Under the pieces are notes generated by a model, which saw nothing but the letters and a program-made list of their open reading frames with translations, was not told where the DNA came from and did not search any database. A DNA stretch of 50,907 nucleotides from Anaerolineaceae bacterium (GTDB lineage Bacteria > Chloroflexota > Anaerolineae > Anaerolineales > Anaerolineaceae). The stretch is taken from the NCBI GenBank assembly GCA_017417055.1, contig JAFPZX010000056.1, positions 1 to 50,907 on the forward strand. The letters run 5' to 3'. The translations under genes and the position numbers were made by a program. Below, in pieces: positions 1 to 50,907 of this stretch (position 1 is the stretch's first letter; each line of letters opens with the position of its first letter).

Positions 1-462
1 CAGAACGATGATCTTACCGCCATCCGGAACCTTTTCGACGAGGTCCAGACCGCAGACGTAACCGGCATTGTAGTTATCGGAACCGGCATAGGTCACGAGG
101 TAATCCATTTCAGTAACTTCGGTGTCGAAACCGAACATCGGGATGTCGGCATCCTTCAGAGCATCCAGACCAGGGGTGATACCATCGCGGTCAACGGGGT
201 TGACGAACATGGCTTTTACGCCGCGGCTGATCATGTCTTCGATCTGGGCGATCTGTTTTTCGTTGCTGTTCTGGGGATCCAGGGAGATAAGAGTGTCGCC
301 GTGAGCTTCAACAACTTCCTTGATCGAGCCCTCAAGGGCTACGAAGAACGGATTGGTGCCATCCATGCATGTATAGCCGATCAGGTTGCCTTCAGCAGAA
401 GCTGCGGCAAAGACACCGGCGAACATGCAAAGAGCGGTCAGTAAAACAAAAAGTTTACGCAT
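1..462 (-). CDS. Sugar ABC transporter substrate-binding protein, 3' part cut by window edge
   Basis: Reading the minus strand from an ATG at 460-462 gives an open frame of 154 codons that runs off the left edge. It starts with a Sec signal peptide (MRKLFVLLTALCMFAGVFA, cleavage near ASA/EG) and continues with NLIGYTCMDGTNPFF and a GVKAMFVNPVDRDG segment. These are typical of the ribose/galactose-type periplasmic-binding family (Peripla_BP_4, RbsB-like), which captures monosaccharides outside the membrane for an ABC importer. An AGGAGG ribosome-binding site (471-476 on the plus strand) lies 8 bases from the ATG. The gene diverges from a D-lyxose isomerase gene, so the ligand may be a pentose, but this is inference. 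The codons are strongly biased, as in highly expressed genes. The C-terminal half is outside the window. Confidence 0.88.
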   Translation of the reverse strand, partial: MRKLFVLLTALCMFAGVFAAASAEGNLIGYTCMDGTNPFFVALEGSIKEVVEAHGDTLISLDPQNSNEKQIAQIEDMISRGVKAMFVNPVDRDGITPGLDALKDADIPMFGFDTEVTEMDYLVTYAGSDNYNAGYVCGLDLVEKVPDGGKIIVL

Positions 463-520
463 AAGAATAACCTCCTAAAAAAAATGAACAGGCTTTATAA
501 GCCTTTATATACAAAAAAAA

Positions 521-548
521 ATTTTAATTAGCTTTTCCAATATGTCAA
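521..548 (-). promoter_or_regulatory. Promoter of the sugar-binding protein gene
   Basis: On the minus strand TTGACA (543-548) and TAAAAT (521-526) are 16 bases apart, a near-consensus sigma-70 promoter about 60 bases upstream of the start codon. A small palindrome AGGCTTTATAAGCCT (490-504) lies in the leader and could be an operator or hairpin. The rest of 463-777 is AT-rich. A weaker TATAAT at 698-703 may serve the divergent isomerase gene. Confidence 0.6.
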
Positions 549-777
549 TGGTGATGAAAATCAGGAAAATTGTAATAAAATGTAAAATTTTGTGATCAGT
601 TATCGTCTGAAGATGAAAATAGATCAATCGTGATAAGCGATTTTATGGATTCCACTGATTGGCTTTCGGAATTGTTTTGTAAATGCTGAATTATTGTTAT
701 AATTTATATCAGGAAAATTATAGCTGTCTGATATATTTGTCAGACTATTTTGTTATTCGTGTTTACAGGGTACTGCG

Positions 778-1461
778 ATGAAACGTTCAGAAATAAATCA
801 AATTATTAAAGAAATGGAACAGCTGATCTCCGATCATGGATTTTATCTGCCCCCCTTCTGTAATTGGACTCCGGAAGAGTGGAAGACAAAAAATCACGAG
901 TATGACGAGATTCGCGACAACATGCTGGGGTGGGATATCACCGATTTTGGCTCCGGTGATTTCAGCAAATGCGGGTTTGGCCTCATCACCCTTCGCAACG
1001 GGAACCAGCATGATCCGAAGTACAAAAAGGTTTATGCAGAAAAGCTGCTGTTTATGCGTGACGAGATGATGGCGCCGATGCATTTTCACTGGTTCAAATC
1101 AGAAGATATTATTAACCGCGGCGGTGGAACGCTTCTTATAAAAGTGTATAACGATGATGGTGAAGGCGGCCTTTCGGACAGCCCTGTAACCGTGAATTCC
1201 GATGGACGTTCTTATGAAGTCCCGGCGGGGTCCATGATCAGGCTGGAACCGGGCGAAAGCATCACCATTTGGCCGCATCAGTATCATGAATTCCATGTGG
1301 TGCCGGGCAGCGGGTCTGTTTTGATCGGCGAGGTTTCACAGTGCAATGATGACAACACAGATAACCGGTTCTATGAACCGGCGGGGCGTTTTCCCGAGAT
1401 CGAAGAGGATGAACCGCCCTACCGCCTGCTGTGCAATGAATATCCGCCGGCAGGAGAATAA
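778..1461 (+). CDS. D-lyxose isomerase (cupin-type)
   Basis: The 227-residue protein matches the D-lyxose ketol-isomerase family in length and layout. This enzyme interconverts D-lyxose and D-xylulose (also D-mannose and D-fructose) in the cytoplasm with a divalent metal. The cupin core has the metal-binding segment MHFHWFKSEDIINRGGG near residues 101-117 (H102, H104, E109 are probable ligands) and a second segment WPHQYHEFH near 165-173 that supplies the last histidine. The gene diverges from a sugar-binding protein gene, which fits a sugar catabolic role. An array of degenerate purine-rich words starts right after its stop codon. The start is the only good ATG before the conserved N-terminus. 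Confidence 0.88.
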   Translation: MKRSEINQIIKEMEQLISDHGFYLPPFCNWTPEEWKTKNHEYDEIRDNMLGWDITDFGSGDFSKCGFGLITLRNGNQHDPKYKKVYAEKLLFMRDEMMAPMHFHWFKSEDIINRGGGTLLIKVYNDDGEGGLSDSPVTVNSDGRSYEVPAGSMIRLEPGESITIWPHQYHEFHVVPGSGSVLIGEVSQCNDDNTDNRFYEPAGRFPEIEEDEPPYRLLCNEYPPAGE

Positions 1462-1520
1462 AATCGGGAACCAGGGGCCAGGGGCTGGAAATGAAGATGG
1501 AAGAATGATGAATGAAGAGT
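1462..1520 (+). repeat. Post-stop degenerate word array (G-rich class)
   Basis: Directly after the isomerase stop the sequence runs through words such as GGGAACCAGGGGCCAGGGG and then CTGGAAATGAAGATGG. A similar G-rich string follows argJ (30696-30727). No coding signal is seen here. Confidence 0.5.
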
Positions 1521-1563
1521 TGATTTCATGGCACTTGGGTGAATATTGATATGAATCGTAGGT

Positions 1564-2181
1564 ATGAATCAAAAAATAAATGTAATTATTAAAAGGTCAT
1601 TTGATATATTGGCATCCGCTCTGGGGCTGATTATTCTTTCACCCCTGCTTTTGATTTTGGCAGTGCTGGTGCGGCTCAACCTGGGTTCGCCGGTGTTTTT
1701 CCGTCAGGAGCGGCCGGGTCTGCATGAAAAGATATTCAATCTGTATAAATTCCGCTCCATGCGGGATGCTGTCGATAAAAATGGGAATGAATTACCGGAT
1801 GAACAGCGGCTTTCAAAGTTTGGCAAACTGCTGCGGGCGTCAAGCCTTGATGAATTGCCCGAGCTGTTCAATGTGCTGAAAGGGGATATGAGTCTTGTCG
1901 GTCCGCGTCCGCTGCTGGTAAAATATCTGCAGCTTTATAATGCTGAGCAGCACCGCCGTCATGATGTTCTTCCGGGAATCACCGGTTGGGCACAGGTCCA
2001 TGGGAGAAATGCCATCAGTTGGGAAGAAAAGTTCCGTCTGGATGTGTGGTATGTGGACAATTGGTCCCTCTGGCTGGATTTGAAGATCCTGTTTATGACG
2101 GTGAAAAAAGTGTTTATCCATGAGGGAATTTCCGCGGAAAATCAGGCAACGACGGAAGAGTTTCATGGAAACCGTGGATAG
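1564..2181 (+). CDS. Bacterial sugar transferase (polyprenyl-phosphate sugar-1-P transferase)
   Basis: This 205-residue protein belongs to the bacterial sugar transferase (PglC/WcaJ catalytic domain) family, which moves a sugar-1-phosphate from a UDP-sugar to undecaprenyl phosphate at the inner membrane face. One hydrophobic segment (about residues 14-36) forms the re-entrant anchor. It is followed by RQERPGLHEKIF, the KFRSM motif, and DELPELFNVL with KGDMSLVGPRP, which carry the Asp-Glu/Arg catalytic signature. The C-terminus has the family's GITGWAQVHGRN and WSLWLDLKIL stretches. The length fits the minimal monofunctional form. The neighbouring acyltransferase suggests decoration of a surface glycan, although no full polysaccharide cluster is present. 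Confidence 0.9.
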   Translation: MNQKINVIIKRSFDILASALGLIILSPLLLILAVLVRLNLGSPVFFRQERPGLHEKIFNLYKFRSMRDAVDKNGNELPDEQRLSKFGKLLRASSLDELPELFNVLKGDMSLVGPRPLLVKYLQLYNAEQHRRHDVLPGITGWAQVHGRNAISWEEKFRLDVWYVDNWSLWLDLKILFMTVKKVFIHEGISAENQATTEEFHGNRG

Positions 2182-2231
2182 AGGTATAAAGTTTTTTCTT
2201 TGGCAATTTTTTACAGGGTGTTTGAATTAAA

Positions 2232-3320
2232 ATGCAAAAAATAGAGGAAATCAAAGACAAACGGAATTATGGAATCGATCTTCTCCGCATTTTGGCAGGA
2301 TTTTATGTCATTGTCTTGCACGCTTTCGGAAGGGGTGGTGTATTGGAAAACCTTCCTGAAGAAACAATTTCGTTTAGGGTTGTTTGGATGCTTGAAATTA
2401 TCTCCTACAGCGCGGTCAATATTTTTGTTTTGATCAGTGGGTTTAATAGCATTACAGAAAAAGAAAGAAAAAATGACTGGTCGGGGATAATCTGCCTCTG
2501 GCTTGAGGTTGTTTATTACAGCGTATTTGTGTATATTATTCTGAGTCTGGTCAAAGGTTTTACGATCCGGGCGGAAAGTATTTTGGGACATCTTTTCCCG
2601 ATTCTGAACAATGGAGATTATTGGTTCTTTTCATCGTATATTTGTCTTTTTTCCCTTAAACCAATTATTGATAAAGGTATCAGAAATACCGATGCATTGC
2701 AAATGAAGATACTTATCGGCATTTTTTTTCTTTTCATCAGCGTTTATTCAGTAATCAGGGATCCCTTTTTTTTGATATTAGGACAGTCCCCTTTTTGGTT
2801 CGTTATTCTGTATATTATCGGAGCGGGAATAAAGAAATGCCAATTTGATAAAAAATTTTCAAACATTCAGCTAATTGTTTTATTGATTGTCATGATTTTG
2901 ATCACCTGGGTGAGTAAATGTTATGGCAGGACTTTTTATATTTTTAATCACAGGATTCATGACCGTACCCTTATTTCTTCATATACAAGCCCAACGGAAT
3001 TGGTAAGTGCTGTTTTGCATGTCCTGATTTTTTCAAAGCTGAATATTCCTGCTTTTCTAAAGAAAACAATCAGGTTTGCGGCACCGTCTGTTTTTGCAAT
3101 ATATTTGATTAATACACATCCGCTTTATTGGAACTATGAGCTGAATAATAAATTTCTGGCTTATGCTCCTCGCCGTATTTCTGTTCTTTTGCCAAAAATA
3201 ATGATTTACAGTATATCTTTCTTTTGTTTTGCTATTCTGATTGATAAAATCCGGCAATTTATCTTTCAAAAGTTTCAAATCAGGGAAAAAATATATAAAT
3301 TGTTGTATACTCACAAGTAA
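2232..3320 (+). CDS. Acyltransferase 3 family membrane protein
   Basis: A 362-residue polytopic protein with about ten hydrophobic segments. It begins with the acyltransferase-3 signature GIDLLRILAGFYVIVLHA, including the conserved histidine of the first helix. This family O-acetylates or O-acylates surface sugars, using cytoplasmic acyl donors. It follows the sugar transferase by about 50 bases and is probably co-transcribed, so a role in modifying an exported glycan is a reasonable inference. The gene is visibly richer in A and T than its neighbours, with runs of T and A in third positions, which could mean recent acquisition. The substrate cannot be predicted. Confidence 0.85.
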   Translation: MQKIEEIKDKRNYGIDLLRILAGFYVIVLHAFGRGGVLENLPEETISFRVVWMLEIISYSAVNIFVLISGFNSITEKERKNDWSGIICLWLEVVYYSVFVYIILSLVKGFTIRAESILGHLFPILNNGDYWFFSSYICLFSLKPIIDKGIRNTDALQMKILIGIFFLFISVYSVIRDPFFLILGQSPFWFVILYIIGAGIKKCQFDKKFSNIQLIVLLIVMILITWVSKCYGRTFYIFNHRIHDRTLISSYTSPTELVSAVLHVLIFSKLNIPAFLKKTIRFAAPSVFAIYLINTHPLYWNYELNNKFLAYAPRRISVLLPKIMIYSISFFCFAILIDKIRQFIFQKFQIREKIYKLLYTHK

Positions 3321-3405
3321 AATGGAGAAAACATCATTTATTTTAAAAATGGAAATGTTATTTCTTTATGCAGCAGGATTGATTTAAAAGTTTTTTATGC
3401 AGAAT

Positions 3406-3434
3406 GAGTCAGCGAAAACTGGTTGCTTTGACTC
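3406..3434 (+). repeat. GAGTCA/TGACTC palindromic repeat, copy 1
   Basis: GAGTCA at 3406-3411 and TGACTC at 3429-3434 enclose a core ending GGTTGCTTTGACTC, followed by GGCGCTGAA. The same arrangement recurs at 11510-11571, 27068-27095, 28370-28408 and 39880-39942. The rest of 3321-3445 holds nothing else I recognise. Confidence 0.7.
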
Positions 3435-3466
3435 GGCGCTGAATAATGATAAATATGGGAGCAATT

Positions 3467-5527
3467 TTGAAGAAGATCCTTTTATTGATATTGATGTTTG
3501 TTTTACTGTCCCTTTTTGTTGGATGCAATATTCCCACGCCGCAGCAGTATCCGGGTGAGCCGACTCCGGATTTAAATATAATACTGACAACAATTGCTGA
3601 TGTGCATCAAAACGATATTTCCGGTTCATCAACTGCAAATCAGGAATCGTCTTCCCCGGTTGAGACCACAGAATCATCCTCATCTGAAATTGATACTGAA
3701 CAGTTGTTACTTCCGACAGATACACAGGAACCCTCTCCTGAACCAACCGAGCTGCCTCGGAAAGTTGAAACCTTAACGATTTGCCTCGGAAAAGAACCTC
3801 GGACGCTGTTTTTCTATGATGAATCTTCTCAGGCAATGTGGTCTGTTTTGGAAAGTATTTATGATGGACCGTTTGATATGGGGAACGGAAAGGCTGAACC
3901 TGTGATTTTTGACAGCATTACGGTCGCGTCGGAGCCTGTTTCAGTCGTTCGCGGTGACGTGATTGTGGATTTAGACGGGGATGCGGTTGAAATGAAGCCG
4001 GGAACTGTTTTTATGAGTGCTGAACCACTTGAAAACTGTGCCGGAAAAGCTTGCCTTTCAACCTGGACATCCTTGATGGAAGAAGCTGAAATCAATCAGA
4101 CAGTCATCACTTTTGTTTTGAAAGATGGCCTGAAATGGAATGACGGAACGCCTCTTACCGCAGAAGATTCGGTTTATTCCATGACTGTAAATGGAATGAA
4201 AGGGATCAGAGCATCCAAACAAATCTATAATCTTACGGAAAGTTATGTTGTTTTGGATGAAAAAACTATTGAATGGCGGGGATTGCCCGGTTATGTTCCG
4301 GATGATCCGTCTGATGTTTTCTGGACTCCGCTGCCGAGTCACAAAATGAAAGGCATGAGCGCCGAGGACCTTCTCGCATCTGACTTTGTAAATCGGAATC
4401 CTATGGGATGGGGCGCCTGGCAGATTGTTTCCTGGGACAAAGGAGAACAAATCGTCGCAGAAAGGAATCCTTATTATGTTGGCTCAAATGGAGAAGAACC
4501 ATACTTTGACAGAATCGTTTACAGATTTTATGGCCTTCCCGGTGATAATAACATAGAGGCACTGAAAAGCGGTGTCTGCGATATTATTGATACATCCGTT
4601 GATCTTGGAGCAGATTTGGAACCGATACTGGAAGATGTCCGTGATGGAAAAATGTCTGTCTATATTCGTCCGGACCTTTCGCGTCAGGAAATTGTTTTCA
4701 ACCTGATTCCTCCCGCGAACCAGTGGGCCAGTGTTTCTCTCCTTCCGCGGGAATTGCGGACAGCCATTCAGCAGGGAATCAACCGGCAGTCCATCATCCG
4801 ACAGGTGCTTTACGGTCAGTCGGAGATTCCCTCAGATTTTTATCCGGCTGATCATGTAAAACATAATGCCGCTCTTGAACCTGTGACGTATGATCCCGAA
4901 GCTGCGAAAGCCTCTCTTGAGGCGCTTGGTTGGACATATCCGGAAGATGGTTCGCAAAGCGGCAGAATTGCGTCCGCGGTACCGGGACTGATGTATGGAA
5001 CGCAGCTCGCTTTTTCTCTGACGATTGCCGATACGCCATTCGCGAAAAAGGCTGCTGAGATGATCCGGGATGATTTGGCTGAGATCGGGATTGGAGTGAA
5101 AATCGATGCATTGCCGCTGAGTGAGTTTTATGCGCAGGGACCGGATGGCGTTATTTTCGGCCAGAAATTCAATACAGCCATGTTTGCCTGGGCCGGGGGA
5201 AAGGATCCCTGTGAAATTTATGTCAGCAGCCAAATTCCTTCTTCTGAAAACCATTGGGTTGGTACAAATGTGGGGAGTTACGCGAGTGAAGAATATGACG
5301 ACGCCTGTCTGCTTGCGGATGAGACGGAAACGGACGCGGGTAAGATCTTTGCGGATGATATTCCGACGATCCCTTTGTATTTCAATATCTCCATTGCGGC
5401 ATCTTCCAATCATATCTGCGGTATTTCCGACAAGATCGGTTCAAGAAGTGTGTTGTGGAATATGGAACAGTTCAGCCGTTCTGAGGAAAACTGTGCTGTT
5501 TCGCAATGGAATGACATTTATAAATGA
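3467..5527 (+). CDS. Family-5 (oligopeptide/nickel-type) solute-binding lipoprotein
   Basis: The protein resembles SBP_bac_5 lipoproteins, which bind peptides or other solutes outside the membrane for ABC import. The best start is a TTG at 3467, five bases after GGGAG, giving MKKILLLILMFVLLSLFVGC with a lipobox ending at Cys. The open frame extends to an ATG at 3446 with no ribosome-binding site. After the lipid anchor comes a Ser/Thr/Glu/Pro-rich linker of about 80 residues. The family core follows (LKDGLKWNDGTPLTAEDSVY, then RNPMGWGAWQIVSWDKGE). The domain is interrupted early by an unusual acidic insertion around residues 125-200. No permease or ATPase genes adjoin it, so the ligand is unknown and it may be an orphan receptor. 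Confidence 0.82.
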   Translation: MKKILLLILMFVLLSLFVGCNIPTPQQYPGEPTPDLNIILTTIADVHQNDISGSSTANQESSSPVETTESSSSEIDTEQLLLPTDTQEPSPEPTELPRKVETLTICLGKEPRTLFFYDESSQAMWSVLESIYDGPFDMGNGKAEPVIFDSITVASEPVSVVRGDVIVDLDGDAVEMKPGTVFMSAEPLENCAGKACLSTWTSLMEEAEINQTVITFVLKDGLKWNDGTPLTAEDSVYSMTVNGMKGIRASKQIYNLTESYVVLDEKTIEWRGLPGYVPDDPSDVFWTPLPSHKMKGMSAEDLLASDFVNRNPMGWGAWQIVSWDKGEQIVAERNPYYVGSNGEEPYFDRIVYRFYGLPGDNNIEALKSGVCDIIDTSVDLGADLEPILEDVRDGKMSVYIRPDLSRQEIVFNLIPPANQWASVSLLPRELRTAIQQGINRQSIIRQVLYGQSEIPSDFYPADHVKHNAALEPVTYDPEAAKASLEALGWTYPEDGSQSGRIASAVPGLMYGTQLAFSLTIADTPFAKKAAEMIRDDLAEIGIGVKIDALPLSEFYAQGPDGVIFGQKFNTAMFAWAGGKDPCEIYVSSQIPSSENHWVGTNVGSYASEEYDDACLLADETETDAGKIFADDIPTIPLYFNISIAASSNHICGISDKIGSRSVLWNMEQFSRSEENCAVSQWNDIYK

Positions 5528-5532
5528 AGCTA

Positions 5533-5590
5533 TGATTAATTGATGTTCGGGGACGGTTTTTGTGTGAAGTGCAGTGCTGTCCTCTCATAT
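5533..5590 (+). repeat. MITE-like repeat, GGGGACGG core, copy 1
   Basis: TGATTAATTGATG is followed by TTCGGGGACGGTTTT and, after a short loop, GTGCTGTCCTCTC. This matches the better preserved copy at 24940-25031 and, reversed, 33855-33945. The right end is poorly conserved here. Confidence 0.6.
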
Positions 5591-5647
5591 TTGCAGGAAT
5601 AAGTGAGCGGAGCTCGGTTTATATGAAAATTTAATTAACGAAAAATC

Positions 5648-7888
5648 ATGAAAAAGAAAATTGGAGCTGTTCAGGCAGCTGCAATGCTGCTCATGGGTAT
5701 TTTTGTTGGGTTGAAATTTCATCCCTCTCTGATAATCTGCGTCGTGATATTCGCTGCAGGTCTGACGGGAGGGATTTTCTTTTATCTGCGTGGAAAGGGA
5801 TATATCCTTGATCAGCTTCCGAAAAGGGTATCACGCCTGTTTTTTTGTATTGTGATTTTTGCTGTCGGCATGATCCGCGTGTCTTTGATTCCTGCAGACC
5901 GTCCCGCAAAAGCAATCGAAAATTTTGCGGAACAGCAGGTTAAAGATTTGACAGGGTTTATTATTGCTCCGCCGGTCACTACTCCTTCCAGAACATATTT
6001 ACGAGTACAGCTGGAGAACAAACAACTTGAAAGCACTTTGCCAAATGAAGGCAGGGTGATGCTGATATTTTATGATGATATCAAGACAGAATTTCATTAT
6101 GGCGACCGCCTGTCTGTCAGCGGAAAAATCATCTTGCCTCCGGACTCCGGCAGCGGTTTCAGCTATCGGGAGTATCTTGCCCGTTCAGGGATCAGCACGA
6201 TGATCAACAATCCTTTTGTTAAAATTCTTCCTGGATTTTCGGGCAGCGTGGCGATGTCATATATTTACCGGCTGCGGAAGACGCTTGTTGATCAGATATA
6301 TCGGCTTTTCTCAAAACAGGAAGGGGCATTGATGGCCGGGATTCTGCTTGGTGATGAGTCGAAAATCACTTCAGATATTGACCGTGCTTTTCAAAAAACA
6401 GGCACTGCTCACATTATCGCCATATCCGGTGCGAATTTTACCCTGCTGACCTGGGTTCTTATGCGTATTGTCCGTCGTTTGTTTCCGAATTGGTGGGCTC
6501 CGCCAATTATTATGATCCCGTTTATCTGGTTTTATACGGTATTAGTGGGAGGCAATTCCGCGGTAGTGCGCGCTGCTTTGATGTGCGGCCTAAGTATTAT
6601 CGGGTCCTCTATTGGAAGGACGGAGAATGGTGTCAATAATCTCGCGCTGACTTCTGCCGCAATGACGCTTTGGGATCCGAACGCGCTTTTCGATCTCGGT
6701 TTTCAGCTTTCCGCAACCGCAACGCTGGGTATTCTGCTCTATTCGGAACCGCTGTGTAATCTTGTGCGGGCTGTGATTGCTAAAATATATCCAAAAATCA
6801 CAGAAGAGCTGCTGACTTCCATTGTTCGTGTTTTAAATGAATTGTGTTTGATGTCGTTCAGTGCACAGGTATATACATTATGGGTTTCTGCTCAGGCTTT
6901 TGGACGAATTTCTTTAATCGCACCGTTAGCGAATTTTCTGATTGCGCCTTTTCAATCCTTGATCATGATTGGCGGTTTTCTTGTCCTTCTGTTGAGTTTT
7001 ATATTCTATCCGCTTGGAGATGCTGGCGCATGGCTGGTTTGGGCTGCCCCGGCTTTGACTATACGGATCGTGCAGCGGTGCGCTGCGGTGGAATGGGGGG
7101 CTGTTTATTTTGAGTTATCTCCGTTTCAGGCCTGGCTGATTATCGGTGGGATCACAGCGCTTTGGACAGGCCGCTATGCTCTGATGAGTTCTTTCCGGAA
7201 ACGATTTTTTCAGCCTTATGCGGCAATGCTGCTGCTTTTTGTGGCAGTGATGATTTGGGTCAATGTGACGGAAAGGCTCAAACATCAAACCTCGATTGAA
7301 TTCTATCAGGCCGGTTCTGCTATGAAATTGTCGGTCCGGTCTCCTGAAAACCGCCTTTTTCTTATTGGGGACAACCTGACAAATTATGCTGCTCAGGATT
7401 TATTGGAAAAAAAGATCCTGCCTGTTGTCTCTCTTCCTGAAGCAGCCTGGATCGATATTTCTGAAGAGTGGATGCGCAGGAAATTTCTTGCGTCTGATGC
7501 TGCCGGGGAGCTTTCTTTGCTTTATCTCAACGGCGAATTGGCTGATAAAACGGCAGATGCACCGGAGAGAATGTCGGACGGCACTGTTTTCACTATGGAT
7601 GGGATTAAAGTTTTCTTCGTTACTTCGTACATGAATAAACGCGTTTGGGTTATTGAAGATAAGAACTATATGGTGTTATTTCCAAATGGAGTTCCTCCAA
7701 GCCGTATTTTTACAGATTCAATTCCGGATTTGGAAAGGATTGCTTTGATTATACTCGGAAAAAGAGATGATAAAGTGATATGGAATGATTATTGTATAAA
7801 GAACAGATATTGTCCTCAGATTGAAGATTTCTCGGAGAATACTGAAGTTACCTTTTTCCTTTCGAAAGATGGAATTTCTTATCGCTGA
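5648..7888 (+). CDS. comEC: ComEC/Rec2-family DNA-uptake channel
   Basis: This 746-residue membrane protein has the ComEC architecture. Two N-terminal transmembrane helices are followed by an OB-like DUF4131 region (about 90-200; YGDRLSVSGKI) and the Competence domain, which begins MAGILLGDESKI and continues HIIAISGANFTLL. ComEC forms the inner-membrane channel for single-stranded DNA during natural transformation. The C-terminal about 170 residues sit where family members usually carry a metallo-beta-lactamase-like domain. I see no HxHxDH motif there, so that domain appears degenerate or replaced. No other competence genes lie nearby. The ATG at 5648 has no clear ribosome-binding site. Confidence 0.85.
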   Translation: MKKKIGAVQAAAMLLMGIFVGLKFHPSLIICVVIFAAGLTGGIFFYLRGKGYILDQLPKRVSRLFFCIVIFAVGMIRVSLIPADRPAKAIENFAEQQVKDLTGFIIAPPVTTPSRTYLRVQLENKQLESTLPNEGRVMLIFYDDIKTEFHYGDRLSVSGKIILPPDSGSGFSYREYLARSGISTMINNPFVKILPGFSGSVAMSYIYRLRKTLVDQIYRLFSKQEGALMAGILLGDESKITSDIDRAFQKTGTAHIIAISGANFTLLTWVLMRIVRRLFPNWWAPPIIMIPFIWFYTVLVGGNSAVVRAALMCGLSIIGSSIGRTENGVNNLALTSAAMTLWDPNALFDLGFQLSATATLGILLYSEPLCNLVRAVIAKIYPKITEELLTSIVRVLNELCLMSFSAQVYTLWVSAQAFGRISLIAPLANFLIAPFQSLIMIGGFLVLLLSFIFYPLGDAGAWLVWAAPALTIRIVQRCAAVEWGAVYFELSPFQAWLIIGGITALWTGRYALMSSFRKRFFQPYAAMLLLFVAVMIWVNVTERLKHQTSIEFYQAGSAMKLSVRSPENRLFLIGDNLTNYAAQDLLEKKILPVVSLPEAAWIDISEEWMRRKFLASDAAGELSLLYLNGELADKTADAPERMSDGTVFTMDGIKVFFVTSYMNKRVWVIEDKNYMVLFPNGVPPSRIFTDSIPDLERIALIILGKRDDKVIWNDYCIKNRYCPQIEDFSENTEVTFFLSKDGISYR

Positions 7889-8095
7889 AACAGCATCAAA
7901 ACGTCTGTCTCCGTTCGCTGCGAATCAGAACGAAGCACATGGGAACAGATCGGTGCAGCTTGGTTAAAAATTACAAATTTATTACTTTTTGCATAATTAT
8001 CAAGATGTTTGACTATAGCGGAAATCGTGAAAATTTGATAGAATCATTCAATATATGCATAATCCTCGGATGAGGTTGAAAATGGAGATTGCCCA

Positions 8096-9373
8096 ATGAA
8101 TAGTAACGATGTATTAGCAGTAATTCTTGGCGGCGGCCGTGGTACCCGGCTTTTTCCGCTGACACAGATCAGATCCAAACCGGCTGTGCCGATTGCCGGG
8201 CAGTATCGTTTGATCGATATTCCGATCAGCAATTGTATCAATTCCAATATTTTTAAAATCGCGGTGCTGACGCAGTTCAATTCCGTTTCACTCCATCGTC
8301 ATATTACAGATACTTATCAGTTTGACCGCTTCCATTCCGGATGGGTCCAGATTTGGGCAGCTGAACAGACTATGGACAACGCGGACTGGTATCAGGGAAC
8401 AGCAGACGCGGTGCGGAAGCAACTCAGCCAGATCGTTTCCGCAAATTGTAAGTATGTCCTGATCCTTGCCGGTGACCATTTGTATCGCTGCAACTATGAT
8501 GAAATGCTGCAGTTCCATAAGGACCATAATGCCGCCGTCACAGTCGCTGTGCAGCCGGTTCGCAAGGAAGAAGCTCCCCGTTTAGGTTTGTTGAAGACCA
8601 ATGAGGAAGGCCGCATCATCGATTTCAAAGAAAAACCGAAAGATCCGGTGATTATCGAATCCATGAAGAGCACAGATGATCCGGAACGGCCGATTCTTGG
8701 TTCTATGGGTATTTATATTTTCAACACCGATCTGCTTGTAGATATCCTTTCTACGAAGGATTATTCTGACTTCGGCAACAATGTGATCCCGTATGCCATT
8801 GACCACAGCGACGTGTTTGGGTGGAGATTTGACTACTACTGGGAAGATATCGGTACTATCCGTTCCTTCTATGAAACCAATCTGGCGCTGACCAATGACA
8901 GACCGCCATTCAATTTCTACGATCCGAAGCACCCGATCTATACAATCGCAACAACCATGCCTTCCGCCAAGGTCTTCAATACCCGCCTGGATCATGTTCT
9001 TATAGCCCGCGGTGCCCGTGTGAAGGCTGAGAGTATTGAGCGCTCTATCGTCGGCGTGATGAGCTATATCGATACCGGAACTATTATTAAAAACAGTATC
9101 ATCATGGGCGCGGAAAACGAAAAATACATCCTTCAGGCTGATCAGAATTCTGAAGAATTCGGTGTGAAGATTGGCGTCGGGAAAAACTGCTTTATCGAGA
9201 ATGCGATTATTGACAAAAATGCCCGCATCGGTGATAATGTGGTTATCAAAGCGTTTCCGGCTGGGACCGAACTGGATGACCCGCAGGAACCGAAGCGCTA
9301 CTATGTACGCGACGGCATCGTGGTGATCCCAAAGAATGCTGTTATCGAATCCGATACTGTGATCGAACCGTAA
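8096..9373 (+). CDS. glgC: Glucose-1-phosphate adenylyltransferase
   Basis: The 425-residue protein is an ADP-glucose pyrophosphorylase, making ADP-glucose from ATP and glucose-1-phosphate for glycogen synthesis. The nucleotidyltransferase domain opens with LGGGRGTRLFPLT at about residues 12-24. It continues with RSKPAVPIAGQYRLIDIP, WYQGTADAVRKQL and ILAGDHLY, and has a FKEKP segment near 180. A left-handed beta-helix region of hexapeptide-like repeats follows (GARVKAESIERSIVG, KNCFIENAIID). GGAG lies 8 bases before the ATG. No other glg genes are adjacent, and a strong terminator follows, so the gene appears to be monocistronic. Confidence 0.95.
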   Translation: MNSNDVLAVILGGGRGTRLFPLTQIRSKPAVPIAGQYRLIDIPISNCINSNIFKIAVLTQFNSVSLHRHITDTYQFDRFHSGWVQIWAAEQTMDNADWYQGTADAVRKQLSQIVSANCKYVLILAGDHLYRCNYDEMLQFHKDHNAAVTVAVQPVRKEEAPRLGLLKTNEEGRIIDFKEKPKDPVIIESMKSTDDPERPILGSMGIYIFNTDLLVDILSTKDYSDFGNNVIPYAIDHSDVFGWRFDYYWEDIGTIRSFYETNLALTNDRPPFNFYDPKHPIYTIATTMPSAKVFNTRLDHVLIARGARVKAESIERSIVGVMSYIDTGTIIKNSIIMGAENEKYILQADQNSEEFGVKIGVGKNCFIENAIIDKNARIGDNVVIKAFPAGTELDDPQEPKRYYVRDGIVVIPKNAVIESDTVIEP

Positions 9374-9403
9374 GCTTTTACCTATCGTTTAATATTTTTT
9401 CTC

Positions 9404-9445
9404 TGGGTGCTTTCTCTGTGATCAGTGGAAGCACTCCTTTTTTTT
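9404..9445 (+). terminator. Rho-independent terminator of glgC
   Basis: GGGTGCTT (9405-9412) pairs with AAGCACTCC (9429-9437) and is followed by eight T residues. The remaining spacer to 9553 holds no gene. Confidence 0.8.
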
Positions 9446-9553
9446 ATGTGGATATGCTCTGATTACTGCTCATGAAACGCATCGGCGAGTGTCAGAAGCT
9501 TGTCCCGCTGAACATGTGTTGATCAGCTGCGTTACTTTGAAAAAAGAGAAATA

Positions 9554-9582
9554 TTGATAATACGGTTGTTTTGATGTAAAAT
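9554..9582 (+). promoter_or_regulatory. Promoter of plsC
   Basis: TTGATA (9554-9559) and TAAAAT (9577-9582) are separated by 17 bases, 26 bases upstream of the plsC ATG. Confidence 0.6.
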
Positions 9583-9608
9583 AACAAAGATAAATAAAGA
9601 GGTGATTT

Positions 9609-10304
9609 ATGAACAGAGCTCAGATTTTTCGGATGATGAAATGGTTGTATAACAATCTGACACACGTCACGCTTGAAAATGAAGAATTAATGCCGAAAGA
9701 AGGTCCCTGTATTATCACGGTAAACCATCTGAGCCGTCTGGATTTTCCCGCTTTGATCAAATTGGAACGCTATAACGATATTTATTGCGTTGCTGCGGAT
9801 TCTTATCGTTCTTTCCCGATTTTCGGCAAGATTATCTCCGATGCGGATATGATCTGGATCGACCGCACAAAGGCGGATTTTGCCGCCATGAAACGAATCA
9901 TGACAGTTTTGAAGGAAGGGAAGGTCATTGCCCTTGCTCCTGAAGGAACCCGCAGCAAAACAAAGTCTCTGCTGCAGGGAAAAGAGGGCGTGACCATGAT
10001 TGCTTCAAAAATGCATGTGCCATTGGTCAGTGTTGCGATTATCGGGACGGAAAAATGGATAAATTCCATCAAACATTTTCATAAGCCAAAGATTACACTT
10101 CGTCTGGGACCGGCATATTATCTGCCTGCTATTGATCCGGATAACAGGGAAGCGTCCCTGCGCTCGGCAACTGATGAGGTAATGTGCCGGATTGCTGCGC
10201 TGCTCCCGAATGAGTATCATGGCTTTTATAAAGACAATCCCCGTATCGCTGAACTTCGTGAGGAATGGAAATCCCGTGGTGATATAATCTTACCGAAGTC
10301 TTAA
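9609..10304 (+). CDS. plsC: 1-acyl-sn-glycerol-3-phosphate acyltransferase
   Basis: A 231-residue lysophospholipid acyltransferase, expected to make phosphatidic acid at the membrane. The catalytic HX4D motif is NHLSRLDFP (H40, D45). The acyl-acceptor motif PEGTRS lies at 111-116, and a VPLVSVAIIGTEKW segment resembles family motif IV. A G-rich ribosome-binding site (AGAGGTGATTT) precedes the ATG. The gene has its own promoter and converges with a glycosyltransferase gene across a short spacer. That spacer contains CAGGGA and TCAGCGTTTCCCTG, a likely solo end of the MITE family found elsewhere in the window. Confidence 0.92.
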   Translation: MNRAQIFRMMKWLYNNLTHVTLENEELMPKEGPCIITVNHLSRLDFPALIKLERYNDIYCVAADSYRSFPIFGKIISDADMIWIDRTKADFAAMKRIMTVLKEGKVIALAPEGTRSKTKSLLQGKEGVTMIASKMHVPLVSVAIIGTEKWINSIKHFHKPKITLRLGPAYYLPAIDPDNREASLRSATDEVMCRIAALLPNEYHGFYKDNPRIAELREEWKSRGDIILPKS

Positions 10305-10378
10305 ATTAGCAGGGACTGGTCAGCGTTTCCCTGTATTTATATTGAAGAAATACCGTTCAAAATTCGTACTTTGGGATA

Positions 10379-11437
10379 TCAAACTTCCTCGCGTCCTCGA
10401 ATCTTTTTGTAGAAACGATTAAGAAAAGGCTTGTTATCGATTAATTTATGGAGTAACCTTGCTCCATGAATTTCCATGTTTTGCTTCAAAATGGATATTT
10501 CCGGATGATAGCAATAGGTTCTGTACTTGTCTTTTGCTTCCTCAAACCATAAACCGGATTCATCCAATATTTTTATTTCACCGGTTTTAACAAGATTTCT
10601 CAATTCTTTATAATTCTTTTCAGCCATGAAAGTATCTACTTTATTAATAAAAATCATGAAGTCAAATATTTTATCATATTTGTGTCCTGTCATTTTTTGT
10701 AATTCAACATACAAATTTCGTATTGATTTTTGAACTTTAATGAATTTATTAATGTCAGATTGCCAGGTGTGCTGCAGCGAGTTCGGATTATCAGTTCGAT
10801 AAACGCATGTAAATTCATCAATAAAATGCGCATATCCTTTGCTGGCAGCGTAAATACTGAGATACAAATCGTGGTCAAATGTATCTTTGGGAAGAGGTGG
10901 AAAAACTACTTTGTCTGTCCGCCACATATAAGAGGCTGTAGGGGTGGCGCTCATCAGCGCAATTTCTCCTGCATCAATATCCGTTTTTCCGTCCGGTAAT
11001 TTATAGCTTTTGGGATCTAAAGGAATAAATTTCTTCCAATAAGTTTCACCGGCCAGGAAATAAGCGTTTGTAAAGCAAAATGTACAATCCGGATGAGATT
11101 CCATATAATCCACTTGTTTTTGCAGCTTATATTCGTCGATCCAATAATCGTCACCTTCACAAACAGCTATATATTTTCCGGATGCTTTGGCGTAATTGGC
11201 TTTGTCCGGGTTAATTCCCTGAGAATAAATATTTTGGGAATAATATACAGGTTTGATTATTTCCGGATATTTTAATTCATATTCCCTGATAATATCCGCT
11301 GTATGATCCGGCGATGCGTCATCTGAGACAATAATTTCAAAAGGAAAATTTGTTTTCTGCGCTAAAAAACTGTCAAGCGCCTGACGAATATAGTTTTCCT
11401 GATTATAGGCAACACAGCAGATACTTACCATGACCAT
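10379..11437 (-). CDS. Family-2 glycosyltransferase
   Basis: A GT-A fold glycosyltransferase with the usual N-terminal opening VSICCVAYNQENYIRQALDS, the IIVSDDASPD nucleotide-binding segment and an EGDDYW motif that stands for the DxD metal site. These enzymes transfer a sugar from a nucleotide-sugar to a surface glycan or lipid carrier. I place the start at 11437, where an AAGGACAGG-like site precedes ATG and the protein begins MVMVSICC. The open frame extends 13 codons further to 11476 with no ribosome-binding site. The C-terminal 100 residues are not recognisable. The gene is AT-rich compared with glgC and plsC. No other glycan genes adjoin it. Confidence 0.85.
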   Translation of the reverse strand: MVMVSICCVAYNQENYIRQALDSFLAQKTNFPFEIIVSDDASPDHTADIIREYELKYPEIIKPVYYSQNIYSQGINPDKANYAKASGKYIAVCEGDDYWIDEYKLQKQVDYMESHPDCTFCFTNAYFLAGETYWKKFIPLDPKSYKLPDGKTDIDAGEIALMSATPTASYMWRTDKVVFPPLPKDTFDHDLYLSIYAASKGYAHFIDEFTCVYRTDNPNSLQHTWQSDINKFIKVQKSIRNLYVELQKMTGHKYDKIFDFMIFINKVDTFMAEKNYKELRNLVKTGEIKILDESGLWFEEAKDKYRTYCYHPEISILKQNMEIHGARLLHKLIDNKPFLNRFYKKIRGREEV

Positions 11438-11509
11438 GATTTTACCTGTCCTTATTCTCTCATATAATCTCATCATAATTATATATCAAAAATGGTATCT
11501 GATTTGAAT

Positions 11510-11571
11510 GAGTCAAAACGGTTTTTTTCGTTGCTGCTGTAATGAGTCAGCAGGAAAGGCCGCTTTGACTC
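11510..11571 (+). repeat. GAGTCA/TGACTC palindromic repeat, copy 2
   Basis: GAGTCA occurs at 11510-11515 and 11544-11549, and TGACTC at 11566-11571, followed by GGCACTG. The inner copy (11544-11571) matches copy 1 closely in its last 12 bases. Confidence 0.7.
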
Positions 11572-11681
11572 GGCACTGGGCAATTGCCAAAAAATTGCTT
11601 TGCAAAACGAAGGATAAGAGACAAAACTCCTTGAATCGTAACCATATCTGTGAAAACAAAAGAGTCGTGACTTTCGTATTA

Positions 11682-11710
11682 TTGACTTTTTGACATGCTG
11701 AAGCTATAAT
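11682..11710 (+). promoter_or_regulatory. Promoter of the iron-type ABC importer
   Basis: TTGACT (11682-11687) and TATAAT (11705-11710) are exactly 17 bases apart. The leader that follows holds two small hairpins (CCCTCAAAGGGG and CGGCGAAATGCCG) and an AAGGAG ribosome-binding site before the ATG at 11782. Confidence 0.8.
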
Positions 11711-11781
11711 TGGTAATTACAAAGCCCTCAAAGGGGAAATTCGGCGAAATGCCGGGAAAATCATTATAAGGAGAAAGTGTT

Positions 11782-12861
11782 ATGAAAAAAGTATTAGCTC
11801 TTGTTCTTATTGCACTGATGGTTCTGGTTAACGGAGCCATGGCCCAGTCTGAAGAACTGATCGCTGCTGCCAAGGCAGAAGGCGAACTGGTTGTTTACGG
11901 TTCCTGCGAAGAAGAATATCTCTCCGCCGCCACCCAGCACTTTGAAGAACTCTATGGTATCAAGACAACTTATCAGCGTCTTTCCACCGGTGAAGTTCAG
12001 GCTAAGATCGAAGAAGAAAACGGCAACCCTTCCGCTGATGTCTGGTTCGGCGGCACGACCGATCCGTACAACGTGGTCGCTTCCGAAGGCCTTCTCGAAG
12101 CCTATGCTGCAGAAAACGCTGCCCATCTGACCGGCCCGATGTACAAACATGCGGACAACTACTGGTTCGGTATCTACAAGGGTATCCTTGGCTTCATGGT
12201 CAACCAGGAAGAACTGGACCGTATGGGCATCGCAGCTCCGCAGGATTGGGCTGACCTCCTGAAACCCGAATACAAGGGCCTGATCTGGCTGTCCAACTAC
12301 AACACCGCCGGCACCGCGAAACTGGTCATCAACACCATGATCCAGAAATACGGACACGATGAAGGCATCCAGTACCTTGTCGATCTTGACAAGAACATCG
12401 AAGTCTACACCAAGTCCGGTTCCGGCCCGTCCAAGAACGTTGGTACCGGTGAATGTGTTGTCGGTATCGGCTTCCTGCACGATGGCATCACCCAGATTCT
12501 GGACAATGGCTATGACAACATCGCCCTCGTGATCCCGTCCTCCGGCACTTCCTTCGAAATCGGCGCAACCGCTATCTTCAAGGGCGCTGCCCATCCGAAT
12601 GCCGCGAAACTGTGGATCGAATATGCACTGTCTCCGGAATGTGTTGAACTTGGTGCCCAAAACGGTTCTTATCAGTTCCTTGTCCTGGACAATGCCAAGC
12701 AGCCGCAGGCCGCTTATGACTTCGGTCTGGATCCGGAAAACGTGATGGACTATGACTTCGAAGACGCCACTGCCAACATCAAGACATACGTTGGTGAAGT
12801 GATGGAAGCCCTTGCCAACTCCGGCGCGGAAACCGGCGAAGATCGTTTCCAGACGAAATAA
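11782..12861 (+). CDS. Iron(III)-type ABC transporter substrate-binding protein
   Basis: A 359-residue secreted binding protein with a classic signal peptide (MKKVLALVLIALMVLVNGAMA, cleaved before Q). The mature part follows the FbpA/AfuA/FutA pattern (LVVYGSCEEEYLSAA, then PSADVWFGGTTDPY and HPNAAKLWIEYAL). Members bind ferric iron, or sometimes other small anions or metals, for ABC import; the ligand here is inferred from the family. Codon use is strongly biased to C- and G-ending codons, suggesting high expression. It is followed by a strong terminator, then a four-helix-bundle cassette, and only then its permease and ATPase. This would favour much more binding protein than transporter. 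Confidence 0.88.
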   Translation: MKKVLALVLIALMVLVNGAMAQSEELIAAAKAEGELVVYGSCEEEYLSAATQHFEELYGIKTTYQRLSTGEVQAKIEEENGNPSADVWFGGTTDPYNVVASEGLLEAYAAENAAHLTGPMYKHADNYWFGIYKGILGFMVNQEELDRMGIAAPQDWADLLKPEYKGLIWLSNYNTAGTAKLVINTMIQKYGHDEGIQYLVDLDKNIEVYTKSGSGPSKNVGTGECVVGIGFLHDGITQILDNGYDNIALVIPSSGTSFEIGATAIFKGAAHPNAAKLWIEYALSPECVELGAQNGSYQFLVLDNAKQPQAAYDFGLDPENVMDYDFEDATANIKTYVGEVMEALANSGAETGEDRFQTK

Positions 12862-12872
12862 CTTTTAGAAAA

Positions 12873-12903
12873 AAAGATGGCGGAGTATTCCGCCATCTTT
12901 TTT
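12873..12903 (+). terminator. Strong terminator after the binding protein gene
   Basis: A perfect 12-base stem AAAGATGGCGGA / TCCGCCATCTTT with loop GTAT is followed by T residues. It lies between the first gene and the rest of the importer genes and should limit read-through. Confidence 0.9.
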
Positions 12904-12905
12904 AT

Positions 12906-13370
12906 AAATCGGAAATCAGAAATCTGAAATCGGAGGAGAAGTGTTACCCGTATATTGGGATAATAAAGATAATCCTGTTGTCAATAAAAGCAAGGCTTTC
13001 GCACTTCGAATCATTGAATTGTATAAATATCTTACTGATAAGAAGCAGGAGTATGTCATATCAAAACAGATTCTGCGCAGTGGGACAAGTATCGGCGCAA
13101 ACATAAGGGAGGCACATCGGGGATTAAGTGATTCTGATTTCTATGCAAAACTCACGATTTCACTAAAGGAAGCAGATGAAACAGCCTATTGGCTGGAACT
13201 TTTGTCCGAAAGTCGGTTCTTGACAAAAGATGAATTCAACAGTATTTATCAGGATTGCGAAGAACTTATCCGACTGTTGGTTTCGATAACAAAACACAGA
13301 AACGATAAAAAACAGAAATAATTTATTTCTGGTTTCCGATTTCTGATTTTCGATTTCTGATTTCCGATTT
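12906..13370 (+). mobile_element. Candidate four-helix-bundle cassette 1 with inverted word arrays
   Basis: A left array (12906-12935, built of AAATCGG, AAATCAG and AAATCTG words) and a right array (13323-13370, built of the reverse complements) flank a single gene. Positions 12906-12924 and 13352-13370 are a perfect 19-base inverted repeat, and the pairing continues imperfectly inward. The left array supplies the GGAGG ribosome-binding site of the gene. The stop codon lies inside a short palindrome (13313-13331). No transposase is present. The cassette lies between genes of one importer. Calling it mobile is inference from the repetition of the same arrangement at 24841-25557. Confidence 0.6.
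12941..13321 (+). CDS. Four-helix-bundle protein (23S rRNA IVS protein family)
   Basis: A 126-residue protein starting at GTG 12941, five bases after GGAGGA. It carries the family signature LRSGTSIGANIREA (about residues 46-59) and the typical all-helical layout FALRIIELYKYL, FYAKLTISLKEADETAYWL and EELIRLLVSI. The family (TIGR02436, related to the proteins encoded in 23S rRNA intervening sequences and to the Avd proteins of diversity-generating retroelements) forms pentameric bundles. Its cellular role is not established. There is no reverse transcriptase or variable repeat in the window, so an Avd role is unlikely. The second copy at 25091 has the same motif but is clearly divergent. Both sit between inverted word arrays. 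Confidence 0.88.
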   Translation: MLPVYWDNKDNPVVNKSKAFALRIIELYKYLTDKKQEYVISKQILRSGTSIGANIREAHRGLSDSDFYAKLTISLKEADETAYWLELLSESRFLTKDEFNSIYQDCEELIRLLVSITKHRNDKKQK

Positions 13371-13386
13371 TATTAAAGGAGGTCCT

Positions 13387-15102
13387 ATGGCAGCAAGAAC
13401 CCGTCAGGGGGCAGATCTTGACCGCAAAAAACTGATGGCGGACCCGATCATGGTCACGACTATCTGTGTGCTGATTGCCTTCCTGACCTTATTTATTCTT
13501 TATCCGCTCGCCATTCTGCTGGTTGACAGCTTTGTTGGCGACGGAGGCTTTTCATTTTCCGTTTTTCAGCGGATTTTCGCCATGCCCAATTTTATCCGGG
13601 CAATCACCAATACGCTCAAAGTCGGCTTTGTGGTAGGCTTGCTCTCGACTTTTGTCGGACTTCTTTTCGCGTATGTGGAAGTATATGTACGGCTGAATAA
13701 ATTTGTTGGCGGATTGTTCCAGGTGGTTTCCATGCTGCCCGTGGTTTCCCCGCCGTTTGTGCTTTCCCTTTCCATGATCATGCTTTTCGGGAAAGCCGGT
13801 ATCATTACCCGTCATTTGCTCGGGATCTATGATAACAGCGTGTATGGGTACTGGGGAATTGTGATCGTCCAGACCCTGACCTTTTTCCCGGTCTGTTACA
13901 TGATGCTCAAAGGTCTGCTGAAAAATATCGATCCCTCTTTGGAAGAAGCTGCCCGGGATATGGGCGCCAGCCGCTGGCGTGTTTTCGGCGATGTGACCCT
14001 GCCGCTGCTGCTGCCGGGTCTTGGCAATGCCTTTTTGGTGACCTTCATTGAATCGATCGCGGACTTCGCTAACCCAATGCTGATTGGCGGTTCCTATGAC
14101 ACACTGGCGACCACGATTTACCTGCAGATCACAGGCGCCTACGATAAAGCCGGTGCGGCTGCTATGGCTGTCGTCCTGCTGTGTATCACCCTGCTGATGT
14201 TTGCGGTACAGAAATATTATCTGGAAGCCAAGACCGCAGCCACGCTGACCGGGAAAGCTTCCCGTGCCCGCATGCTGATGGAAGACAAGAGCGTCAAGAT
14301 TCCGCTCACGGTTCTGTGCGCACTGGCCGCGATTTTTGTGATTTTGATGTATATCTGTGTACCGATCGGGTCCTTCTTCCCGACCTGGGGACGGAAATTC
14401 TTCCCGCTCACCGGCAAATGGTACGAGCTGGTCTTTACCCGGTATAAAGGCTTCAAGGCCTTCAAAGACTCCTTTGTGTTGTCCCTGATTGCCTCCCCGA
14501 TCACCGCGCTGCTTTCCATGATCATCTCGTATCTCGTGGTCAAACGGAACTTCCGCGGGAAAGGATTTATCGAAGCGGTCTCCATGCTGGCGATGGCGGT
14601 CCCGGGGACGGTACTCGGTGTGGGGTATATCCGCGGTTTTTCCGGCGGTGTGTTCCATACAGGCTTTTTACAGGGGATTTACGGGACAGGACTGATCCTG
14701 ATCATCGTGTTCATTGTCCGTTCCCTGCCGACGGGGACCCGTTCCGGTATTTCCGCGCTGCGGCAAATCGACAAATCCATTGAGGAGTCTGCTTATGACA
14801 TGGGCGCGGACAGCTTCAAGGTCTTTATGACGGTCACGCTGCCGCTCATCAAAGATTCCTTCCTTTCCGGCCTTGTGACCTCGTTTGTCCGCTCTATTAC
14901 GGCAATTTCCGCGATCATCCTGCTTGTGACGCCGCAGTTCCTGCTCATCACGGTGCAGATCAACGAATTTGCTGAAAAGGGTTCCTACAGCCTGGCCTGT
15001 GCATTTGCAACGATACTGATCATCATCACCTACGGTGCCGTTCTGCTGATGAATCTGTTCACGAAATACTTCGGCACCAGCAGAAAGATCAAGGAGGATT
15101 AG
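13387..15102 (+). CDS. Iron-type ABC transporter permease, fused two-domain
   Basis: The 571-residue membrane protein contains two BPD_transp_1 permease domains in one chain, as in FbpB-like iron(III) permeases. Each has an EAA loop that contacts the ATPase: EEAARDMGASRWRVF near residues 180-195 and EESAYDMGADSFKVF near 462-477. About twelve hydrophobic segments are visible. A strong AAAGGAGG site precedes the ATG. The gene overlaps nothing and is followed after 2 bases by the ATPase gene, so the two are translated together. It is separated from its binding protein gene by a terminator and a four-helix-bundle cassette, whose right array ends 16 bases upstream of this start. Confidence 0.9.
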   Translation: MAARTRQGADLDRKKLMADPIMVTTICVLIAFLTLFILYPLAILLVDSFVGDGGFSFSVFQRIFAMPNFIRAITNTLKVGFVVGLLSTFVGLLFAYVEVYVRLNKFVGGLFQVVSMLPVVSPPFVLSLSMIMLFGKAGIITRHLLGIYDNSVYGYWGIVIVQTLTFFPVCYMMLKGLLKNIDPSLEEAARDMGASRWRVFGDVTLPLLLPGLGNAFLVTFIESIADFANPMLIGGSYDTLATTIYLQITGAYDKAGAAAMAVVLLCITLLMFAVQKYYLEAKTAATLTGKASRARMLMEDKSVKIPLTVLCALAAIFVILMYICVPIGSFFPTWGRKFFPLTGKWYELVFTRYKGFKAFKDSFVLSLIASPITALLSMIISYLVVKRNFRGKGFIEAVSMLAMAVPGTVLGVGYIRGFSGGVFHTGFLQGIYGTGLILIIVFIVRSLPTGTRSGISALRQIDKSIEESAYDMGADSFKVFMTVTLPLIKDSFLSGLVTSFVRSITAISAIILLVTPQFLLITVQINEFAEKGSYSLACAFATILIIITYGAVLLMNLFTKYFGTSRKIKED

Positions 15103-15104
15103 TT

Positions 15105-16181
15105 ATGGCAAAAATGAAAAAGGGCGTACGGCTCGACCATATTTCAAAAATCTATCAGGACCCGAAGACAGGCAAAGATTTTTATGCGGTGAAAGATACT
15201 TCACTGGAAATCGAACCGGGTTCTTTTGTGACGCTGCTGGGTCCCTCCGGCTGCGGAAAAACAACGACGCTGCGCATGATCGCCGGTTTTGAAAGCCCGG
15301 ACGAAGGAGAAATTTACATCGGTGATGAAGCTGTCAATGAACTGACTCCGAACAAACGCGATACCGCTATGGTTTTCCAGAGCTATGCGCTGCTGCCTCA
15401 TTACAATGTTTTTGATAATGTGGCATATGGGCTGAAACTGCGCAAGATGCCGAAGGATGAGATACGCAGGCGTGTGATGGGCATGCTGAAACTTGTCGGT
15501 CTGGAAGGCATGGAAGGACGTATGACGAACCAGCTTTCCGGTGGCCAGCAGCAGCGCGTGGCGCTGGCTCGTGCCCTGGTGATAGAACCATCCGTTTTGC
15601 TGTTTGATGAACCGCTTTCCAACCTGGATGCCAAGCTCCGTGTATCCATGCGTACCGAGATTCGCCGCATTCAGCAGGAAGTTGGTATTACTGCGATTTA
15701 CGTGACTCATGACCAGTCCGAAGCCATGGCGCTTTCCGACAAAATCATCATCATGGAAAAGGGTGTGGTCGCCCAGATGGGCAACCCGCAGGAGATTTAC
15801 TATCACCCGAAGAGCGAATTCGTCGCGGACTTTATCGGTGAGGCAAACTTCCTCAAGGGTCCGATGATCGGCCGTGACGGAGACTACGTAACACTTAATA
15901 TCGAGGGAAATCCGGTCAAGGCAGTTGGCAATGCGGGGATGGAAAAAGGCAAAGATTATACCATTGTCCTCCGTCCGGAAGCCGCAACCCTTGCCGATAA
16001 CGACGGGCTGCCCTGCACAGTTGTGCTCTCCTGCTTTATGGGTTCCTATCAGAATTACCATGTGATGGTTGGCAATACCCTGGTGAAGCTTGAAGAACAT
16101 AATCCAAAGACCAAACACATTTACAATGTCGGTGACAAATGCTGTCTGGTCTTCGCCCCGGAATCCGTCCACGTGCTGTAA
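15105..16181 (+). CDS. ABC transporter ATP-binding protein (iron/spermidine type)
   Basis: A 358-residue ATPase of the FbpC/PotA group that powers the preceding permease. It has Walker A GPSGCGKTTT near residue 46, a Q-loop FQSYALLPH, the signature LSGGQQQRVALARAL near 144-158, Walker B LLFDEPLSNLD and the switch YVTHDQSEAMAL. A C-terminal TOBE-type extension (about residues 240-358) includes VLRPEAATL. AAGGAGG lies just before the ATG, inside the end of the permease gene. A perfect rho-independent terminator follows, closing the operon. Confidence 0.93.
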   Translation: MAKMKKGVRLDHISKIYQDPKTGKDFYAVKDTSLEIEPGSFVTLLGPSGCGKTTTLRMIAGFESPDEGEIYIGDEAVNELTPNKRDTAMVFQSYALLPHYNVFDNVAYGLKLRKMPKDEIRRRVMGMLKLVGLEGMEGRMTNQLSGGQQQRVALARALVIEPSVLLFDEPLSNLDAKLRVSMRTEIRRIQQEVGITAIYVTHDQSEAMALSDKIIIMEKGVVAQMGNPQEIYYHPKSEFVADFIGEANFLKGPMIGRDGDYVTLNIEGNPVKAVGNAGMEKGKDYTIVLRPEAATLADNDGLPCTVVLSCFMGSYQNYHVMVGNTLVKLEEHNPKTKHIYNVGDKCCLVFAPESVHVL

Positions 16182-16202
16182 AACATCAATTTTGCAAATA
16201 AG

Positions 16203-16231
16203 ACGGAGGGCGTTCGTTCCCTCCGTTTTTT
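16203..16231 (+). terminator. Rho-independent terminator of the importer operon
   Basis: ACGGAGGG (16203-16210) and CCCTCCGT (16219-16226) form an 8-base perfect stem followed by a T run. Confidence 0.9.
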
Positions 16232-16275
16232 ATGTAAATACATGGTGACTATTCAGAATGTACCTGTATATATAC

Positions 16276-16304
16276 TTGTTAATTTGCAGCAATTCAGCTA
16301 TAAT
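16276..16304 (+). promoter_or_regulatory. Promoter of toxin-antitoxin pair 1
   Basis: TTGTTA (16276-16281) and TATAAT (16299-16304) are 17 bases apart, just upstream of the antitoxin gene. Confidence 0.65.
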
Positions 16305-16335
16305 ATCATCAGGTCATTTGAGGAAGGAATTAATT

Positions 16336-16590
16336 ATGCTGCAGATCAGTCCGATTTCAGATTTACGAAATTATACCGAAGTTTTGAACGAAGTGGATAC
16401 ATTTGGACGCGTTTATTTAACACGGAATGGCAGGGGTGCCTATGCGATCATGACAATTGAAGAGGCTGAGGAATTAGACCGTCTAAAAGCAGCTTATGCT
16501 GTTGTTTCTGAGCTGAAAAAGTCAGAGGAGCGTGGACATCGCGAAGGCTGGATCAGTGACAAAGAGATTCGGGAAGACATGGGTATTTGA
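16336..16590 (+). CDS. Type II antitoxin, Phd/YefM family
   Basis: An 84-residue protein beginning MLQISPISDLRNYTEVLNEV, the usual N-terminal DNA-binding fold of Phd/YefM antitoxins, with VYLTRNGRGAYAIMTIEEAE. The C-terminal half is charged, as expected of the toxin-neutralising tail. I chose the ATG at 16336 because AGGAAGGA lies 7 bases upstream and the promoter falls inside the longer open frame. The toxin gene begins 2 bases after the stop. By analogy with the family the complex should repress its own promoter. Confidence 0.88.
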   Translation: MLQISPISDLRNYTEVLNEVDTFGRVYLTRNGRGAYAIMTIEEAEELDRLKAAYAVVSELKKSEERGHREGWISDKEIREDMGI

Positions 16591-16592
16591 CT

Positions 16593-16916
16593 ATGAAAGA
16601 TATCGTTTATTCTCCGGATTACCAGGAAAAGATACGTGAACTTCGGATCTGGCTGGACTTTAAGTTTGGAGAAGATATTCGGAAAAAGGTTTTAAATAAA
16701 ATCGATCAAAAAATTCATTCACTTCAAACTTTTGAAAACCTCGGTGCTTCGATTTGTGATTTGTATGGAATCGATACAGATTATCGGGTCATCCATGCTG
16801 AAAAAAATTATATTTTTTACAATACTGATGAAAAACAGATTTATATCTTGAATATGTTTAATGAGCGCGAAGATTACATGCGGAAAATGTTTGGGGTAAA
16901 TTGGATCGATTTGTAG
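16593..16916 (+). CDS. Type II toxin, RelE/ParE family
   Basis: A 107-residue protein with the RelE/ParE fold pattern: KDIVYSPDYQEKIRELRIWL, a central GASICDLYGI and the C-terminal DYRVIHAEKNYIFYNTDEKQIYIL strands. RelE-type toxins cleave mRNA on the ribosome and ParE-type toxins poison gyrase. The sequence alone does not decide which applies. It is coupled to the upstream antitoxin (2-base spacing). The start is the ATG at 16593; a TTG two codons upstream overlaps the antitoxin stop. Confidence 0.85.
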   Translation: MKDIVYSPDYQEKIRELRIWLDFKFGEDIRKKVLNKIDQKIHSLQTFENLGASICDLYGIDTDYRVIHAEKNYIFYNTDEKQIYILNMFNEREDYMRKMFGVNWIDL

Positions 16917-16947
16917 GAGAAAATGGAAGAGATATTAATCCACTGAA

Positions 16948-16984
16948 ATACCGGGGACAGTCCCATAAAGGGGCAGTCCCCGGT
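16948..16984 (+). repeat. GGGGACAGTCCC hairpin, copy 1
   Basis: CCGGGGACAGTCCC and GGGGCAGTCCCCGG form a stem around ATAAA. Outside it, GATATTAATCCAC and GTGGATATTAATC form a further imperfect inverted repeat. Related hairpins occur at 32875, 39088, 39142 and 39765. Confidence 0.75.
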
Positions 16985-16997
16985 GGATATTAATCGC

Positions 16998-17025
16998 AAA
17001 AGAGCAGCCATGCGGGTTCTCTTTT
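16998..17025. terminator. Bidirectional terminator between toxin and pyrophosphatase genes
   Basis: AAAAGAG (16998-17004) and CTCTTTT (17019-17025) give a stem with A and T tails on both strands, between convergent genes. Confidence 0.5.
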
Positions 17026-17063
17026 CTAACCACTAACTAACAACTACTTACTACTAACCACTC
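17026..17063 (-). repeat. Post-stop word array (TAGTTAGTAGT class)
   Basis: On the minus strand the array begins flush with the stop codon of the pyrophosphatase gene: TAA is followed by GAGTGGTTAGTAGTAAGTAG and further TAGTTAG words. Confidence 0.6.
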
Positions 17064-18674
17064 TTATCCCCACAAATCGGTAAGCATGGGAATGATTTGT
17101 TTCTTGCGGGACATGACACCCGGGAGGAAGACCATATTGTCTTTCGGTTCCATCTGGAAGGCATTGCGGATGATGTCATCCGGACCCTGATAGAGCAGAT
17201 AGGTTCCGCCCAGCAGCACATCGGTGACCATCAGCAGGATAAAGGAATAGCCCCGTTCTTTTTCGATTTCGGACATGATCTTCAGCAGTTCATCTTTCCT
17301 TTCCATCAGGCTTTCAGAATCGTAACTGGTGATCTGTCCAACGCCGAACTTCTGATCCGCCATATAGAATTCTTTAAGGTCACGGACAGCGATATCTTTC
17401 AGGCTGGCCTGTTCATGGTAGGAACTGGAGAAGAGCTGGTGTCCGATCTCATCCAGCGTGATGTTTCCGATGCGGGCGAGCCGTTCGGCCATGGCGATGT
17501 CGCGCTTGGTGCAGGTCGGTGATTTGAACATCACAGTATCGGACAAAATCGCTGCGGCCATCAACCCCGCCAACTTTGGCGAAGGCAGTACGCCATGCTG
17601 CTGGAACATCTCGGCGATGATGGTGTTGGTGGAACCGACCGGTTCGTTGCGGACGCGGATCGGCTGCCTCGTCTGGATATCCGCCAGACGATGGTGATCA
17701 ATGATCTCTAAAATTTCCGCCTGCTGCAGGCCCGGAACGGATTGCGCCATCTCGTTATGGTCCACCAGGACGACTTGTTTGCGCCGCGGACGCAGCAGGT
17801 GATAGCGGGAAAGGGTTCCGACGACTTTTTCATTTTCATCCAGCACCGGATAAGTTGCGTTCCGGCTCTCGTACATCTTGTCGCGGACGTCATCAATATA
17901 ATCCGTCAGATGGAAACAGGTGATGCCCTGCGTCCGGCAGTGACGGGAAATCGGTATGGCCTGTATGATCTGTGATGCGGTGTAGCGGGCGTCGAACGGC
18001 GTGGCAATGATGATGGTCTGGCCCGGATCCACGATCCATTCGGGTTTGATTTCCGACTGGCAGATGATCAGACATTCCACATCCATGTCCAGTGCTCTGC
18101 GGATCATCTCCGGCTGGCTGCCGCAGATGACAATGCTTTGGGATGTGTTGAACAGCAGAGATTCCAGATCCTGCGGCAGTGCGATGACAATTTCACCTGA
18201 AATCGTGCTCTTTTCCGGCACCTCTGCCACCAGCCGTCCCTCAAGAACGCTCAACAGGTTGAAGATTGGGATGGAATCGATCCGGCCGCTTTCGTTAGCC
18301 TGCATGTTATAGCCGGTGATGTTCGCAGCGCTCAGCATGCCGTAAAGCGTACCATCCTCATTGATGACGGGGATGTTTTCAATGCCCTGCTCCTGGATCG
18401 TGTCCCAGGCGCGGTCAATGGTCACCGTGGCGTTCAGCGCGGGCGGCGTGTCGAAGTCGAGATCGCTGATCTGTGTGCGGACATCCCGCAGCCGCATGGG
18501 TTGTTCAAAACCAAAGAATTTCAGGATGCGTTTTGTGTCATCATTGACGTGATCCTGACGGGCGGCAATATAATTACGGTCGCCGAGAGCATTTCGGAGC
18601 GATGCGTATGCGATCGCGGCAACCACAGAATCGGTATCGGGATTCTTATGACCGGTGACATATATCTCGTTCAT
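17064..18674 (-). CDS. ppaC: Manganese-dependent inorganic pyrophosphatase with CBS/DRTGG insert
   Basis: A 536-residue family II pyrophosphatase, hydrolysing PPi to phosphate in the cytoplasm. The DHH phosphoesterase half starts with YVTGHKNPDTDSV (H9, D13 and D15 are metal ligands) and has EIIDHHRLADI later. The C-terminal DHHA2 region includes LLMVTDVLLGGTYLL and the SRKKQIIP substrate-binding segment. The long insert contains two CBS halves (IENIPVINEDGTLYGMLSA and NATYPVLDENEKVVGTLS) around a DRTGG domain. This is the nucleotide-regulated form that responds to adenine nucleotides and diadenosine polyphosphates. GGAG lies 8 bases before the ATG. The upstream region is filled with tandem repeats, so the promoter is unclear. 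Confidence 0.95.
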   Translation of the reverse strand: MNEIYVTGHKNPDTDSVVAAIAYASLRNALGDRNYIAARQDHVNDDTKRILKFFGFEQPMRLRDVRTQISDLDFDTPPALNATVTIDRAWDTIQEQGIENIPVINEDGTLYGMLSAANITGYNMQANESGRIDSIPIFNLLSVLEGRLVAEVPEKSTISGEIVIALPQDLESLLFNTSQSIVICGSQPEMIRRALDMDVECLIICQSEIKPEWIVDPGQTIIIATPFDARYTASQIIQAIPISRHCRTQGITCFHLTDYIDDVRDKMYESRNATYPVLDENEKVVGTLSRYHLLRPRRKQVVLVDHNEMAQSVPGLQQAEILEIIDHHRLADIQTRQPIRVRNEPVGSTNTIIAEMFQQHGVLPSPKLAGLMAAAILSDTVMFKSPTCTKRDIAMAERLARIGNITLDEIGHQLFSSSYHEQASLKDIAVRDLKEFYMADQKFGVGQITSYDSESLMERKDELLKIMSEIEKERGYSFILLMVTDVLLGGTYLLYQGPDDIIRNAFQMEPKDNMVFLPGVMSRKKQIIPMLTDLWG

Positions 18675-18720
18675 GTTTGTTCTCCAGCGGGGAAAATTTA
18701 CAGCACCCCATAAAATTATA

Positions 18721-18960
18721 AATCAGAAATCAGAATGGATTGGGACTTGGGTCTTGGGACTGGGGGAGTAAGAAGTAAGGAGTAAGAAGAAAAATCAGAA
18801 ATTGGAAATGGATTGAGACTTGGGTCATGGGACTGAGGGAGTAAGAAGTAAGGAGTAAGAAGAAAAATCAGAAATCAGAAAGGATTGGGACAGGGGACTT
18901 GGAACTGGGAACTTGGGTCGGGAGGCTGGAAGAGTGTGCTGAGGAAAATCGGAAATCAGA
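18721..18960 (+). repeat. About 73-bp tandem repeat of degenerate words
   Basis: Units begin with GGATTGGGACTTGGG-like text at 18737, 18810 and 18882, so the period is 72-73 bases, with about 2.5 copies. Each unit combines three word classes: AATCAGAAATCAG, GGGACTTGGGACTGGGG and AGTAAGAAGTAAGGAG. A decayed fourth part runs to about 18960. No gene is present in 18675-19101. Confidence 0.8.
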
Positions 18961-18981
18961 AATTTTTGGAAGGGAAACGGA

Positions 18982-19045
18982 GCACATGCGGGACAGATAC
19001 CCGGTGTCGCGTAAGCCGACACCGGTGTGTCTGTCCCGCATGTGC
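18982..19045 (+). repeat. Long stem-loop, GCACATGCGGGACAG class
   Basis: GCACATGCGGGACAGA (18982-18997) pairs perfectly with TCTGTCCCGCATGTGC (19030-19045). An inner CGGTGTCG/CGACACCG stem closes a GTAAG-type loop. A related stem-loop lies at 42681-42797, which shares the GGAGCACAT start and a GCGAAGCCGACA apex. Confidence 0.8.
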
Positions 19046-19075
19046 GTCTCTAAGGATCTGAATCGTTATATAAAA

Positions 19076-19100
19076 AAAGCAGACTTCTAAAGTCTGCTTT
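19076..19100 (-). terminator. Terminator of tRNA-Val
   Basis: AAAGCAGACTT (19076-19086) and AAGTCTGCTTT (19090-19100) form a perfect 11-base stem. On the minus strand the hairpin is followed by a T run and begins 1 base after the tRNA 3' end. Confidence 0.9.
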
Positions 19101-19101
19101 G

Positions 19102-19175
19102 TGAGCGGTAATGGACTCGAACCATCGGCCTTTGCGATGTCAACGCAACGCTCTAACCAACTGAGCTAACCGCTC
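19102..19175 (-). tRNA. tRNA-Val (anticodon GAC)
   Basis: On the minus strand the acceptor arms GAGCGGT and ACCGCTC pair. The D arm is AGCTCAGTTGGTTAGAGC, and the anticodon stem TTGCG/CGCAA closes the loop TTGACAT with anticodon GAC. The T arm contains GGTTCGAGTCC. The discriminator base is A, and CCA is not encoded. A terminator hairpin follows immediately, so it is transcribed alone or as the last unit. Confidence 0.95.
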
Positions 19176-19239
19176 GAACAGACAATATTCTATATCAACT
19201 TCCAAAAAAAAGCAAGTATTTTGAAGAAATTTGTGACTC

Positions 19240-19617
19240 TTGAAAATACCAATAATTAATGGTATGCTGTATGTAGAAAAAATAACTCAGGGATATAAAA
19301 GCAGTGAGGAAATGGAGGAATTGGCAGCTATGACAGAAGGAATGCTGAACTTTGCAAAACAATATAATATAGCGATCAATGATCCGCTGTTGGTAAGACG
19401 GTACCAGATGGATCAGGATGCCAAGCGTGAAGAAGCCTTCAGATTGTCACTTGCGGAAACGAAAGGTTTTACACGGGGCGAAGAAAAAGGGGCGAAGAAA
19501 AATGCAAAAAGGCAAATCAGCTTGAAAATGCCCGGCGGATGAAAGCGGATGGAATGGATCCCGTGCTGATTGCCAAATATACCGGTCTTCCGGAGTCTGA
19601 AGTATTACAGCTTTAAT
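19240..19617 (+). pseudogene. Remnant of Rpn/PD-(D/E)XK nuclease-family transposase, frameshifted
   Basis: The frame from 19240 (INGMLYVEKITQGYKSSEEM, then NFAKQYNIAINDPLLVRRYQ, ending near MPGG) resembles the C-terminal part of Rpn-family nuclease/transposase proteins. A shift in the A/G-rich run around 19480-19510 restores the family's usual ending in another frame: MKADGMDPVLIAKYTGLPES, stopping at about 19617. The catalytic N-terminal domain is absent, so this is a dead fragment. The following stretch, 19618-19783, holds nothing I recognise. Confidence 0.6.
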
Positions 19618-19783
19618 TTTTGTCCGGAATTACGAATATCGAATCAGTCTTTTTTATTGATTCGCCTCCGCAGGTTCTGTTTGGCAATCAGATTGTATTC
19701 GGGAACAAGTTATTCGCTGCATACGATATTGCATCATTACAATACTTGCTGTACCCACAACAGCATCAATAAACATGTAAAAA

Positions 19784-19943
19784 GGGGATGTCGCACATAA
19801 TTATATAGGAAAGCCTGCCGGAGGGAATGCTTCGCAGGGACGCGGCAAGGCAGCGCTGCTCGCCGCACCACTGCGAAGCAAATGCTCTTGATGGCAGTTC
19901 AAAAAATGGCTGCCGTAAAATAAAAAAAATGTGCGACAGCCCC
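19784..19943 (+). mobile_element. 160-bp MITE-like element with TGTCGCACAT ends
   Basis: GGGGATGTCGCACAT (19784-19798) and ATGTGCGACAGCCCC (19929-19943) are inverted repeats matching at 14 of 15 positions. Inside, GCTTCGCAG and CTGCGAAGC form a second stem, GCGGC/GCCGC a third, and AGCGCT an apex palindrome. There is no open reading frame. The ends look like those of an insertion sequence, so this is probably a non-autonomous derivative, but no parent element is visible here. Confidence 0.65.
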
Positions 19944-19944
19944 C

Positions 19945-19981
19945 TCTAACAACTACCAACTACTAACTACCAACCATCCAC
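19945..19981 (-). repeat. Post-stop word array (TAGTTAGTAGT class)
   Basis: On the minus strand the arcC stop TAA is followed directly by GTGGATGGTTGGTAGTTAG and more TAGTTGG words, then by the 160-bp element. Confidence 0.6.
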
Positions 19982-20935
19982 TTACTTCGTGATCCGGGTT
20001 CCGGTTTCACCATGGATTGCACGGAGAATGTTTTCCGGATTGGTGATGATGGCTTCCTTGCCGCCGGCTTCCAGGAAATTGATGATAGCCTGGATCTTCG
20101 GAGCCATGGAGCCCTTCTTGAAGTGGATCCCTTCCGCCATATAAGCCTTGGCTTCTTCCAGTGTCATGGTGTCCAGCCATTTCTGTTCCGGGGTCCCGAA
20201 GTTGATGGCGACTTTTTCGACCGCGGTGGAAATCACCAGCATATCCGCTTTCAGGTTCTGCGCCAACAGACTGTTGCCGAAGTCTTTGTCGATCACAGCC
20301 GCGATCCCTTCCAGCGTTCCGTCTTCGTGTTCGATCACCGGGATGCCGCCGCCACCGATGGAAACGACGATGATTCCGGCTTTGATGAGTGCTTCAATGG
20401 CATCCAGCTCGACAATGCGTTCCGGGAGCGGTGAAGGAACCACACGGCGCCAGCCGCGGCCCGCGTCTTCCACAATGGTCCAACCCAATTCTGCGGCTTT
20501 GGCCTTGGCTTCCTTTTCCGTCATAAAACCGCCGATCGGTTTTGTCGGATTCTGGAAAGCGGGATCATTTTTATTGACAATGGTTTGTTCGATTACGCAG
20601 GCTGCCGGTTTGTTGATTCCGGCCTTCTTCATCTGGTTCTGCAGACACTGTACAAGCTGATAACCGATCTGACCCTGACTCTGGGCGCCGCAGACATCCA
20701 GCGGAGCCATGCTGAGGCTCGCTGTTTTTTCCGCGATTTCCGCTTTCTGAAGCAGGAATCCGACCTGCGGACCGTTCCCGTGTCCAATGACCACATCCCA
20801 GCCTTCTTTAATCATTTCAACGATATGCTTTGCGGTTTCATCAGCGGCAAGGTATTGATCCTGCACAGACTGATGTGCCTTATCCTTGATCAGAGAATTA
20901 CCACCGATGGCAATGACTGCAACTTTTTTCGACAT
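19982..20935 (-). CDS. arcC: Carbamate kinase
   Basis: The 317-residue protein is a carbamate kinase, which makes ATP from carbamoyl phosphate and ADP while releasing carbamate. Family motifs are VAVIAIGGNSL at the N-terminus, IGHGNGPQVGFLLQKAE, PTKPIGGFMTEKEA and VVSIGGGGIPVIEHEDG. GAGGGG lies about 8 bases before the ATG. It is the last gene of a minus-strand run with an aminotransferase (42 bases upstream) and glutamate dehydrogenase. The same locus has aspartate carbamoyltransferase and a cyclic amidohydrolase on the other strand. A fermentative route ending in carbamoyl phosphate is therefore plausible. Confidence 0.95.
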   Translation of the reverse strand: MSKKVAVIAIGGNSLIKDKAHQSVQDQYLAADETAKHIVEMIKEGWDVVIGHGNGPQVGFLLQKAEIAEKTASLSMAPLDVCGAQSQGQIGYQLVQCLQNQMKKAGINKPAACVIEQTIVNKNDPAFQNPTKPIGGFMTEKEAKAKAAELGWTIVEDAGRGWRRVVPSPLPERIVELDAIEALIKAGIIVVSIGGGGIPVIEHEDGTLEGIAAVIDKDFGNSLLAQNLKADMLVISTAVEKVAINFGTPEQKWLDTMTLEEAKAYMAEGIHFKKGSMAPKIQAIINFLEAGGKEAIITNPENILRAIHGETGTRITK

Positions 20936-20977
20936 GTATTACCCCTCTCTTTTCCCCGGAAATCCGGAAATTAATTA

Positions 20978-22048
20978 TTATTTTTTGATCAGCGGCAGCA
21001 GCAGCGCAAAAGCCTGCTCCATTTCTTCCGGTGTCAGTCCGCAGAACGGGACACGCAGGAAGCGTTTACCGTCTTCACGGTTCAGATAGAATCCGCGGCC
21101 ATCTGTGATCAGAACGCCGGCTTCCTTCGCTGCGGGGATCAGTTCTTCCATATCGTTCCCTTCCGGGAGCGTGACACCGATAAAGAAACCGCCTTCCGGA
21201 CGCGGGAAAACCGCACCCGGCAGTTCCTTTTCAAGGATCTCAATCGCCTTTTCCATACGCGGGCGGTACAGATCCTTGAGCTTGACAAGATTGGGTTCAT
21301 AGTAACCCATTTTAATAAATTGATACAACAGCGCCTGTGTCGGGCTGACAGGACCGATGTAGGTGTTGCCCGCCCAGGTCTTGACACGGCTGATGAAGTC
21401 TGCGGGGCCGTTCAGATAGCCGAGACGCATGCCCGGAGCCAGCGTTTTGGAGAAGGAGCTCATCTTGACCACATGTTCCGGATCCATGGAATACATGGTC
21501 GGGATATCTTCGCCGCGGTAGCGCAGTTCACGGTACGGTACGTCTTCCAGAATCATGAAGTTATACTGCTGCGCCAGTTCGACGATCTTCTTCCGTTTTT
21601 CGAGCGAGACGGTCACGCCCATCGGGTTCTGAAAGTCATCTACGGTATAGAAGAATTTCGGAGCGCCGCGCTTAAGTTCATCCTCAAAACGGTTCAGATC
21701 TACCCCGTCGATTTCCAGCGGAACACCGACCGCGTTCAGTCCGCGGCGTTTGAAGAGCAGATTCACCCGGTCATAGGACGGGGTTTCCGTCAATACCTTG
21801 TCGCCCTCCGCGGCTTCGGTCATGGTAATGAACTGGATGAACTCCAGCGAGCTGTTGCCGATGAGGATGTGATCCGGTGAAACGCCTTCACGCTCCGCGA
21901 TCAGGTCGATCAGCGGCATATAACCCGGGGAAGCGACATATCCCAGCGCTTTGCGTCCGTCCTCCCGCATTGCCTTTTCGAATGCCGGGATGATTTCATC
22001 TATCGGAAATGATTCCGGGGCGGGAACCCCGCGTGTCATAGCTATCAT
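20978..22048 (-). CDS. PLP-dependent aminotransferase, class I/II (LysN-like)
   Basis: A 356-residue fold-type I aminotransferase related to 2-aminoadipate/aromatic aminotransferases. Visible features are LGYVASPGYMPLIDLIAERE at the N-terminus and the QNPMGVTVS segment with the PLP-contacting Asn near 141. ILEDVPYRELRY contains Asp169, SSFSKTLAPGMRLGY contains Schiff-base Lys201, and RVPFCGLTPEEME contains the carboxylate-binding Arg. AGGA lies 9 bases before the ATG. It lies between glutamate dehydrogenase and carbamate kinase, which suggests coupling of amino-acid transamination to glutamate turnover. The exact amino donor is not predictable. Confidence 0.88.
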   Translation of the reverse strand: MIAMTRGVPAPESFPIDEIIPAFEKAMREDGRKALGYVASPGYMPLIDLIAEREGVSPDHILIGNSSLEFIQFITMTEAAEGDKVLTETPSYDRVNLLFKRRGLNAVGVPLEIDGVDLNRFEDELKRGAPKFFYTVDDFQNPMGVTVSLEKRKKIVELAQQYNFMILEDVPYRELRYRGEDIPTMYSMDPEHVVKMSSFSKTLAPGMRLGYLNGPADFISRVKTWAGNTYIGPVSPTQALLYQFIKMGYYEPNLVKLKDLYRPRMEKAIEILEKELPGAVFPRPEGGFFIGVTLPEGNDMEELIPAAKEAGVLITDGRGFYLNREDGKRFLRVPFCGLTPEEMEQAFALLLPLIKK

Positions 22049-22136
22049 AATAATAATTCCTGCCTGTTTTTGTAAAGAATATACAGCCTAATTATATATA
22101 TTCTTTTCCAGACAACCCCTCATTGCGTGACAAATC

Positions 22137-22226
22137 GAAGTAAGAAGTATGGAGTATGAAGTAAAGAGTAAGGAGTGGTAAATTACAGTCCCTAACTCCT
22201 CACTCCTAATTCCTAACTCCTAACTC
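22137..22226 (-). repeat. Gene-less inverted word array after gdhA
   Basis: On the minus strand the gdhA stop TAA is followed at once by GAGTTAGGAGTTAGGAATTA and similar words (22189-22226). A reverse-complement-like array follows after about 10 bases (22137-22178; AAGTAAGAAGTATGGAGT on the plus strand). The two arms pair imperfectly. This resembles the four-helix-bundle cassettes without the gene. Confidence 0.65.
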
Positions 22227-23513
22227 TTATTTTATCCATCCCCGGTATCGCATGGCGTCGGCCACACGCTTGATGGAGACCATGTAAGCCGCGTCGCGCA
22301 TGTAGGCCTTTTTGTCGACGGACATCTCATAGACCGAGTTGAATGCTGTGGTCATCTTGTAGTCCAGCTTTTCCAGGACTTCTTCCACGGACCAGTAATA
22401 GTTCTGGTCGTTCTGAACCGATTCAAAGTAGGAACAGGTCACGCCGCCCGCGTTGCACAGGAAATCCGGAATGATGAACATGCCGCGTTCCCGCAGAACC
22501 ACGTCGGCTTCCAGTGTGGTCGGACCGTTGGCAGCTTCGGCAACGATTTTTACATTCTTGCCGATGAATCCGACGTTTTCACCCGTGATCTGTTTTTCCA
22601 GCGCGGCCGGGATCAGGACGTCCACATCCTGTTTGATCCAGTCTTCTCCGTCCAGAACCTGATAGCCTGCCTCGGCAGCCTTTTGATTGGAGACTGTTCC
22701 ATAACTGTCGGTGATGCTCATCAGGAATGCGGGATCAATTCCATCTTCCTTTAGAAACGTGAAGGATTTTTTCTCATCCCGGTTCCAGCAGGAAACACAT
22801 TTGACCTTCCCGCCCAGCATCTTGATAAAGTGGATGGCCGCGTACTGGGCTACATTGCCGAAGCCCTGGATGGCAGCGCTCGTTTTGGTGGAGTCGATGC
22901 CGAGCTGCTTCATCGCTTCCCGGATGCAGATCACCACTCCCAGACCGGTTGCTTCATTCCGGCCGAGCGAACCGCCTCCGCCGACCGGTTTGCCGGTGAC
23001 GGTGCCCGGTGTGTACTGTCCGGCCAGGAGTGAGTATTCATCCATGAACCAGCACATATCCTGAGCGTTGGTCCCCATGTCCGGCGCGGGAACATCATTT
23101 CGGGGCCCGAAAATCGGGAACAGCGCGCGGACATATCCGCGGATCAGCCGTTCCTTTTCTCCAGCGGAAAGGTCCCGCGGGTCCACGACAACGCCGCCCT
23201 TCCCGCCGCCGAGCGGAATGTTAGCGACCGAGCATTTCCAGGTCATCTTCATCGCCAGCATACGGACGGTGTCGATGGTTTCGTTTGCGGCAAACCGCAA
23301 ACCGCCTTTGTTCGGTCCCAAAGCATCATTATGCTGTACACGGTATCCGTCAAAGATCTTCAATGATCCATCGTCCATTCGTACCGGAATGCGGACATGA
23401 TATTCCTTTTTGGGATTACGCAGAAAATCACGTGCTTCGGCATCCAGATCAAGTAAATCTGCTACATGATCAAATTCCTGCTGAGCAATTTCATAAGCAT
23501 TGTTTACTGACAT
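22227..23513 (-). CDS. gdhA: Glutamate dehydrogenase (Glu/Leu/Phe/Val family)
   Basis: A 428-residue dehydrogenase interconverting glutamate and 2-oxoglutarate plus ammonia. The substrate domain holds GGLRFAANETIDTVRMLAMK, PLGGGKGGVVVDPRDLS with the catalytic-region lysine, and APDMGTNAQDMCWF with the active-site Asp. The Rossmann domain has AIQGFGNVAQYAAIHF. I chose the ATG at 23513 with AAGGAG 9 bases upstream, since the open frame to 23594 adds residues not found in the family. It heads a minus-strand run with the aminotransferase and arcC and diverges from pyrB across 386 bases that hold inverted repeats. The size matches catabolic hexameric enzymes of anaerobes, but the cofactor is not determined. 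Confidence 0.93.
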   Translation of the reverse strand: MSVNNAYEIAQQEFDHVADLLDLDAEARDFLRNPKKEYHVRIPVRMDDGSLKIFDGYRVQHNDALGPNKGGLRFAANETIDTVRMLAMKMTWKCSVANIPLGGGKGGVVVDPRDLSAGEKERLIRGYVRALFPIFGPRNDVPAPDMGTNAQDMCWFMDEYSLLAGQYTPGTVTGKPVGGGGSLGRNEATGLGVVICIREAMKQLGIDSTKTSAAIQGFGNVAQYAAIHFIKMLGGKVKCVSCWNRDEKKSFTFLKEDGIDPAFLMSITDSYGTVSNQKAAEAGYQVLDGEDWIKQDVDVLIPAALEKQITGENVGFIGKNVKIVAEAANGPTTLEADVVLRERGMFIIPDFLCNAGGVTCSYFESVQNDQNYYWSVEEVLEKLDYKMTTAFNSVYEMSVDKKAYMRDAAYMVSIKRVADAMRYRGWIK

Positions 23514-23604
23514 TTTATTCTCCTTGATTTTTCTGCAGCAGCCGATGCTGTGAAACCAATCACAGAACCGAACTGACAGTTTGCTATATTGCAAATTTTA
23601 ACCG

Positions 23605-23633
23605 CAATTGTCTGACAACATAATTGACAATTG
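23605..23633. promoter_or_regulatory. Inverted repeat (operator candidate) between gdhA and pyrB
   Basis: CAATTGTC (23605-23612) and GACAATTG (23626-23633) are perfect inverted repeats 13 bases apart. A second near-palindrome, TTGCTATATTGCAA, lies at 23581-23594. On the minus strand a weak -35/-10 pair for gdhA overlaps this area. No regulator gene is nearby. The rest of 23514-23899 shows nothing further. Confidence 0.45.
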
Positions 23634-23899
23634 TAATGAATAAACGCCGCTTTTGTAATATTTCGTTTTTGCCGGATCGGATACCAAATACCAATTGGAG
23701 GGTTAATATTCCCGGTTTCGCCGGTATTGCTGTGTCGCCGCACTGAGTCCAGTAATCGGTATATGCAGTAAATTCCTGTGTTCCTGTCCAATAATTATAA
23801 AAAATCCAATAACAGATTTATAATTTACTCCAGAAAAATTCAAATTTCCCGGTTTCTTTGAGGAGCCGAGGAGATGAAAAAACAAGGAGAATATTAACT

Positions 23900-24835
23900 A
23901 TGGCAACATCTTTACTTGGCCGCGACATCATCGATGTCCAGTCTCTTTCTGACGATGAAGTGAAATTGATCATGGAAACCGCTGCCCGTTTTGAACGCGC
24001 GATGGACAATGGCGGACGCCTTTTGAACATGGCCGGGAAAACATTGGCGACACTGTTTTTTGAACCTTCAACCCGAACCCGCCTTTCCTTTGAAACCGCA
24101 ATGCTACGTCTGGGCGGGTCTGTTATTTCCGTTGCTGATGGCGGCGGTTCCTCCTCTGCGAAAAAGGGCGAAACCGTTTATGATACCGGCAAGATGATCG
24201 AATCTTACGCGGATGTTGCTGTGATCCGCCACCCTGTCACCGGATCTGCTGCTGAGCTGGCTGCCGGTTCCTGCAAGCCGGTCATCAATGGCGGTGACGG
24301 CGCCGGTCAGCACCCGACTCAGGCACTGTTAGACCTTTATACCATCATCAAGGAAAAAGGCAAGGTGGAAGGGCAGACCATCTGTTTAGCCGGTGACCTC
24401 AAGAACGGCCGCACCGTTCACTCCGGTGCCGCACTGCTCGCACGCATGGGCGTGAAATTTGTCTTTACTGCTCCGGAAGCGCTCGCCATGCCCGCTGAAA
24501 TCACTGACGGACTGCGGAAGAGCGGCATTTCCGTGGATATTATCCCGGACCTTGACGAAGCCGTTGCCGTTTCCGACGTACTTTACATGACCCGCATCCA
24601 GAAGGAACGCTTCACCGATCCGGCTGAATATGAAAGGCTGAAGGGTTCTTATGAAGTCACCCTCGACACCGTCAAAAAGGCAAAACCCGGCTTGACTATT
24701 ATGCATCCGTTGCCGCGTGTTACGGAAATCAAGACCGAAGTTGACAATTACGAAGGCGCTGCCTACTTCCGCCAGGCTGCCAATGGCGTCCCGGTCCGCA
24801 TGGCCCTGCTCGCCCTCGTGTGTGGAATGGAATAA
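23900..24835 (+). CDS. pyrB: Aspartate carbamoyltransferase catalytic chain
   Basis: A 311-residue transcarbamoylase. The carbamoyl-phosphate site FFEPSTRTRLSFE is near residues 53-65. GDGAGQHPTQALLDLYTI, GDLKNGRTVHS and HPLPRVTEI identify an aspartate rather than an ornithine enzyme (no HPCQ or HCLP). It normally condenses carbamoyl phosphate and aspartate in pyrimidine synthesis. AAGGAG lies about 10 bases before the ATG at 23900, and the open frame runs 14 codons further upstream without support. There is no pyrI gene. Its likely partner, the cyclic amidohydrolase, is separated from it only by a four-helix-bundle cassette. With arcC nearby, reverse (catabolic) use is possible but unproven. 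Confidence 0.92.
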   Translation: MATSLLGRDIIDVQSLSDDEVKLIMETAARFERAMDNGGRLLNMAGKTLATLFFEPSTRTRLSFETAMLRLGGSVISVADGGGSSSAKKGETVYDTGKMIESYADVAVIRHPVTGSAAELAAGSCKPVINGGDGAGQHPTQALLDLYTIIKEKGKVEGQTICLAGDLKNGRTVHSGAALLARMGVKFVFTAPEALAMPAEITDGLRKSGISVDIIPDLDEAVAVSDVLYMTRIQKERFTDPAEYERLKGSYEVTLDTVKKAKPGLTIMHPLPRVTEIKTEVDNYEGAAYFRQAANGVPVRMALLALVCGME

Positions 24836-24939
24836 AAATAGTGAGGAGTTAGGAGTTAGGAGTGAGGAGTGAAAAATATGCTCTCACTCCTTGTCTAATC
24901 CGGTTTTTTAATAAACGTATCTGTTCAACTCTGACTCTA

Positions 24940-25031
24940 AGGAAACAATGATTAATTGAGGTTCGGGGACGGTTTTGCGAGAAGCGCAGAACTGTCCTCC
25001 AGTCTTTTCAGAAATTAATCAGCGTTTCCCT
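24940..25031 (+). repeat. MITE-like repeat, GGGGACGG core, copy 2 (best preserved)
   Basis: AGGAAACAATGATTAATT (24940-24957) and AATTAATCAGCGTTTCCCT (25013-25031) are terminal inverted repeats. The core is a stem of GGGGACGGTTTTGCG against CGCAGAACTGTCCTCC. Confidence 0.75.
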
Positions 25032-25090
25032 AAGAATATTGTTTCAGTCGGTGTTTTGAAATAATGGGAATAACCAAATAAGGATCAGAA

Positions 25091-25495
25091 ATGGATTCTG
25101 TGGAAGAAAAAAGCCAGGCGTTTGCTGTCAGAATCATAAAGATGGCCGATTACTTGAGAGTGGTCAAAAGGGAATTTGTTATTTCCAATCAGGTTTTACG
25201 ATCTGGCACTTCTATAGCAGCCAATATTGCTGAGGCAGAGTGTGCGCACAGCAAAAAGGATTTCCTTGCCAAAATGTATATCGCGTTTAAAGAATGCGGT
25301 GAAACAAAACTATGGCTGAATATGCTTCATAAATCCGGAAAGTTAAATGACAAAGAATTCACATCAATTTACAATGATTGGTGTGAAATAAACAAAATGA
25401 TATCGTCGATCACGAAAACAACTCGGGAAAATCTCGAAAAGGAAAAAGAAGAAAAGTTCAAAGGAAAAGGAGGTGATTGGGAAGAGGAAAAGTGA
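25091..25495 (+). CDS. Four-helix-bundle protein (23S rRNA IVS protein family), second copy
   Basis: A 134-residue all-helical protein with the family signature LRSGTSIAANIAEAE (about residues 38-52), preceded by FAVRIIKMADYL and followed by DFLAKMYIAFKECGETKLWL. It ends in a lysine/glutamate-rich tail (KEKEEKFKGKGG). It shares layout and motif with the protein at 12941-13321 but is divergent, so the two cassettes are not a recent duplication. It has an AGGATCAG-type site before the ATG. As with the first copy, no reverse transcriptase, recombinase or rRNA gene is nearby. The function is unknown; the position inside a palindromic frame is the notable feature. Confidence 0.87.
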   Translation: MDSVEEKSQAFAVRIIKMADYLRVVKREFVISNQVLRSGTSIAANIAEAECAHSKKDFLAKMYIAFKECGETKLWLNMLHKSGKLNDKEFTSIYNDWCEINKMISSITKTTRENLEKEKEEKFKGKGGDWEEEK

Positions 25496-25558
25496 TTGTG
25501 AATGAAGTGTTTTGTCCGGAATCACTCCTCACTCCTAACTCCTCATTCCTAACTTCTT

Positions 25559-26965
25559 ATGTTTTGGGATCATATAATATTAAACGGTACGCTTGTTACA
25601 CCGCAGGAGTGTTACAAGGCGAATATTTATATCAAAGACGGGAAGATCTCTGCCATCACCGACGGGCTGCTGGAAGGCGGGGCAAAGGAAGTCACCGATG
25701 CCGCCGGAAAATATGTGTTTCCGGGCTTTATCGATTCCCATGTTCATTCCCGCGATGGGGTAAAAGGCCGCTGGGATAAGGAAGACTTCTTCCATTCCAC
25801 TATGGCAGGAGCGTGCGGCGGGATCACCACGCTGGTGGAGATGCCCAACACCTATCCGCCGGTTTACAACGTCGAGACCATGAACTCTCTCATCGAAACC
25901 ATCACGCCGAAAGCGCATATCGATTTCGGCGTCTGGGGCATGTGCATGGGGAAGCTCAACAATGGTGAAATCACCAAAATGGCGGCGAACGGGCTGACGG
26001 CTTTCAAATATTTCTGGGGGTATGCGCTTGACCTGAACAGCTATGCCCTGATTTACAATTATAAAGAGGGGATGCAGAACGTCCTGCCCCCGCTGAACGA
26101 TGGCGAGGTGTTCACCATTTTCCGCGAAGTCGCGAAGACCGGACGCCCCATCGGGATCCATGCGGAAAATTTCTGGCTGGTCCGCGAGCTGACGGAAGAG
26201 GTTACCGAAGCGGGAGAACGGGACTATGCTGCTGTACTCAAATCCCGTCCCGCGATCTCCGAGGTCACGACGATTCAGACTGCCATCGCCTTTGCGAAAG
26301 CGACCGGCGCGCGGCTGCATGTGCTGCATCTGGCTGCCGGTGATGGTGTGGAAGTGATTCGCCGGGCAAAACGGGATGGCGTTCAGATCACTGTGGAGAC
26401 TTGCCCGCATTACCTGTTCCTCAGCGATGAGGATTTTGAACGGACCGGTGCGCTGCTCAAAACCTATCCGGTGGTCCGTACCAGGTATGACCAGGAATTG
26501 CTTTGGGAAGGGCTGCGGGATGGTACGATCGACTTTATCGCTACCGATCACGCGCCGCATCTGGCAGAGGAAAAGCAGCGGGACTATTGGGACGCGCTGG
26601 CAGGAATTTCGGGTGTTGAAATCAATGCTGCTTTGATGCTGTCAGCAGTTAATGAGGGCAAAGCTACGCTCAATCAGGCAGCTGCCTGGCTTTCAGAAAA
26701 CAGCGCGAAGGTGTTCGGCTGGTATCCGCAAAAGGGTTCGCTGCGTGTCGGTACGGATGCGGATATCGCTATTGTCGATATGGACGCGGAATATACCTTT
26801 GACCAGAGCACGATGCACTCCCGCACGAAGCTTTCCCCTTATCATGGCCGGAAGATGAAGGGACGCGTTTCCCAGACCATCCTGCGCGGAGTGACGATTG
26901 CCAAAGACGGAGAGATCGTCGGCGACCCGCACGGGCAATGGATTCCTTCGGTCAGTGGTTTGTAG
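25559..26965 (+). CDS. Cyclic amidohydrolase (dihydroorotase/allantoinase/hydantoinase family)
   Basis: A 468-residue metal-dependent amidohydrolase with a split beta-domain and a TIM barrel. Metal ligands are recognisable in GFIDSHVHSRD, the probable carboxylated lysine in TAFKYFWGY, GIHAENF, LHVLHLA and ATDHAPH. TVETCPHYLFL is typical of the allantoinase/dihydroorotase branch. Such enzymes open cyclic ureides such as dihydroorotate, allantoin or hydantoins. Next to pyrB, dihydroorotase is the simplest assignment, but sequence alone does not separate it from allantoinase. The ATG abuts the right array of a cassette and lacks a ribosome-binding site. The stop codon lies inside another word array. 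Confidence 0.82.
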   Translation: MFWDHIILNGTLVTPQECYKANIYIKDGKISAITDGLLEGGAKEVTDAAGKYVFPGFIDSHVHSRDGVKGRWDKEDFFHSTMAGACGGITTLVEMPNTYPPVYNVETMNSLIETITPKAHIDFGVWGMCMGKLNNGEITKMAANGLTAFKYFWGYALDLNSYALIYNYKEGMQNVLPPLNDGEVFTIFREVAKTGRPIGIHAENFWLVRELTEEVTEAGERDYAAVLKSRPAISEVTTIQTAIAFAKATGARLHVLHLAAGDGVEVIRRAKRDGVQITVETCPHYLFLSDEDFERTGALLKTYPVVRTRYDQELLWEGLRDGTIDFIATDHAPHLAEEKQRDYWDALAGISGVEINAALMLSAVNEGKATLNQAAAWLSENSAKVFGWYPQKGSLRVGTDADIAIVDMDAEYTFDQSTMHSRTKLSPYHGRKMKGRVSQTILRGVTIAKDGEIVGDPHGQWIPSVSGL

Positions 26966-27015
26966 TTAGTAGTTAGTAGTTGACAGTGGCCAGTGGTCAG
27001 TGACTGGTGACTGGT
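26963..27015 (+). repeat. Word array containing the amidohydrolase stop codon
   Basis: TGTAGTTAGTAGTTAGTAG supplies the stop codon and is followed by CAGTGGCCAGTGGTCAGTGA and CTGGTGACTGG words. Confidence 0.6.
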
Positions 27016-27044
27016 AATTCGTGAGAGCTTGAAAGAATTATTTC

Positions 27045-27131
27045 GGGAGACACTGATTAATCCGTCTGAGTCAAAAGAACAGGTTGCATTGACTCATTCA
27101 ACGGAAAATAGCTAATAATCAGCGTTTTCTC
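27045..27131 (+). repeat. MITE-like repeat with GAGTCA core
   Basis: GGGAGACACTGATTAAT (27045-27061) and ATAATCAGCGTTTTCTC (27115-27131) are terminal inverted repeats of the same family as 24940-25031. The core is different: GAGTCA (27068) through TGACTC (27090). Confidence 0.65.
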
Positions 27132-27149
27132 AGAAGCTTTCAGGCTCTT

Positions 27150-27380
27150 TATTTTTGTTTAAGAATTCTATTCCTTAAAATTATTTTGAAAAATATATAT
27201 GTTAGGATTAATTTAATGTTCATTATATATTGATACATTATTATTTTCTTTTACTTTATCAACAAGTTTTAAGATTTATAAACACTTTATCAACATGTTT
27301 TCAACATTAAAACTTTTGTTATCCACAGAAAATGACAGCTTATCCACAAAGTTATCCACAGAAAACGTAACTTATCCACA
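27150..27380 (+). other. Candidate replication origin (oriC): AT-rich tract plus DnaA boxes
   Basis: An AT-rich tract (about 27150-27255) is followed by six nonamers in one orientation: TTATCAACA at 27256-27264 and 27287-27295, and TTATCCACA, the consensus DnaA box, at 27319-27327, 27340-27348, 27352-27360 and 27372-27380. A TTTTCAACA variant lies at 27298-27306. The region has no gene. dnaA, dnaN and rpmH are not in the window. The pattern is that of a bacterial oriC, but strand-skew data are needed to confirm it. Confidence 0.7.
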
Positions 27381-27443
27381 AATCCATAACCAGTTCTGCT
27401 ATGGTATGAAACCCGCTCATTTATTTGATGTTATTAACAGAGT

Positions 27444-27755
27444 CTACAAGAACCGCTTGTAATCTGCTTTGCAATAAATAATGGCATAGATTATTACTTT
27501 TTTCTCATTGTGATTTATTTTATAAAACAAATAGTAATTTTTTACAATCAAAAAACGATAGCCGCAGCGGCGGATGCCCAAATCCCTTGGAATAATTCCG
27601 CTTTCCGGAAAGTCCTCAAGTTGTAGTGTTGCTTTATCAATTGCATCCAAAAAACCAAGTGCACTTTGAGTATCGCCTGTCAGGTTTGTAATATACCGAA
27701 GTATCTCAAATAATTGATTTTCTGCGATGTCTGATCGGAAAACTTTATATTTCAT
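27444..27755 (-). CDS. Type II toxin, ParE/RelE family
   Basis: A 103-residue toxin with the ParE/RelE pattern: KYKVFRSDIAENQLFEILRYI at the N-terminus, LEDFPESGIIP in the middle, and RRCGYRFLIVKNYYLFYKI with the closing VIIYAIIYCKADYKRFL strands. It overlaps the upstream antitoxin by four bases (ATGA type), so translation is coupled. The target, gyrase or ribosome-bound mRNA, cannot be read from the sequence. The gene lies next to the candidate origin, transcribed towards it. Confidence 0.88.
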   Translation of the reverse strand: MKYKVFRSDIAENQLFEILRYITNLTGDTQSALGFLDAIDKATLQLEDFPESGIIPRDLGIRRCGYRFLIVKNYYLFYKINHNEKKVIIYAIIYCKADYKRFL

Positions 27756-28042
27756 GCTAAATCACCGGATATCAGTTTTCGACGGAGTTCATTGATTGTG
27801 TCCTCCATAGGGGCGATGTTGCCGCTTCTTACGTCCTGTTCAGCTTCTCCCAACAATTCCAGTAATTCCAGGCGGGATTTCATTTCACGGTATTGCTGAT
27901 ATCCAAGTGATACAGTGTCGCCACGGCCGTTTACCGTAATAATGACAGCGGTCCGGTTTTCTCGGCATTCTCTTGATATTTCAGGGTAATGATTTCTCAA
28001 GTCAGCAGATGGACGAATTTCTTCATTCAGTAATTGTAACAT
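27752..28042 (-). CDS. Type II antitoxin, Phd/YefM family
   Basis: A 96-residue antitoxin with the Phd/YefM DNA-binding N-terminus (EEIRPSADLRNHYPEISREC, then VIITVNGRGDTVSLGYQQY) and a charged C-terminal toxin-binding tail. The ATG at 28042 is preferred because GGAG lies 8 bases upstream; an ATG at 28054 would put that site inside the gene. A TATAAT promoter sits about 30 bases upstream. The family binds operators in its own promoter together with the toxin. The protein is clearly different from the antitoxin at 16336. Confidence 0.88.
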   Translation of the reverse strand: MLQLLNEEIRPSADLRNHYPEISRECRENRTAVIITVNGRGDTVSLGYQQYREMKSRLELLELLGEAEQDVRSGNIAPMEDTINELRRKLISGDLA

Positions 28043-28071
28043 ATTTGACTCCATATCAATAATATATCGTA

Positions 28072-28101
28072 ATTATACTATGTAATTTAGTTTTATGCCA
28101 A
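28072..28101 (-). promoter_or_regulatory. Promoter of toxin-antitoxin pair 2
   Basis: On the minus strand TTGGCA (28096-28101) and TATAAT (28072-28077) are 18 bases apart, directly upstream of the antitoxin gene. Confidence 0.65.
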
Positions 28102-28366
28102 ATGAATAAAAAAATTTTTGAAAATTTGTTATTCTTAAAGAAAATAAACTGGTTTTATGCAGTTGTCAATCGTCATAAACAAAAATCAGTAAGCGTTATT
28201 TTGTGCTCACTTTGGATATAATTTAGAGACTGATAATCGGTAACAAAAAAGAGCAATCTGAAAATTATCGAAGCGGTAAATTATTCGAGGGAGGTGGAAG
28301 CATCCGCGGATCCTGTTTTGACTGTAAATTGCAGCGATTCATAAATGAGGTATGGAGACCTGTTTT

Positions 28367-28408
28367 CAATGACTCAATTTTGAGTCATTGAAAAGGTTGC
28401 ATTGACTC
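28367..28408 (+). repeat. GAGTCA/TGACTC palindromic repeat, copy 4
   Basis: CAATGACTCAA and TTGAGTCATTG form a perfect 11-base stem around TT, and a further TGACTC at 28403-28408 completes a repeat matching 27068-27095. Confidence 0.75.
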
Positions 28409-28444
28409 GGTGCTGACCTGCTGCCAAATTTCTTTTTGTTTTCT

Positions 28445-28481
28445 TAAGCTTTAGTAATCTTAAAGAAAAGCTTATTTTTTT
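28445..28481 (+). terminator. Terminator-like hairpin upstream of argC
   Basis: TAAGCTTT (28445-28452) pairs with AAAGCTTA (28467-28474) and is followed by seven T residues, 58 bases before the argC start. A TATAAT at 28217-28222 could start a leader RNA across the otherwise gene-free stretch 28102-28538. This may be an attenuator or the end of a small RNA. Confidence 0.5.
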
Positions 28482-28538
28482 ATTGCAATTATTTCGTTTA
28501 TCTTTTAGTCAGGCATGGTATGCGGAAGGCGGAAGAAT

Positions 28539-29468
28539 ATGACAAAAGTATTTATTGACGGCAGCGCCGGGACCACCGGACTGCGGATTTATGAACGGCT
28601 GAGCGCCCGGAAGGACCTGGAACTCATTACGCTTTCTGAGGAAAACCGTAAGGATCCCGCGGCACGCAGAGAAGCTATCCACGCGGCGGATGCGGTGTTC
28701 CTCTGCCTGCCGGATGCGGCCGCGGTGGAAGCGGTTGAGCTGGCTGAAGGTTCGGACACAGTCATTATTGATACATCCACTGCGCACCGGACGGCTCCGG
28801 GCTGGGTCTACGGATTCCCGGAACTGAAGGGGTATCGGGAGGCAATCAAAAACGCCAAACGAATCGCCAATCCGGGCTGTCATGCCAGCGGATTTATCGC
28901 ACTGGTCAAACCGCTGGTGGACGAGGGCTTGCTTTCTGCGGATGCGGCACTGAGCTGTTTTTCGCTCACCGGTTACTCCGGCGGCGGAAAAAAGATGATC
29001 GCGGAATATGAAGCTCCTGACAGGGATCCGCTGCTCAAAGGTCCGCGGCAGTATGGTTTGAGTCAGCAACATAAGCATCTTAAAGAAATGTCTTATATCT
29101 GCGGACTGCATACTTCCCCGATCTTCAGCCCAATCGTTGCAGACTATTACGCGGGAATGGAAGTGAGTGTTCCGCTATTCTTAAAGGATCTCAAAGGAAA
29201 TCTTAAAGAAATCCAGGATGCTTATAAAGCCTATTATCCGGGACCGCTGGTACATTTTGATAATGCAGCGGACGAGGCTGGATTCCTTTCCGCTTCCGCG
29301 TTTGCGGGCCGGGATGACATGCAGATCATCGTGACCGGCAATGAAGACCGCGCTATTGTGACAGCCCGCTTTGATAATCTCGGCAAAGGCGCATCCGGTG
29401 CGGCCATCCAGAACCTGAACCTGGTGCTGGGTTTTGATGAAACAGAATCATTGGTACTTGGTGAGTAA
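28539..29468 (+). CDS. argC: N-acetyl-gamma-glutamyl-phosphate reductase
   Basis: A 309-residue enzyme of the short (type 2) ArgC form that reduces N-acetylglutamyl phosphate to the semialdehyde in arginine synthesis. It has an N-terminal nucleotide-binding VFIDGSAGTTG, the catalytic Cys114 in NPGCHASGF, and the histidine-containing LTGYSGGGKKMI and SYICGLHTSP segments. The ATG at 28539 follows a GGCGGAAGA site; the open frame begins 8 codons earlier without support. It is the first gene of argC-argJ-argB-argD. A hairpin with a T run lies just upstream. Confidence 0.93.
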   Translation: MTKVFIDGSAGTTGLRIYERLSARKDLELITLSEENRKDPAARREAIHAADAVFLCLPDAAAVEAVELAEGSDTVIIDTSTAHRTAPGWVYGFPELKGYREAIKNAKRIANPGCHASGFIALVKPLVDEGLLSADAALSCFSLTGYSGGGKKMIAEYEAPDRDPLLKGPRQYGLSQQHKHLKEMSYICGLHTSPIFSPIVADYYAGMEVSVPLFLKDLKGNLKEIQDAYKAYYPGPLVHFDNAADEAGFLSASAFAGRDDMQIIVTGNEDRAIVTARFDNLGKGASGAAIQNLNLVLGFDETESLVLGE

Positions 29469-29478
29469 GAGGGGACAG

Positions 29479-30693
29479 ATGAAAATGATAGAGGGCGGCG
29501 TTTGTGCCGCGCAAGGTTTTAAAGCCAACGGGATCCGCTGTGGGATCAGGAAGAACCATACGGACAAGGATCTGGCGCTGGTAGTCAGCGAGGTCCCCTG
29601 CACCGCGGCGGCGGTTTATACCACCAATCTGGTGAAGGGTGCGCCAATCGCTGTGACAAAGGAAAATATCGCGGATGGAAAAGCCCAGGCAATCATTGTC
29701 AATTCCGGGAACGCCAACACCTGCAACGCGGACGGTCCGAAAATCGCTCGGGAAATGTGCGCTCTGACGGCTGATGTTCTGGGGCTGAATCCGAAAGATA
29801 TCGTTATCGGCTCCACCGGCGTTATCGGACAGCCGCTGGACATTACCCCGATCAAAAACGGCATGGCTGAACTGGCAGCCGGACTGCGCAGGGATGGAAA
29901 CGGCGATGCTGTGGAAGCGATCATGACGACCGACACGCGGAAAAAGGAAGCGGCAGTGGAATTCGAACTGGATGGACGAACCTGCCGCATTGGCGGTATG
30001 GCCAAGGGCAGCGGGATGATCCATCCCAACATGGCGACAACATTGATTTTTATCACCACTGATGCTGCGGTTTCCGCGGAAATGCTGCAGAAAGCGCTGA
30101 GCGCTGATGTGCAGACCTCTTTCAATATGCTTTCGATCGACGGCGACACCTCCACCAACGACACGCTGGCGATCCTTGCCAACGGTCTGGCGGGAAATCC
30201 GGAGATCAATGCCGAAGGGGATGATTACGACCTGTTTACGCAGGCGCTGCATGCAGTCACTTCCGATCTGTGCCGCAAGATGGCTGCCGATGGTGAAGGG
30301 GCGACGAAGATGCTGGAATGCCGGGTCTGCGGAGCACCGGATGAAAACGCAGCGAAAACCGTCGCGAAAAGCGTCATCTGCTCTTCCCTTTTGAAGGCTG
30401 CCATGTTCGGTGCAGATGCCAACTGGGGCCGGGTGTTGTGCGCGATCGGTTATGCCGGAGTTCCGCTGGATGTGGACAAAATCGAAGTGCGCTTTGAGTC
30501 CGCCAAGGGTGATATCCTCGTTTGTGAAAACGGCGCCGGTGTGGCGTTCTCGGAAGAAAAGGCGAAAGAGATCCTGCTGGAGAGTGAAATTTACATCCTG
30601 ATCGATCTGCATCAGGGAACTGAGAGCGCCACCGCGTGGGGCTGCGACCTGACCTATGATTATGTGAAGATCAACGGAGACTACCGGACATAA
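29479..30693 (+). CDS. argJ: Glutamate N-acetyltransferase (ArgJ)
   Basis: A 404-residue ornithine acetyltransferase that moves acetyl from N-acetylornithine to glutamate, making the cyclic arginine route. The precursor is cleaved itself at the conserved Ala-Thr bond in HPNMATTL; Thr187 would become the nucleophile. Other family segments are IIVNSGNANTCNADG, STGVIGQPLDI and MFGADANWGRVLCAIGYAG. The ATG at 29479 lies 10 bases after the argC stop with GAGGGG upstream. Whether it also uses acetyl-CoA (bifunctional form) cannot be told. A G-rich word array begins after the stop codon. Confidence 0.95.
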   Translation: MKMIEGGVCAAQGFKANGIRCGIRKNHTDKDLALVVSEVPCTAAAVYTTNLVKGAPIAVTKENIADGKAQAIIVNSGNANTCNADGPKIAREMCALTADVLGLNPKDIVIGSTGVIGQPLDITPIKNGMAELAAGLRRDGNGDAVEAIMTTDTRKKEAAVEFELDGRTCRIGGMAKGSGMIHPNMATTLIFITTDAAVSAEMLQKALSADVQTSFNMLSIDGDTSTNDTLAILANGLAGNPEINAEGDDYDLFTQALHAVTSDLCRKMAADGEGATKMLECRVCGAPDENAAKTVAKSVICSSLLKAAMFGADANWGRVLCAIGYAGVPLDVDKIEVRFESAKGDILVCENGAGVAFSEEKAKEILLESEIYILIDLHQGTESATAWGCDLTYDYVKINGDYRT

Positions 30694-30695
30694 AA

Positions 30696-30730
30696 AAGGG
30701 ACTGGGATTTGGGGACCGGGGGCTGGCAAT
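30696..30730 (+). repeat. Post-stop word array (G-rich class)
   Basis: AAAAGGGACTGGGATTTGG and GGACCGGGGGCTGGCAATG follow the argJ stop, resembling the array after the lyxose isomerase gene at 1462. Confidence 0.5.
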
Positions 30731-30806
30731 GTGTTTCTGCGAAGCTTCCGGTTCGGTGTTATGCGTTGAGATTCGTTTTAAAACATTAATTGGAAAAAAA
30801 TAAGTT

Positions 30807-31679
30807 ATGAACAATAATTTTACGAATGCGGAGCGGGCGGAAGTTTTGGTGCAGGCTATGCCTTACATCCGCCGTTATTACAAAAAAATTGTCGTGATCA
30901 AATATGGCGGCAACGCGATGATCAATGAGGAATTGAAGCATCAGGTCATGGAAGATATCGTCCTGCTTTCCCTCATCGGGATCCGTGTGGTTCTGGTGCA
31001 TGGCGGCGGACCGGAGATCAGCGACCTGATGAAACGCCTCGGGAAAGAAGCTGTCTTTATCGACGGACTGCGCGTGACTGACCGGGAAACGGTTGACATT
31101 GCACAAATGGTGCTGGCGGGAAAGATCAACAAAACGCTGGTGAACCTGCTGGACCATTATGGCGGGAATGCCATCGGTCTTTCCGGTATTGACGGACATA
31201 TGATCCAGGCGGAGTTCAAGGATGAACGGCTCGGGTATGTCGGGAATGTGACCTGCATCAATGCCGAACCGATCCTGGATATGCTGGATAACGGCTATAT
31301 CCCGGTGATCGCCACGCTTGGCTGCGACGACGATGGGAATACCTATAACATCAATGGGGACACCGCGGCTGCTTATATCGCCGGCGCCTTGCAGGCGGAA
31401 CGTCTGCTGATGATGACGGACGTCCCCGGTGTGCTGCGGGACAAAGACGATATTTCCACGTTGATCCCAGAAATGACTGTTCAGGAAGCCAGACAATTGC
31501 GGGAACAGGGCATTATCGCCGGCGGGATGATCCCGAAGGTGGAATGTTGCGTGGAAGCGATCAATTCCGGCGTAAAAAATGTTGTAATTATGGATGGCCG
31601 CATTCCTCATTCCATCCTGATGGAGCTCCTGACGGAAGAAGGTGCGGGAACGATGGTCAAAGGAAATCAGGAAGAGTGA
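30807..31679 (+). CDS. argB: Acetylglutamate kinase
   Basis: A 290-residue amino-acid kinase that phosphorylates N-acetylglutamate. Motifs are VVIKYGGNAM at the N-terminus, VLVHGGGPEISDLMKRL, a substrate site around VNLLDHYGGNAIGLSGIDG, and NINGDTAAAYIAGAL near the ATP site. The C-terminal IIAGGMIPKVECC and an N-terminal extension (YIRRYYKKI) resemble the arginine-inhibited hexameric type, suggesting feedback control; this is an inference from family knowledge. It sits 113 bases after argJ and 10 bases before argD. Confidence 0.95.
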   Translation: MNNNFTNAERAEVLVQAMPYIRRYYKKIVVIKYGGNAMINEELKHQVMEDIVLLSLIGIRVVLVHGGGPEISDLMKRLGKEAVFIDGLRVTDRETVDIAQMVLAGKINKTLVNLLDHYGGNAIGLSGIDGHMIQAEFKDERLGYVGNVTCINAEPILDMLDNGYIPVIATLGCDDDGNTYNINGDTAAAYIAGALQAERLLMMTDVPGVLRDKDDISTLIPEMTVQEARQLREQGIIAGGMIPKVECCVEAINSGVKNVVIMDGRIPHSILMELLTEEGAGTMVKGNQEE

Positions 31680-31689
31680 CGGGTACAAA

Positions 31690-32865
31690 ATGAGTGAACT
31701 GAAAAACATCGATAAAACATATGTTGCCAATACTTACGGGCGTTTTCCGGTGGAAATTGTCTCCGGAAAAGGATCCGTTCTGGTGGATAATGACGGAAAG
31801 AAATACATTGATCTGGGGTCCGGTATCGCGGTGAATGTGTTCGGTGCGGGAGATGAGGAATGGAAAAATGCTGTCAAGGCGCAGTTGGATAAAATCCCTC
31901 ACACTTCCAACCTGTATTACACCGAACCCTGCGCGCTGCTGGCCAAAATGCTCTGCGAGCGGACCGGGATGAAAAAGGTCTTTTTCGGGAATTCCGGCGC
32001 GGAAGCCAATGAATGTTCCATCAAGGTGGCCCGCAAATATTCCGCGGAAAAGAAAGGTGCGGACTGCTTTACGATCGTCACACTGATCAACAGCTTCCAT
32101 GGCAGAACCTTAACAACTTTAGCTGCAACCGGACAGGATCATTACCATGAGCTTTTCCAGCCGCTTACGCCCGGATTTGTCCATGCCCCTGCCAATGATT
32201 TTGAAAACTTAAAGAAACTTGCGATTGAAAACAATGCCGCGGGCATCATGATGGAAATCGTCCAGGGTGAGGGCGGCGTTCTGCCGCTCACGGAAGACTT
32301 CGTCAAACAGACGGCTGATTTCGCTAAAGAGAACGACATCCCGCTGATCATCGACGAGGTCCAGACTGGAAACGGCCGCTGCGGACAGCTGTATGCCTAT
32401 ATGAATTACGGCATTGAACCGGATATCGTTTCCACTGCAAAGGGTATTGGCGGCGGGCTGCCGCTGGGTGCCTGTCTGATGGGAGAAAAGGTCCAGGATG
32501 TGCTCCATGCCGGGGACCATGGTTCAACTTTCGGTGGCAATCCGGTCGCCTGCGCGGGCGGACTTTCCATCCTGAGCCGTATTGATGAAGATCTGCTTGC
32601 TGATGTCCGCAAAAAGAGCGCGTATATTTTCGACGCTTTCCGTGGTGCGGATGGCGTGGAATCCATCAGCGGGATGGGGCTGATGATCGGTATCAAGCCA
32701 GTCGGTCCGGCTGCGAAGATCGTCAGCGCGGCGATTGAAAAGGGCGTTCTTGCCCTGACGGCCAAAGACCGGATCCGTCTGCTGCCCGCACTGAACATCC
32801 CGATGGATCTGCTTGAAGAAGCTGTCGCTATTCTCAAACAGCTCTGCGCGGAAATCAAAGAATAA
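31690..32865 (+). CDS. argD: Acetylornithine aminotransferase
   Basis: A 391-residue class III aminotransferase converting N-acetylglutamate semialdehyde to N-acetylornithine. FFGNSGAEANECSIK binds the cofactor phosphate, IDEVQTGNGRCG holds the ring-contacting Asp, and STAKGIGGGLPLG contains Schiff-base Lys251; HGSTFGGNPVACAGG follows. The ATG at 31690 is preferred because the family starts close to IDKTYVANTYGRFP; the longer frame overlaps argB. It completes argCJBD. argF, argG and argH are not in the window. Confidence 0.95.
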   Translation: MSELKNIDKTYVANTYGRFPVEIVSGKGSVLVDNDGKKYIDLGSGIAVNVFGAGDEEWKNAVKAQLDKIPHTSNLYYTEPCALLAKMLCERTGMKKVFFGNSGAEANECSIKVARKYSAEKKGADCFTIVTLINSFHGRTLTTLAATGQDHYHELFQPLTPGFVHAPANDFENLKKLAIENNAAGIMMEIVQGEGGVLPLTEDFVKQTADFAKENDIPLIIDEVQTGNGRCGQLYAYMNYGIEPDIVSTAKGIGGGLPLGACLMGEKVQDVLHAGDHGSTFGGNPVACAGGLSILSRIDEDLLADVRKKSAYIFDAFRGADGVESISGMGLMIGIKPVGPAAKIVSAAIEKGVLALTAKDRIRLLPALNIPMDLLEEAVAILKQLCAEIKE

Positions 32866-32874
32866 ATATCAACG

Positions 32875-32903
32875 GGGACTGTCCTTTTATGGGACTGTCC
32901 CCA
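32875..32903 (+). repeat. GGGGACTGTCC hairpin, copy 2
   Basis: GGGGACTGTCC and GGGACTGTCCCC pair around TTTTAT with one T-T mismatch, right after argD. Confidence 0.7.
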
Positions 32904-32940
32904 ATCCATATCTGCAATAAACGAGGATTGTCTCAAGTTA

Positions 32941-33011
32941 TATGGGACAGTAAGTACCTGCTGCAAGCGTCCTAAGACCGGGAGACTTGCAGCAGGTTCT
33001 TCTGTCCCATA
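32941..33011. repeat. Two-tier stem-loop with TATGGGACAG ends
   Basis: TATGGGACAG (32941-32950) pairs with CTGTCCCATA (33002-33011), and inside it CCTGCTGCAAG (32957-32967) pairs with CTTGCAGCAGG (32986-32996). It lies between convergent genes and may stop transcription on both sides, though it lacks a T run. Confidence 0.75.
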
Positions 33012-33076
33012 AAAATCACATTTGCGGCTGTAATTTCTTTAAGATTCCTTGTGGTTACAGTGCGGTGTTTATACTA

Positions 33077-33301
33077 TCAGGCAAACGCGGGAACAGACTC
33101 TTGGGTCTCCTCTTTTTTGATGATTTGTTGAGCTCGTTTGTAATCCTCGATTGTTTTATCTAAAAACGTGCAGGCCTCAGCTGTTGTCACGTTGAAGCGT
33201 TTCGCTAATTTATCCACGTTTTCAATAAACTTTACCGCATCTTTGTATTTAGCGTATTCTTCCGCGTATTCAGTCATCATTTGTTCCATTATACTGCTCA
33301 T
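33077..33301 (-). CDS. Small hypothetical protein (possible Rpn C-terminal remnant)
   Basis: A 74-residue protein with a good GGGAG ribosome-binding site 7 bases before its ATG. It is predicted to be helical and highly charged (MEQMMTEYAEEYAKYKDAV, then KLAKRFNVTTAEACTFLDKT). The arrangement of a coiled acidic helix followed by a VTTAEA helix recalls the tail of Rpn-family nuclease/transposase proteins, a remnant of which lies at 19240. The similarity is weak, and the gene may equally be an independent small protein. It is isolated between palindromic repeats and an antitoxin-like gene on the opposite strand. Confidence 0.6.
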   Translation of the reverse strand: MSSIMEQMMTEYAEEYAKYKDAVKFIENVDKLAKRFNVTTAEACTFLDKTIEDYKRAQQIIKKEETQESVPAFA

Positions 33302-33493
33302 GGCTTTGCTCCCTTCTTCCGTATGCTTATAATATTGTATTTGTTAATATTAAATGTTTCACTATCAATATACATTGTATTACAATTAAAAACATAATGA
33401 TTCAAAGCTTCACAGCACAGCGGGCAACAGCCGATGTTAGCTATGAGGCGCAATGCTTTGTTCAGGGACAGTACGAGAAAGGATGGTGAACAT

Positions 33494-33784
33494 ATGGGCG
33501 TATTGATCAAAGACGCGAATTTCAATATGAGAATCAACAAACAAAAGAAGTCGGAACTTGAAGCGCTTTATAGCAGGTTAGGGATGACATTACCGGAGGC
33601 GGTTAACATCTTCTTTGAAAAATCCCTTTTGGACGGGGGAATTCCCTTTGAAGTCAGGCTGCCTCGGTATAATCGTGAAACCGAAGAAGCCATGCAGGAA
33701 ACCCGCGACATTCTTTCCGGAAAAATTGAAACGAAATCCTACCATTCTGCCCGTGAACTTTTTGATGAACTGGATCAATCATAA
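33494..33784 (+). CDS. RelB/DinJ-family antitoxin, apparently orphan
   Basis: A 96-residue protein with the ribbon-helix-helix layout of RelB/DinJ antitoxins: NFNMRINKQKKSELEALYSRL, then GMTLPEAVNIFFEKSLLDGGIPFEV. The C-terminal part (ETEEAMQETRDILSGKIETK) matches the flexible toxin-binding tail. The ATG at 33494 has AAAGGATGG upstream. In this family a YafQ/RelE-type toxin gene usually follows within a few bases, but the next 220 bases contain only a MITE-like repeat and no open frame. The antitoxin is therefore a solitary survivor or acts in trans. Confidence 0.82.
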   Translation: MGVLIKDANFNMRINKQKKSELEALYSRLGMTLPEAVNIFFEKSLLDGGIPFEVRLPRYNRETEEAMQETRDILSGKIETKSYHSARELFDELDQS

Positions 33785-33854
33785 TATTGTTACTATGGAA
33801 CCGTTACCTTTTGTTTTTCTTTGGGCGTGAAGGCAAATGTTTGGGTATAATTAG

Positions 33855-33945
33855 AGGGACGCTGATTAATTCCCTTGAAAGCGGGAGGACAGTTCTGCGC
33901 TTCGCGCAAAACCGTCCCCGGCCCATCATTGATCAGTGCTTCTTT
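33855..33945 (-). repeat. MITE-like repeat, GGGGACGG core, copy 3 (reversed)
   Basis: AGGGACGCTGATTAAT (33855-33870) and CATTGATCAGTGCTTCTTT (33927-33945) are terminal inverted repeats. The core GGGAGGACAGTTCTGCGC / GCGCAAAACCGTCCCC is the reverse of the copy at 24940-25031. Confidence 0.75.
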
Positions 33946-34007
33946 AGCTTTAATCAGGAATCGGGGCATTTTGAGTGGTCCCGTTATTCATTGGAAAGGA
34001 GAGACCA

Positions 34008-34748
34008 ATGACGAAAAAACACATCAGAATCATACCCTTCCTTGCGCTGCTGCTGTGCCTGTGCGCGTGCGGTGGAAGAGATAAATATGAACCTTTCACA
34101 CCTCTTTCAAAAGAGACGATTTCACCGGAACGGGAAGCTGCACTGCAGGCTGCTTTGAACGGCGCGATGCCCACGGCGACAACGGCTCCAATTTCTTTTT
34201 ATTCGCAGCCGGAAGCTGTGGCGCCGACCTTTGACGAGATTGGTTTCTTTGCGGAAATTGAACCGACGGCAACGGAAGAGATCCCGTTTGTGATTGAGGA
34301 TACAGTTACGCCCACGCCTTTTATTCCGACAGATACACCGATGCCCACCGCTACGAAACCCTATGATCCGAACATCATGATGTACGGCACCAGCAACGGA
34401 CTGACGACTTACACCATGCAGCGGGGCGATTTTCTGATTTGCCTGGGACGCCGGTTTAATGTCAGCCTCAATCAGCTGATGGCGCAGAATGGAATTTCGA
34501 CCCCGGATGAACTGGGTGTCGGCGATACAGTTCTGCTGCCGCGGAATCCTTCGCCCTGGAGTTTGATGGATGGGTACGGGAATCAGAGACTGATCATGCA
34601 TCCGACGACGTATATCACGCAGGAAGGCGATACGCTGTTCAGCATTGCCTGTTCTTATGGTGATGTTCTTCCTGAAGATATTGCGGTGCAAAACCGGCTG
34701 GTTTTAGGGGAACCGCTGCCGGCTGGTTTGAATATTTTGATCCCATGA
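34008..34748 (+). CDS. LysM-domain lipoprotein
   Basis: A 246-residue lipoprotein whose signal ends LLLCLCAC, so Cys would be lipidated after cleavage. A Thr/Pro/Glu-rich stretch (about residues 80-120; TPTPFIPTDTPMPTATKP) leads to two LysM-like repeats: TYTMQRGDFLICLGRRFNVS with NQLMAQNGIS, and TYITQEGDTLFSIACSYGDV. LysM modules bind glycan chains such as peptidoglycan. GGAG lies before the ATG at 34008; the open frame begins 11 codons earlier. Its last four bases overlap the tgt start, so the two are translated together, an unexpected pairing of an envelope protein with a tRNA-modifying enzyme. Confidence 0.87.
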   Translation: MTKKHIRIIPFLALLLCLCACGGRDKYEPFTPLSKETISPEREAALQAALNGAMPTATTAPISFYSQPEAVAPTFDEIGFFAEIEPTATEEIPFVIEDTVTPTPFIPTDTPMPTATKPYDPNIMMYGTSNGLTTYTMQRGDFLICLGRRFNVSLNQLMAQNGISTPDELGVGDTVLLPRNPSPWSLMDGYGNQRLIMHPTTYITQEGDTLFSIACSYGDVLPEDIAVQNRLVLGEPLPAGLNILIP

Positions 34749-35845
34749 TCAACAATAACACCTGTCCCGGCCTGGAAACAGCCCACGGCAAACTGTTGTA
34801 TCCGGTTTATCTGCCGGATGCGACCTATGGCATGGTCCGGGCTGTTGACGCGTTGGATCTGGAAAGCGCGGGTGTGGAAGGTGTGGTGATGAATACCTTC
34901 CACCTGATGCAGAAACCGGGAAGTCTGGTGGTGCAGTCGCTTGGCGGTATGCATCGCATGAGCGGATGGGAGCATCCCATCATCACGGATTCCGGCGGGT
35001 TCCAGGCCTTTTCCCTGATCCGGGAAAATGAATCCTTCGGGAAGATGAACGAGGACGGTTTTATTTTTTACCCGGAAGGCAGCAAGCGAAAAGTGCAGTT
35101 CACTCCGGAAAAGACGGTTCAGCTGCAGCTCTCTTTCGGAACGGATGTGGTGATTTGCCTGGACCAGTGCACGCATGTGGATGACAGCAAAGACGAGCAG
35201 GAAAAATCCGTGATCCGTACGATCAATTGGGCAAAGCGCTGCCGGAAAGAATTTGACCGCATCGTGAAACAGAAAAAGTATAGCGGTATCGGCCCAAAGC
35301 TTTTCGCGGTGATCCAGGGCGGCGGTTCTTTTGAACTGCGGAAGCGCTGCGCGGAGGAGCTGCTGGAGATCGGTTTTGATGGTTTCGGTTTCGGCGGCTG
35401 GCCGCTGGACGCAGATGGAAACCTGCTGTATGACATTCTGGAATATACCCGCGGACTGATTCCCCGAGCGTTCCCGATCCATGCATTAGGAATCGGCCAT
35501 CCGGAGAATGTGGTCCGCTGTTTTGAGCTCGGCTATGAAATCTTTGACTGTGCCATGCCGACACGGGATGCCCGCCATGGCAGGTTGTATTCCTTTGATG
35601 CCGGGACAGCGGATTTCAGCGGAAAATGGCTGAAATACCTTTATATCAACGATGAAAAGCATATCCGTTCCGATCGTCCGGTGATGGCGGACTGCGACTG
35701 TCCGGTCTGCCGGCGTTATTCTATCGGCTACCTGCGGCATCTTTTCAAAATGGGCGACAGTCTGTTCCCGCGCCTGGCGACGATCCACAATGTTCGAGTT
35801 CTCACACGTCTTTGTGAGAATCTGCGGGAAAAGAAATATAATTAG
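34745..35845 (+). CDS. tgt: Queuine tRNA-ribosyltransferase
   Basis: A 366-residue tRNA-guanine transglycosylase that swaps guanine for preQ1 (or queuine) at the wobble position of tRNAs with GUN anticodons. Catalytic residues sit in TDSGGFQAFS (Asp82, general acid/base) and FDCAMPTRDARHG (Asp268, nucleophile). The zinc site is C317, C319, C322 and H348 in CDCPVC and TIHN. FGFGGWPLDADG replaces the usual GGLSVGE-like loop, so the base specificity pocket differs from E. coli Tgt. It starts at an ATG overlapping the preceding stop. rRNA methyltransferase genes follow. Confidence 0.9.
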   Translation: MINNNTCPGLETAHGKLLYPVYLPDATYGMVRAVDALDLESAGVEGVVMNTFHLMQKPGSLVVQSLGGMHRMSGWEHPIITDSGGFQAFSLIRENESFGKMNEDGFIFYPEGSKRKVQFTPEKTVQLQLSFGTDVVICLDQCTHVDDSKDEQEKSVIRTINWAKRCRKEFDRIVKQKKYSGIGPKLFAVIQGGGSFELRKRCAEELLEIGFDGFGFGGWPLDADGNLLYDILEYTRGLIPRAFPIHALGIGHPENVVRCFELGYEIFDCAMPTRDARHGRLYSFDAGTADFSGKWLKYLYINDEKHIRSDRPVMADCDCPVCRRYSIGYLRHLFKMGDSLFPRLATIHNVRVLTRLCENLREKKYN

Positions 35846-35873
35846 CAGCTGTTAGTTTGTAGTTGGTAGTACT
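35846..35873 (+). repeat. Post-stop word array after tgt
   Basis: GTTAGTTTGTAGTTGGTAGT begins four bases after the tgt stop codon, the same class as the arrays at 17026, 19945 and 26963. Confidence 0.5.
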
Positions 35874-35911
35874 AAAAAAAGGTTTATGCCTGATGATTTA
35901 CGGAGTACCCT

Positions 35912-36742
35912 ATGGCTGAAGAAATTGATCCGAAAAAATTAGCGGAAGAAATCGCGGAGACGAAAAAAGCGAAGCACATGGATTTCGGACTGATCCAGCA
36001 GGTGTTGAGCCGGGAACTGCGCAATTCCAAAAACCACAAGGAAATTGTCAAAAACGTCAAATCCAAGCTGTATCAGGTGTCCGGAGCCTACCGCAACGAT
36101 AACCTCGACTACAGTACCTTAAAAGAAAAACTGTCGGATGTTACGCCGGAAACACCGCTTGATGAATTGAAATCGGTTTGTAAGGAAATCATGCTCACCC
36201 ATGCTTCCACCCGGGAACGCAGCGGAATTCTGGATGAACTGTACGGGGAGATTTTCCGCGATATGCCGCAGCCGAAAACGATCTGCGACCTGGCCTGTGG
36301 GCTGAATCCTTTTTCCATTCCCTGGATGCCGCTGGAACCGGGGTTCCGTTATGAGGCGTTTGACCTGTTCAGCGACATGTCCGACCTCATCAACTGTTTT
36401 TTTGAAAAACGCGGGATCGACGGGACTGCTGCCCAGGCGAATCTGCTTTATGGCATGCCCGGCGGACCGTATGACCTGGCGCTGTTATTCAAAGTGATCC
36501 CCTGCCTGGAGCAGATCGACAAATTCGGCGGGCGGCATTTGCTCTCCCAGCTTTCCTATGCGTCCCGTTATGCGGCAGTCAGCTTTCCCGGCGCTTCCCT
36601 GAGCGGGAAGGAGAAGGGAATGCCGCGGAATTATGAAGTGCACTTTATGAACATTGTCGATCAGGAAGCCTGGGAGATCCGCAAGGTAAAATTCCCAACC
36701 GAGCTGGTGTTTATTTTGAAATCCAAAGTATTTTATGAGTAG
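35912..36742 (+). CDS. 16S rRNA m7G1405-methyltransferase homologue (Arm/Rmt family)
   Basis: A 276-residue protein with the key features of the aminoglycoside-resistance Arm/Rmt family, which methylates N7 of G1405 in 16S rRNA with S-adenosylmethionine. A helical N-terminal domain (about 1-90) is followed by LTHASTRERSGILDELYGEI (residues 95-114). The SAM motif CDLACGLNPFSIPW begins at 125, LALLFKVIPCLEQID follows, and the RNA-binding/catalytic loop SFPGASLSGKEKGM lies at 224-237. Known enzymes have SFPTxSLGGRxKGM there. Most family members belong to aminoglycoside producers or resistance plasmids; here the gene is chromosomal, with no producer cluster or mobile gene attached. It is tandem with a divergent paralogue. 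The resistance function is inferred. Confidence 0.82.
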   Translation: MAEEIDPKKLAEEIAETKKAKHMDFGLIQQVLSRELRNSKNHKEIVKNVKSKLYQVSGAYRNDNLDYSTLKEKLSDVTPETPLDELKSVCKEIMLTHASTRERSGILDELYGEIFRDMPQPKTICDLACGLNPFSIPWMPLEPGFRYEAFDLFSDMSDLINCFFEKRGIDGTAAQANLLYGMPGGPYDLALLFKVIPCLEQIDKFGGRHLLSQLSYASRYAAVSFPGASLSGKEKGMPRNYEVHFMNIVDQEAWEIRKVKFPTELVFILKSKVFYE

Positions 36743-36760
36743 GTTTCAATAAATATAAAT

Positions 36761-37582
36761 ATGAAATCACTTTCGGAAAATGATATTGAGCAAATGACGG
36801 AACGGGTGCTGCGCTCCCGGAAATACGTGTCCATGGATCTGCCGGCTGAGACCGTGAAGGACTTGATCCGGCAGGAGATCGCGGTTGGGAAGGCTCCGAA
36901 AGATGTTGAAAAATCCATGAGGGAGAAACTCCATCAAATCATCGCACCTTACCTGGGAGATCCCGATTACGAACTGGAGGAGGAACGGCTGGCACAGGCC
37001 GCCGCTGCCGGGGATGACGCGGTTCGTGAATGGTGTCTGCGGATGCTTTCGGTCCATACCTCTTCCCGGGAGCGCATTCCGCAAATGGAAAGCTTTTACC
37101 GGACGATTTTCGAACGTATCGGTGAGCCGGAAAGCATTCTGGATGTGGCCTGCGCCTTCAATCCGTTTTCTTTCCCCTGGATGGGACTTCCGAAAACCAC
37201 GGCTTACCATGCCTACGACCTGCATGCTCCCCGGGTTCACTTGATCAACAGTTTCTTTAAGGTTTACGGAATGGAACCGTTTGCTGAGACGGGAGATATC
37301 CTGATCAACCCTCCGGAGGTAAAGGCGGATACCGCTTTTTTCTTTAAGGAAGCTCATCGCTTTGAATCACGGAAAAAGGGCTGCAACCGGAATTTCTGGA
37401 TCAGCTTGCCCGTAAAGACGATCGTCGTCACACTGCCTGCGGAAAACCTGACCGGTCAGCATCAGATGCGGGACCGTCAGCGCAGCCTGGTCGAAAAGAA
37501 CATCGAAGGACTTGGTTGGAAACTGGAAGAAACTGAAATCGCCGGAGAAATGATATTCATCATTCACAAAGGGGGCAGGTGA
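36761..37582 (+). CDS. Divergent Arm/Rmt-family methyltransferase paralogue
   Basis: A 273-residue protein homologous to its upstream neighbour over the full length: SVHTSSRERIPQMESFYRTI at 97-116 and LDVACAFNPFSFPWM at 127-141. Critical positions have changed. The SAM motif reads DVACAFNP instead of DLACGLNP, and the SFPxxSLxGKxKGM loop is replaced by TLPAENLTGQHQMRDRQR. The fold and SAM site may persist, but the G1405 activity probably does not. It might act on another RNA site, assist its neighbour, or be decaying; the intact frame and tight spacing (18 bases before, 1 after) argue against decay. Confidence 0.75.
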   Translation: MKSLSENDIEQMTERVLRSRKYVSMDLPAETVKDLIRQEIAVGKAPKDVEKSMREKLHQIIAPYLGDPDYELEEERLAQAAAAGDDAVREWCLRMLSVHTSSRERIPQMESFYRTIFERIGEPESILDVACAFNPFSFPWMGLPKTTAYHAYDLHAPRVHLINSFFKVYGMEPFAETGDILINPPEVKADTAFFFKEAHRFESRKKGCNRNFWISLPVKTIVVTLPAENLTGQHQMRDRQRSLVEKNIEGLGWKLEETEIAGEMIFIIHKGGR

Positions 37583-37583
37583 T

Positions 37584-39080
37584 ATGGGTAAAAAAAGACA
37601 AAAAGCGAATATCATCAGCGAAACGCCGCGGCAGGACGCGTTTGACGCTGCCTGGGCGAAGTACCGGCCTCTGGTACCGCCGGAGGAGCTGCCTGCTTTG
37701 GAAGAGAGCCTGAAGGAGCCGCTGCTGCAGGCATTCCGGCTCAATCCGTTGAAAACAGATCCTTCCCGGCTGGATGGAATGTCTTCCCGGTATGGATGGG
37801 AGCTGGAACCGGTCATTTTCTGTCCGGAAGCGAGACGGGTGCGTTCGGCGCAGACGCTGCCTTCCATGACGAATGAGCACAGGATGGGATATTTTTATAT
37901 CCAGGACAGCGCTTCCATGATGCCGGGAATGCTTTATGATGCGGAACGGCTGAACAATTCCCCGCTGATCCTCGATCTGGCTGCCTCCCCGGGTGGGAAA
38001 ACCACCCATCTGATCGGACGGAGCATGGACCGCGGACTGGTTGTGGCGAATGATTCCGGCCCATCCCGGATCCCTGCCCTGAAGGCTGTTTTGAAAACCT
38101 GGGGCAGTGTCAATCATGCCGTCACACAGTTCCCCGGTGAAAGCTACGGCGACTGGTTCCCGAACACTTTTGACCTGATCCTGTTGGACGCACCCTGCAG
38201 CATGCAAAGCCTGGTTTCCCTGGATTCCCACCCGATGCGTCCAATCACCGAGCGGGAAGAGAAGGCCTTGGCACAGCGGCAGACTGCCCTGCTGGAATCG
38301 GCTCTCAAAGCGCTGCGTCCCGGCGGCCAGATCGTCTATTCCACCTGCACCCTTTCTCCGGACGAAGACGAGGCAGTAGTGGACAGCGTTTTGCGGACTT
38401 TCCGCGGCAAGGTGCGTGTTTGTGACGCGGCGGAGCGGCTGCCATGGCCGGCTCCGGGACTGACCTCTGCCTATGGGAATGAATATGATGCATCTTTGAA
38501 AGGTGCGGTCCGGCTTTGGCCGCATCGCTATGAAACCGCCGGTTTTTTTGCCTGCCTGTTGGAAAAAACAGATTTCTTTGCGGAAGAGTCCGCTGACAAA
38601 CGTGCGGAAGTGCCTTACCGTGCCTGGGAAAAGAGCAGTTTTTCTCCTGCAAAGCCGGCGGAAATCACAGAATTGAGTGCCTGGCTGGAGGATCAATTTG
38701 GACTGCGGCTCTCCGATATCTTTTCGGACTGCGGTTCTGTGATCCAAAAGCGCGGGACGGAATACTGGATGCTCCCGGAACGGTATCTGGAGACCTTCCA
38801 AAACCTTCCGAGTAAGTCCATTGGTATGCGTATAGCTATGCAGTCTTCCGGCGGATTGATCCCGGACAATGACTGGATCAGCCGCTTTTCTGTCCGCATC
38901 TCCGGGAACCGTCTGGTTGTTGAGAATGATGATATGAGCGGCTGGCTTCACGGGTCTGATATTCGTACTGAAACCACCGGGATGCCGAAAGGGACCATCG
39001 TGATAATCGAGGATCAAAACGGTATTTTTCTCGGCTGCGGCCGGGTGAGCGGAGACCGGATCCGCAATTTCAATAAATGA
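37584..39080 (+). CDS. RsmF-like 16S rRNA m5C methyltransferase (NOL1/NOP2/Sun family)
   Basis: A 498-residue SAM-dependent RNA cytosine-C5 methyltransferase. It has the N-terminal LLQAFRLNPLKT region, YIQDSASMMPG, SAM motif DLAASPGGKTTHL (131-143), motif IV LDAPCSMQSL with Cys205, and motif VI STCTLSPDEDE with catalytic Cys255. The C-terminal about 200 residues (YWMLPERYLETFQ, then GCGRVSGDRIRNFN) correspond to the PUA-like tail of RsmF (YebU). The likely target is C1407 of 16S rRNA, two bases from G1405, which the Arm/Rmt homologues upstream would modify. The physical linkage is therefore functionally suggestive. It starts 1 base after the preceding stop. Confidence 0.9.
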   Translation: MGKKRQKANIISETPRQDAFDAAWAKYRPLVPPEELPALEESLKEPLLQAFRLNPLKTDPSRLDGMSSRYGWELEPVIFCPEARRVRSAQTLPSMTNEHRMGYFYIQDSASMMPGMLYDAERLNNSPLILDLAASPGGKTTHLIGRSMDRGLVVANDSGPSRIPALKAVLKTWGSVNHAVTQFPGESYGDWFPNTFDLILLDAPCSMQSLVSLDSHPMRPITEREEKALAQRQTALLESALKALRPGGQIVYSTCTLSPDEDEAVVDSVLRTFRGKVRVCDAAERLPWPAPGLTSAYGNEYDASLKGAVRLWPHRYETAGFFACLLEKTDFFAEESADKRAEVPYRAWEKSSFSPAKPAEITELSAWLEDQFGLRLSDIFSDCGSVIQKRGTEYWMLPERYLETFQNLPSKSIGMRIAMQSSGGLIPDNDWISRFSVRISGNRLVVENDDMSGWLHGSDIRTETTGMPKGTIVIIEDQNGIFLGCGRVSGDRIRNFNK

Positions 39081-39087
39081 TTATTGC

Positions 39088-39175
39088 GGGGACTGTCCCT
39101 TCATGGGACTGTCCCCACTGCTGCAGTCTGTGTGAGATTGGGAACAATCCCATAAAGGGACTGTCCCCGGAATTC
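39088..39175 (+). repeat. GGGGACTGTCCC hairpins, copies 3 and 4
   Basis: GGGGACTGTCCC / TGGGACTGTCCCC around TTCA follows the rsmF-like gene, and a second, GGGAACAATCCC / GGGACTGTCCCC around ATAAA, lies at 39140-39171. A TATAAT near 39213-39220 may be the promoter of the next gene. Confidence 0.7.
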
Positions 39176-39254
39176 CGTGACATTGTGTTTTGAATAATGG
39201 TATAACGGATTATAATAAAGGAATATATTGGGAAAACTCATAAGGACGCTTGAT

Positions 39255-39749
39255 ATGAACTTTAAAAAGATTCTTTTCCTTCTCATTTGTTTGTCTGCTT
39301 TTATCATGCTGCTTTCCGGCTGCGGTAAAAAAAGCGAACCCGCTCAGCCGACGGAAGAAGTATTTTTACCGACCCGTTCTGTTGCTACAGTGCAGGCACC
39401 GACGAAAGCACCAACCTGCAATAATGTAATGGGATACATCAACGACGTCAATTATGTTGACGGGACGGTGGTTGCAGCGGGAACGAAATTTGTGAAGGAA
39501 TGGGAAGTGATCAATTACAGCGACTGCAATTGGGATGATAAATATCACCTTTTCTTCATTTCCGGCAATCAAATGGGGGCTCCGGATTTCATTGAGATTC
39601 CTCATATTCCGATGGGCGCTAAAGGGAAGATTTCTGTTGAGATGACTGCGCCGACGGAACCCGGAGAGTATCGTTCCGAGTGGAAACTTTTCGGCGCCGA
39701 CAACCGCTTTTTTGGCGAGTCGCTGACGCTAAATATCGTTGTTGAGTAA
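39255..39749 (+). CDS. Lipoprotein with NBR1-type Ig-like domain
   Basis: A 164-residue lipoprotein. The signal peptide ends IMLLSGCGKK with a lipobox Cys; a Pro/Thr linker follows (PTRSVATVQAPTKAPT). One Ig-like domain of the NBR1 (next to BRCA1) type fills the rest: VVAAGTKFVKEWEVINYSDC, then MGAKGKISVEMTAPTEPG and SEWKLF. In bacteria this domain is common in Chloroflexota surface proteins, and it probably mediates binding; the ligand is unknown. AAGGA lies 9-10 bases before the ATG at 39255. The gene is flanked by palindromic repeats on both sides and appears to stand alone. Confidence 0.85.
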   Translation: MNFKKILFLLICLSAFIMLLSGCGKKSEPAQPTEEVFLPTRSVATVQAPTKAPTCNNVMGYINDVNYVDGTVVAAGTKFVKEWEVINYSDCNWDDKYHLFFISGNQMGAPDFIEIPHIPMGAKGKISVEMTAPTEPGEYRSEWKLFGADNRFFGESLTLNIVVE

Positions 39750-39764
39750 ACGGATACGATGGTA

Positions 39765-39942
39765 ATGGGGACAGTCCCATGAAGGGACAGACCCCTATGT
39801 TCTGAGTCAATGAAGACAAGCCGTTGATGATCTTGACTGATGGATGAAAAAGTTTTATGGATGTGACTGGTGTTTGAAAGAGTCAATGCAACCTGTTCTG
39901 TTGACTCAAATTTGAGTCAACGAAAATAGGTCACTTTGACTC
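39765..39942 (+). repeat. GGGGACAGTCCC hairpin and GAGTCA repeats, copy 5
   Basis: GGGGACAGTCCC / GGGACAGACCCC lies at 39765-39795. GAGTCA/TGACTC units follow at 39880-39907 and 39914-39942, arranged head to head around TTGACTCAAATTTGAGTCAA. A word array (CCTGAAACCTGAAACCTAAA) then runs up to the tldD ribosome-binding site. Confidence 0.75.
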
Positions 39943-39993
39943 TGTCTGATCCCTGAAACCTGAAACCTAAAACCTGTTATAAGGAGGATATGG

Positions 39994-41379
39994 ATGCTGA
40001 ATGATATTTTATCTGCCCGGAAACGCGAATTCGCGTCCGGCAGTCATACAGAATTACGCGGACAGCTGAACCGCAGCCGCCGGGTGACGCTGCTCTCCGG
40101 CAGTGTGGTTGGCAATGCCCGCTCCGATATCTCCGGCGTATCCGCACGGGTTTATAAAAACGGAACCTACGGTTTTTCCTCCATGGCGGAATATTCATCG
40201 GAAGCAGCCGGAAAGGTACTGCATGCCGCCTCGGAAAATGCCGCGTTTATGGACCTGCATGCAGGTGCGGGAAAGCCGGCACTGCCAGCACTTCCGCGGA
40301 AAACGTATCATGTGCAAGACGGAATCAATGATCCGGCACAGAAGGTTTATATTGATTTTGCCAGGGCGCTGGATGCTTATGTCGCCGAACATTGCCCGAA
40401 CCTGATCAGCCGTGTGGTGGTTGCCACGGAAGATTCAATGGAAAAACTGCTGATTACTTCAGACGGAATGAATTCCCATACCATTCTGCCGCGTTCTTAC
40501 TCTTATGTCTTTATGACTGCGCAGACAGATGACGGACAGCCGGTTGAATTGTTCAAGGCATTCGGCGGGGAAGGAACCTTTGACCGGAACTTTACAGATC
40601 CCACTGTTTGGTATCCGCAAATCGATGCTCTTTATGAAAATGTCATGAAAAAGCGCGAGGGAGTTTATGCCGACGCCGGATTGAAAACGGTTATTTTAGG
40701 CGGAATGATGACCGGGATGCTTTCGCATGAAGCGGTCGGTCATACGGTTGAAGCGGACCTGGTGCTGGGCGGCAGTGTGGCCGGTCATTGTTTGAACAAA
40801 CAGGTTGCCAGCCCGATGGTCACCCTGACGGATTTCGCGAATACAGCTTTCGGGGAGCGCTGCCCGCTGCCGGTATTTGTGGACGATGAAGGCACCAGGG
40901 CACAGGATGTCACGCTCATTAAAGACGGGATTCTGGTGGGGTACATGAATAACCGGGAAAGCGCTCAACATTTCGGGATGGAACCCCGCGGCAATGCAAG
41001 AGCCTGGATGTTTTCCGACGAACCGCTGATCCGGATGCGCAACACTTCGGTGCATCCGGGAACCGACAAGCTGGAAGATATGATCGCTTCGATTGACGAT
41101 GGCTATTATCTGGTCGATTCCGGAAACGGGCAGGCCGATACCACCGGCGAATTTATGTTTGGTGTTACCATGGGCTATGAGATCAAAAACGGAAAGCTTG
41201 GCCGTGCGCTGTTGGATACGACTATCTCCGGTGTGGCTTTTGATATGCTCAAGACGGTTGATATGGTCGGTGATACCGTGGTGTGGTCCAGTTCCGGATT
41301 CTGCGGAAAAAAGCAGCCAATGCCGGTCGGAATGGGCGGTCCGGCGCTGCGCTGTAAAGTGATGATCGGAGGACGCTGA
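39994..41379 (+). CDS. tldD: TldD metalloprotease subunit
   Basis: A 461-residue TldD-family protein with the zinc motif HEAVGH (HExxxH, residues 245-250) in MTGMLSHEAVGHTVEADLVL. Further conserved segments are DDEGTRAQDVTLIKDGIL and GNARAWMFSDEPLIRMRNTS. The TldD/TldE heterodimer is a cytoplasmic protease that processes microcin-like and other unfolded peptides. AAGGAGG lies before the ATG at 39994. The stop is 1 base before tldE, so the two subunits are translated together. No peptide precursor or other processing gene is recognisable nearby. Confidence 0.93.
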   Translation: MLNDILSARKREFASGSHTELRGQLNRSRRVTLLSGSVVGNARSDISGVSARVYKNGTYGFSSMAEYSSEAAGKVLHAASENAAFMDLHAGAGKPALPALPRKTYHVQDGINDPAQKVYIDFARALDAYVAEHCPNLISRVVVATEDSMEKLLITSDGMNSHTILPRSYSYVFMTAQTDDGQPVELFKAFGGEGTFDRNFTDPTVWYPQIDALYENVMKKREGVYADAGLKTVILGGMMTGMLSHEAVGHTVEADLVLGGSVAGHCLNKQVASPMVTLTDFANTAFGERCPLPVFVDDEGTRAQDVTLIKDGILVGYMNNRESAQHFGMEPRGNARAWMFSDEPLIRMRNTSVHPGTDKLEDMIASIDDGYYLVDSGNGQADTTGEFMFGVTMGYEIKNGKLGRALLDTTISGVAFDMLKTVDMVGDTVVWSSSGFCGKKQPMPVGMGGPALRCKVMIGGR

Positions 41380-41380
41380 A

Positions 41381-42682
41381 ATGAATGATCTGGAAAACCT
41401 TGCTGAATATATCATCGTTGAGGCGAAAGCTCAAGGCGCTGATTATGTTCATTGCGTTGTTCGTGAAAGCGAAAAACAGGAATTTAATGTGGATGGCGGC
41501 CGCTTTTCCTTGATGCGGACGCTGTTTGACCGGGATGTTGCCATAACCGTCCTGAAAGATCATCGCAAAGGCTCTGTTCATGTGAACCGCTTTGATGAAG
41601 TTGCCATTTATGACGCGATTGCGGATTGTATCGCTGCTTCGGAAAGCGCTGAGCCGGACGAAGCCTGGCAGTTCTGCGATGAACCGACGGAACAGGTTTA
41701 TGTTCAGGGAACACCGGTATGCGACACGGAAAAGCTCTTTTTCCGAACGAAGGAATTATTGGAGAATATCAACGAGCGGCATCCGAAAATCCTGATTGAG
41801 CAGATGATCACGTCCCATGATTCCTACCGCAGTGTGTATCTGAATTCCAACGGCGTTTTGTATAATCCGTCTGCCGGTGCGTATAGTTTTTCACTGATGT
41901 ATTCCGGACACGAGGGTGAGAAAAGCACATCCTTCTTTGGTTCTGATGTGACGCTGGCAAAACTGGACAAGCCGGTGATCGAGTGCGCTTTGATCGACCG
42001 GGAACTGAGCGAGATCGAAAAGCAGCTTGACCCGGAACCGCTGGAAGGCAAATTTACCGGGACGGTTTTGCTGGCTCCGGCTGCACTTTCTGAAATCGTT
42101 CTTGGGACGATCTTTGAAAATTTTGTTTCGGACAGCAGCCTGATTGACGGCACTTCTGTCTGGAAAGATAAACTGGGTGAAAAGGTGGCGGACGACCGGC
42201 TGACGATCACTCTGAAAGCAATGGATGAGGATGTGGTGATCGGTTCCCGTGTCACCGGTGAAGGGTACCCGGCTGTAGATTTTGACCTGATCCGTGACGG
42301 GAAACTGGTCGGTTTTGATTTGAGCCAGTACGGCGCAAACAAGACCGGGCAGAAACGCGCCGGATGCTCCACCGGGAATATTTTTATTCCGGCGGGGAAT
42401 CAGTCGGTGGATGAAATCATTCGCGGAATCGAAAGAGGTGTTTTAGTGATGCGCTTTTCCGGCGGAGCGCCCGCGCCGAGCGGTGAATATTCCGGGGTTG
42501 CGAAGAACGCTTTTTTGATCGAAAACGGCAAGGTCACCTGTGCCCTTACGGAGACGATGATCAGCGGGTGTGTGCCGGATATGCTGAATAACATCCGTGC
42601 GGTTTCTTCTGATTTATTGAAAGACGGATCCGTGAGCCTGCCTTATATTGCCTTTGACGGGGTAACGATTTCAGGAAAGTAA
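41381..42682 (+). CDS. tldE: TldE/PmbA metalloprotease partner subunit
   Basis: A 433-residue TldE (PmbA) protein, the non-catalytic partner that closes the TldD active site chamber. It lacks HExxxH, as expected. Typical segments are FNVDGGRFSLMRTLFDRDVA, LLAPAALSEIVLGTIFENFV, GEGYPAVDFDLIRDGKLVG, GCSTGNIFIPAG and FSGGAPAPSGEYSGVAKNAF. It follows tldD by one base. A long palindrome overlaps its stop codon and separates it from the convergent flavodoxin gene. Confidence 0.92.
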   Translation: MNDLENLAEYIIVEAKAQGADYVHCVVRESEKQEFNVDGGRFSLMRTLFDRDVAITVLKDHRKGSVHVNRFDEVAIYDAIADCIAASESAEPDEAWQFCDEPTEQVYVQGTPVCDTEKLFFRTKELLENINERHPKILIEQMITSHDSYRSVYLNSNGVLYNPSAGAYSFSLMYSGHEGEKSTSFFGSDVTLAKLDKPVIECALIDRELSEIEKQLDPEPLEGKFTGTVLLAPAALSEIVLGTIFENFVSDSSLIDGTSVWKDKLGEKVADDRLTITLKAMDEDVVIGSRVTGEGYPAVDFDLIRDGKLVGFDLSQYGANKTGQKRAGCSTGNIFIPAGNQSVDEIIRGIERGVLVMRFSGGAPAPSGEYSGVAKNAFLIENGKVTCALTETMISGCVPDMLNNIRAVSSDLLKDGSVSLPYIAFDGVTISGK

Positions 42683-42797
42683 ATAGTATTTTGTATTGAT
42701 TCAGGACGGAGCACATTGGGGACTGGCATCTTATGCCGCGAAGCCGACATAAGCGTGCTTGTCCCGAAGTGCTCCGCTTTGAATCGTGATACTATTT
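42681..42797. repeat. Long stem-loop between tldE and flavodoxin genes
   Basis: AAATAGTA (42681-42688) pairs with TACTATTT (42790-42797), and CGGAGCAC (42707-42714) with GTGCTCCG (42769-42776). Further pairing, CTTATG / CATAAG, reaches a GCGAAGCCGA apex. On the plus strand it ends in a T run, so it probably works as a terminator. The tldE stop codon overlaps its outer edge. Confidence 0.75.
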
Positions 42798-42814
42798 TTT
42801 ATCTTCAGATATAT

Positions 42815-43300
42815 TTACGATAATTTTTCGCAAAACTCTCTGATCATTTTGTCATTATTTTGATTCGGTTTGTCTTTAGGATCGATGAGAATCAATTCCG
42901 CCTGAAGGGCTTCAATTTCCAATTGTTTCTTCAATTTTTCAAGTGCCTTGTCCGCACCGCCGCCGCTGCAGCAGGCAAAAGCAGCAAGTTTTTTCCCGTG
43001 CAGAGCTTCCCGGTTGTCACGGATGAAGGTTCTGATGGGCGGCGTTGGGTTGGATGCCCATACCGGAAAGCCGAAAATGACACGAGTATAGGCTCTGGCA
43101 TCGAAATGATAGGGCTTTAGTTTTGGCATTTCTCCCATTACGGCGCTTTTCCCACCCCAGAAGAACTTTCGAAATCCCGAATCCGGATATTCCTTTTCCG
43201 GTTCCAGGCGGATCAGTTCAGCGTCTAAGATGGCGGCGATTTTTTTTGCTGTATCTTCGCAATTTCCCGACATGGAATAATAAATAATGGCTGTATTCAT
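42815..43300 (-). CDS. Flavodoxin family protein
   Basis: A 161-residue flavodoxin-like protein. The FMN phosphate loop is YYSMSGNCEDTAKKIA at the N-terminus. GFPVWASNPTPPIRTFI and AFACCSGGGADKAL form the isoalloxazine-binding loops of this short group. Such proteins carry electrons for reductive metabolism in anaerobes. It has a GAGGGAAAATTTC-like site before the ATG. The gene stands alone, convergent with tldE and divergent from the secreted-protein operon. Confidence 0.9.
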   Translation of the reverse strand: MNTAIIYYSMSGNCEDTAKKIAAILDAELIRLEPEKEYPDSGFRKFFWGGKSAVMGEMPKLKPYHFDARAYTRVIFGFPVWASNPTPPIRTFIRDNREALHGKKLAAFACCSGGGADKALEKLKKQLEIEALQAELILIDPKDKPNQNNDKMIREFCEKLS

Positions 43301-43417
43301 GAAATTTTCCCTCTTTCAATCAATTATACAACAAAGGTAATTCTTCAGAATGTTTTGCCGTATTACTGGTAGTTACATCTGAATTGGCATCATGATGTTT
43401 TAATAAAAATCATAATA

Positions 43418-43447
43418 TTGACAGGTATTTCCATCATCAATTATAAT
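43418..43447 (+). promoter_or_regulatory. Promoter of the secreted-protein operon
   Basis: TTGACA (43418-43423) and TATAAT (43442-43447) match both consensus hexamers with an 18-base spacer. It lies about 170 bases before the GTG start of the first gene, so a long leader is transcribed. Confidence 0.8.
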
Positions 43448-43618
43448 TTTGCGATAGGAACAAGGCATATTGTAAAAATAACAGAAAAGAGCACAATGGT
43501 GAATCACAGCGTTTATCGAGAGACTATGCACCGTATGTTACGCAGCTGCAGCGCAGATTGGGTCAGCTCTTTTCCGAACATTTATATTCAAATCAAAACA
43601 AGAATCAGGGGGAAAAAA

Positions 43619-44335
43619 GTGAAAAAACAGTTGCTTTTCATGGTTTGCTGTTTGTTTTTTCTGATGAGCAGCATTTTTTCTGCAAATGCACAGGATCTCA
43701 GTGAAGAGGCAATCCGTATTGTCAATGAAAATCTGGATAATTTTTTTCCGATCACAATGTTAGAGGAAAAATATGACAGAAAAGCTCCCTCTCTTTTTGG
43801 AAATCTCGGTCCTGATACAGCAACAGAAACGAATACGAACGATACCCGTAATTTGCTTCTTTTTGCCAATCCCGACGGCGTTTCTGCCTATGGGCTGACG
43901 GAAAAAGTGAATGTCCGCAGCAGCAAAAATTTCTATTATTCTGCAGATATCACGCCGAATGATCTTTATCCACAGAGCGAAAGCGGCTGTTATATCGGGT
44001 ATATCAACGATAATCCTTCCTATAATGCTGAAAAGGAGCCCGTAAAAACCACATCTCTGGTTTTGTCTGATGCTATTTATCTGGAAAGCAGATCAGATGA
44101 AGGTTTGGTTAGTGAACGAAAAAAATTAGCTGATCTGCAAAATCCGCAAACCAATTTGATGATCGTACGTCTGGCAGGTGAGACCCTTTTATTTGCTGAC
44201 GGAGAATTGATCGGAACTTATCATGATGAACTCAACGGTCCTTTTTCGCTGCGTTACGGTGCTGTCGTTTACGCGGAGGGTGAAGTTGCGGATTGTTCAT
44301 TTGATAATCTTACTGTCAGAGAGGTGATGAAATGA
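43619..44335 (+). CDS. Secreted protein, jelly-roll-like (type A), first of six
   Basis: A 238-residue exported protein starting at GTG 43619, with AGGGGG 7 bases upstream; the longer frame runs into the promoter. The signal peptide is KKQLLFMVCCLFFLMSSIF with cleavage after ANA. The mature part reads NFYYSADITPND, SGCYIGYIND, then LMIVRLAGETLLFADGELIG and ends CSFDNLTV. That order of strands is typical of LamG or 3-keto-disaccharide hydrolase (DUF1080)-like jelly rolls, but no catalytic residues are obvious. The genes at 44332 and 45605 share the pattern. Its stop overlaps the next start by 4 bases. The function is unknown. Confidence 0.78.
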   Translation: MKKQLLFMVCCLFFLMSSIFSANAQDLSEEAIRIVNENLDNFFPITMLEEKYDRKAPSLFGNLGPDTATETNTNDTRNLLLFANPDGVSAYGLTEKVNVRSSKNFYYSADITPNDLYPQSESGCYIGYINDNPSYNAEKEPVKTTSLVLSDAIYLESRSDEGLVSERKKLADLQNPQTNLMIVRLAGETLLFADGELIGTYHDELNGPFSLRYGAVVYAEGEVADCSFDNLTVREVMK

Positions 44336-45045
44336 AACTGAAATATATTTCAATAATTCTATTCCTTCTTGCCGCACTGGGACTGTTTTTTACAACGGTT
44401 TTTGCTGAAGTAAATCCGGAAACACTGCTCAGAACTGCTGATTCTGAAATTTTCATCAGAGCCGGATTCACACAGGATTACAGTAAAGATCAAGACTACA
44501 TCAATGAATTTATCGATGAGAATATCATCCATCAATACTTTACCGCGCATGGAAGAACTTCGGAAGTGTTGACATCCCTCAGGCCCTCTCCTGTGAATAT
44601 TTCCATAAACAATCCAAATCTTAGATTTGAAAATCAGCGGGTGAGAGGTTTCCATGCAAGTTTCAAAATGAAGCGGTCGGAATCTGTCCCGGAAAATGCG
44701 GGGTATTGCTGGCTGAGTTATTCAAACAGGTTTCAGACCGGTGCCGGAAAGGAAAGCGGTGTGATCCTTTATCCCGGATATAAGGCTTTTTATTTCGCAC
44801 CGGAAAATGACAAGTTGGTTTATACGGAAATTGCAGACCTGAGTGAATTTAACAGAAATCGGGATGTCCGGATTGACATAATCCGTTTAGATGGTATTTC
44901 ATATTTTTATTTTGATAAATACTTTGTTTTTCAATATGCAGATGGTATTTCCGCTTTGGTCTCTTTTGAAGCCGGCACTGAATTGCTTGAAGGAGCGTAT
45001 CGGGTTCATTGTGATTTTGATGATTTTATTATCATTGCTCAATAG
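44332..45045 (+). CDS. Secreted protein, jelly-roll-like (type A), second
   Basis: A 237-residue exported protein with a signal peptide (LKYISIILFLLAALGLFFTT, cut near VFA). The body repeats the type A plan: RGFHASFKMKRSESVPENAG, YCWLSYSNRFQTG, ESGVILYPGYKAFYFA, then VRIDIIRLDGISYFYFDKYF and a closing VHCDFDDFII. This is again a concanavalin/LamG-like fold by strand pattern, with no recognisable enzyme motif. The start overlaps the previous stop (ATGA), showing coupled translation. Its exact relatives are unknown to me. Confidence 0.78.
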   Translation: MKLKYISIILFLLAALGLFFTTVFAEVNPETLLRTADSEIFIRAGFTQDYSKDQDYINEFIDENIIHQYFTAHGRTSEVLTSLRPSPVNISINNPNLRFENQRVRGFHASFKMKRSESVPENAGYCWLSYSNRFQTGAGKESGVILYPGYKAFYFAPENDKLVYTEIADLSEFNRNRDVRIDIIRLDGISYFYFDKYFVFQYADGISALVSFEAGTELLEGAYRVHCDFDDFIIIAQ

Positions 45046-45059
45046 AGAGGTGCGGAACT

Positions 45060-45593
45060 ATGAAAAACAAACTGAAAACATTTCTTTTGCTGTATCTTTT
45101 TTTGCTGTTCCCCTGCGGCGTTTCCGCGCAGAAGAATTTGGATCCGATCCTTGTTGATCAACCGAGCCCTTATGTGTTTGAATGTAAAAATGATATTTTC
45201 CTTGAAATCAGCACACAGGCTGTGGTTGGGAATGTTGTGGCGCAGAGAGTTGCGAAATTCACATATATGAGCATGACTGTGAAGGTCCTTTACCTTGCCG
45301 AACAGGAAATGCAAGGCCTGGATAAAGAAAGTTTTACGCTTGTGCACACTTCTGAAGATGGCAGTAAAACAAAATATCCGATGAATTTTGCAATTTCCAT
45401 GATTGCAACCCGAAATAAAGCAAACCATGTAAGTTTTGGGCAAACGCTGAAGCTTCCGACTTACTGGACATTTGACCTGGTGTTTGATATTGATACGCTG
45501 GACAAAAAAAACTGGGAGCTGGTTTTTACACCGATGCCCAGAGGCGGCGGTGAAGCATACTGCGAAATTGTTGTTCCATTCACTGCCAGATAA
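45060..45593 (+). CDS. Secreted protein, type B, third
   Basis: A 177-residue exported protein (signal NKLKTFLLLYLFLLFPCGVS, cut near AQ). The mature part is a beta-rich domain with LEISTQAVVG, MSMTVKVLYL, GLDKESFTLVHTSEDG and FDLVFDIDTLDKKNWELVF. It resembles DUF4352-like or telokin-type Ig domains: a hydrophilic first strand, then a xLxxESFxL hairpin and a WxLxF end. The genes at 46795 and 47416 have the same layout. There is no lipobox, so the product should be free outside the membrane. A ribosome-binding site AGAGAGGTG precedes the ATG. Confidence 0.75.
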   Translation: MKNKLKTFLLLYLFLLFPCGVSAQKNLDPILVDQPSPYVFECKNDIFLEISTQAVVGNVVAQRVAKFTYMSMTVKVLYLAEQEMQGLDKESFTLVHTSEDGSKTKYPMNFAISMIATRNKANHVSFGQTLKLPTYWTFDLVFDIDTLDKKNWELVFTPMPRGGGEAYCEIVVPFTAR

Positions 45594-45604
45594 AGGAGTC
45601 AGAG

Positions 45605-46798
45605 ATGAAAAAGAATTTCATTATTTTTCTGTTCGTTCTGATATTCATTGCCGCCGCGGCAGAAATTGTTTCCGCTCAAACTTTCTCCAAAGAAGATATT
45701 GCGGAAACGTTCACAATTGCTGTGCTGCGGGAACAGTTTTTTGCCCCCAGAGCTTTCCCGGATTATTTTCGATTTGCCAAATCGATCTGGTATTTCGACA
45801 ATCTCGGTCTCTCATATTTCCCAACGGAACAAATAAATTGTCTGAAGTGGGAATATCTGGAAAATCCAAGGTATGCCTGGTATTTTAATTGTTTGCAGCC
45901 AATGGAAGAAAAGGACTGGGCACTTTTAGGACGGGAAAATACAGGAAAGGTGTTTTTGCAAACGATCTACCTGGATGAACCCTACAACAGGAATGTGTTC
46001 CACGGCCTCAATTTTCCAGATGTAACGCATCTTGACGATTTTTACTTATACACAGATCTGTTTGTAACTGACAGTTATCCGGAAGATACCGGCAGTTGCT
46101 ATGTTTACTTCAGCAATTCAACACTTGTCGGCAACCGAACCAGTTACGGTATTTTGATTGATCCCAGAGATGGAATTTACAAGGCGACAAATAATTATGA
46201 CACATTCAGCACGGTGCAGAACAAAGCAGCTTATTCCGGGTTGTTCTTGTTAGGAAGCGAAGTCCACCGCCTGGAACTTATCGAAAAACTGGAGCCATCT
46301 CTTTATGAAGGGAAAACAGGTTCCATCGGGAATGATATTTTCATAAATGATGATATGGACGGAAGGTTTTCCGCAGATCTTGAATCACTGCGGGAAAGCG
46401 CGAAAAAAGAAGGGCAATCGGAAGATATCAAAGCCTATCGAATCGAATTGGTGCGGATCCATGGAATTACCGCTGTTTATATCAACGGTGTTTTTGCCAC
46501 TGAGTTTGAAGATCAGATCATGACCGATGGTTTGAATTTTTATTCAGCCCGGCTTGATGATGAGTTGACCGTAACGATTAATGATCAGGAAATTGATTTG
46601 AAAGACGTAACAGATTCATTAATAATTGATGAATATGTGATCCGGCGGTTCGATGAAGAAACATGGACCATATTTGATCCTGAGAAGGTTACAGGAAAAG
46701 TTTCATGGACCATAGGGCCCCGATTGTACACAGGCGGCAGAACAGTGACTGTAGCTGCCGGAAATATTAACATATATACAAGAGCGCAGGGCCGATGA
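45605..46798 (+). CDS. Secreted protein, jelly-roll-like (type A), fourth and largest
   Basis: A 397-residue exported protein (signal NFIIFLFVLIFIAAAAEIVS, cut after AQ). The central domain shows the type A plan: DDFYLYTDLFVTDSYPEDTG, SCYVYFSN, SYGILIDPRDGIYKATN, then RIELVRIHGITAVYINGVF and an ending TVTINDQEIDL. About 120 extra residues at the N-terminus (LREQFFAPRAFPDYFRFAKS) and a basic tail (SWTIGPRLYTGGRTVTVAAG) set it apart. AAAGGAGTC precedes the ATG. The stop overlaps the next start by 4 bases. Confidence 0.77.
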   Translation: MKKNFIIFLFVLIFIAAAAEIVSAQTFSKEDIAETFTIAVLREQFFAPRAFPDYFRFAKSIWYFDNLGLSYFPTEQINCLKWEYLENPRYAWYFNCLQPMEEKDWALLGRENTGKVFLQTIYLDEPYNRNVFHGLNFPDVTHLDDFYLYTDLFVTDSYPEDTGSCYVYFSNSTLVGNRTSYGILIDPRDGIYKATNNYDTFSTVQNKAAYSGLFLLGSEVHRLELIEKLEPSLYEGKTGSIGNDIFINDDMDGRFSADLESLRESAKKEGQSEDIKAYRIELVRIHGITAVYINGVFATEFEDQIMTDGLNFYSARLDDELTVTINDQEIDLKDVTDSLIIDEYVIRRFDEETWTIFDPEKVTGKVSWTIGPRLYTGGRTVTVAAGNINIYTRAQGR

Positions 46799-47400
46799 AA
46801 ATTATGAAACGATATTTCTTTATTTCCGTTATTTTTATTCTGATGCTGGTATCTTTCAGCGAGTGTTTTGCGGATGAAGTCTGGTCTGAAACGGAATATC
46901 GCAGAATAATGGATACTTCCCAAATGCCCGGGACAATTTATCACAACACCTGGACGGATTGCGGAGAGAGTTTTCAATTCAAAATCATGACACAGCCGAT
47001 CGTTACACCATCCACAACCGGCATCAGAGCCACAGGACCATTGAAGCGCTCCACAGCGATCAACAGCTTTTTGATCGTTCGCGTCGGCATCAAAAACAAG
47101 ACAGACCATATTGTCTCCTGGCTGGAGCCAAAATCGTTTTCTTTACAGGAATTTTATCTGGATATTACAGGCGGCACATATTATCTGAATTCCTATATGA
47201 GCGCCAAAGCTGCGGATTCTTTCAACCTGCAGGTGTTTTTCTCCCCAATTCAGCCCGGAGGAGAGTTATTAACAGTTTTGGTTTTTGAAGTTAACCCAGA
47301 TGTTGAGGGATGGATCATGACGTTTAGTCCGTTCACCAGGGAACAAGACGGCCCTGAAAGTTCAATTTCCTTCAAGCTTCCCAAAGCAAATCGTCAATAA
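46795..47400 (+). CDS. Secreted protein, type B, fifth
   Basis: A 201-residue exported protein (signal KRYFFISVIFILMLVSFSEC, cut near FA). The type B domain reads FQFKIMTQPIVTP, INSFLIVRVGIKNKTDHIVS, WLEPKSFSLQEFYLD, then GGELLTVLVFEVNPDVEGW and ends SISFKLPKA. The KSFSLQEF hairpin and the LVFEVNPDVEGWIMTF end match DUF4352-like Ig domains. An alternative start at 46804 would shorten the signal slightly. No catalytic residues or anchors are visible. Confidence 0.75.
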   Translation: MKIMKRYFFISVIFILMLVSFSECFADEVWSETEYRRIMDTSQMPGTIYHNTWTDCGESFQFKIMTQPIVTPSTTGIRATGPLKRSTAINSFLIVRVGIKNKTDHIVSWLEPKSFSLQEFYLDITGGTYYLNSYMSAKAADSFNLQVFFSPIQPGGELLTVLVFEVNPDVEGWIMTFSPFTREQDGPESSISFKLPKANRQ

Positions 47401-47415
47401 AAAGGAGCGTAGAAG

Positions 47416-48186
47416 ATGTATAAAAAAGCTGTCATCCTTTTTATAATCCTGCTGTCTGCCTGTGTGTTTTCTGCAGTATCAGCAGATAATGTTGTAAAAA
47501 ATGTCACTTATGGCGAAACATATCTTTGCAATGATGCTTACACGATAAGAATTATTACTCAACCGCAAATGGTGTATCAGATTATCGAAAAACTGAATAT
47601 TGATATCGGATATAAAAAGACATCATTGGCTATAGATAATGTTTATTATTATCTCTATAGAGAATACCGTCAGGCGGCTGTACAATATGGTAGGCATCGT
47701 GAAAACAATGATATTCTGCTGAATATTCGTCTTGAATTCCGAAATCTCAATGCTGCCGCTTACCACGGACTTTCACCGGAAAGTTTTAAACTGGTGGGAA
47801 AAGTTCGGGACAGGAAAATTGAATATACGCCTGAAATCATGATTCCCTTCAATATGGACACAGAATGGGAATTACCGCTGATCCGCGCGGGAGTCGAAGC
47901 AAAAGCCCCAATGGAACCGACAAAAAGACTGGTGAAAGAGACTGTTGTTTTTAATCTGGACAGATATTGGGACACACTCCTGATGAAACAAAAAGATATT
48001 GAATCTATGCGGGTTCAGGAGATGCGTTTGATGTTCCGCGTACCAAACTGGTTGTTTAGCTGGGAACTGCACATCAACCCGCAGCCAATGATTGCGGATG
48101 ATTCCTTAAGAAGCTGCGAAATGATCATGCCGCTTTCGGTCATCAAAAATGAGGTCACGGGAGAAATTTATAAATATGTTCCGTAA
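47416..48186 (+). CDS. Secreted protein, type B, sixth and last
   Basis: A 256-residue exported protein (signal YKKAVILFIILLSACVFSAV, cut near SA). The type B plan recurs with a longer middle: YTIRIITQPQMVYQIIEKL, ILLNIRLEFRNLNAAAYHGL, SPESFKLVGKV and a final MRLMFRVPNWLFSWELHINP. An insertion of about 70 residues lies between the strands. AAAGGAGCG precedes the ATG by about 9 bases. It closes the operon; the next gene is glyS. The Cys in SACVFSA is not a convincing lipobox. Confidence 0.75.
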   Translation: MYKKAVILFIILLSACVFSAVSADNVVKNVTYGETYLCNDAYTIRIITQPQMVYQIIEKLNIDIGYKKTSLAIDNVYYYLYREYRQAAVQYGRHRENNDILLNIRLEFRNLNAAAYHGLSPESFKLVGKVRDRKIEYTPEIMIPFNMDTEWELPLIRAGVEAKAPMEPTKRLVKETVVFNLDRYWDTLLMKQKDIESMRVQEMRLMFRVPNWLFSWELHINPQPMIADDSLRSCEMIMPLSVIKNEVTGEIYKYVP

Positions 48187-48237
48187 AAGGCAGCAAACAA
48201 TATATCATTCATTATTTCAATAACCAAGTATTATGAA

Positions 48238-48258
48238 TCGCCCGTATTCACGGGCGAT
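48238..48258 (+). repeat. Palindrome upstream of glyS
   Basis: ATCGCCCGT and ACGGGCGAT form a 9-base perfect stem around ATTC, about 50 bases before the glyS ATG. It lacks a T run. It could end the preceding operon or shape the glyS leader. No T-box or glycine riboswitch is visible in 48187-48301. Confidence 0.55.
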
Positions 48259-48301
48259 TGTGATAAAATCATATCAGTTTTTTATAACTGAGGGATGTAC
48301 A

Positions 48302-49708
48302 ATGGAACAAAATAATGCTGTAACTCTTGAAAAAATCGCCTCCCTTTCCAAACGGCGAGGCTTTGTTTATCCGACTTCAGAAATTTATGGCGGGCTGACC
48401 AGCTCTTATGACTACGGTCCGCTGGGTGCCGAACTGCTGCGGAACATCCGCAACCTGTGGTGGCATGAAATGATCACCACCCGTGAAGATATGGTCGGGA
48501 TCGATTCCCAGATCCTGCTTCATCCGGAAACCTGGGTTGCCTCCGGTCATGTGACTGCCTTCAACGATCCGCTTGTCGAGGACAAAGTCACCCATAAACG
48601 CTACCGTGCCGATCATCTGATCGAACAATGGCTTGACAAACACCCGGAAGTTGAAAAATTCCAGGTGGATGGCATGGGTTTGGATGAAATTGGTGCCTAT
48701 ATTGAAGAGCATCATGTCACCACGCCGGAAGGCAATGAAGTTTTCCCACCAAAGGCCTTCAACATCATGTTCCAGACTGCTATTGGTGTAGTGGAAGGCG
48801 AAAAGATGCCGGTTTACCTGCGCGGCGAAACAGCTCAGGGAATTTTCACAAACTTCAACAATATCGTCAATTCCACCCGCATCCAGCTGCCTTTCGGTGT
48901 TGGTCAAATCGGGAAGAGCTTCCGCAATGAAATCACCACAGGCCAGTTTATCTTCCGCACTTTGGAATTTGAACAGGCTGAAATTGAATATTTCTTCGAT
49001 CCGGACAAAACTGAATGGGAACCGCTCTTCAAGTCCTGGCAGGAAAGCATGTATCATTTTGTGAATGAAACATTGGGTATCAACGCCGACAAACTGCGCT
49101 GGCGCCGACATTCTGACCAGGAACGCTCCTTCTATTCAAAAGACACCTATGATCTGGAATATGAATTCCCGTTTGGCTTCAAAGAATTGTGGGGCATCGC
49201 CTACCGCACCAACTATGACCTGCAGCAGCATATTGACCATTCCGGTAAAGACTTGAGCTATCAGGATCCGCAGGATCACCAGCACAAATTTGTCCCGCAC
49301 GTCATCGAACCGGCAGTCGGCGTCAATCGTTTGCTGTTGATGGCGCTCTGTGATGCTTATTGGGAAGATGTCGAAAACAAGCGTGTTGTGATGCGCTTCA
49401 AGCCCAATCTTGCTCCGTACAAGGCTGCCGTGTTCCCGCTTGTCAAAAACAAGCCGGAAATCATCGAAAAAGCCCGCGGAGTTTATGATATGCTGGCCGC
49501 GAAGATGGGTGTTGTCTGGGATGACCGCGGCAACATCGGCAAGCGTTATTTCTACCAGGATGAAATCGGTACGCCGTTCTGCATCACTGTCGACTATCAG
49601 ACACTGGAAGACAATACCGTCACCGTCCGTGAACGCGACAGCATGGCTCAGGAACGTGTCTCCCTTGATGACCTGACCGCAAAACTGCTGTCTGAGATCG
49701 AAAAGTAA
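48302..49708 (+). CDS. glyS: Glycine--tRNA ligase (single-chain, dimeric type)
   Basis: A 468-residue class II synthetase of the homodimeric archaeal/eukaryal/Gram-positive type, charging tRNA-Gly. It shows KRRGFVYPTSEIYGGLTSSY at the N-terminus and the class II motif 2 region GQIGKSFRNEITTGQFIFRT. VIEPAVGVNRLLLMALCDAY is the motif 3 region. The C-terminal anticodon-binding domain starts with KPNLAPYKAAVFPL and has WDDRGNIGKRYFYQDEIGTP. The ATG at 48302 follows GAGGG; the frame open from 48233 includes the upstream palindrome. Codon use suggests high expression. A terminator follows. Confidence 0.95.
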   Translation: MEQNNAVTLEKIASLSKRRGFVYPTSEIYGGLTSSYDYGPLGAELLRNIRNLWWHEMITTREDMVGIDSQILLHPETWVASGHVTAFNDPLVEDKVTHKRYRADHLIEQWLDKHPEVEKFQVDGMGLDEIGAYIEEHHVTTPEGNEVFPPKAFNIMFQTAIGVVEGEKMPVYLRGETAQGIFTNFNNIVNSTRIQLPFGVGQIGKSFRNEITTGQFIFRTLEFEQAEIEYFFDPDKTEWEPLFKSWQESMYHFVNETLGINADKLRWRRHSDQERSFYSKDTYDLEYEFPFGFKELWGIAYRTNYDLQQHIDHSGKDLSYQDPQDHQHKFVPHVIEPAVGVNRLLLMALCDAYWEDVENKRVVMRFKPNLAPYKAAVFPLVKNKPEIIEKARGVYDMLAAKMGVVWDDRGNIGKRYFYQDEIGTPFCITVDYQTLEDNTVTVRERDSMAQERVSLDDLTAKLLSEIEK

Positions 49709-49739
49709 CTTTGAGCCGATTTATTTGAAAAAGTAAAGG

Positions 49740-49775
49740 AATCCCTGAAAAAAAGAAAGATAGAGGGATTTTTTC
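49740..49775 (+). terminator. Rho-independent terminator of glyS
   Basis: AATCCCT (49740-49746) pairs with AGGGATT (49764-49770) and is followed by a T run. The loop is A/G-rich. Confidence 0.75.
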
Positions 49776-49784
49776 GGAAAAAAG

Positions 49785-49831
49785 CACATCGGTGAACAGC
49801 TTCTTTATAAGAGTGATTGTTCACTGATGTG
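49785..49831. repeat. 14-base inverted repeat downstream of glyS
   Basis: CACATCGGTGAACA (49785-49798) and TGTTCACTGATGTG (49818-49831) pair with a single G-T wobble. Its ends recall the GAGCACAT stems at 18982 and 42681. Confidence 0.65.
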
Positions 49832-49919
49832 TTATTTCTTATCAGATTATCATGTTTAGATGTGATGAATTTTCCCTGAATATTCATGTTCAGACTCGAT
49901 AAAATATTTGATAAAATTA

Positions 49920-50783
49920 ATGCGCTATCCGGAACACGAGTCTCAGCTGTTTTATATTCTTCGTCATGGTTTCCCGACTATTGAAAACACGGATTCGGAA
50001 TATCAGGATCTGACCTTCAACAAGCTGTTGGTGTATTACGAAGCAAAAGGTGTGCAATTAAATAAAAGAACCTTCAGAAAAAATCTTGGCCTGTTGACAC
50101 CGGAAGGAAAATACAATATTCTTGCCCAACTGCTTTCGGATGACAGCAGAATTCCGATTCGGTTTGGTCTTTTCAGCGGAAATACAAAATCTTCTGCGAT
50201 GTATTCTGTAAGAGAATTTGGGAATACCTGCCTGTTGTATTCGCTGGATGATGTTTTGCGCTATGGAGATGTACTGAATATTCCGCAGGCTGATGAGCGG
50301 AACCGGATCGTTGAGCGGAAAGAGGTTATGCTTTTTAATCAGGAATCCTATCGGGAAGCAGTAATCAATGCTTTCGTACACAATCGTTGGCTGGAAGGAA
50401 ATGCACCGATGTTCAATTCATTCCGGGATCGGGTAGAAATTCTTTCCCGTGGTAGTTTGCCCCCGAATCAAACAATTGAAGGTTTTTATGCCGGTGAATC
50501 TATTCCTGTAAATCCGGCTCTTTCCCGCATTTTTATACAGCTGCATATTACAGAACACACCGGCAGAGGTGTGCCGAAAATTACGGAAGTGTACGGTGAA
50601 ACAGCAGTTCGCTTTAATGAGAATAACATTATTGTAACGATTCCCTTCAATTGGTTGAATGTACAAGATCAGGAGAATAATGTACAAGATGGTGTAAATA
50701 GTCTCCAAGTTACTACCCAAGTTGCGTCTGAAAATGTACAAGATCGTGAAGAAATTATCCCAGATAATGTAGATAATACGTAA
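49920..50783 (+). pseudogene. 5'-truncated ATP-binding regulator (AlbA_2/HATPase_c_4 type)
   Basis: The 287-residue frame matches the middle and C-terminal parts of a common family of transcription-regulator-like proteins. It has QDLTFNKLLVYYEAKGVQLN, the YSVREFGNTCLLYSL segment, the ATP-binding REAVINAFVHNRWLEGNAP with RVEILSRGSLPPNQTIEGFY, and HITEHTGRGVPKITEVYGE. The N-terminal AlbA_2 (Schlafen-like) domain of about 150 residues that these proteins usually have is missing. After an Asn/Val/Gln linker with repeated NVQD words the frame ends at 50783 without the usual winged helix. It is therefore truncated at both ends, probably a decaying gene. The remaining 50784-50907 ends in AGTAAGGAGTATGGC, another array-like word. 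Confidence 0.65.
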
Positions 50784-50907
50784 GCGTCAAATAGAAGACG
50801 GCTTGAAAAAAATGTAGAAAAGGACCATACTCTAAATAAGACGCGGGGTTTCTACGAGAATCTCGTGGAAATCTCGAGAAACGTATGAAAATAGTAAGGA
50901 GTATGGC

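Follow-up and report, generated by a model that had tools for sequence, protein, structure and literature searches.

A four-helix-bundle gene between inverted arrays of seven-letter words: a probable mobile element of bacterial operons

Introduction

Proteins of the PF05635 family are found in many phyla and, lacking an assigned function, still go under the names "four helix bundle protein" or "S23 ribosomal protein". The closest described residence of their genes is the intervening sequences (IVS) of 23S rRNA, where the gene of S23p, a PF05635 protein, lies inside a stem-forming inverted repeat; according to the accessible parts of PMC4990558 these units have no transposase, are called selfish elements and possess a 28-bp stem subject to cleavage by RNase III. 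Other systems share separate features with the locus considered here. In the REPIN system inverted short repeats frame a gene and gene-less copies are dispersed; REP/REPIN sequences accompanied by RAYT (Y1) resemble our elements in both respects. MITEs are small non-autonomous inverted-repeat elements with target duplication. Avd proteins of DGR have a four-helix-bundle fold.

Tandem words of 7 nt form one more related subject. The heptameric repeats of cyanobacteria are designated STRR; like TAACTGA, GGGAATC and GGGGA(C/T)T repeats they are, as far as the available portions of their descriptions go, tandem, intergenic and often located near gene ends. Over-representation of heptameric repeats in bacterial genomes has been reported without a settled cause, and detailed literature on them is said to be absent in the accessible text of PMC4692102. 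For the TAACTGA repeats a repeat-binding protein was raised by MacGregor as their possible mobile part, and translational regulation was proposed as their role (PMC4679880, available sections). In the open-access PMC literature we found no link between the PF05635 family and heptads, which may be in print elsewhere, and no earlier description of a general class in which a bundle gene is combined with inverted word arrays.

The locus analysed here belongs to a 50,907-nt stretch of Anaerolineaceae DNA, called the window. The original prediction, made from its letters, considered a PF05635-type gene framed by inverted words as a possible self-contained element whose only protein is the bundle protein.

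The element of the window and its protein

Positions 12906–12924 and 13352–13370 are exact reverse complements over 19 bases, precisely as predicted, against a longest inverted match of 13 in 2,000 letter shuffles of both gaps; if mismatches are allowed, the arms extend to 29 nt with 90% complementarity (12906–12934 and 13342–13370). They are indeed built of degenerate AAATC-type words, tandem AAATCGG/AAATCAG/AAATCTG on the left and their complement on the right. Array and inverted-repeat analysis gave about four 7-nt words in the left arm (AAATCGG, AAATCAG, AAATCTG and again AAATCGG; 12906–12934), and array analysis gave 6.6 words, ATTTCTG or ATTTCCG, in the right one (13325–13370; all features of the window are given on the + strand). 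The gene between them (12941–13321) has a GTG start and codes for 126 amino acids. The left arm ends within its Shine-Dalgarno-like GGAGGAG (12932–12938, read by eye), and the supposed supply of the ribosome-binding site by this arm is therefore true only in part. The stop codon, which was expected to have its own palindrome, lies inside one of 13 nt. The arms enclose the bundle gene only; a transposase gene, the mark of an insertion sequence, is absent between them, in agreement with the prediction.

The assumed position between a binding-protein gene and its permease was also correct. The upstream neighbour is a solute-binding protein with SBP_bac_6 as the best match, and downstream there is a BPD_transp_1 permease followed by an ATPase with ABC_tran and TOBE_2 domains. 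Thus the site is located between two ABC-transporter genes and not in 23S rRNA; the Rfam scan of positions 11000–26500 at gathering thresholds returned tRNA alone and no rRNA. Complementary stem-forming ends are nevertheless common to this element and rRNA IVS. RNA folding of the element gave a z of −6.1 with paired arms, which mainly restates the inverted repeat, since it is the repeat itself that accounts for most of the folding energy. A terminator-like hairpin of the upstream binding-protein gene (12870–12903, from inverted-repeat analysis and congener junctions) is also present in four orthologous junctions; it is the target side of the insertion, outside the element.

Assignment of the protein to the 23S-IVS-protein family was fully borne out by profiles PF05635 (101.4 bits with a curated cut-off of 33.8, E 4e-29) and TIGR02436 (111.5 bits with a cut-off of 24, E 2e-32). 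Its AlphaFold model (pLDDT 91.7) has four helices, and Foldseek gave 2RLD as the closest PDB entry (E 7.5e-10, TM 0.84/0.97). The X. campestris protein 2GSC was returned as well. For both solved relatives chains A–E are listed, and we take it that the family forms pentamers. Weak structural matches were obtained with 4DWL, 8UBE and 8UB7, that is, with Avd of DGR. The ratio dN/dS ranged from 0.07 to 0.18 in 8 of 12 family gene pairs, with three pairs saturated in dS, and was 0.92 in the near-identical pair L289/L296, where it comes from very few changes; judged by these substitutions, the bundle gene is evidently under purifying selection.

A family match was registered in 34 of 61 related genomes, including that of the window, and exceeded the curated cut-off in 31 of the 61. 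The window genome itself has five family genes, each with an inverted match of 7-nt words (scores 14–24) and each with a different word; the left arrays of loci L001 and L004 are short and comprise fewer than three words. The closest relatives of the window protein among the genus proteins compared (73% and 70%) reside at another site, where a similar word, AAATAAG, is used.

Occupied and empty sites

The prediction implied empty sites in relatives, and they were found. In four congeners both neighbours of the window element are present, with the permease N-terminus 93–99% identical, and the gene is in none of these four junctions. Three of them contain gene-less heptad hairpins: G005 has an array pair with the same word as the window, G006 and G013 have hairpins with other words (all words were compared by eye). 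In G012 a GC-rich repeat pair takes the place of the element. This junction (L039) has two copies of a long GC-rich repeat, and G012 has similar sequence at its L002 site too.

The comparison covered fifteen sites in five genomes, L005 and L065 being without an orthologous junction elsewhere. Empty junctions, measured between aligned flanks give or take a few unaligned flank bases, had lengths of 15, 12 and 23 nt at the L058 site (101 in G000), 6, 48, 73 and 39 nt at the L066 site, 21 nt at the L007 site in G006, 33 nt at the L009 site in G012 and 55 nt at the L061 site. At the L001 site the gene is present in three species, and two have gene-less hairpins with other words; at other junctions, such as that of the L002 site, unrelated sequence fills the gap. 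A YhcG nuclease gene (DUF1016 and PDDEXK; L137, G000:C98) with a heptad array on its 5′ side occupies the L007 site, where a congener carries the family gene. It was considered as one more framed element and rejected: the array is one-sided, and its inverted partner was not found.

Plasmids of cyanobacteria (Nostocales) provided six junctions with both occupied and empty versions. One of them is occupied in Trichormus variabilis plasmid C and in a Scytonema plasmid and is empty in plasmids of Aulosira, Nostoc linckia, N. carneum and Fremyella. Occupied and empty plasmids are 97% identical here over aligned pieces, and the empty AAAAAGTAATTAACAAA is converted into AAAAAGTAAT-unit-GTAATTAACAAA, which is a 5-bp duplication of GTAAT. 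At the second site (occupied in Nostoc ATCC 53789, C052 and N6, empty in three plasmids) the 5-bp TTCTA is found on both sides and covers the upstream stop codon. Such a clean target duplication is present at two of the six sites; the other four also have occupied and empty versions, in less similar sequences whose borders do not allow a duplication to be called. In 50 kb of the Trichormus plasmid there are no heptad arrays other than the two arms, and two empty plasmid pieces have none; both arms arrived with the gene as one block. When three 50-kb plasmid pieces were searched for insertion polymorphisms of gene-less arrays, the known element was the sole heptad indel. The ends of the elements are ragged, unlike classical terminal repeats. 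Gene and arrays are present or absent as a block in intergenic gaps, and based on the occupied and empty plasmid alleles together with the 5-bp duplications at two of six sites one can conclude that the unit moves. The idea of an element is thereby supported; its self-containedness is not, since the catalytic enzyme was not identified.

There are also gene-less hairpins whose ends are of this kind. One lies within a family gene: in the Nostoc N6 plasmid (L301) this gene is interrupted by a hairpin of the same word, around which a clear target duplication was not found. Between the arms of this nested hairpin a sequence resembling the end of an IS605-type element was noticed by eye. Two related plasmids of Nostoc ATCC 53789 (L303 and L287) have different family elements at neighbouring junctions and are reciprocally empty.

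Inverted arrays around family genes

An excess of inverted arrays around family members was foreseen in the original prediction. It was evaluated on 94 loci with 78 distinct family genes and on 80 organism-named loci from many phyla (the best 80 of at least 589), containing 84 family genes, 80 of which had enough flank. In total 157 family genes were scorable, with 367 further ORFs from these loci as controls, which are contaminated because a neighbour gene shares an arm with the family gene. Inverted-match scores of at least 14 were obtained for 91 of the 157 family genes and for 15 of the 367 other ORFs, a strong excess; when left arms were matched with right arms taken from different loci, 0.9% of 1,500 draws reached this score. 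Both flanks were 7-periodic in 95/157 family genes versus 36/367 controls and 8-periodic in 12/157 versus 5/367, and periods 4, 5, 6 and 9–12 were found in 0–1 of 157 each. Thus most of the 157 family genes have inverted 7- or 8-nt arrays with a locus-specific word; at 14 of them an array is absent.

A held-out set was assembled after the rules had been fixed. It combined 31 loci from viral contigs with nine from plasmids, the latter inspected previously, and gave 37 non-identical proteins with enough flank, some of them near-duplicates; a single-protein viral-contig query yielded one already known locus, which was excluded. Arms with a period of 7 or 8 were registered in 29 of the 37 (other periods in 0–1), and the inverted score was at least 12 in 33. 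Two loci deserve mention for their genomic environment: in Picosynechococcus (L290) a family gene with 8-nt words stands between Cas10/Cmr2 and Cmr3 of a CRISPR-Cas operon, and in Pseudanabaena (L285) between cas6 and cas4, also in a CRISPR-Cas operon.

Words follow proteins

The word could be defined for 114 of the 157 elements (102 with period 7 and 12 with period 8). Its similarity increased from 0.46 at protein identity below 35% to 0.76 above 70% (14 pairs), and below 60% identity the rank correlation between words and proteins was 0.17, a value reached by none of 500 permutations. For 45 cross-phylum elements the word similarity to the nearest protein neighbour (mean identity 59%) was 0.569 against 0.482 ± 0.017 (0 of 2,000), and for 24 held-out loci 0.537 against 0.478 ± 0.020 (7 of 2,000), in tests from which shared descent is not fully removed. 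By these sequence comparisons word and protein similarity go together. Proteins starting roughly with DFRxLxVWEKSH, from records under the names Chloroflexota, Planctomycetota, Bacteroidetes, Geothrix, Opitutaceae and Methylobacillus, often have words near NAGCNNT; neighbours using words like AGTTNT are exceptions. Since non-coding arms of about 35 nt keep the word between proteins that are about 55–60% identical, a function of the word is suggested.

The number of words per arm has its peak at five (41 of 114 left and 45 of 114 right arms), which was stable over four extension thresholds. A profile-free count gave 33 left arms with five words and 36 with six, and 40 and 28 right arms, respectively. 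Taken over all G006 arrays, word numbers are higher and more widely spread (median 6.4), under a detection rule that favours long arrays. Supply of stop codons was tried as a cause of periods 7 and 8 and rejected as weak: they were found in 66 of 114 sense words versus 61 shuffled, in 52 versus 33 on the antisense strand and in 91 versus 75 on either.

Gene-less arrays in the window and in other genomes

The window contains a second element with the word AGTGAGG/AGTTAGG; neither its family gene nor the gene-less heptad arrays of the window are mentioned in the original prediction. Its left (24840–24872) and right (25522–25557) arms came from array and inverted-match analysis, and its bundle gene of 134 amino acids (25091–25495) from ORF and profile matches. 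The array scan also detected two opposed gene-less arrays (GAAGTAA... and ...CCTAACT) with a weak inverted match, score 10, at 22137–22226, composite gene-less arrays including the window element's own word AAATCAG at 18720–18909, and further gene-less arrays at 17026–17062, 19946–19974, 26954–27015 and 39952–39976. The composite region 18720–18909 is made of a 73-nt unit of several different heptad words, itself repeated in tandem 2.6 times.

Altogether there are 10 period-7 arrays in the 51-kb window and 66 in 400 kb of G006; with nearly the same rule, seven family-negative genomes gave none in 744 kb, and 80 kb sampled from each of five further family-positive genomes contained 2, 1, 0, 0 and 3. 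Fifteen of 65 G006 arrays matched one of the genome's four own words at 0.75 or better, as compared with a mean of 5.3 and a maximum of 11 for 50 random congener sets and a mean of 0.46 and a maximum of 2 for word sets of other phyla; the mean similarity of the arrays to own words equalled that to congener words. Because the match to own words is only modest, spread of arrays in trans is suggested, not shown.

Three tandem GGGAATC units, searched in 369 genomes of one class, were present in one, and its single family match (partial, profile positions 1–64) is framed by inverted GGGAATC arrays with a score of 22. According to the available parts of PMC4692102, one Xanthomonas genome has 70 inverted pairs of GGGAATC repeats near stop codons on the sense strand, heptamers of Xanthomonas and Nostoc prefer four units, their positions are mostly common to two Xanthomonas species, and a general association with mobile elements is lacking. 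Shared positions and the lack of this association disfavour frequent movement in Xanthomonas, and together with the four-unit preference they lowered our estimates both for a mobile word-reading element and for the wider class discussed under the implications. Accessible descriptions of heptameric repeats do not name the bundle gene, and there the TAACTGA repeats are nearly all direct and GGGAATC prefers four units; here, in contrast, each locus has a word tied to its own gene, and the unit is mobile.

Proposed mechanism and alternatives

With these reservations included, we consider it likely that the window locus represents a widespread mobile element of about 0.4–0.5 kb, in which a PF05635 gene is combined with inverted word-array ends read by its own protein. 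One bundle-protein gene and two inverted arrays of 7- or 8-nt words, commonly five per arm, would constitute the whole element. A ring of five bundle proteins may read an arm on single-stranded or hairpin nucleic acid, and we infer one word per subunit. Such reading would mark the ends of the protein's own element and those of gene-less copies, and the staggered cut and joining would be performed by an enzyme supplied in trans. Insertions would be retained in intergenic positions immediately downstream of a stop codon, where a transcript stem is tolerated and perhaps trimmed like rRNA IVS. Spread driven by reverse transcriptase was rejected: the occurrence of PF00078 in the genus does not parallel that of the family, the window genome has a single match on another contig, and the enzyme is absent in two of five family-rich congeners (G006 and G013). 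In this lack of linkage the bundle genes differ from DGR. Unlike MITEs, the elements end in word arrays that have no fixed terminus, and most of the copies studied contain a protein gene.

A passive insert processed at the RNA level is possible, though on the unlikely side: its arms would pair in mRNA, and RNase III would remove the gene-bearing loop. Both the protein family and the stem-with-gene architecture are those of rRNA IVS, and the folded arms are paired, at an energy mostly due to the repeat as such. Orientation of neighbours points in two directions. The upstream gene is co-directional in 106 of 117 armed loci versus 130 of 165 control triples (p = 0.009), as a process in transcripts would have it, but orientation of the downstream gene is unbiased (97/117 versus 133/165, p = 0.64). 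By simple ORF calls, arms of elements with co-directional neighbours begin a median of 3 nt past the upstream stop (n = 89), and the next ORF follows at a median distance of 16 nt (n = 79). Upstream bias and stop-adjacent arms fit survival of insertions in operon gaps and by themselves do not prove an RNA step. Location in protein operons, tandem-word arms, the 5-bp duplication at two plasmid sites and dispersed gene-less copies separate our elements from 23S rRNA IVS, and RNA processing leaves the 7/8-nt arrays, the covariation of word and protein, the scattered gene-less arrays and the target duplications unexplained.

Rather unlikely is a regulatory role, in which the bundle protein acts as a ring-shaped RNA-binding regulator that recognises operator arrays in untranslated regions and also controls its own gene. 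TRAP is a ring-shaped RNA-binding regulator with similar logic. Close contact of the arrays with stop and start codons, five words per arm and the conserved AG in 75 of 114 sense-strand words (CT in 16 of 114) are in line with such a role, as is the translational regulation proposed for TAACTGA repeats in the accessible part of PMC4679880. Occupied and empty alleles and target duplications, however, would demand mobility in addition, and different words are found at the same junction in different species.

In another reading, which we regard as quite improbable, the arms terminate a transposon of the host or a REP-type system, and the bundle gene is its passenger. Each of the five family-rich congeners does have Y1 transposases (as do G002 and, weakly, G011), and gene-less arrays exist, but none of 20 Y1 loci of the genus has 7-periodic arrays on both sides (L147 has them on the left only; some reading frames are incomplete), and many bear their own palindromes. 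Y1 transposase was therefore rejected as the mover: it co-occurs with the family, but its genes are not framed by heptads. The window element, unlike RAYT, has no Y1 domain; moreover, one transposase would hardly recognise so many words, which follow the bundle protein. Y1 genes of this genus (L145–L164) are in many cases framed by palindromes of GGGGACRGTCCC or ACAAGTGTCCC types, which form a separate repeat system. Growth of arrays by replication slippage, proposed for bacterial heptameric repeats in the available part of PMC4692102 and compatible with variable arm lengths, with bundle genes nearby by coincidence, is already disfavoured and very improbable, as both arms are one word in inverted form (0.9% under the null), arms and gene arrived as a block in a plasmid piece without other heptad arrays, family-negative genomes have no arrays in 744 kb and words covary with the protein.

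Implications

The mobile-element reading can be extended, tentatively and with somewhat less than even confidence, to a nuclease-free pentamer as the sole protein of a widespread class of transposable elements, which would read five-word ends by one 7- or 8-nt word per subunit according to a recognition code in which word and protein evolve together. Gene-less arrays would then spread in trans, the excess of heptameric repeats would be explained, and 23S rRNA IVS would be copies that landed in rRNA. Two puzzles, of the bundle family and of the heptameric repeats, are joined in this way: the protein is given a ligand that can be tested, in the form of its own word array, and the repeats a maker that can be tested too. 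If each subunit does read one word, this would be a sequence-recognition code of a new type, and a transposable element lacking a nuclease of its own would be new in kind. The gene with its arrays may, as a unit, help to explain the seven-letter repeats scattered through bacterial genomes.
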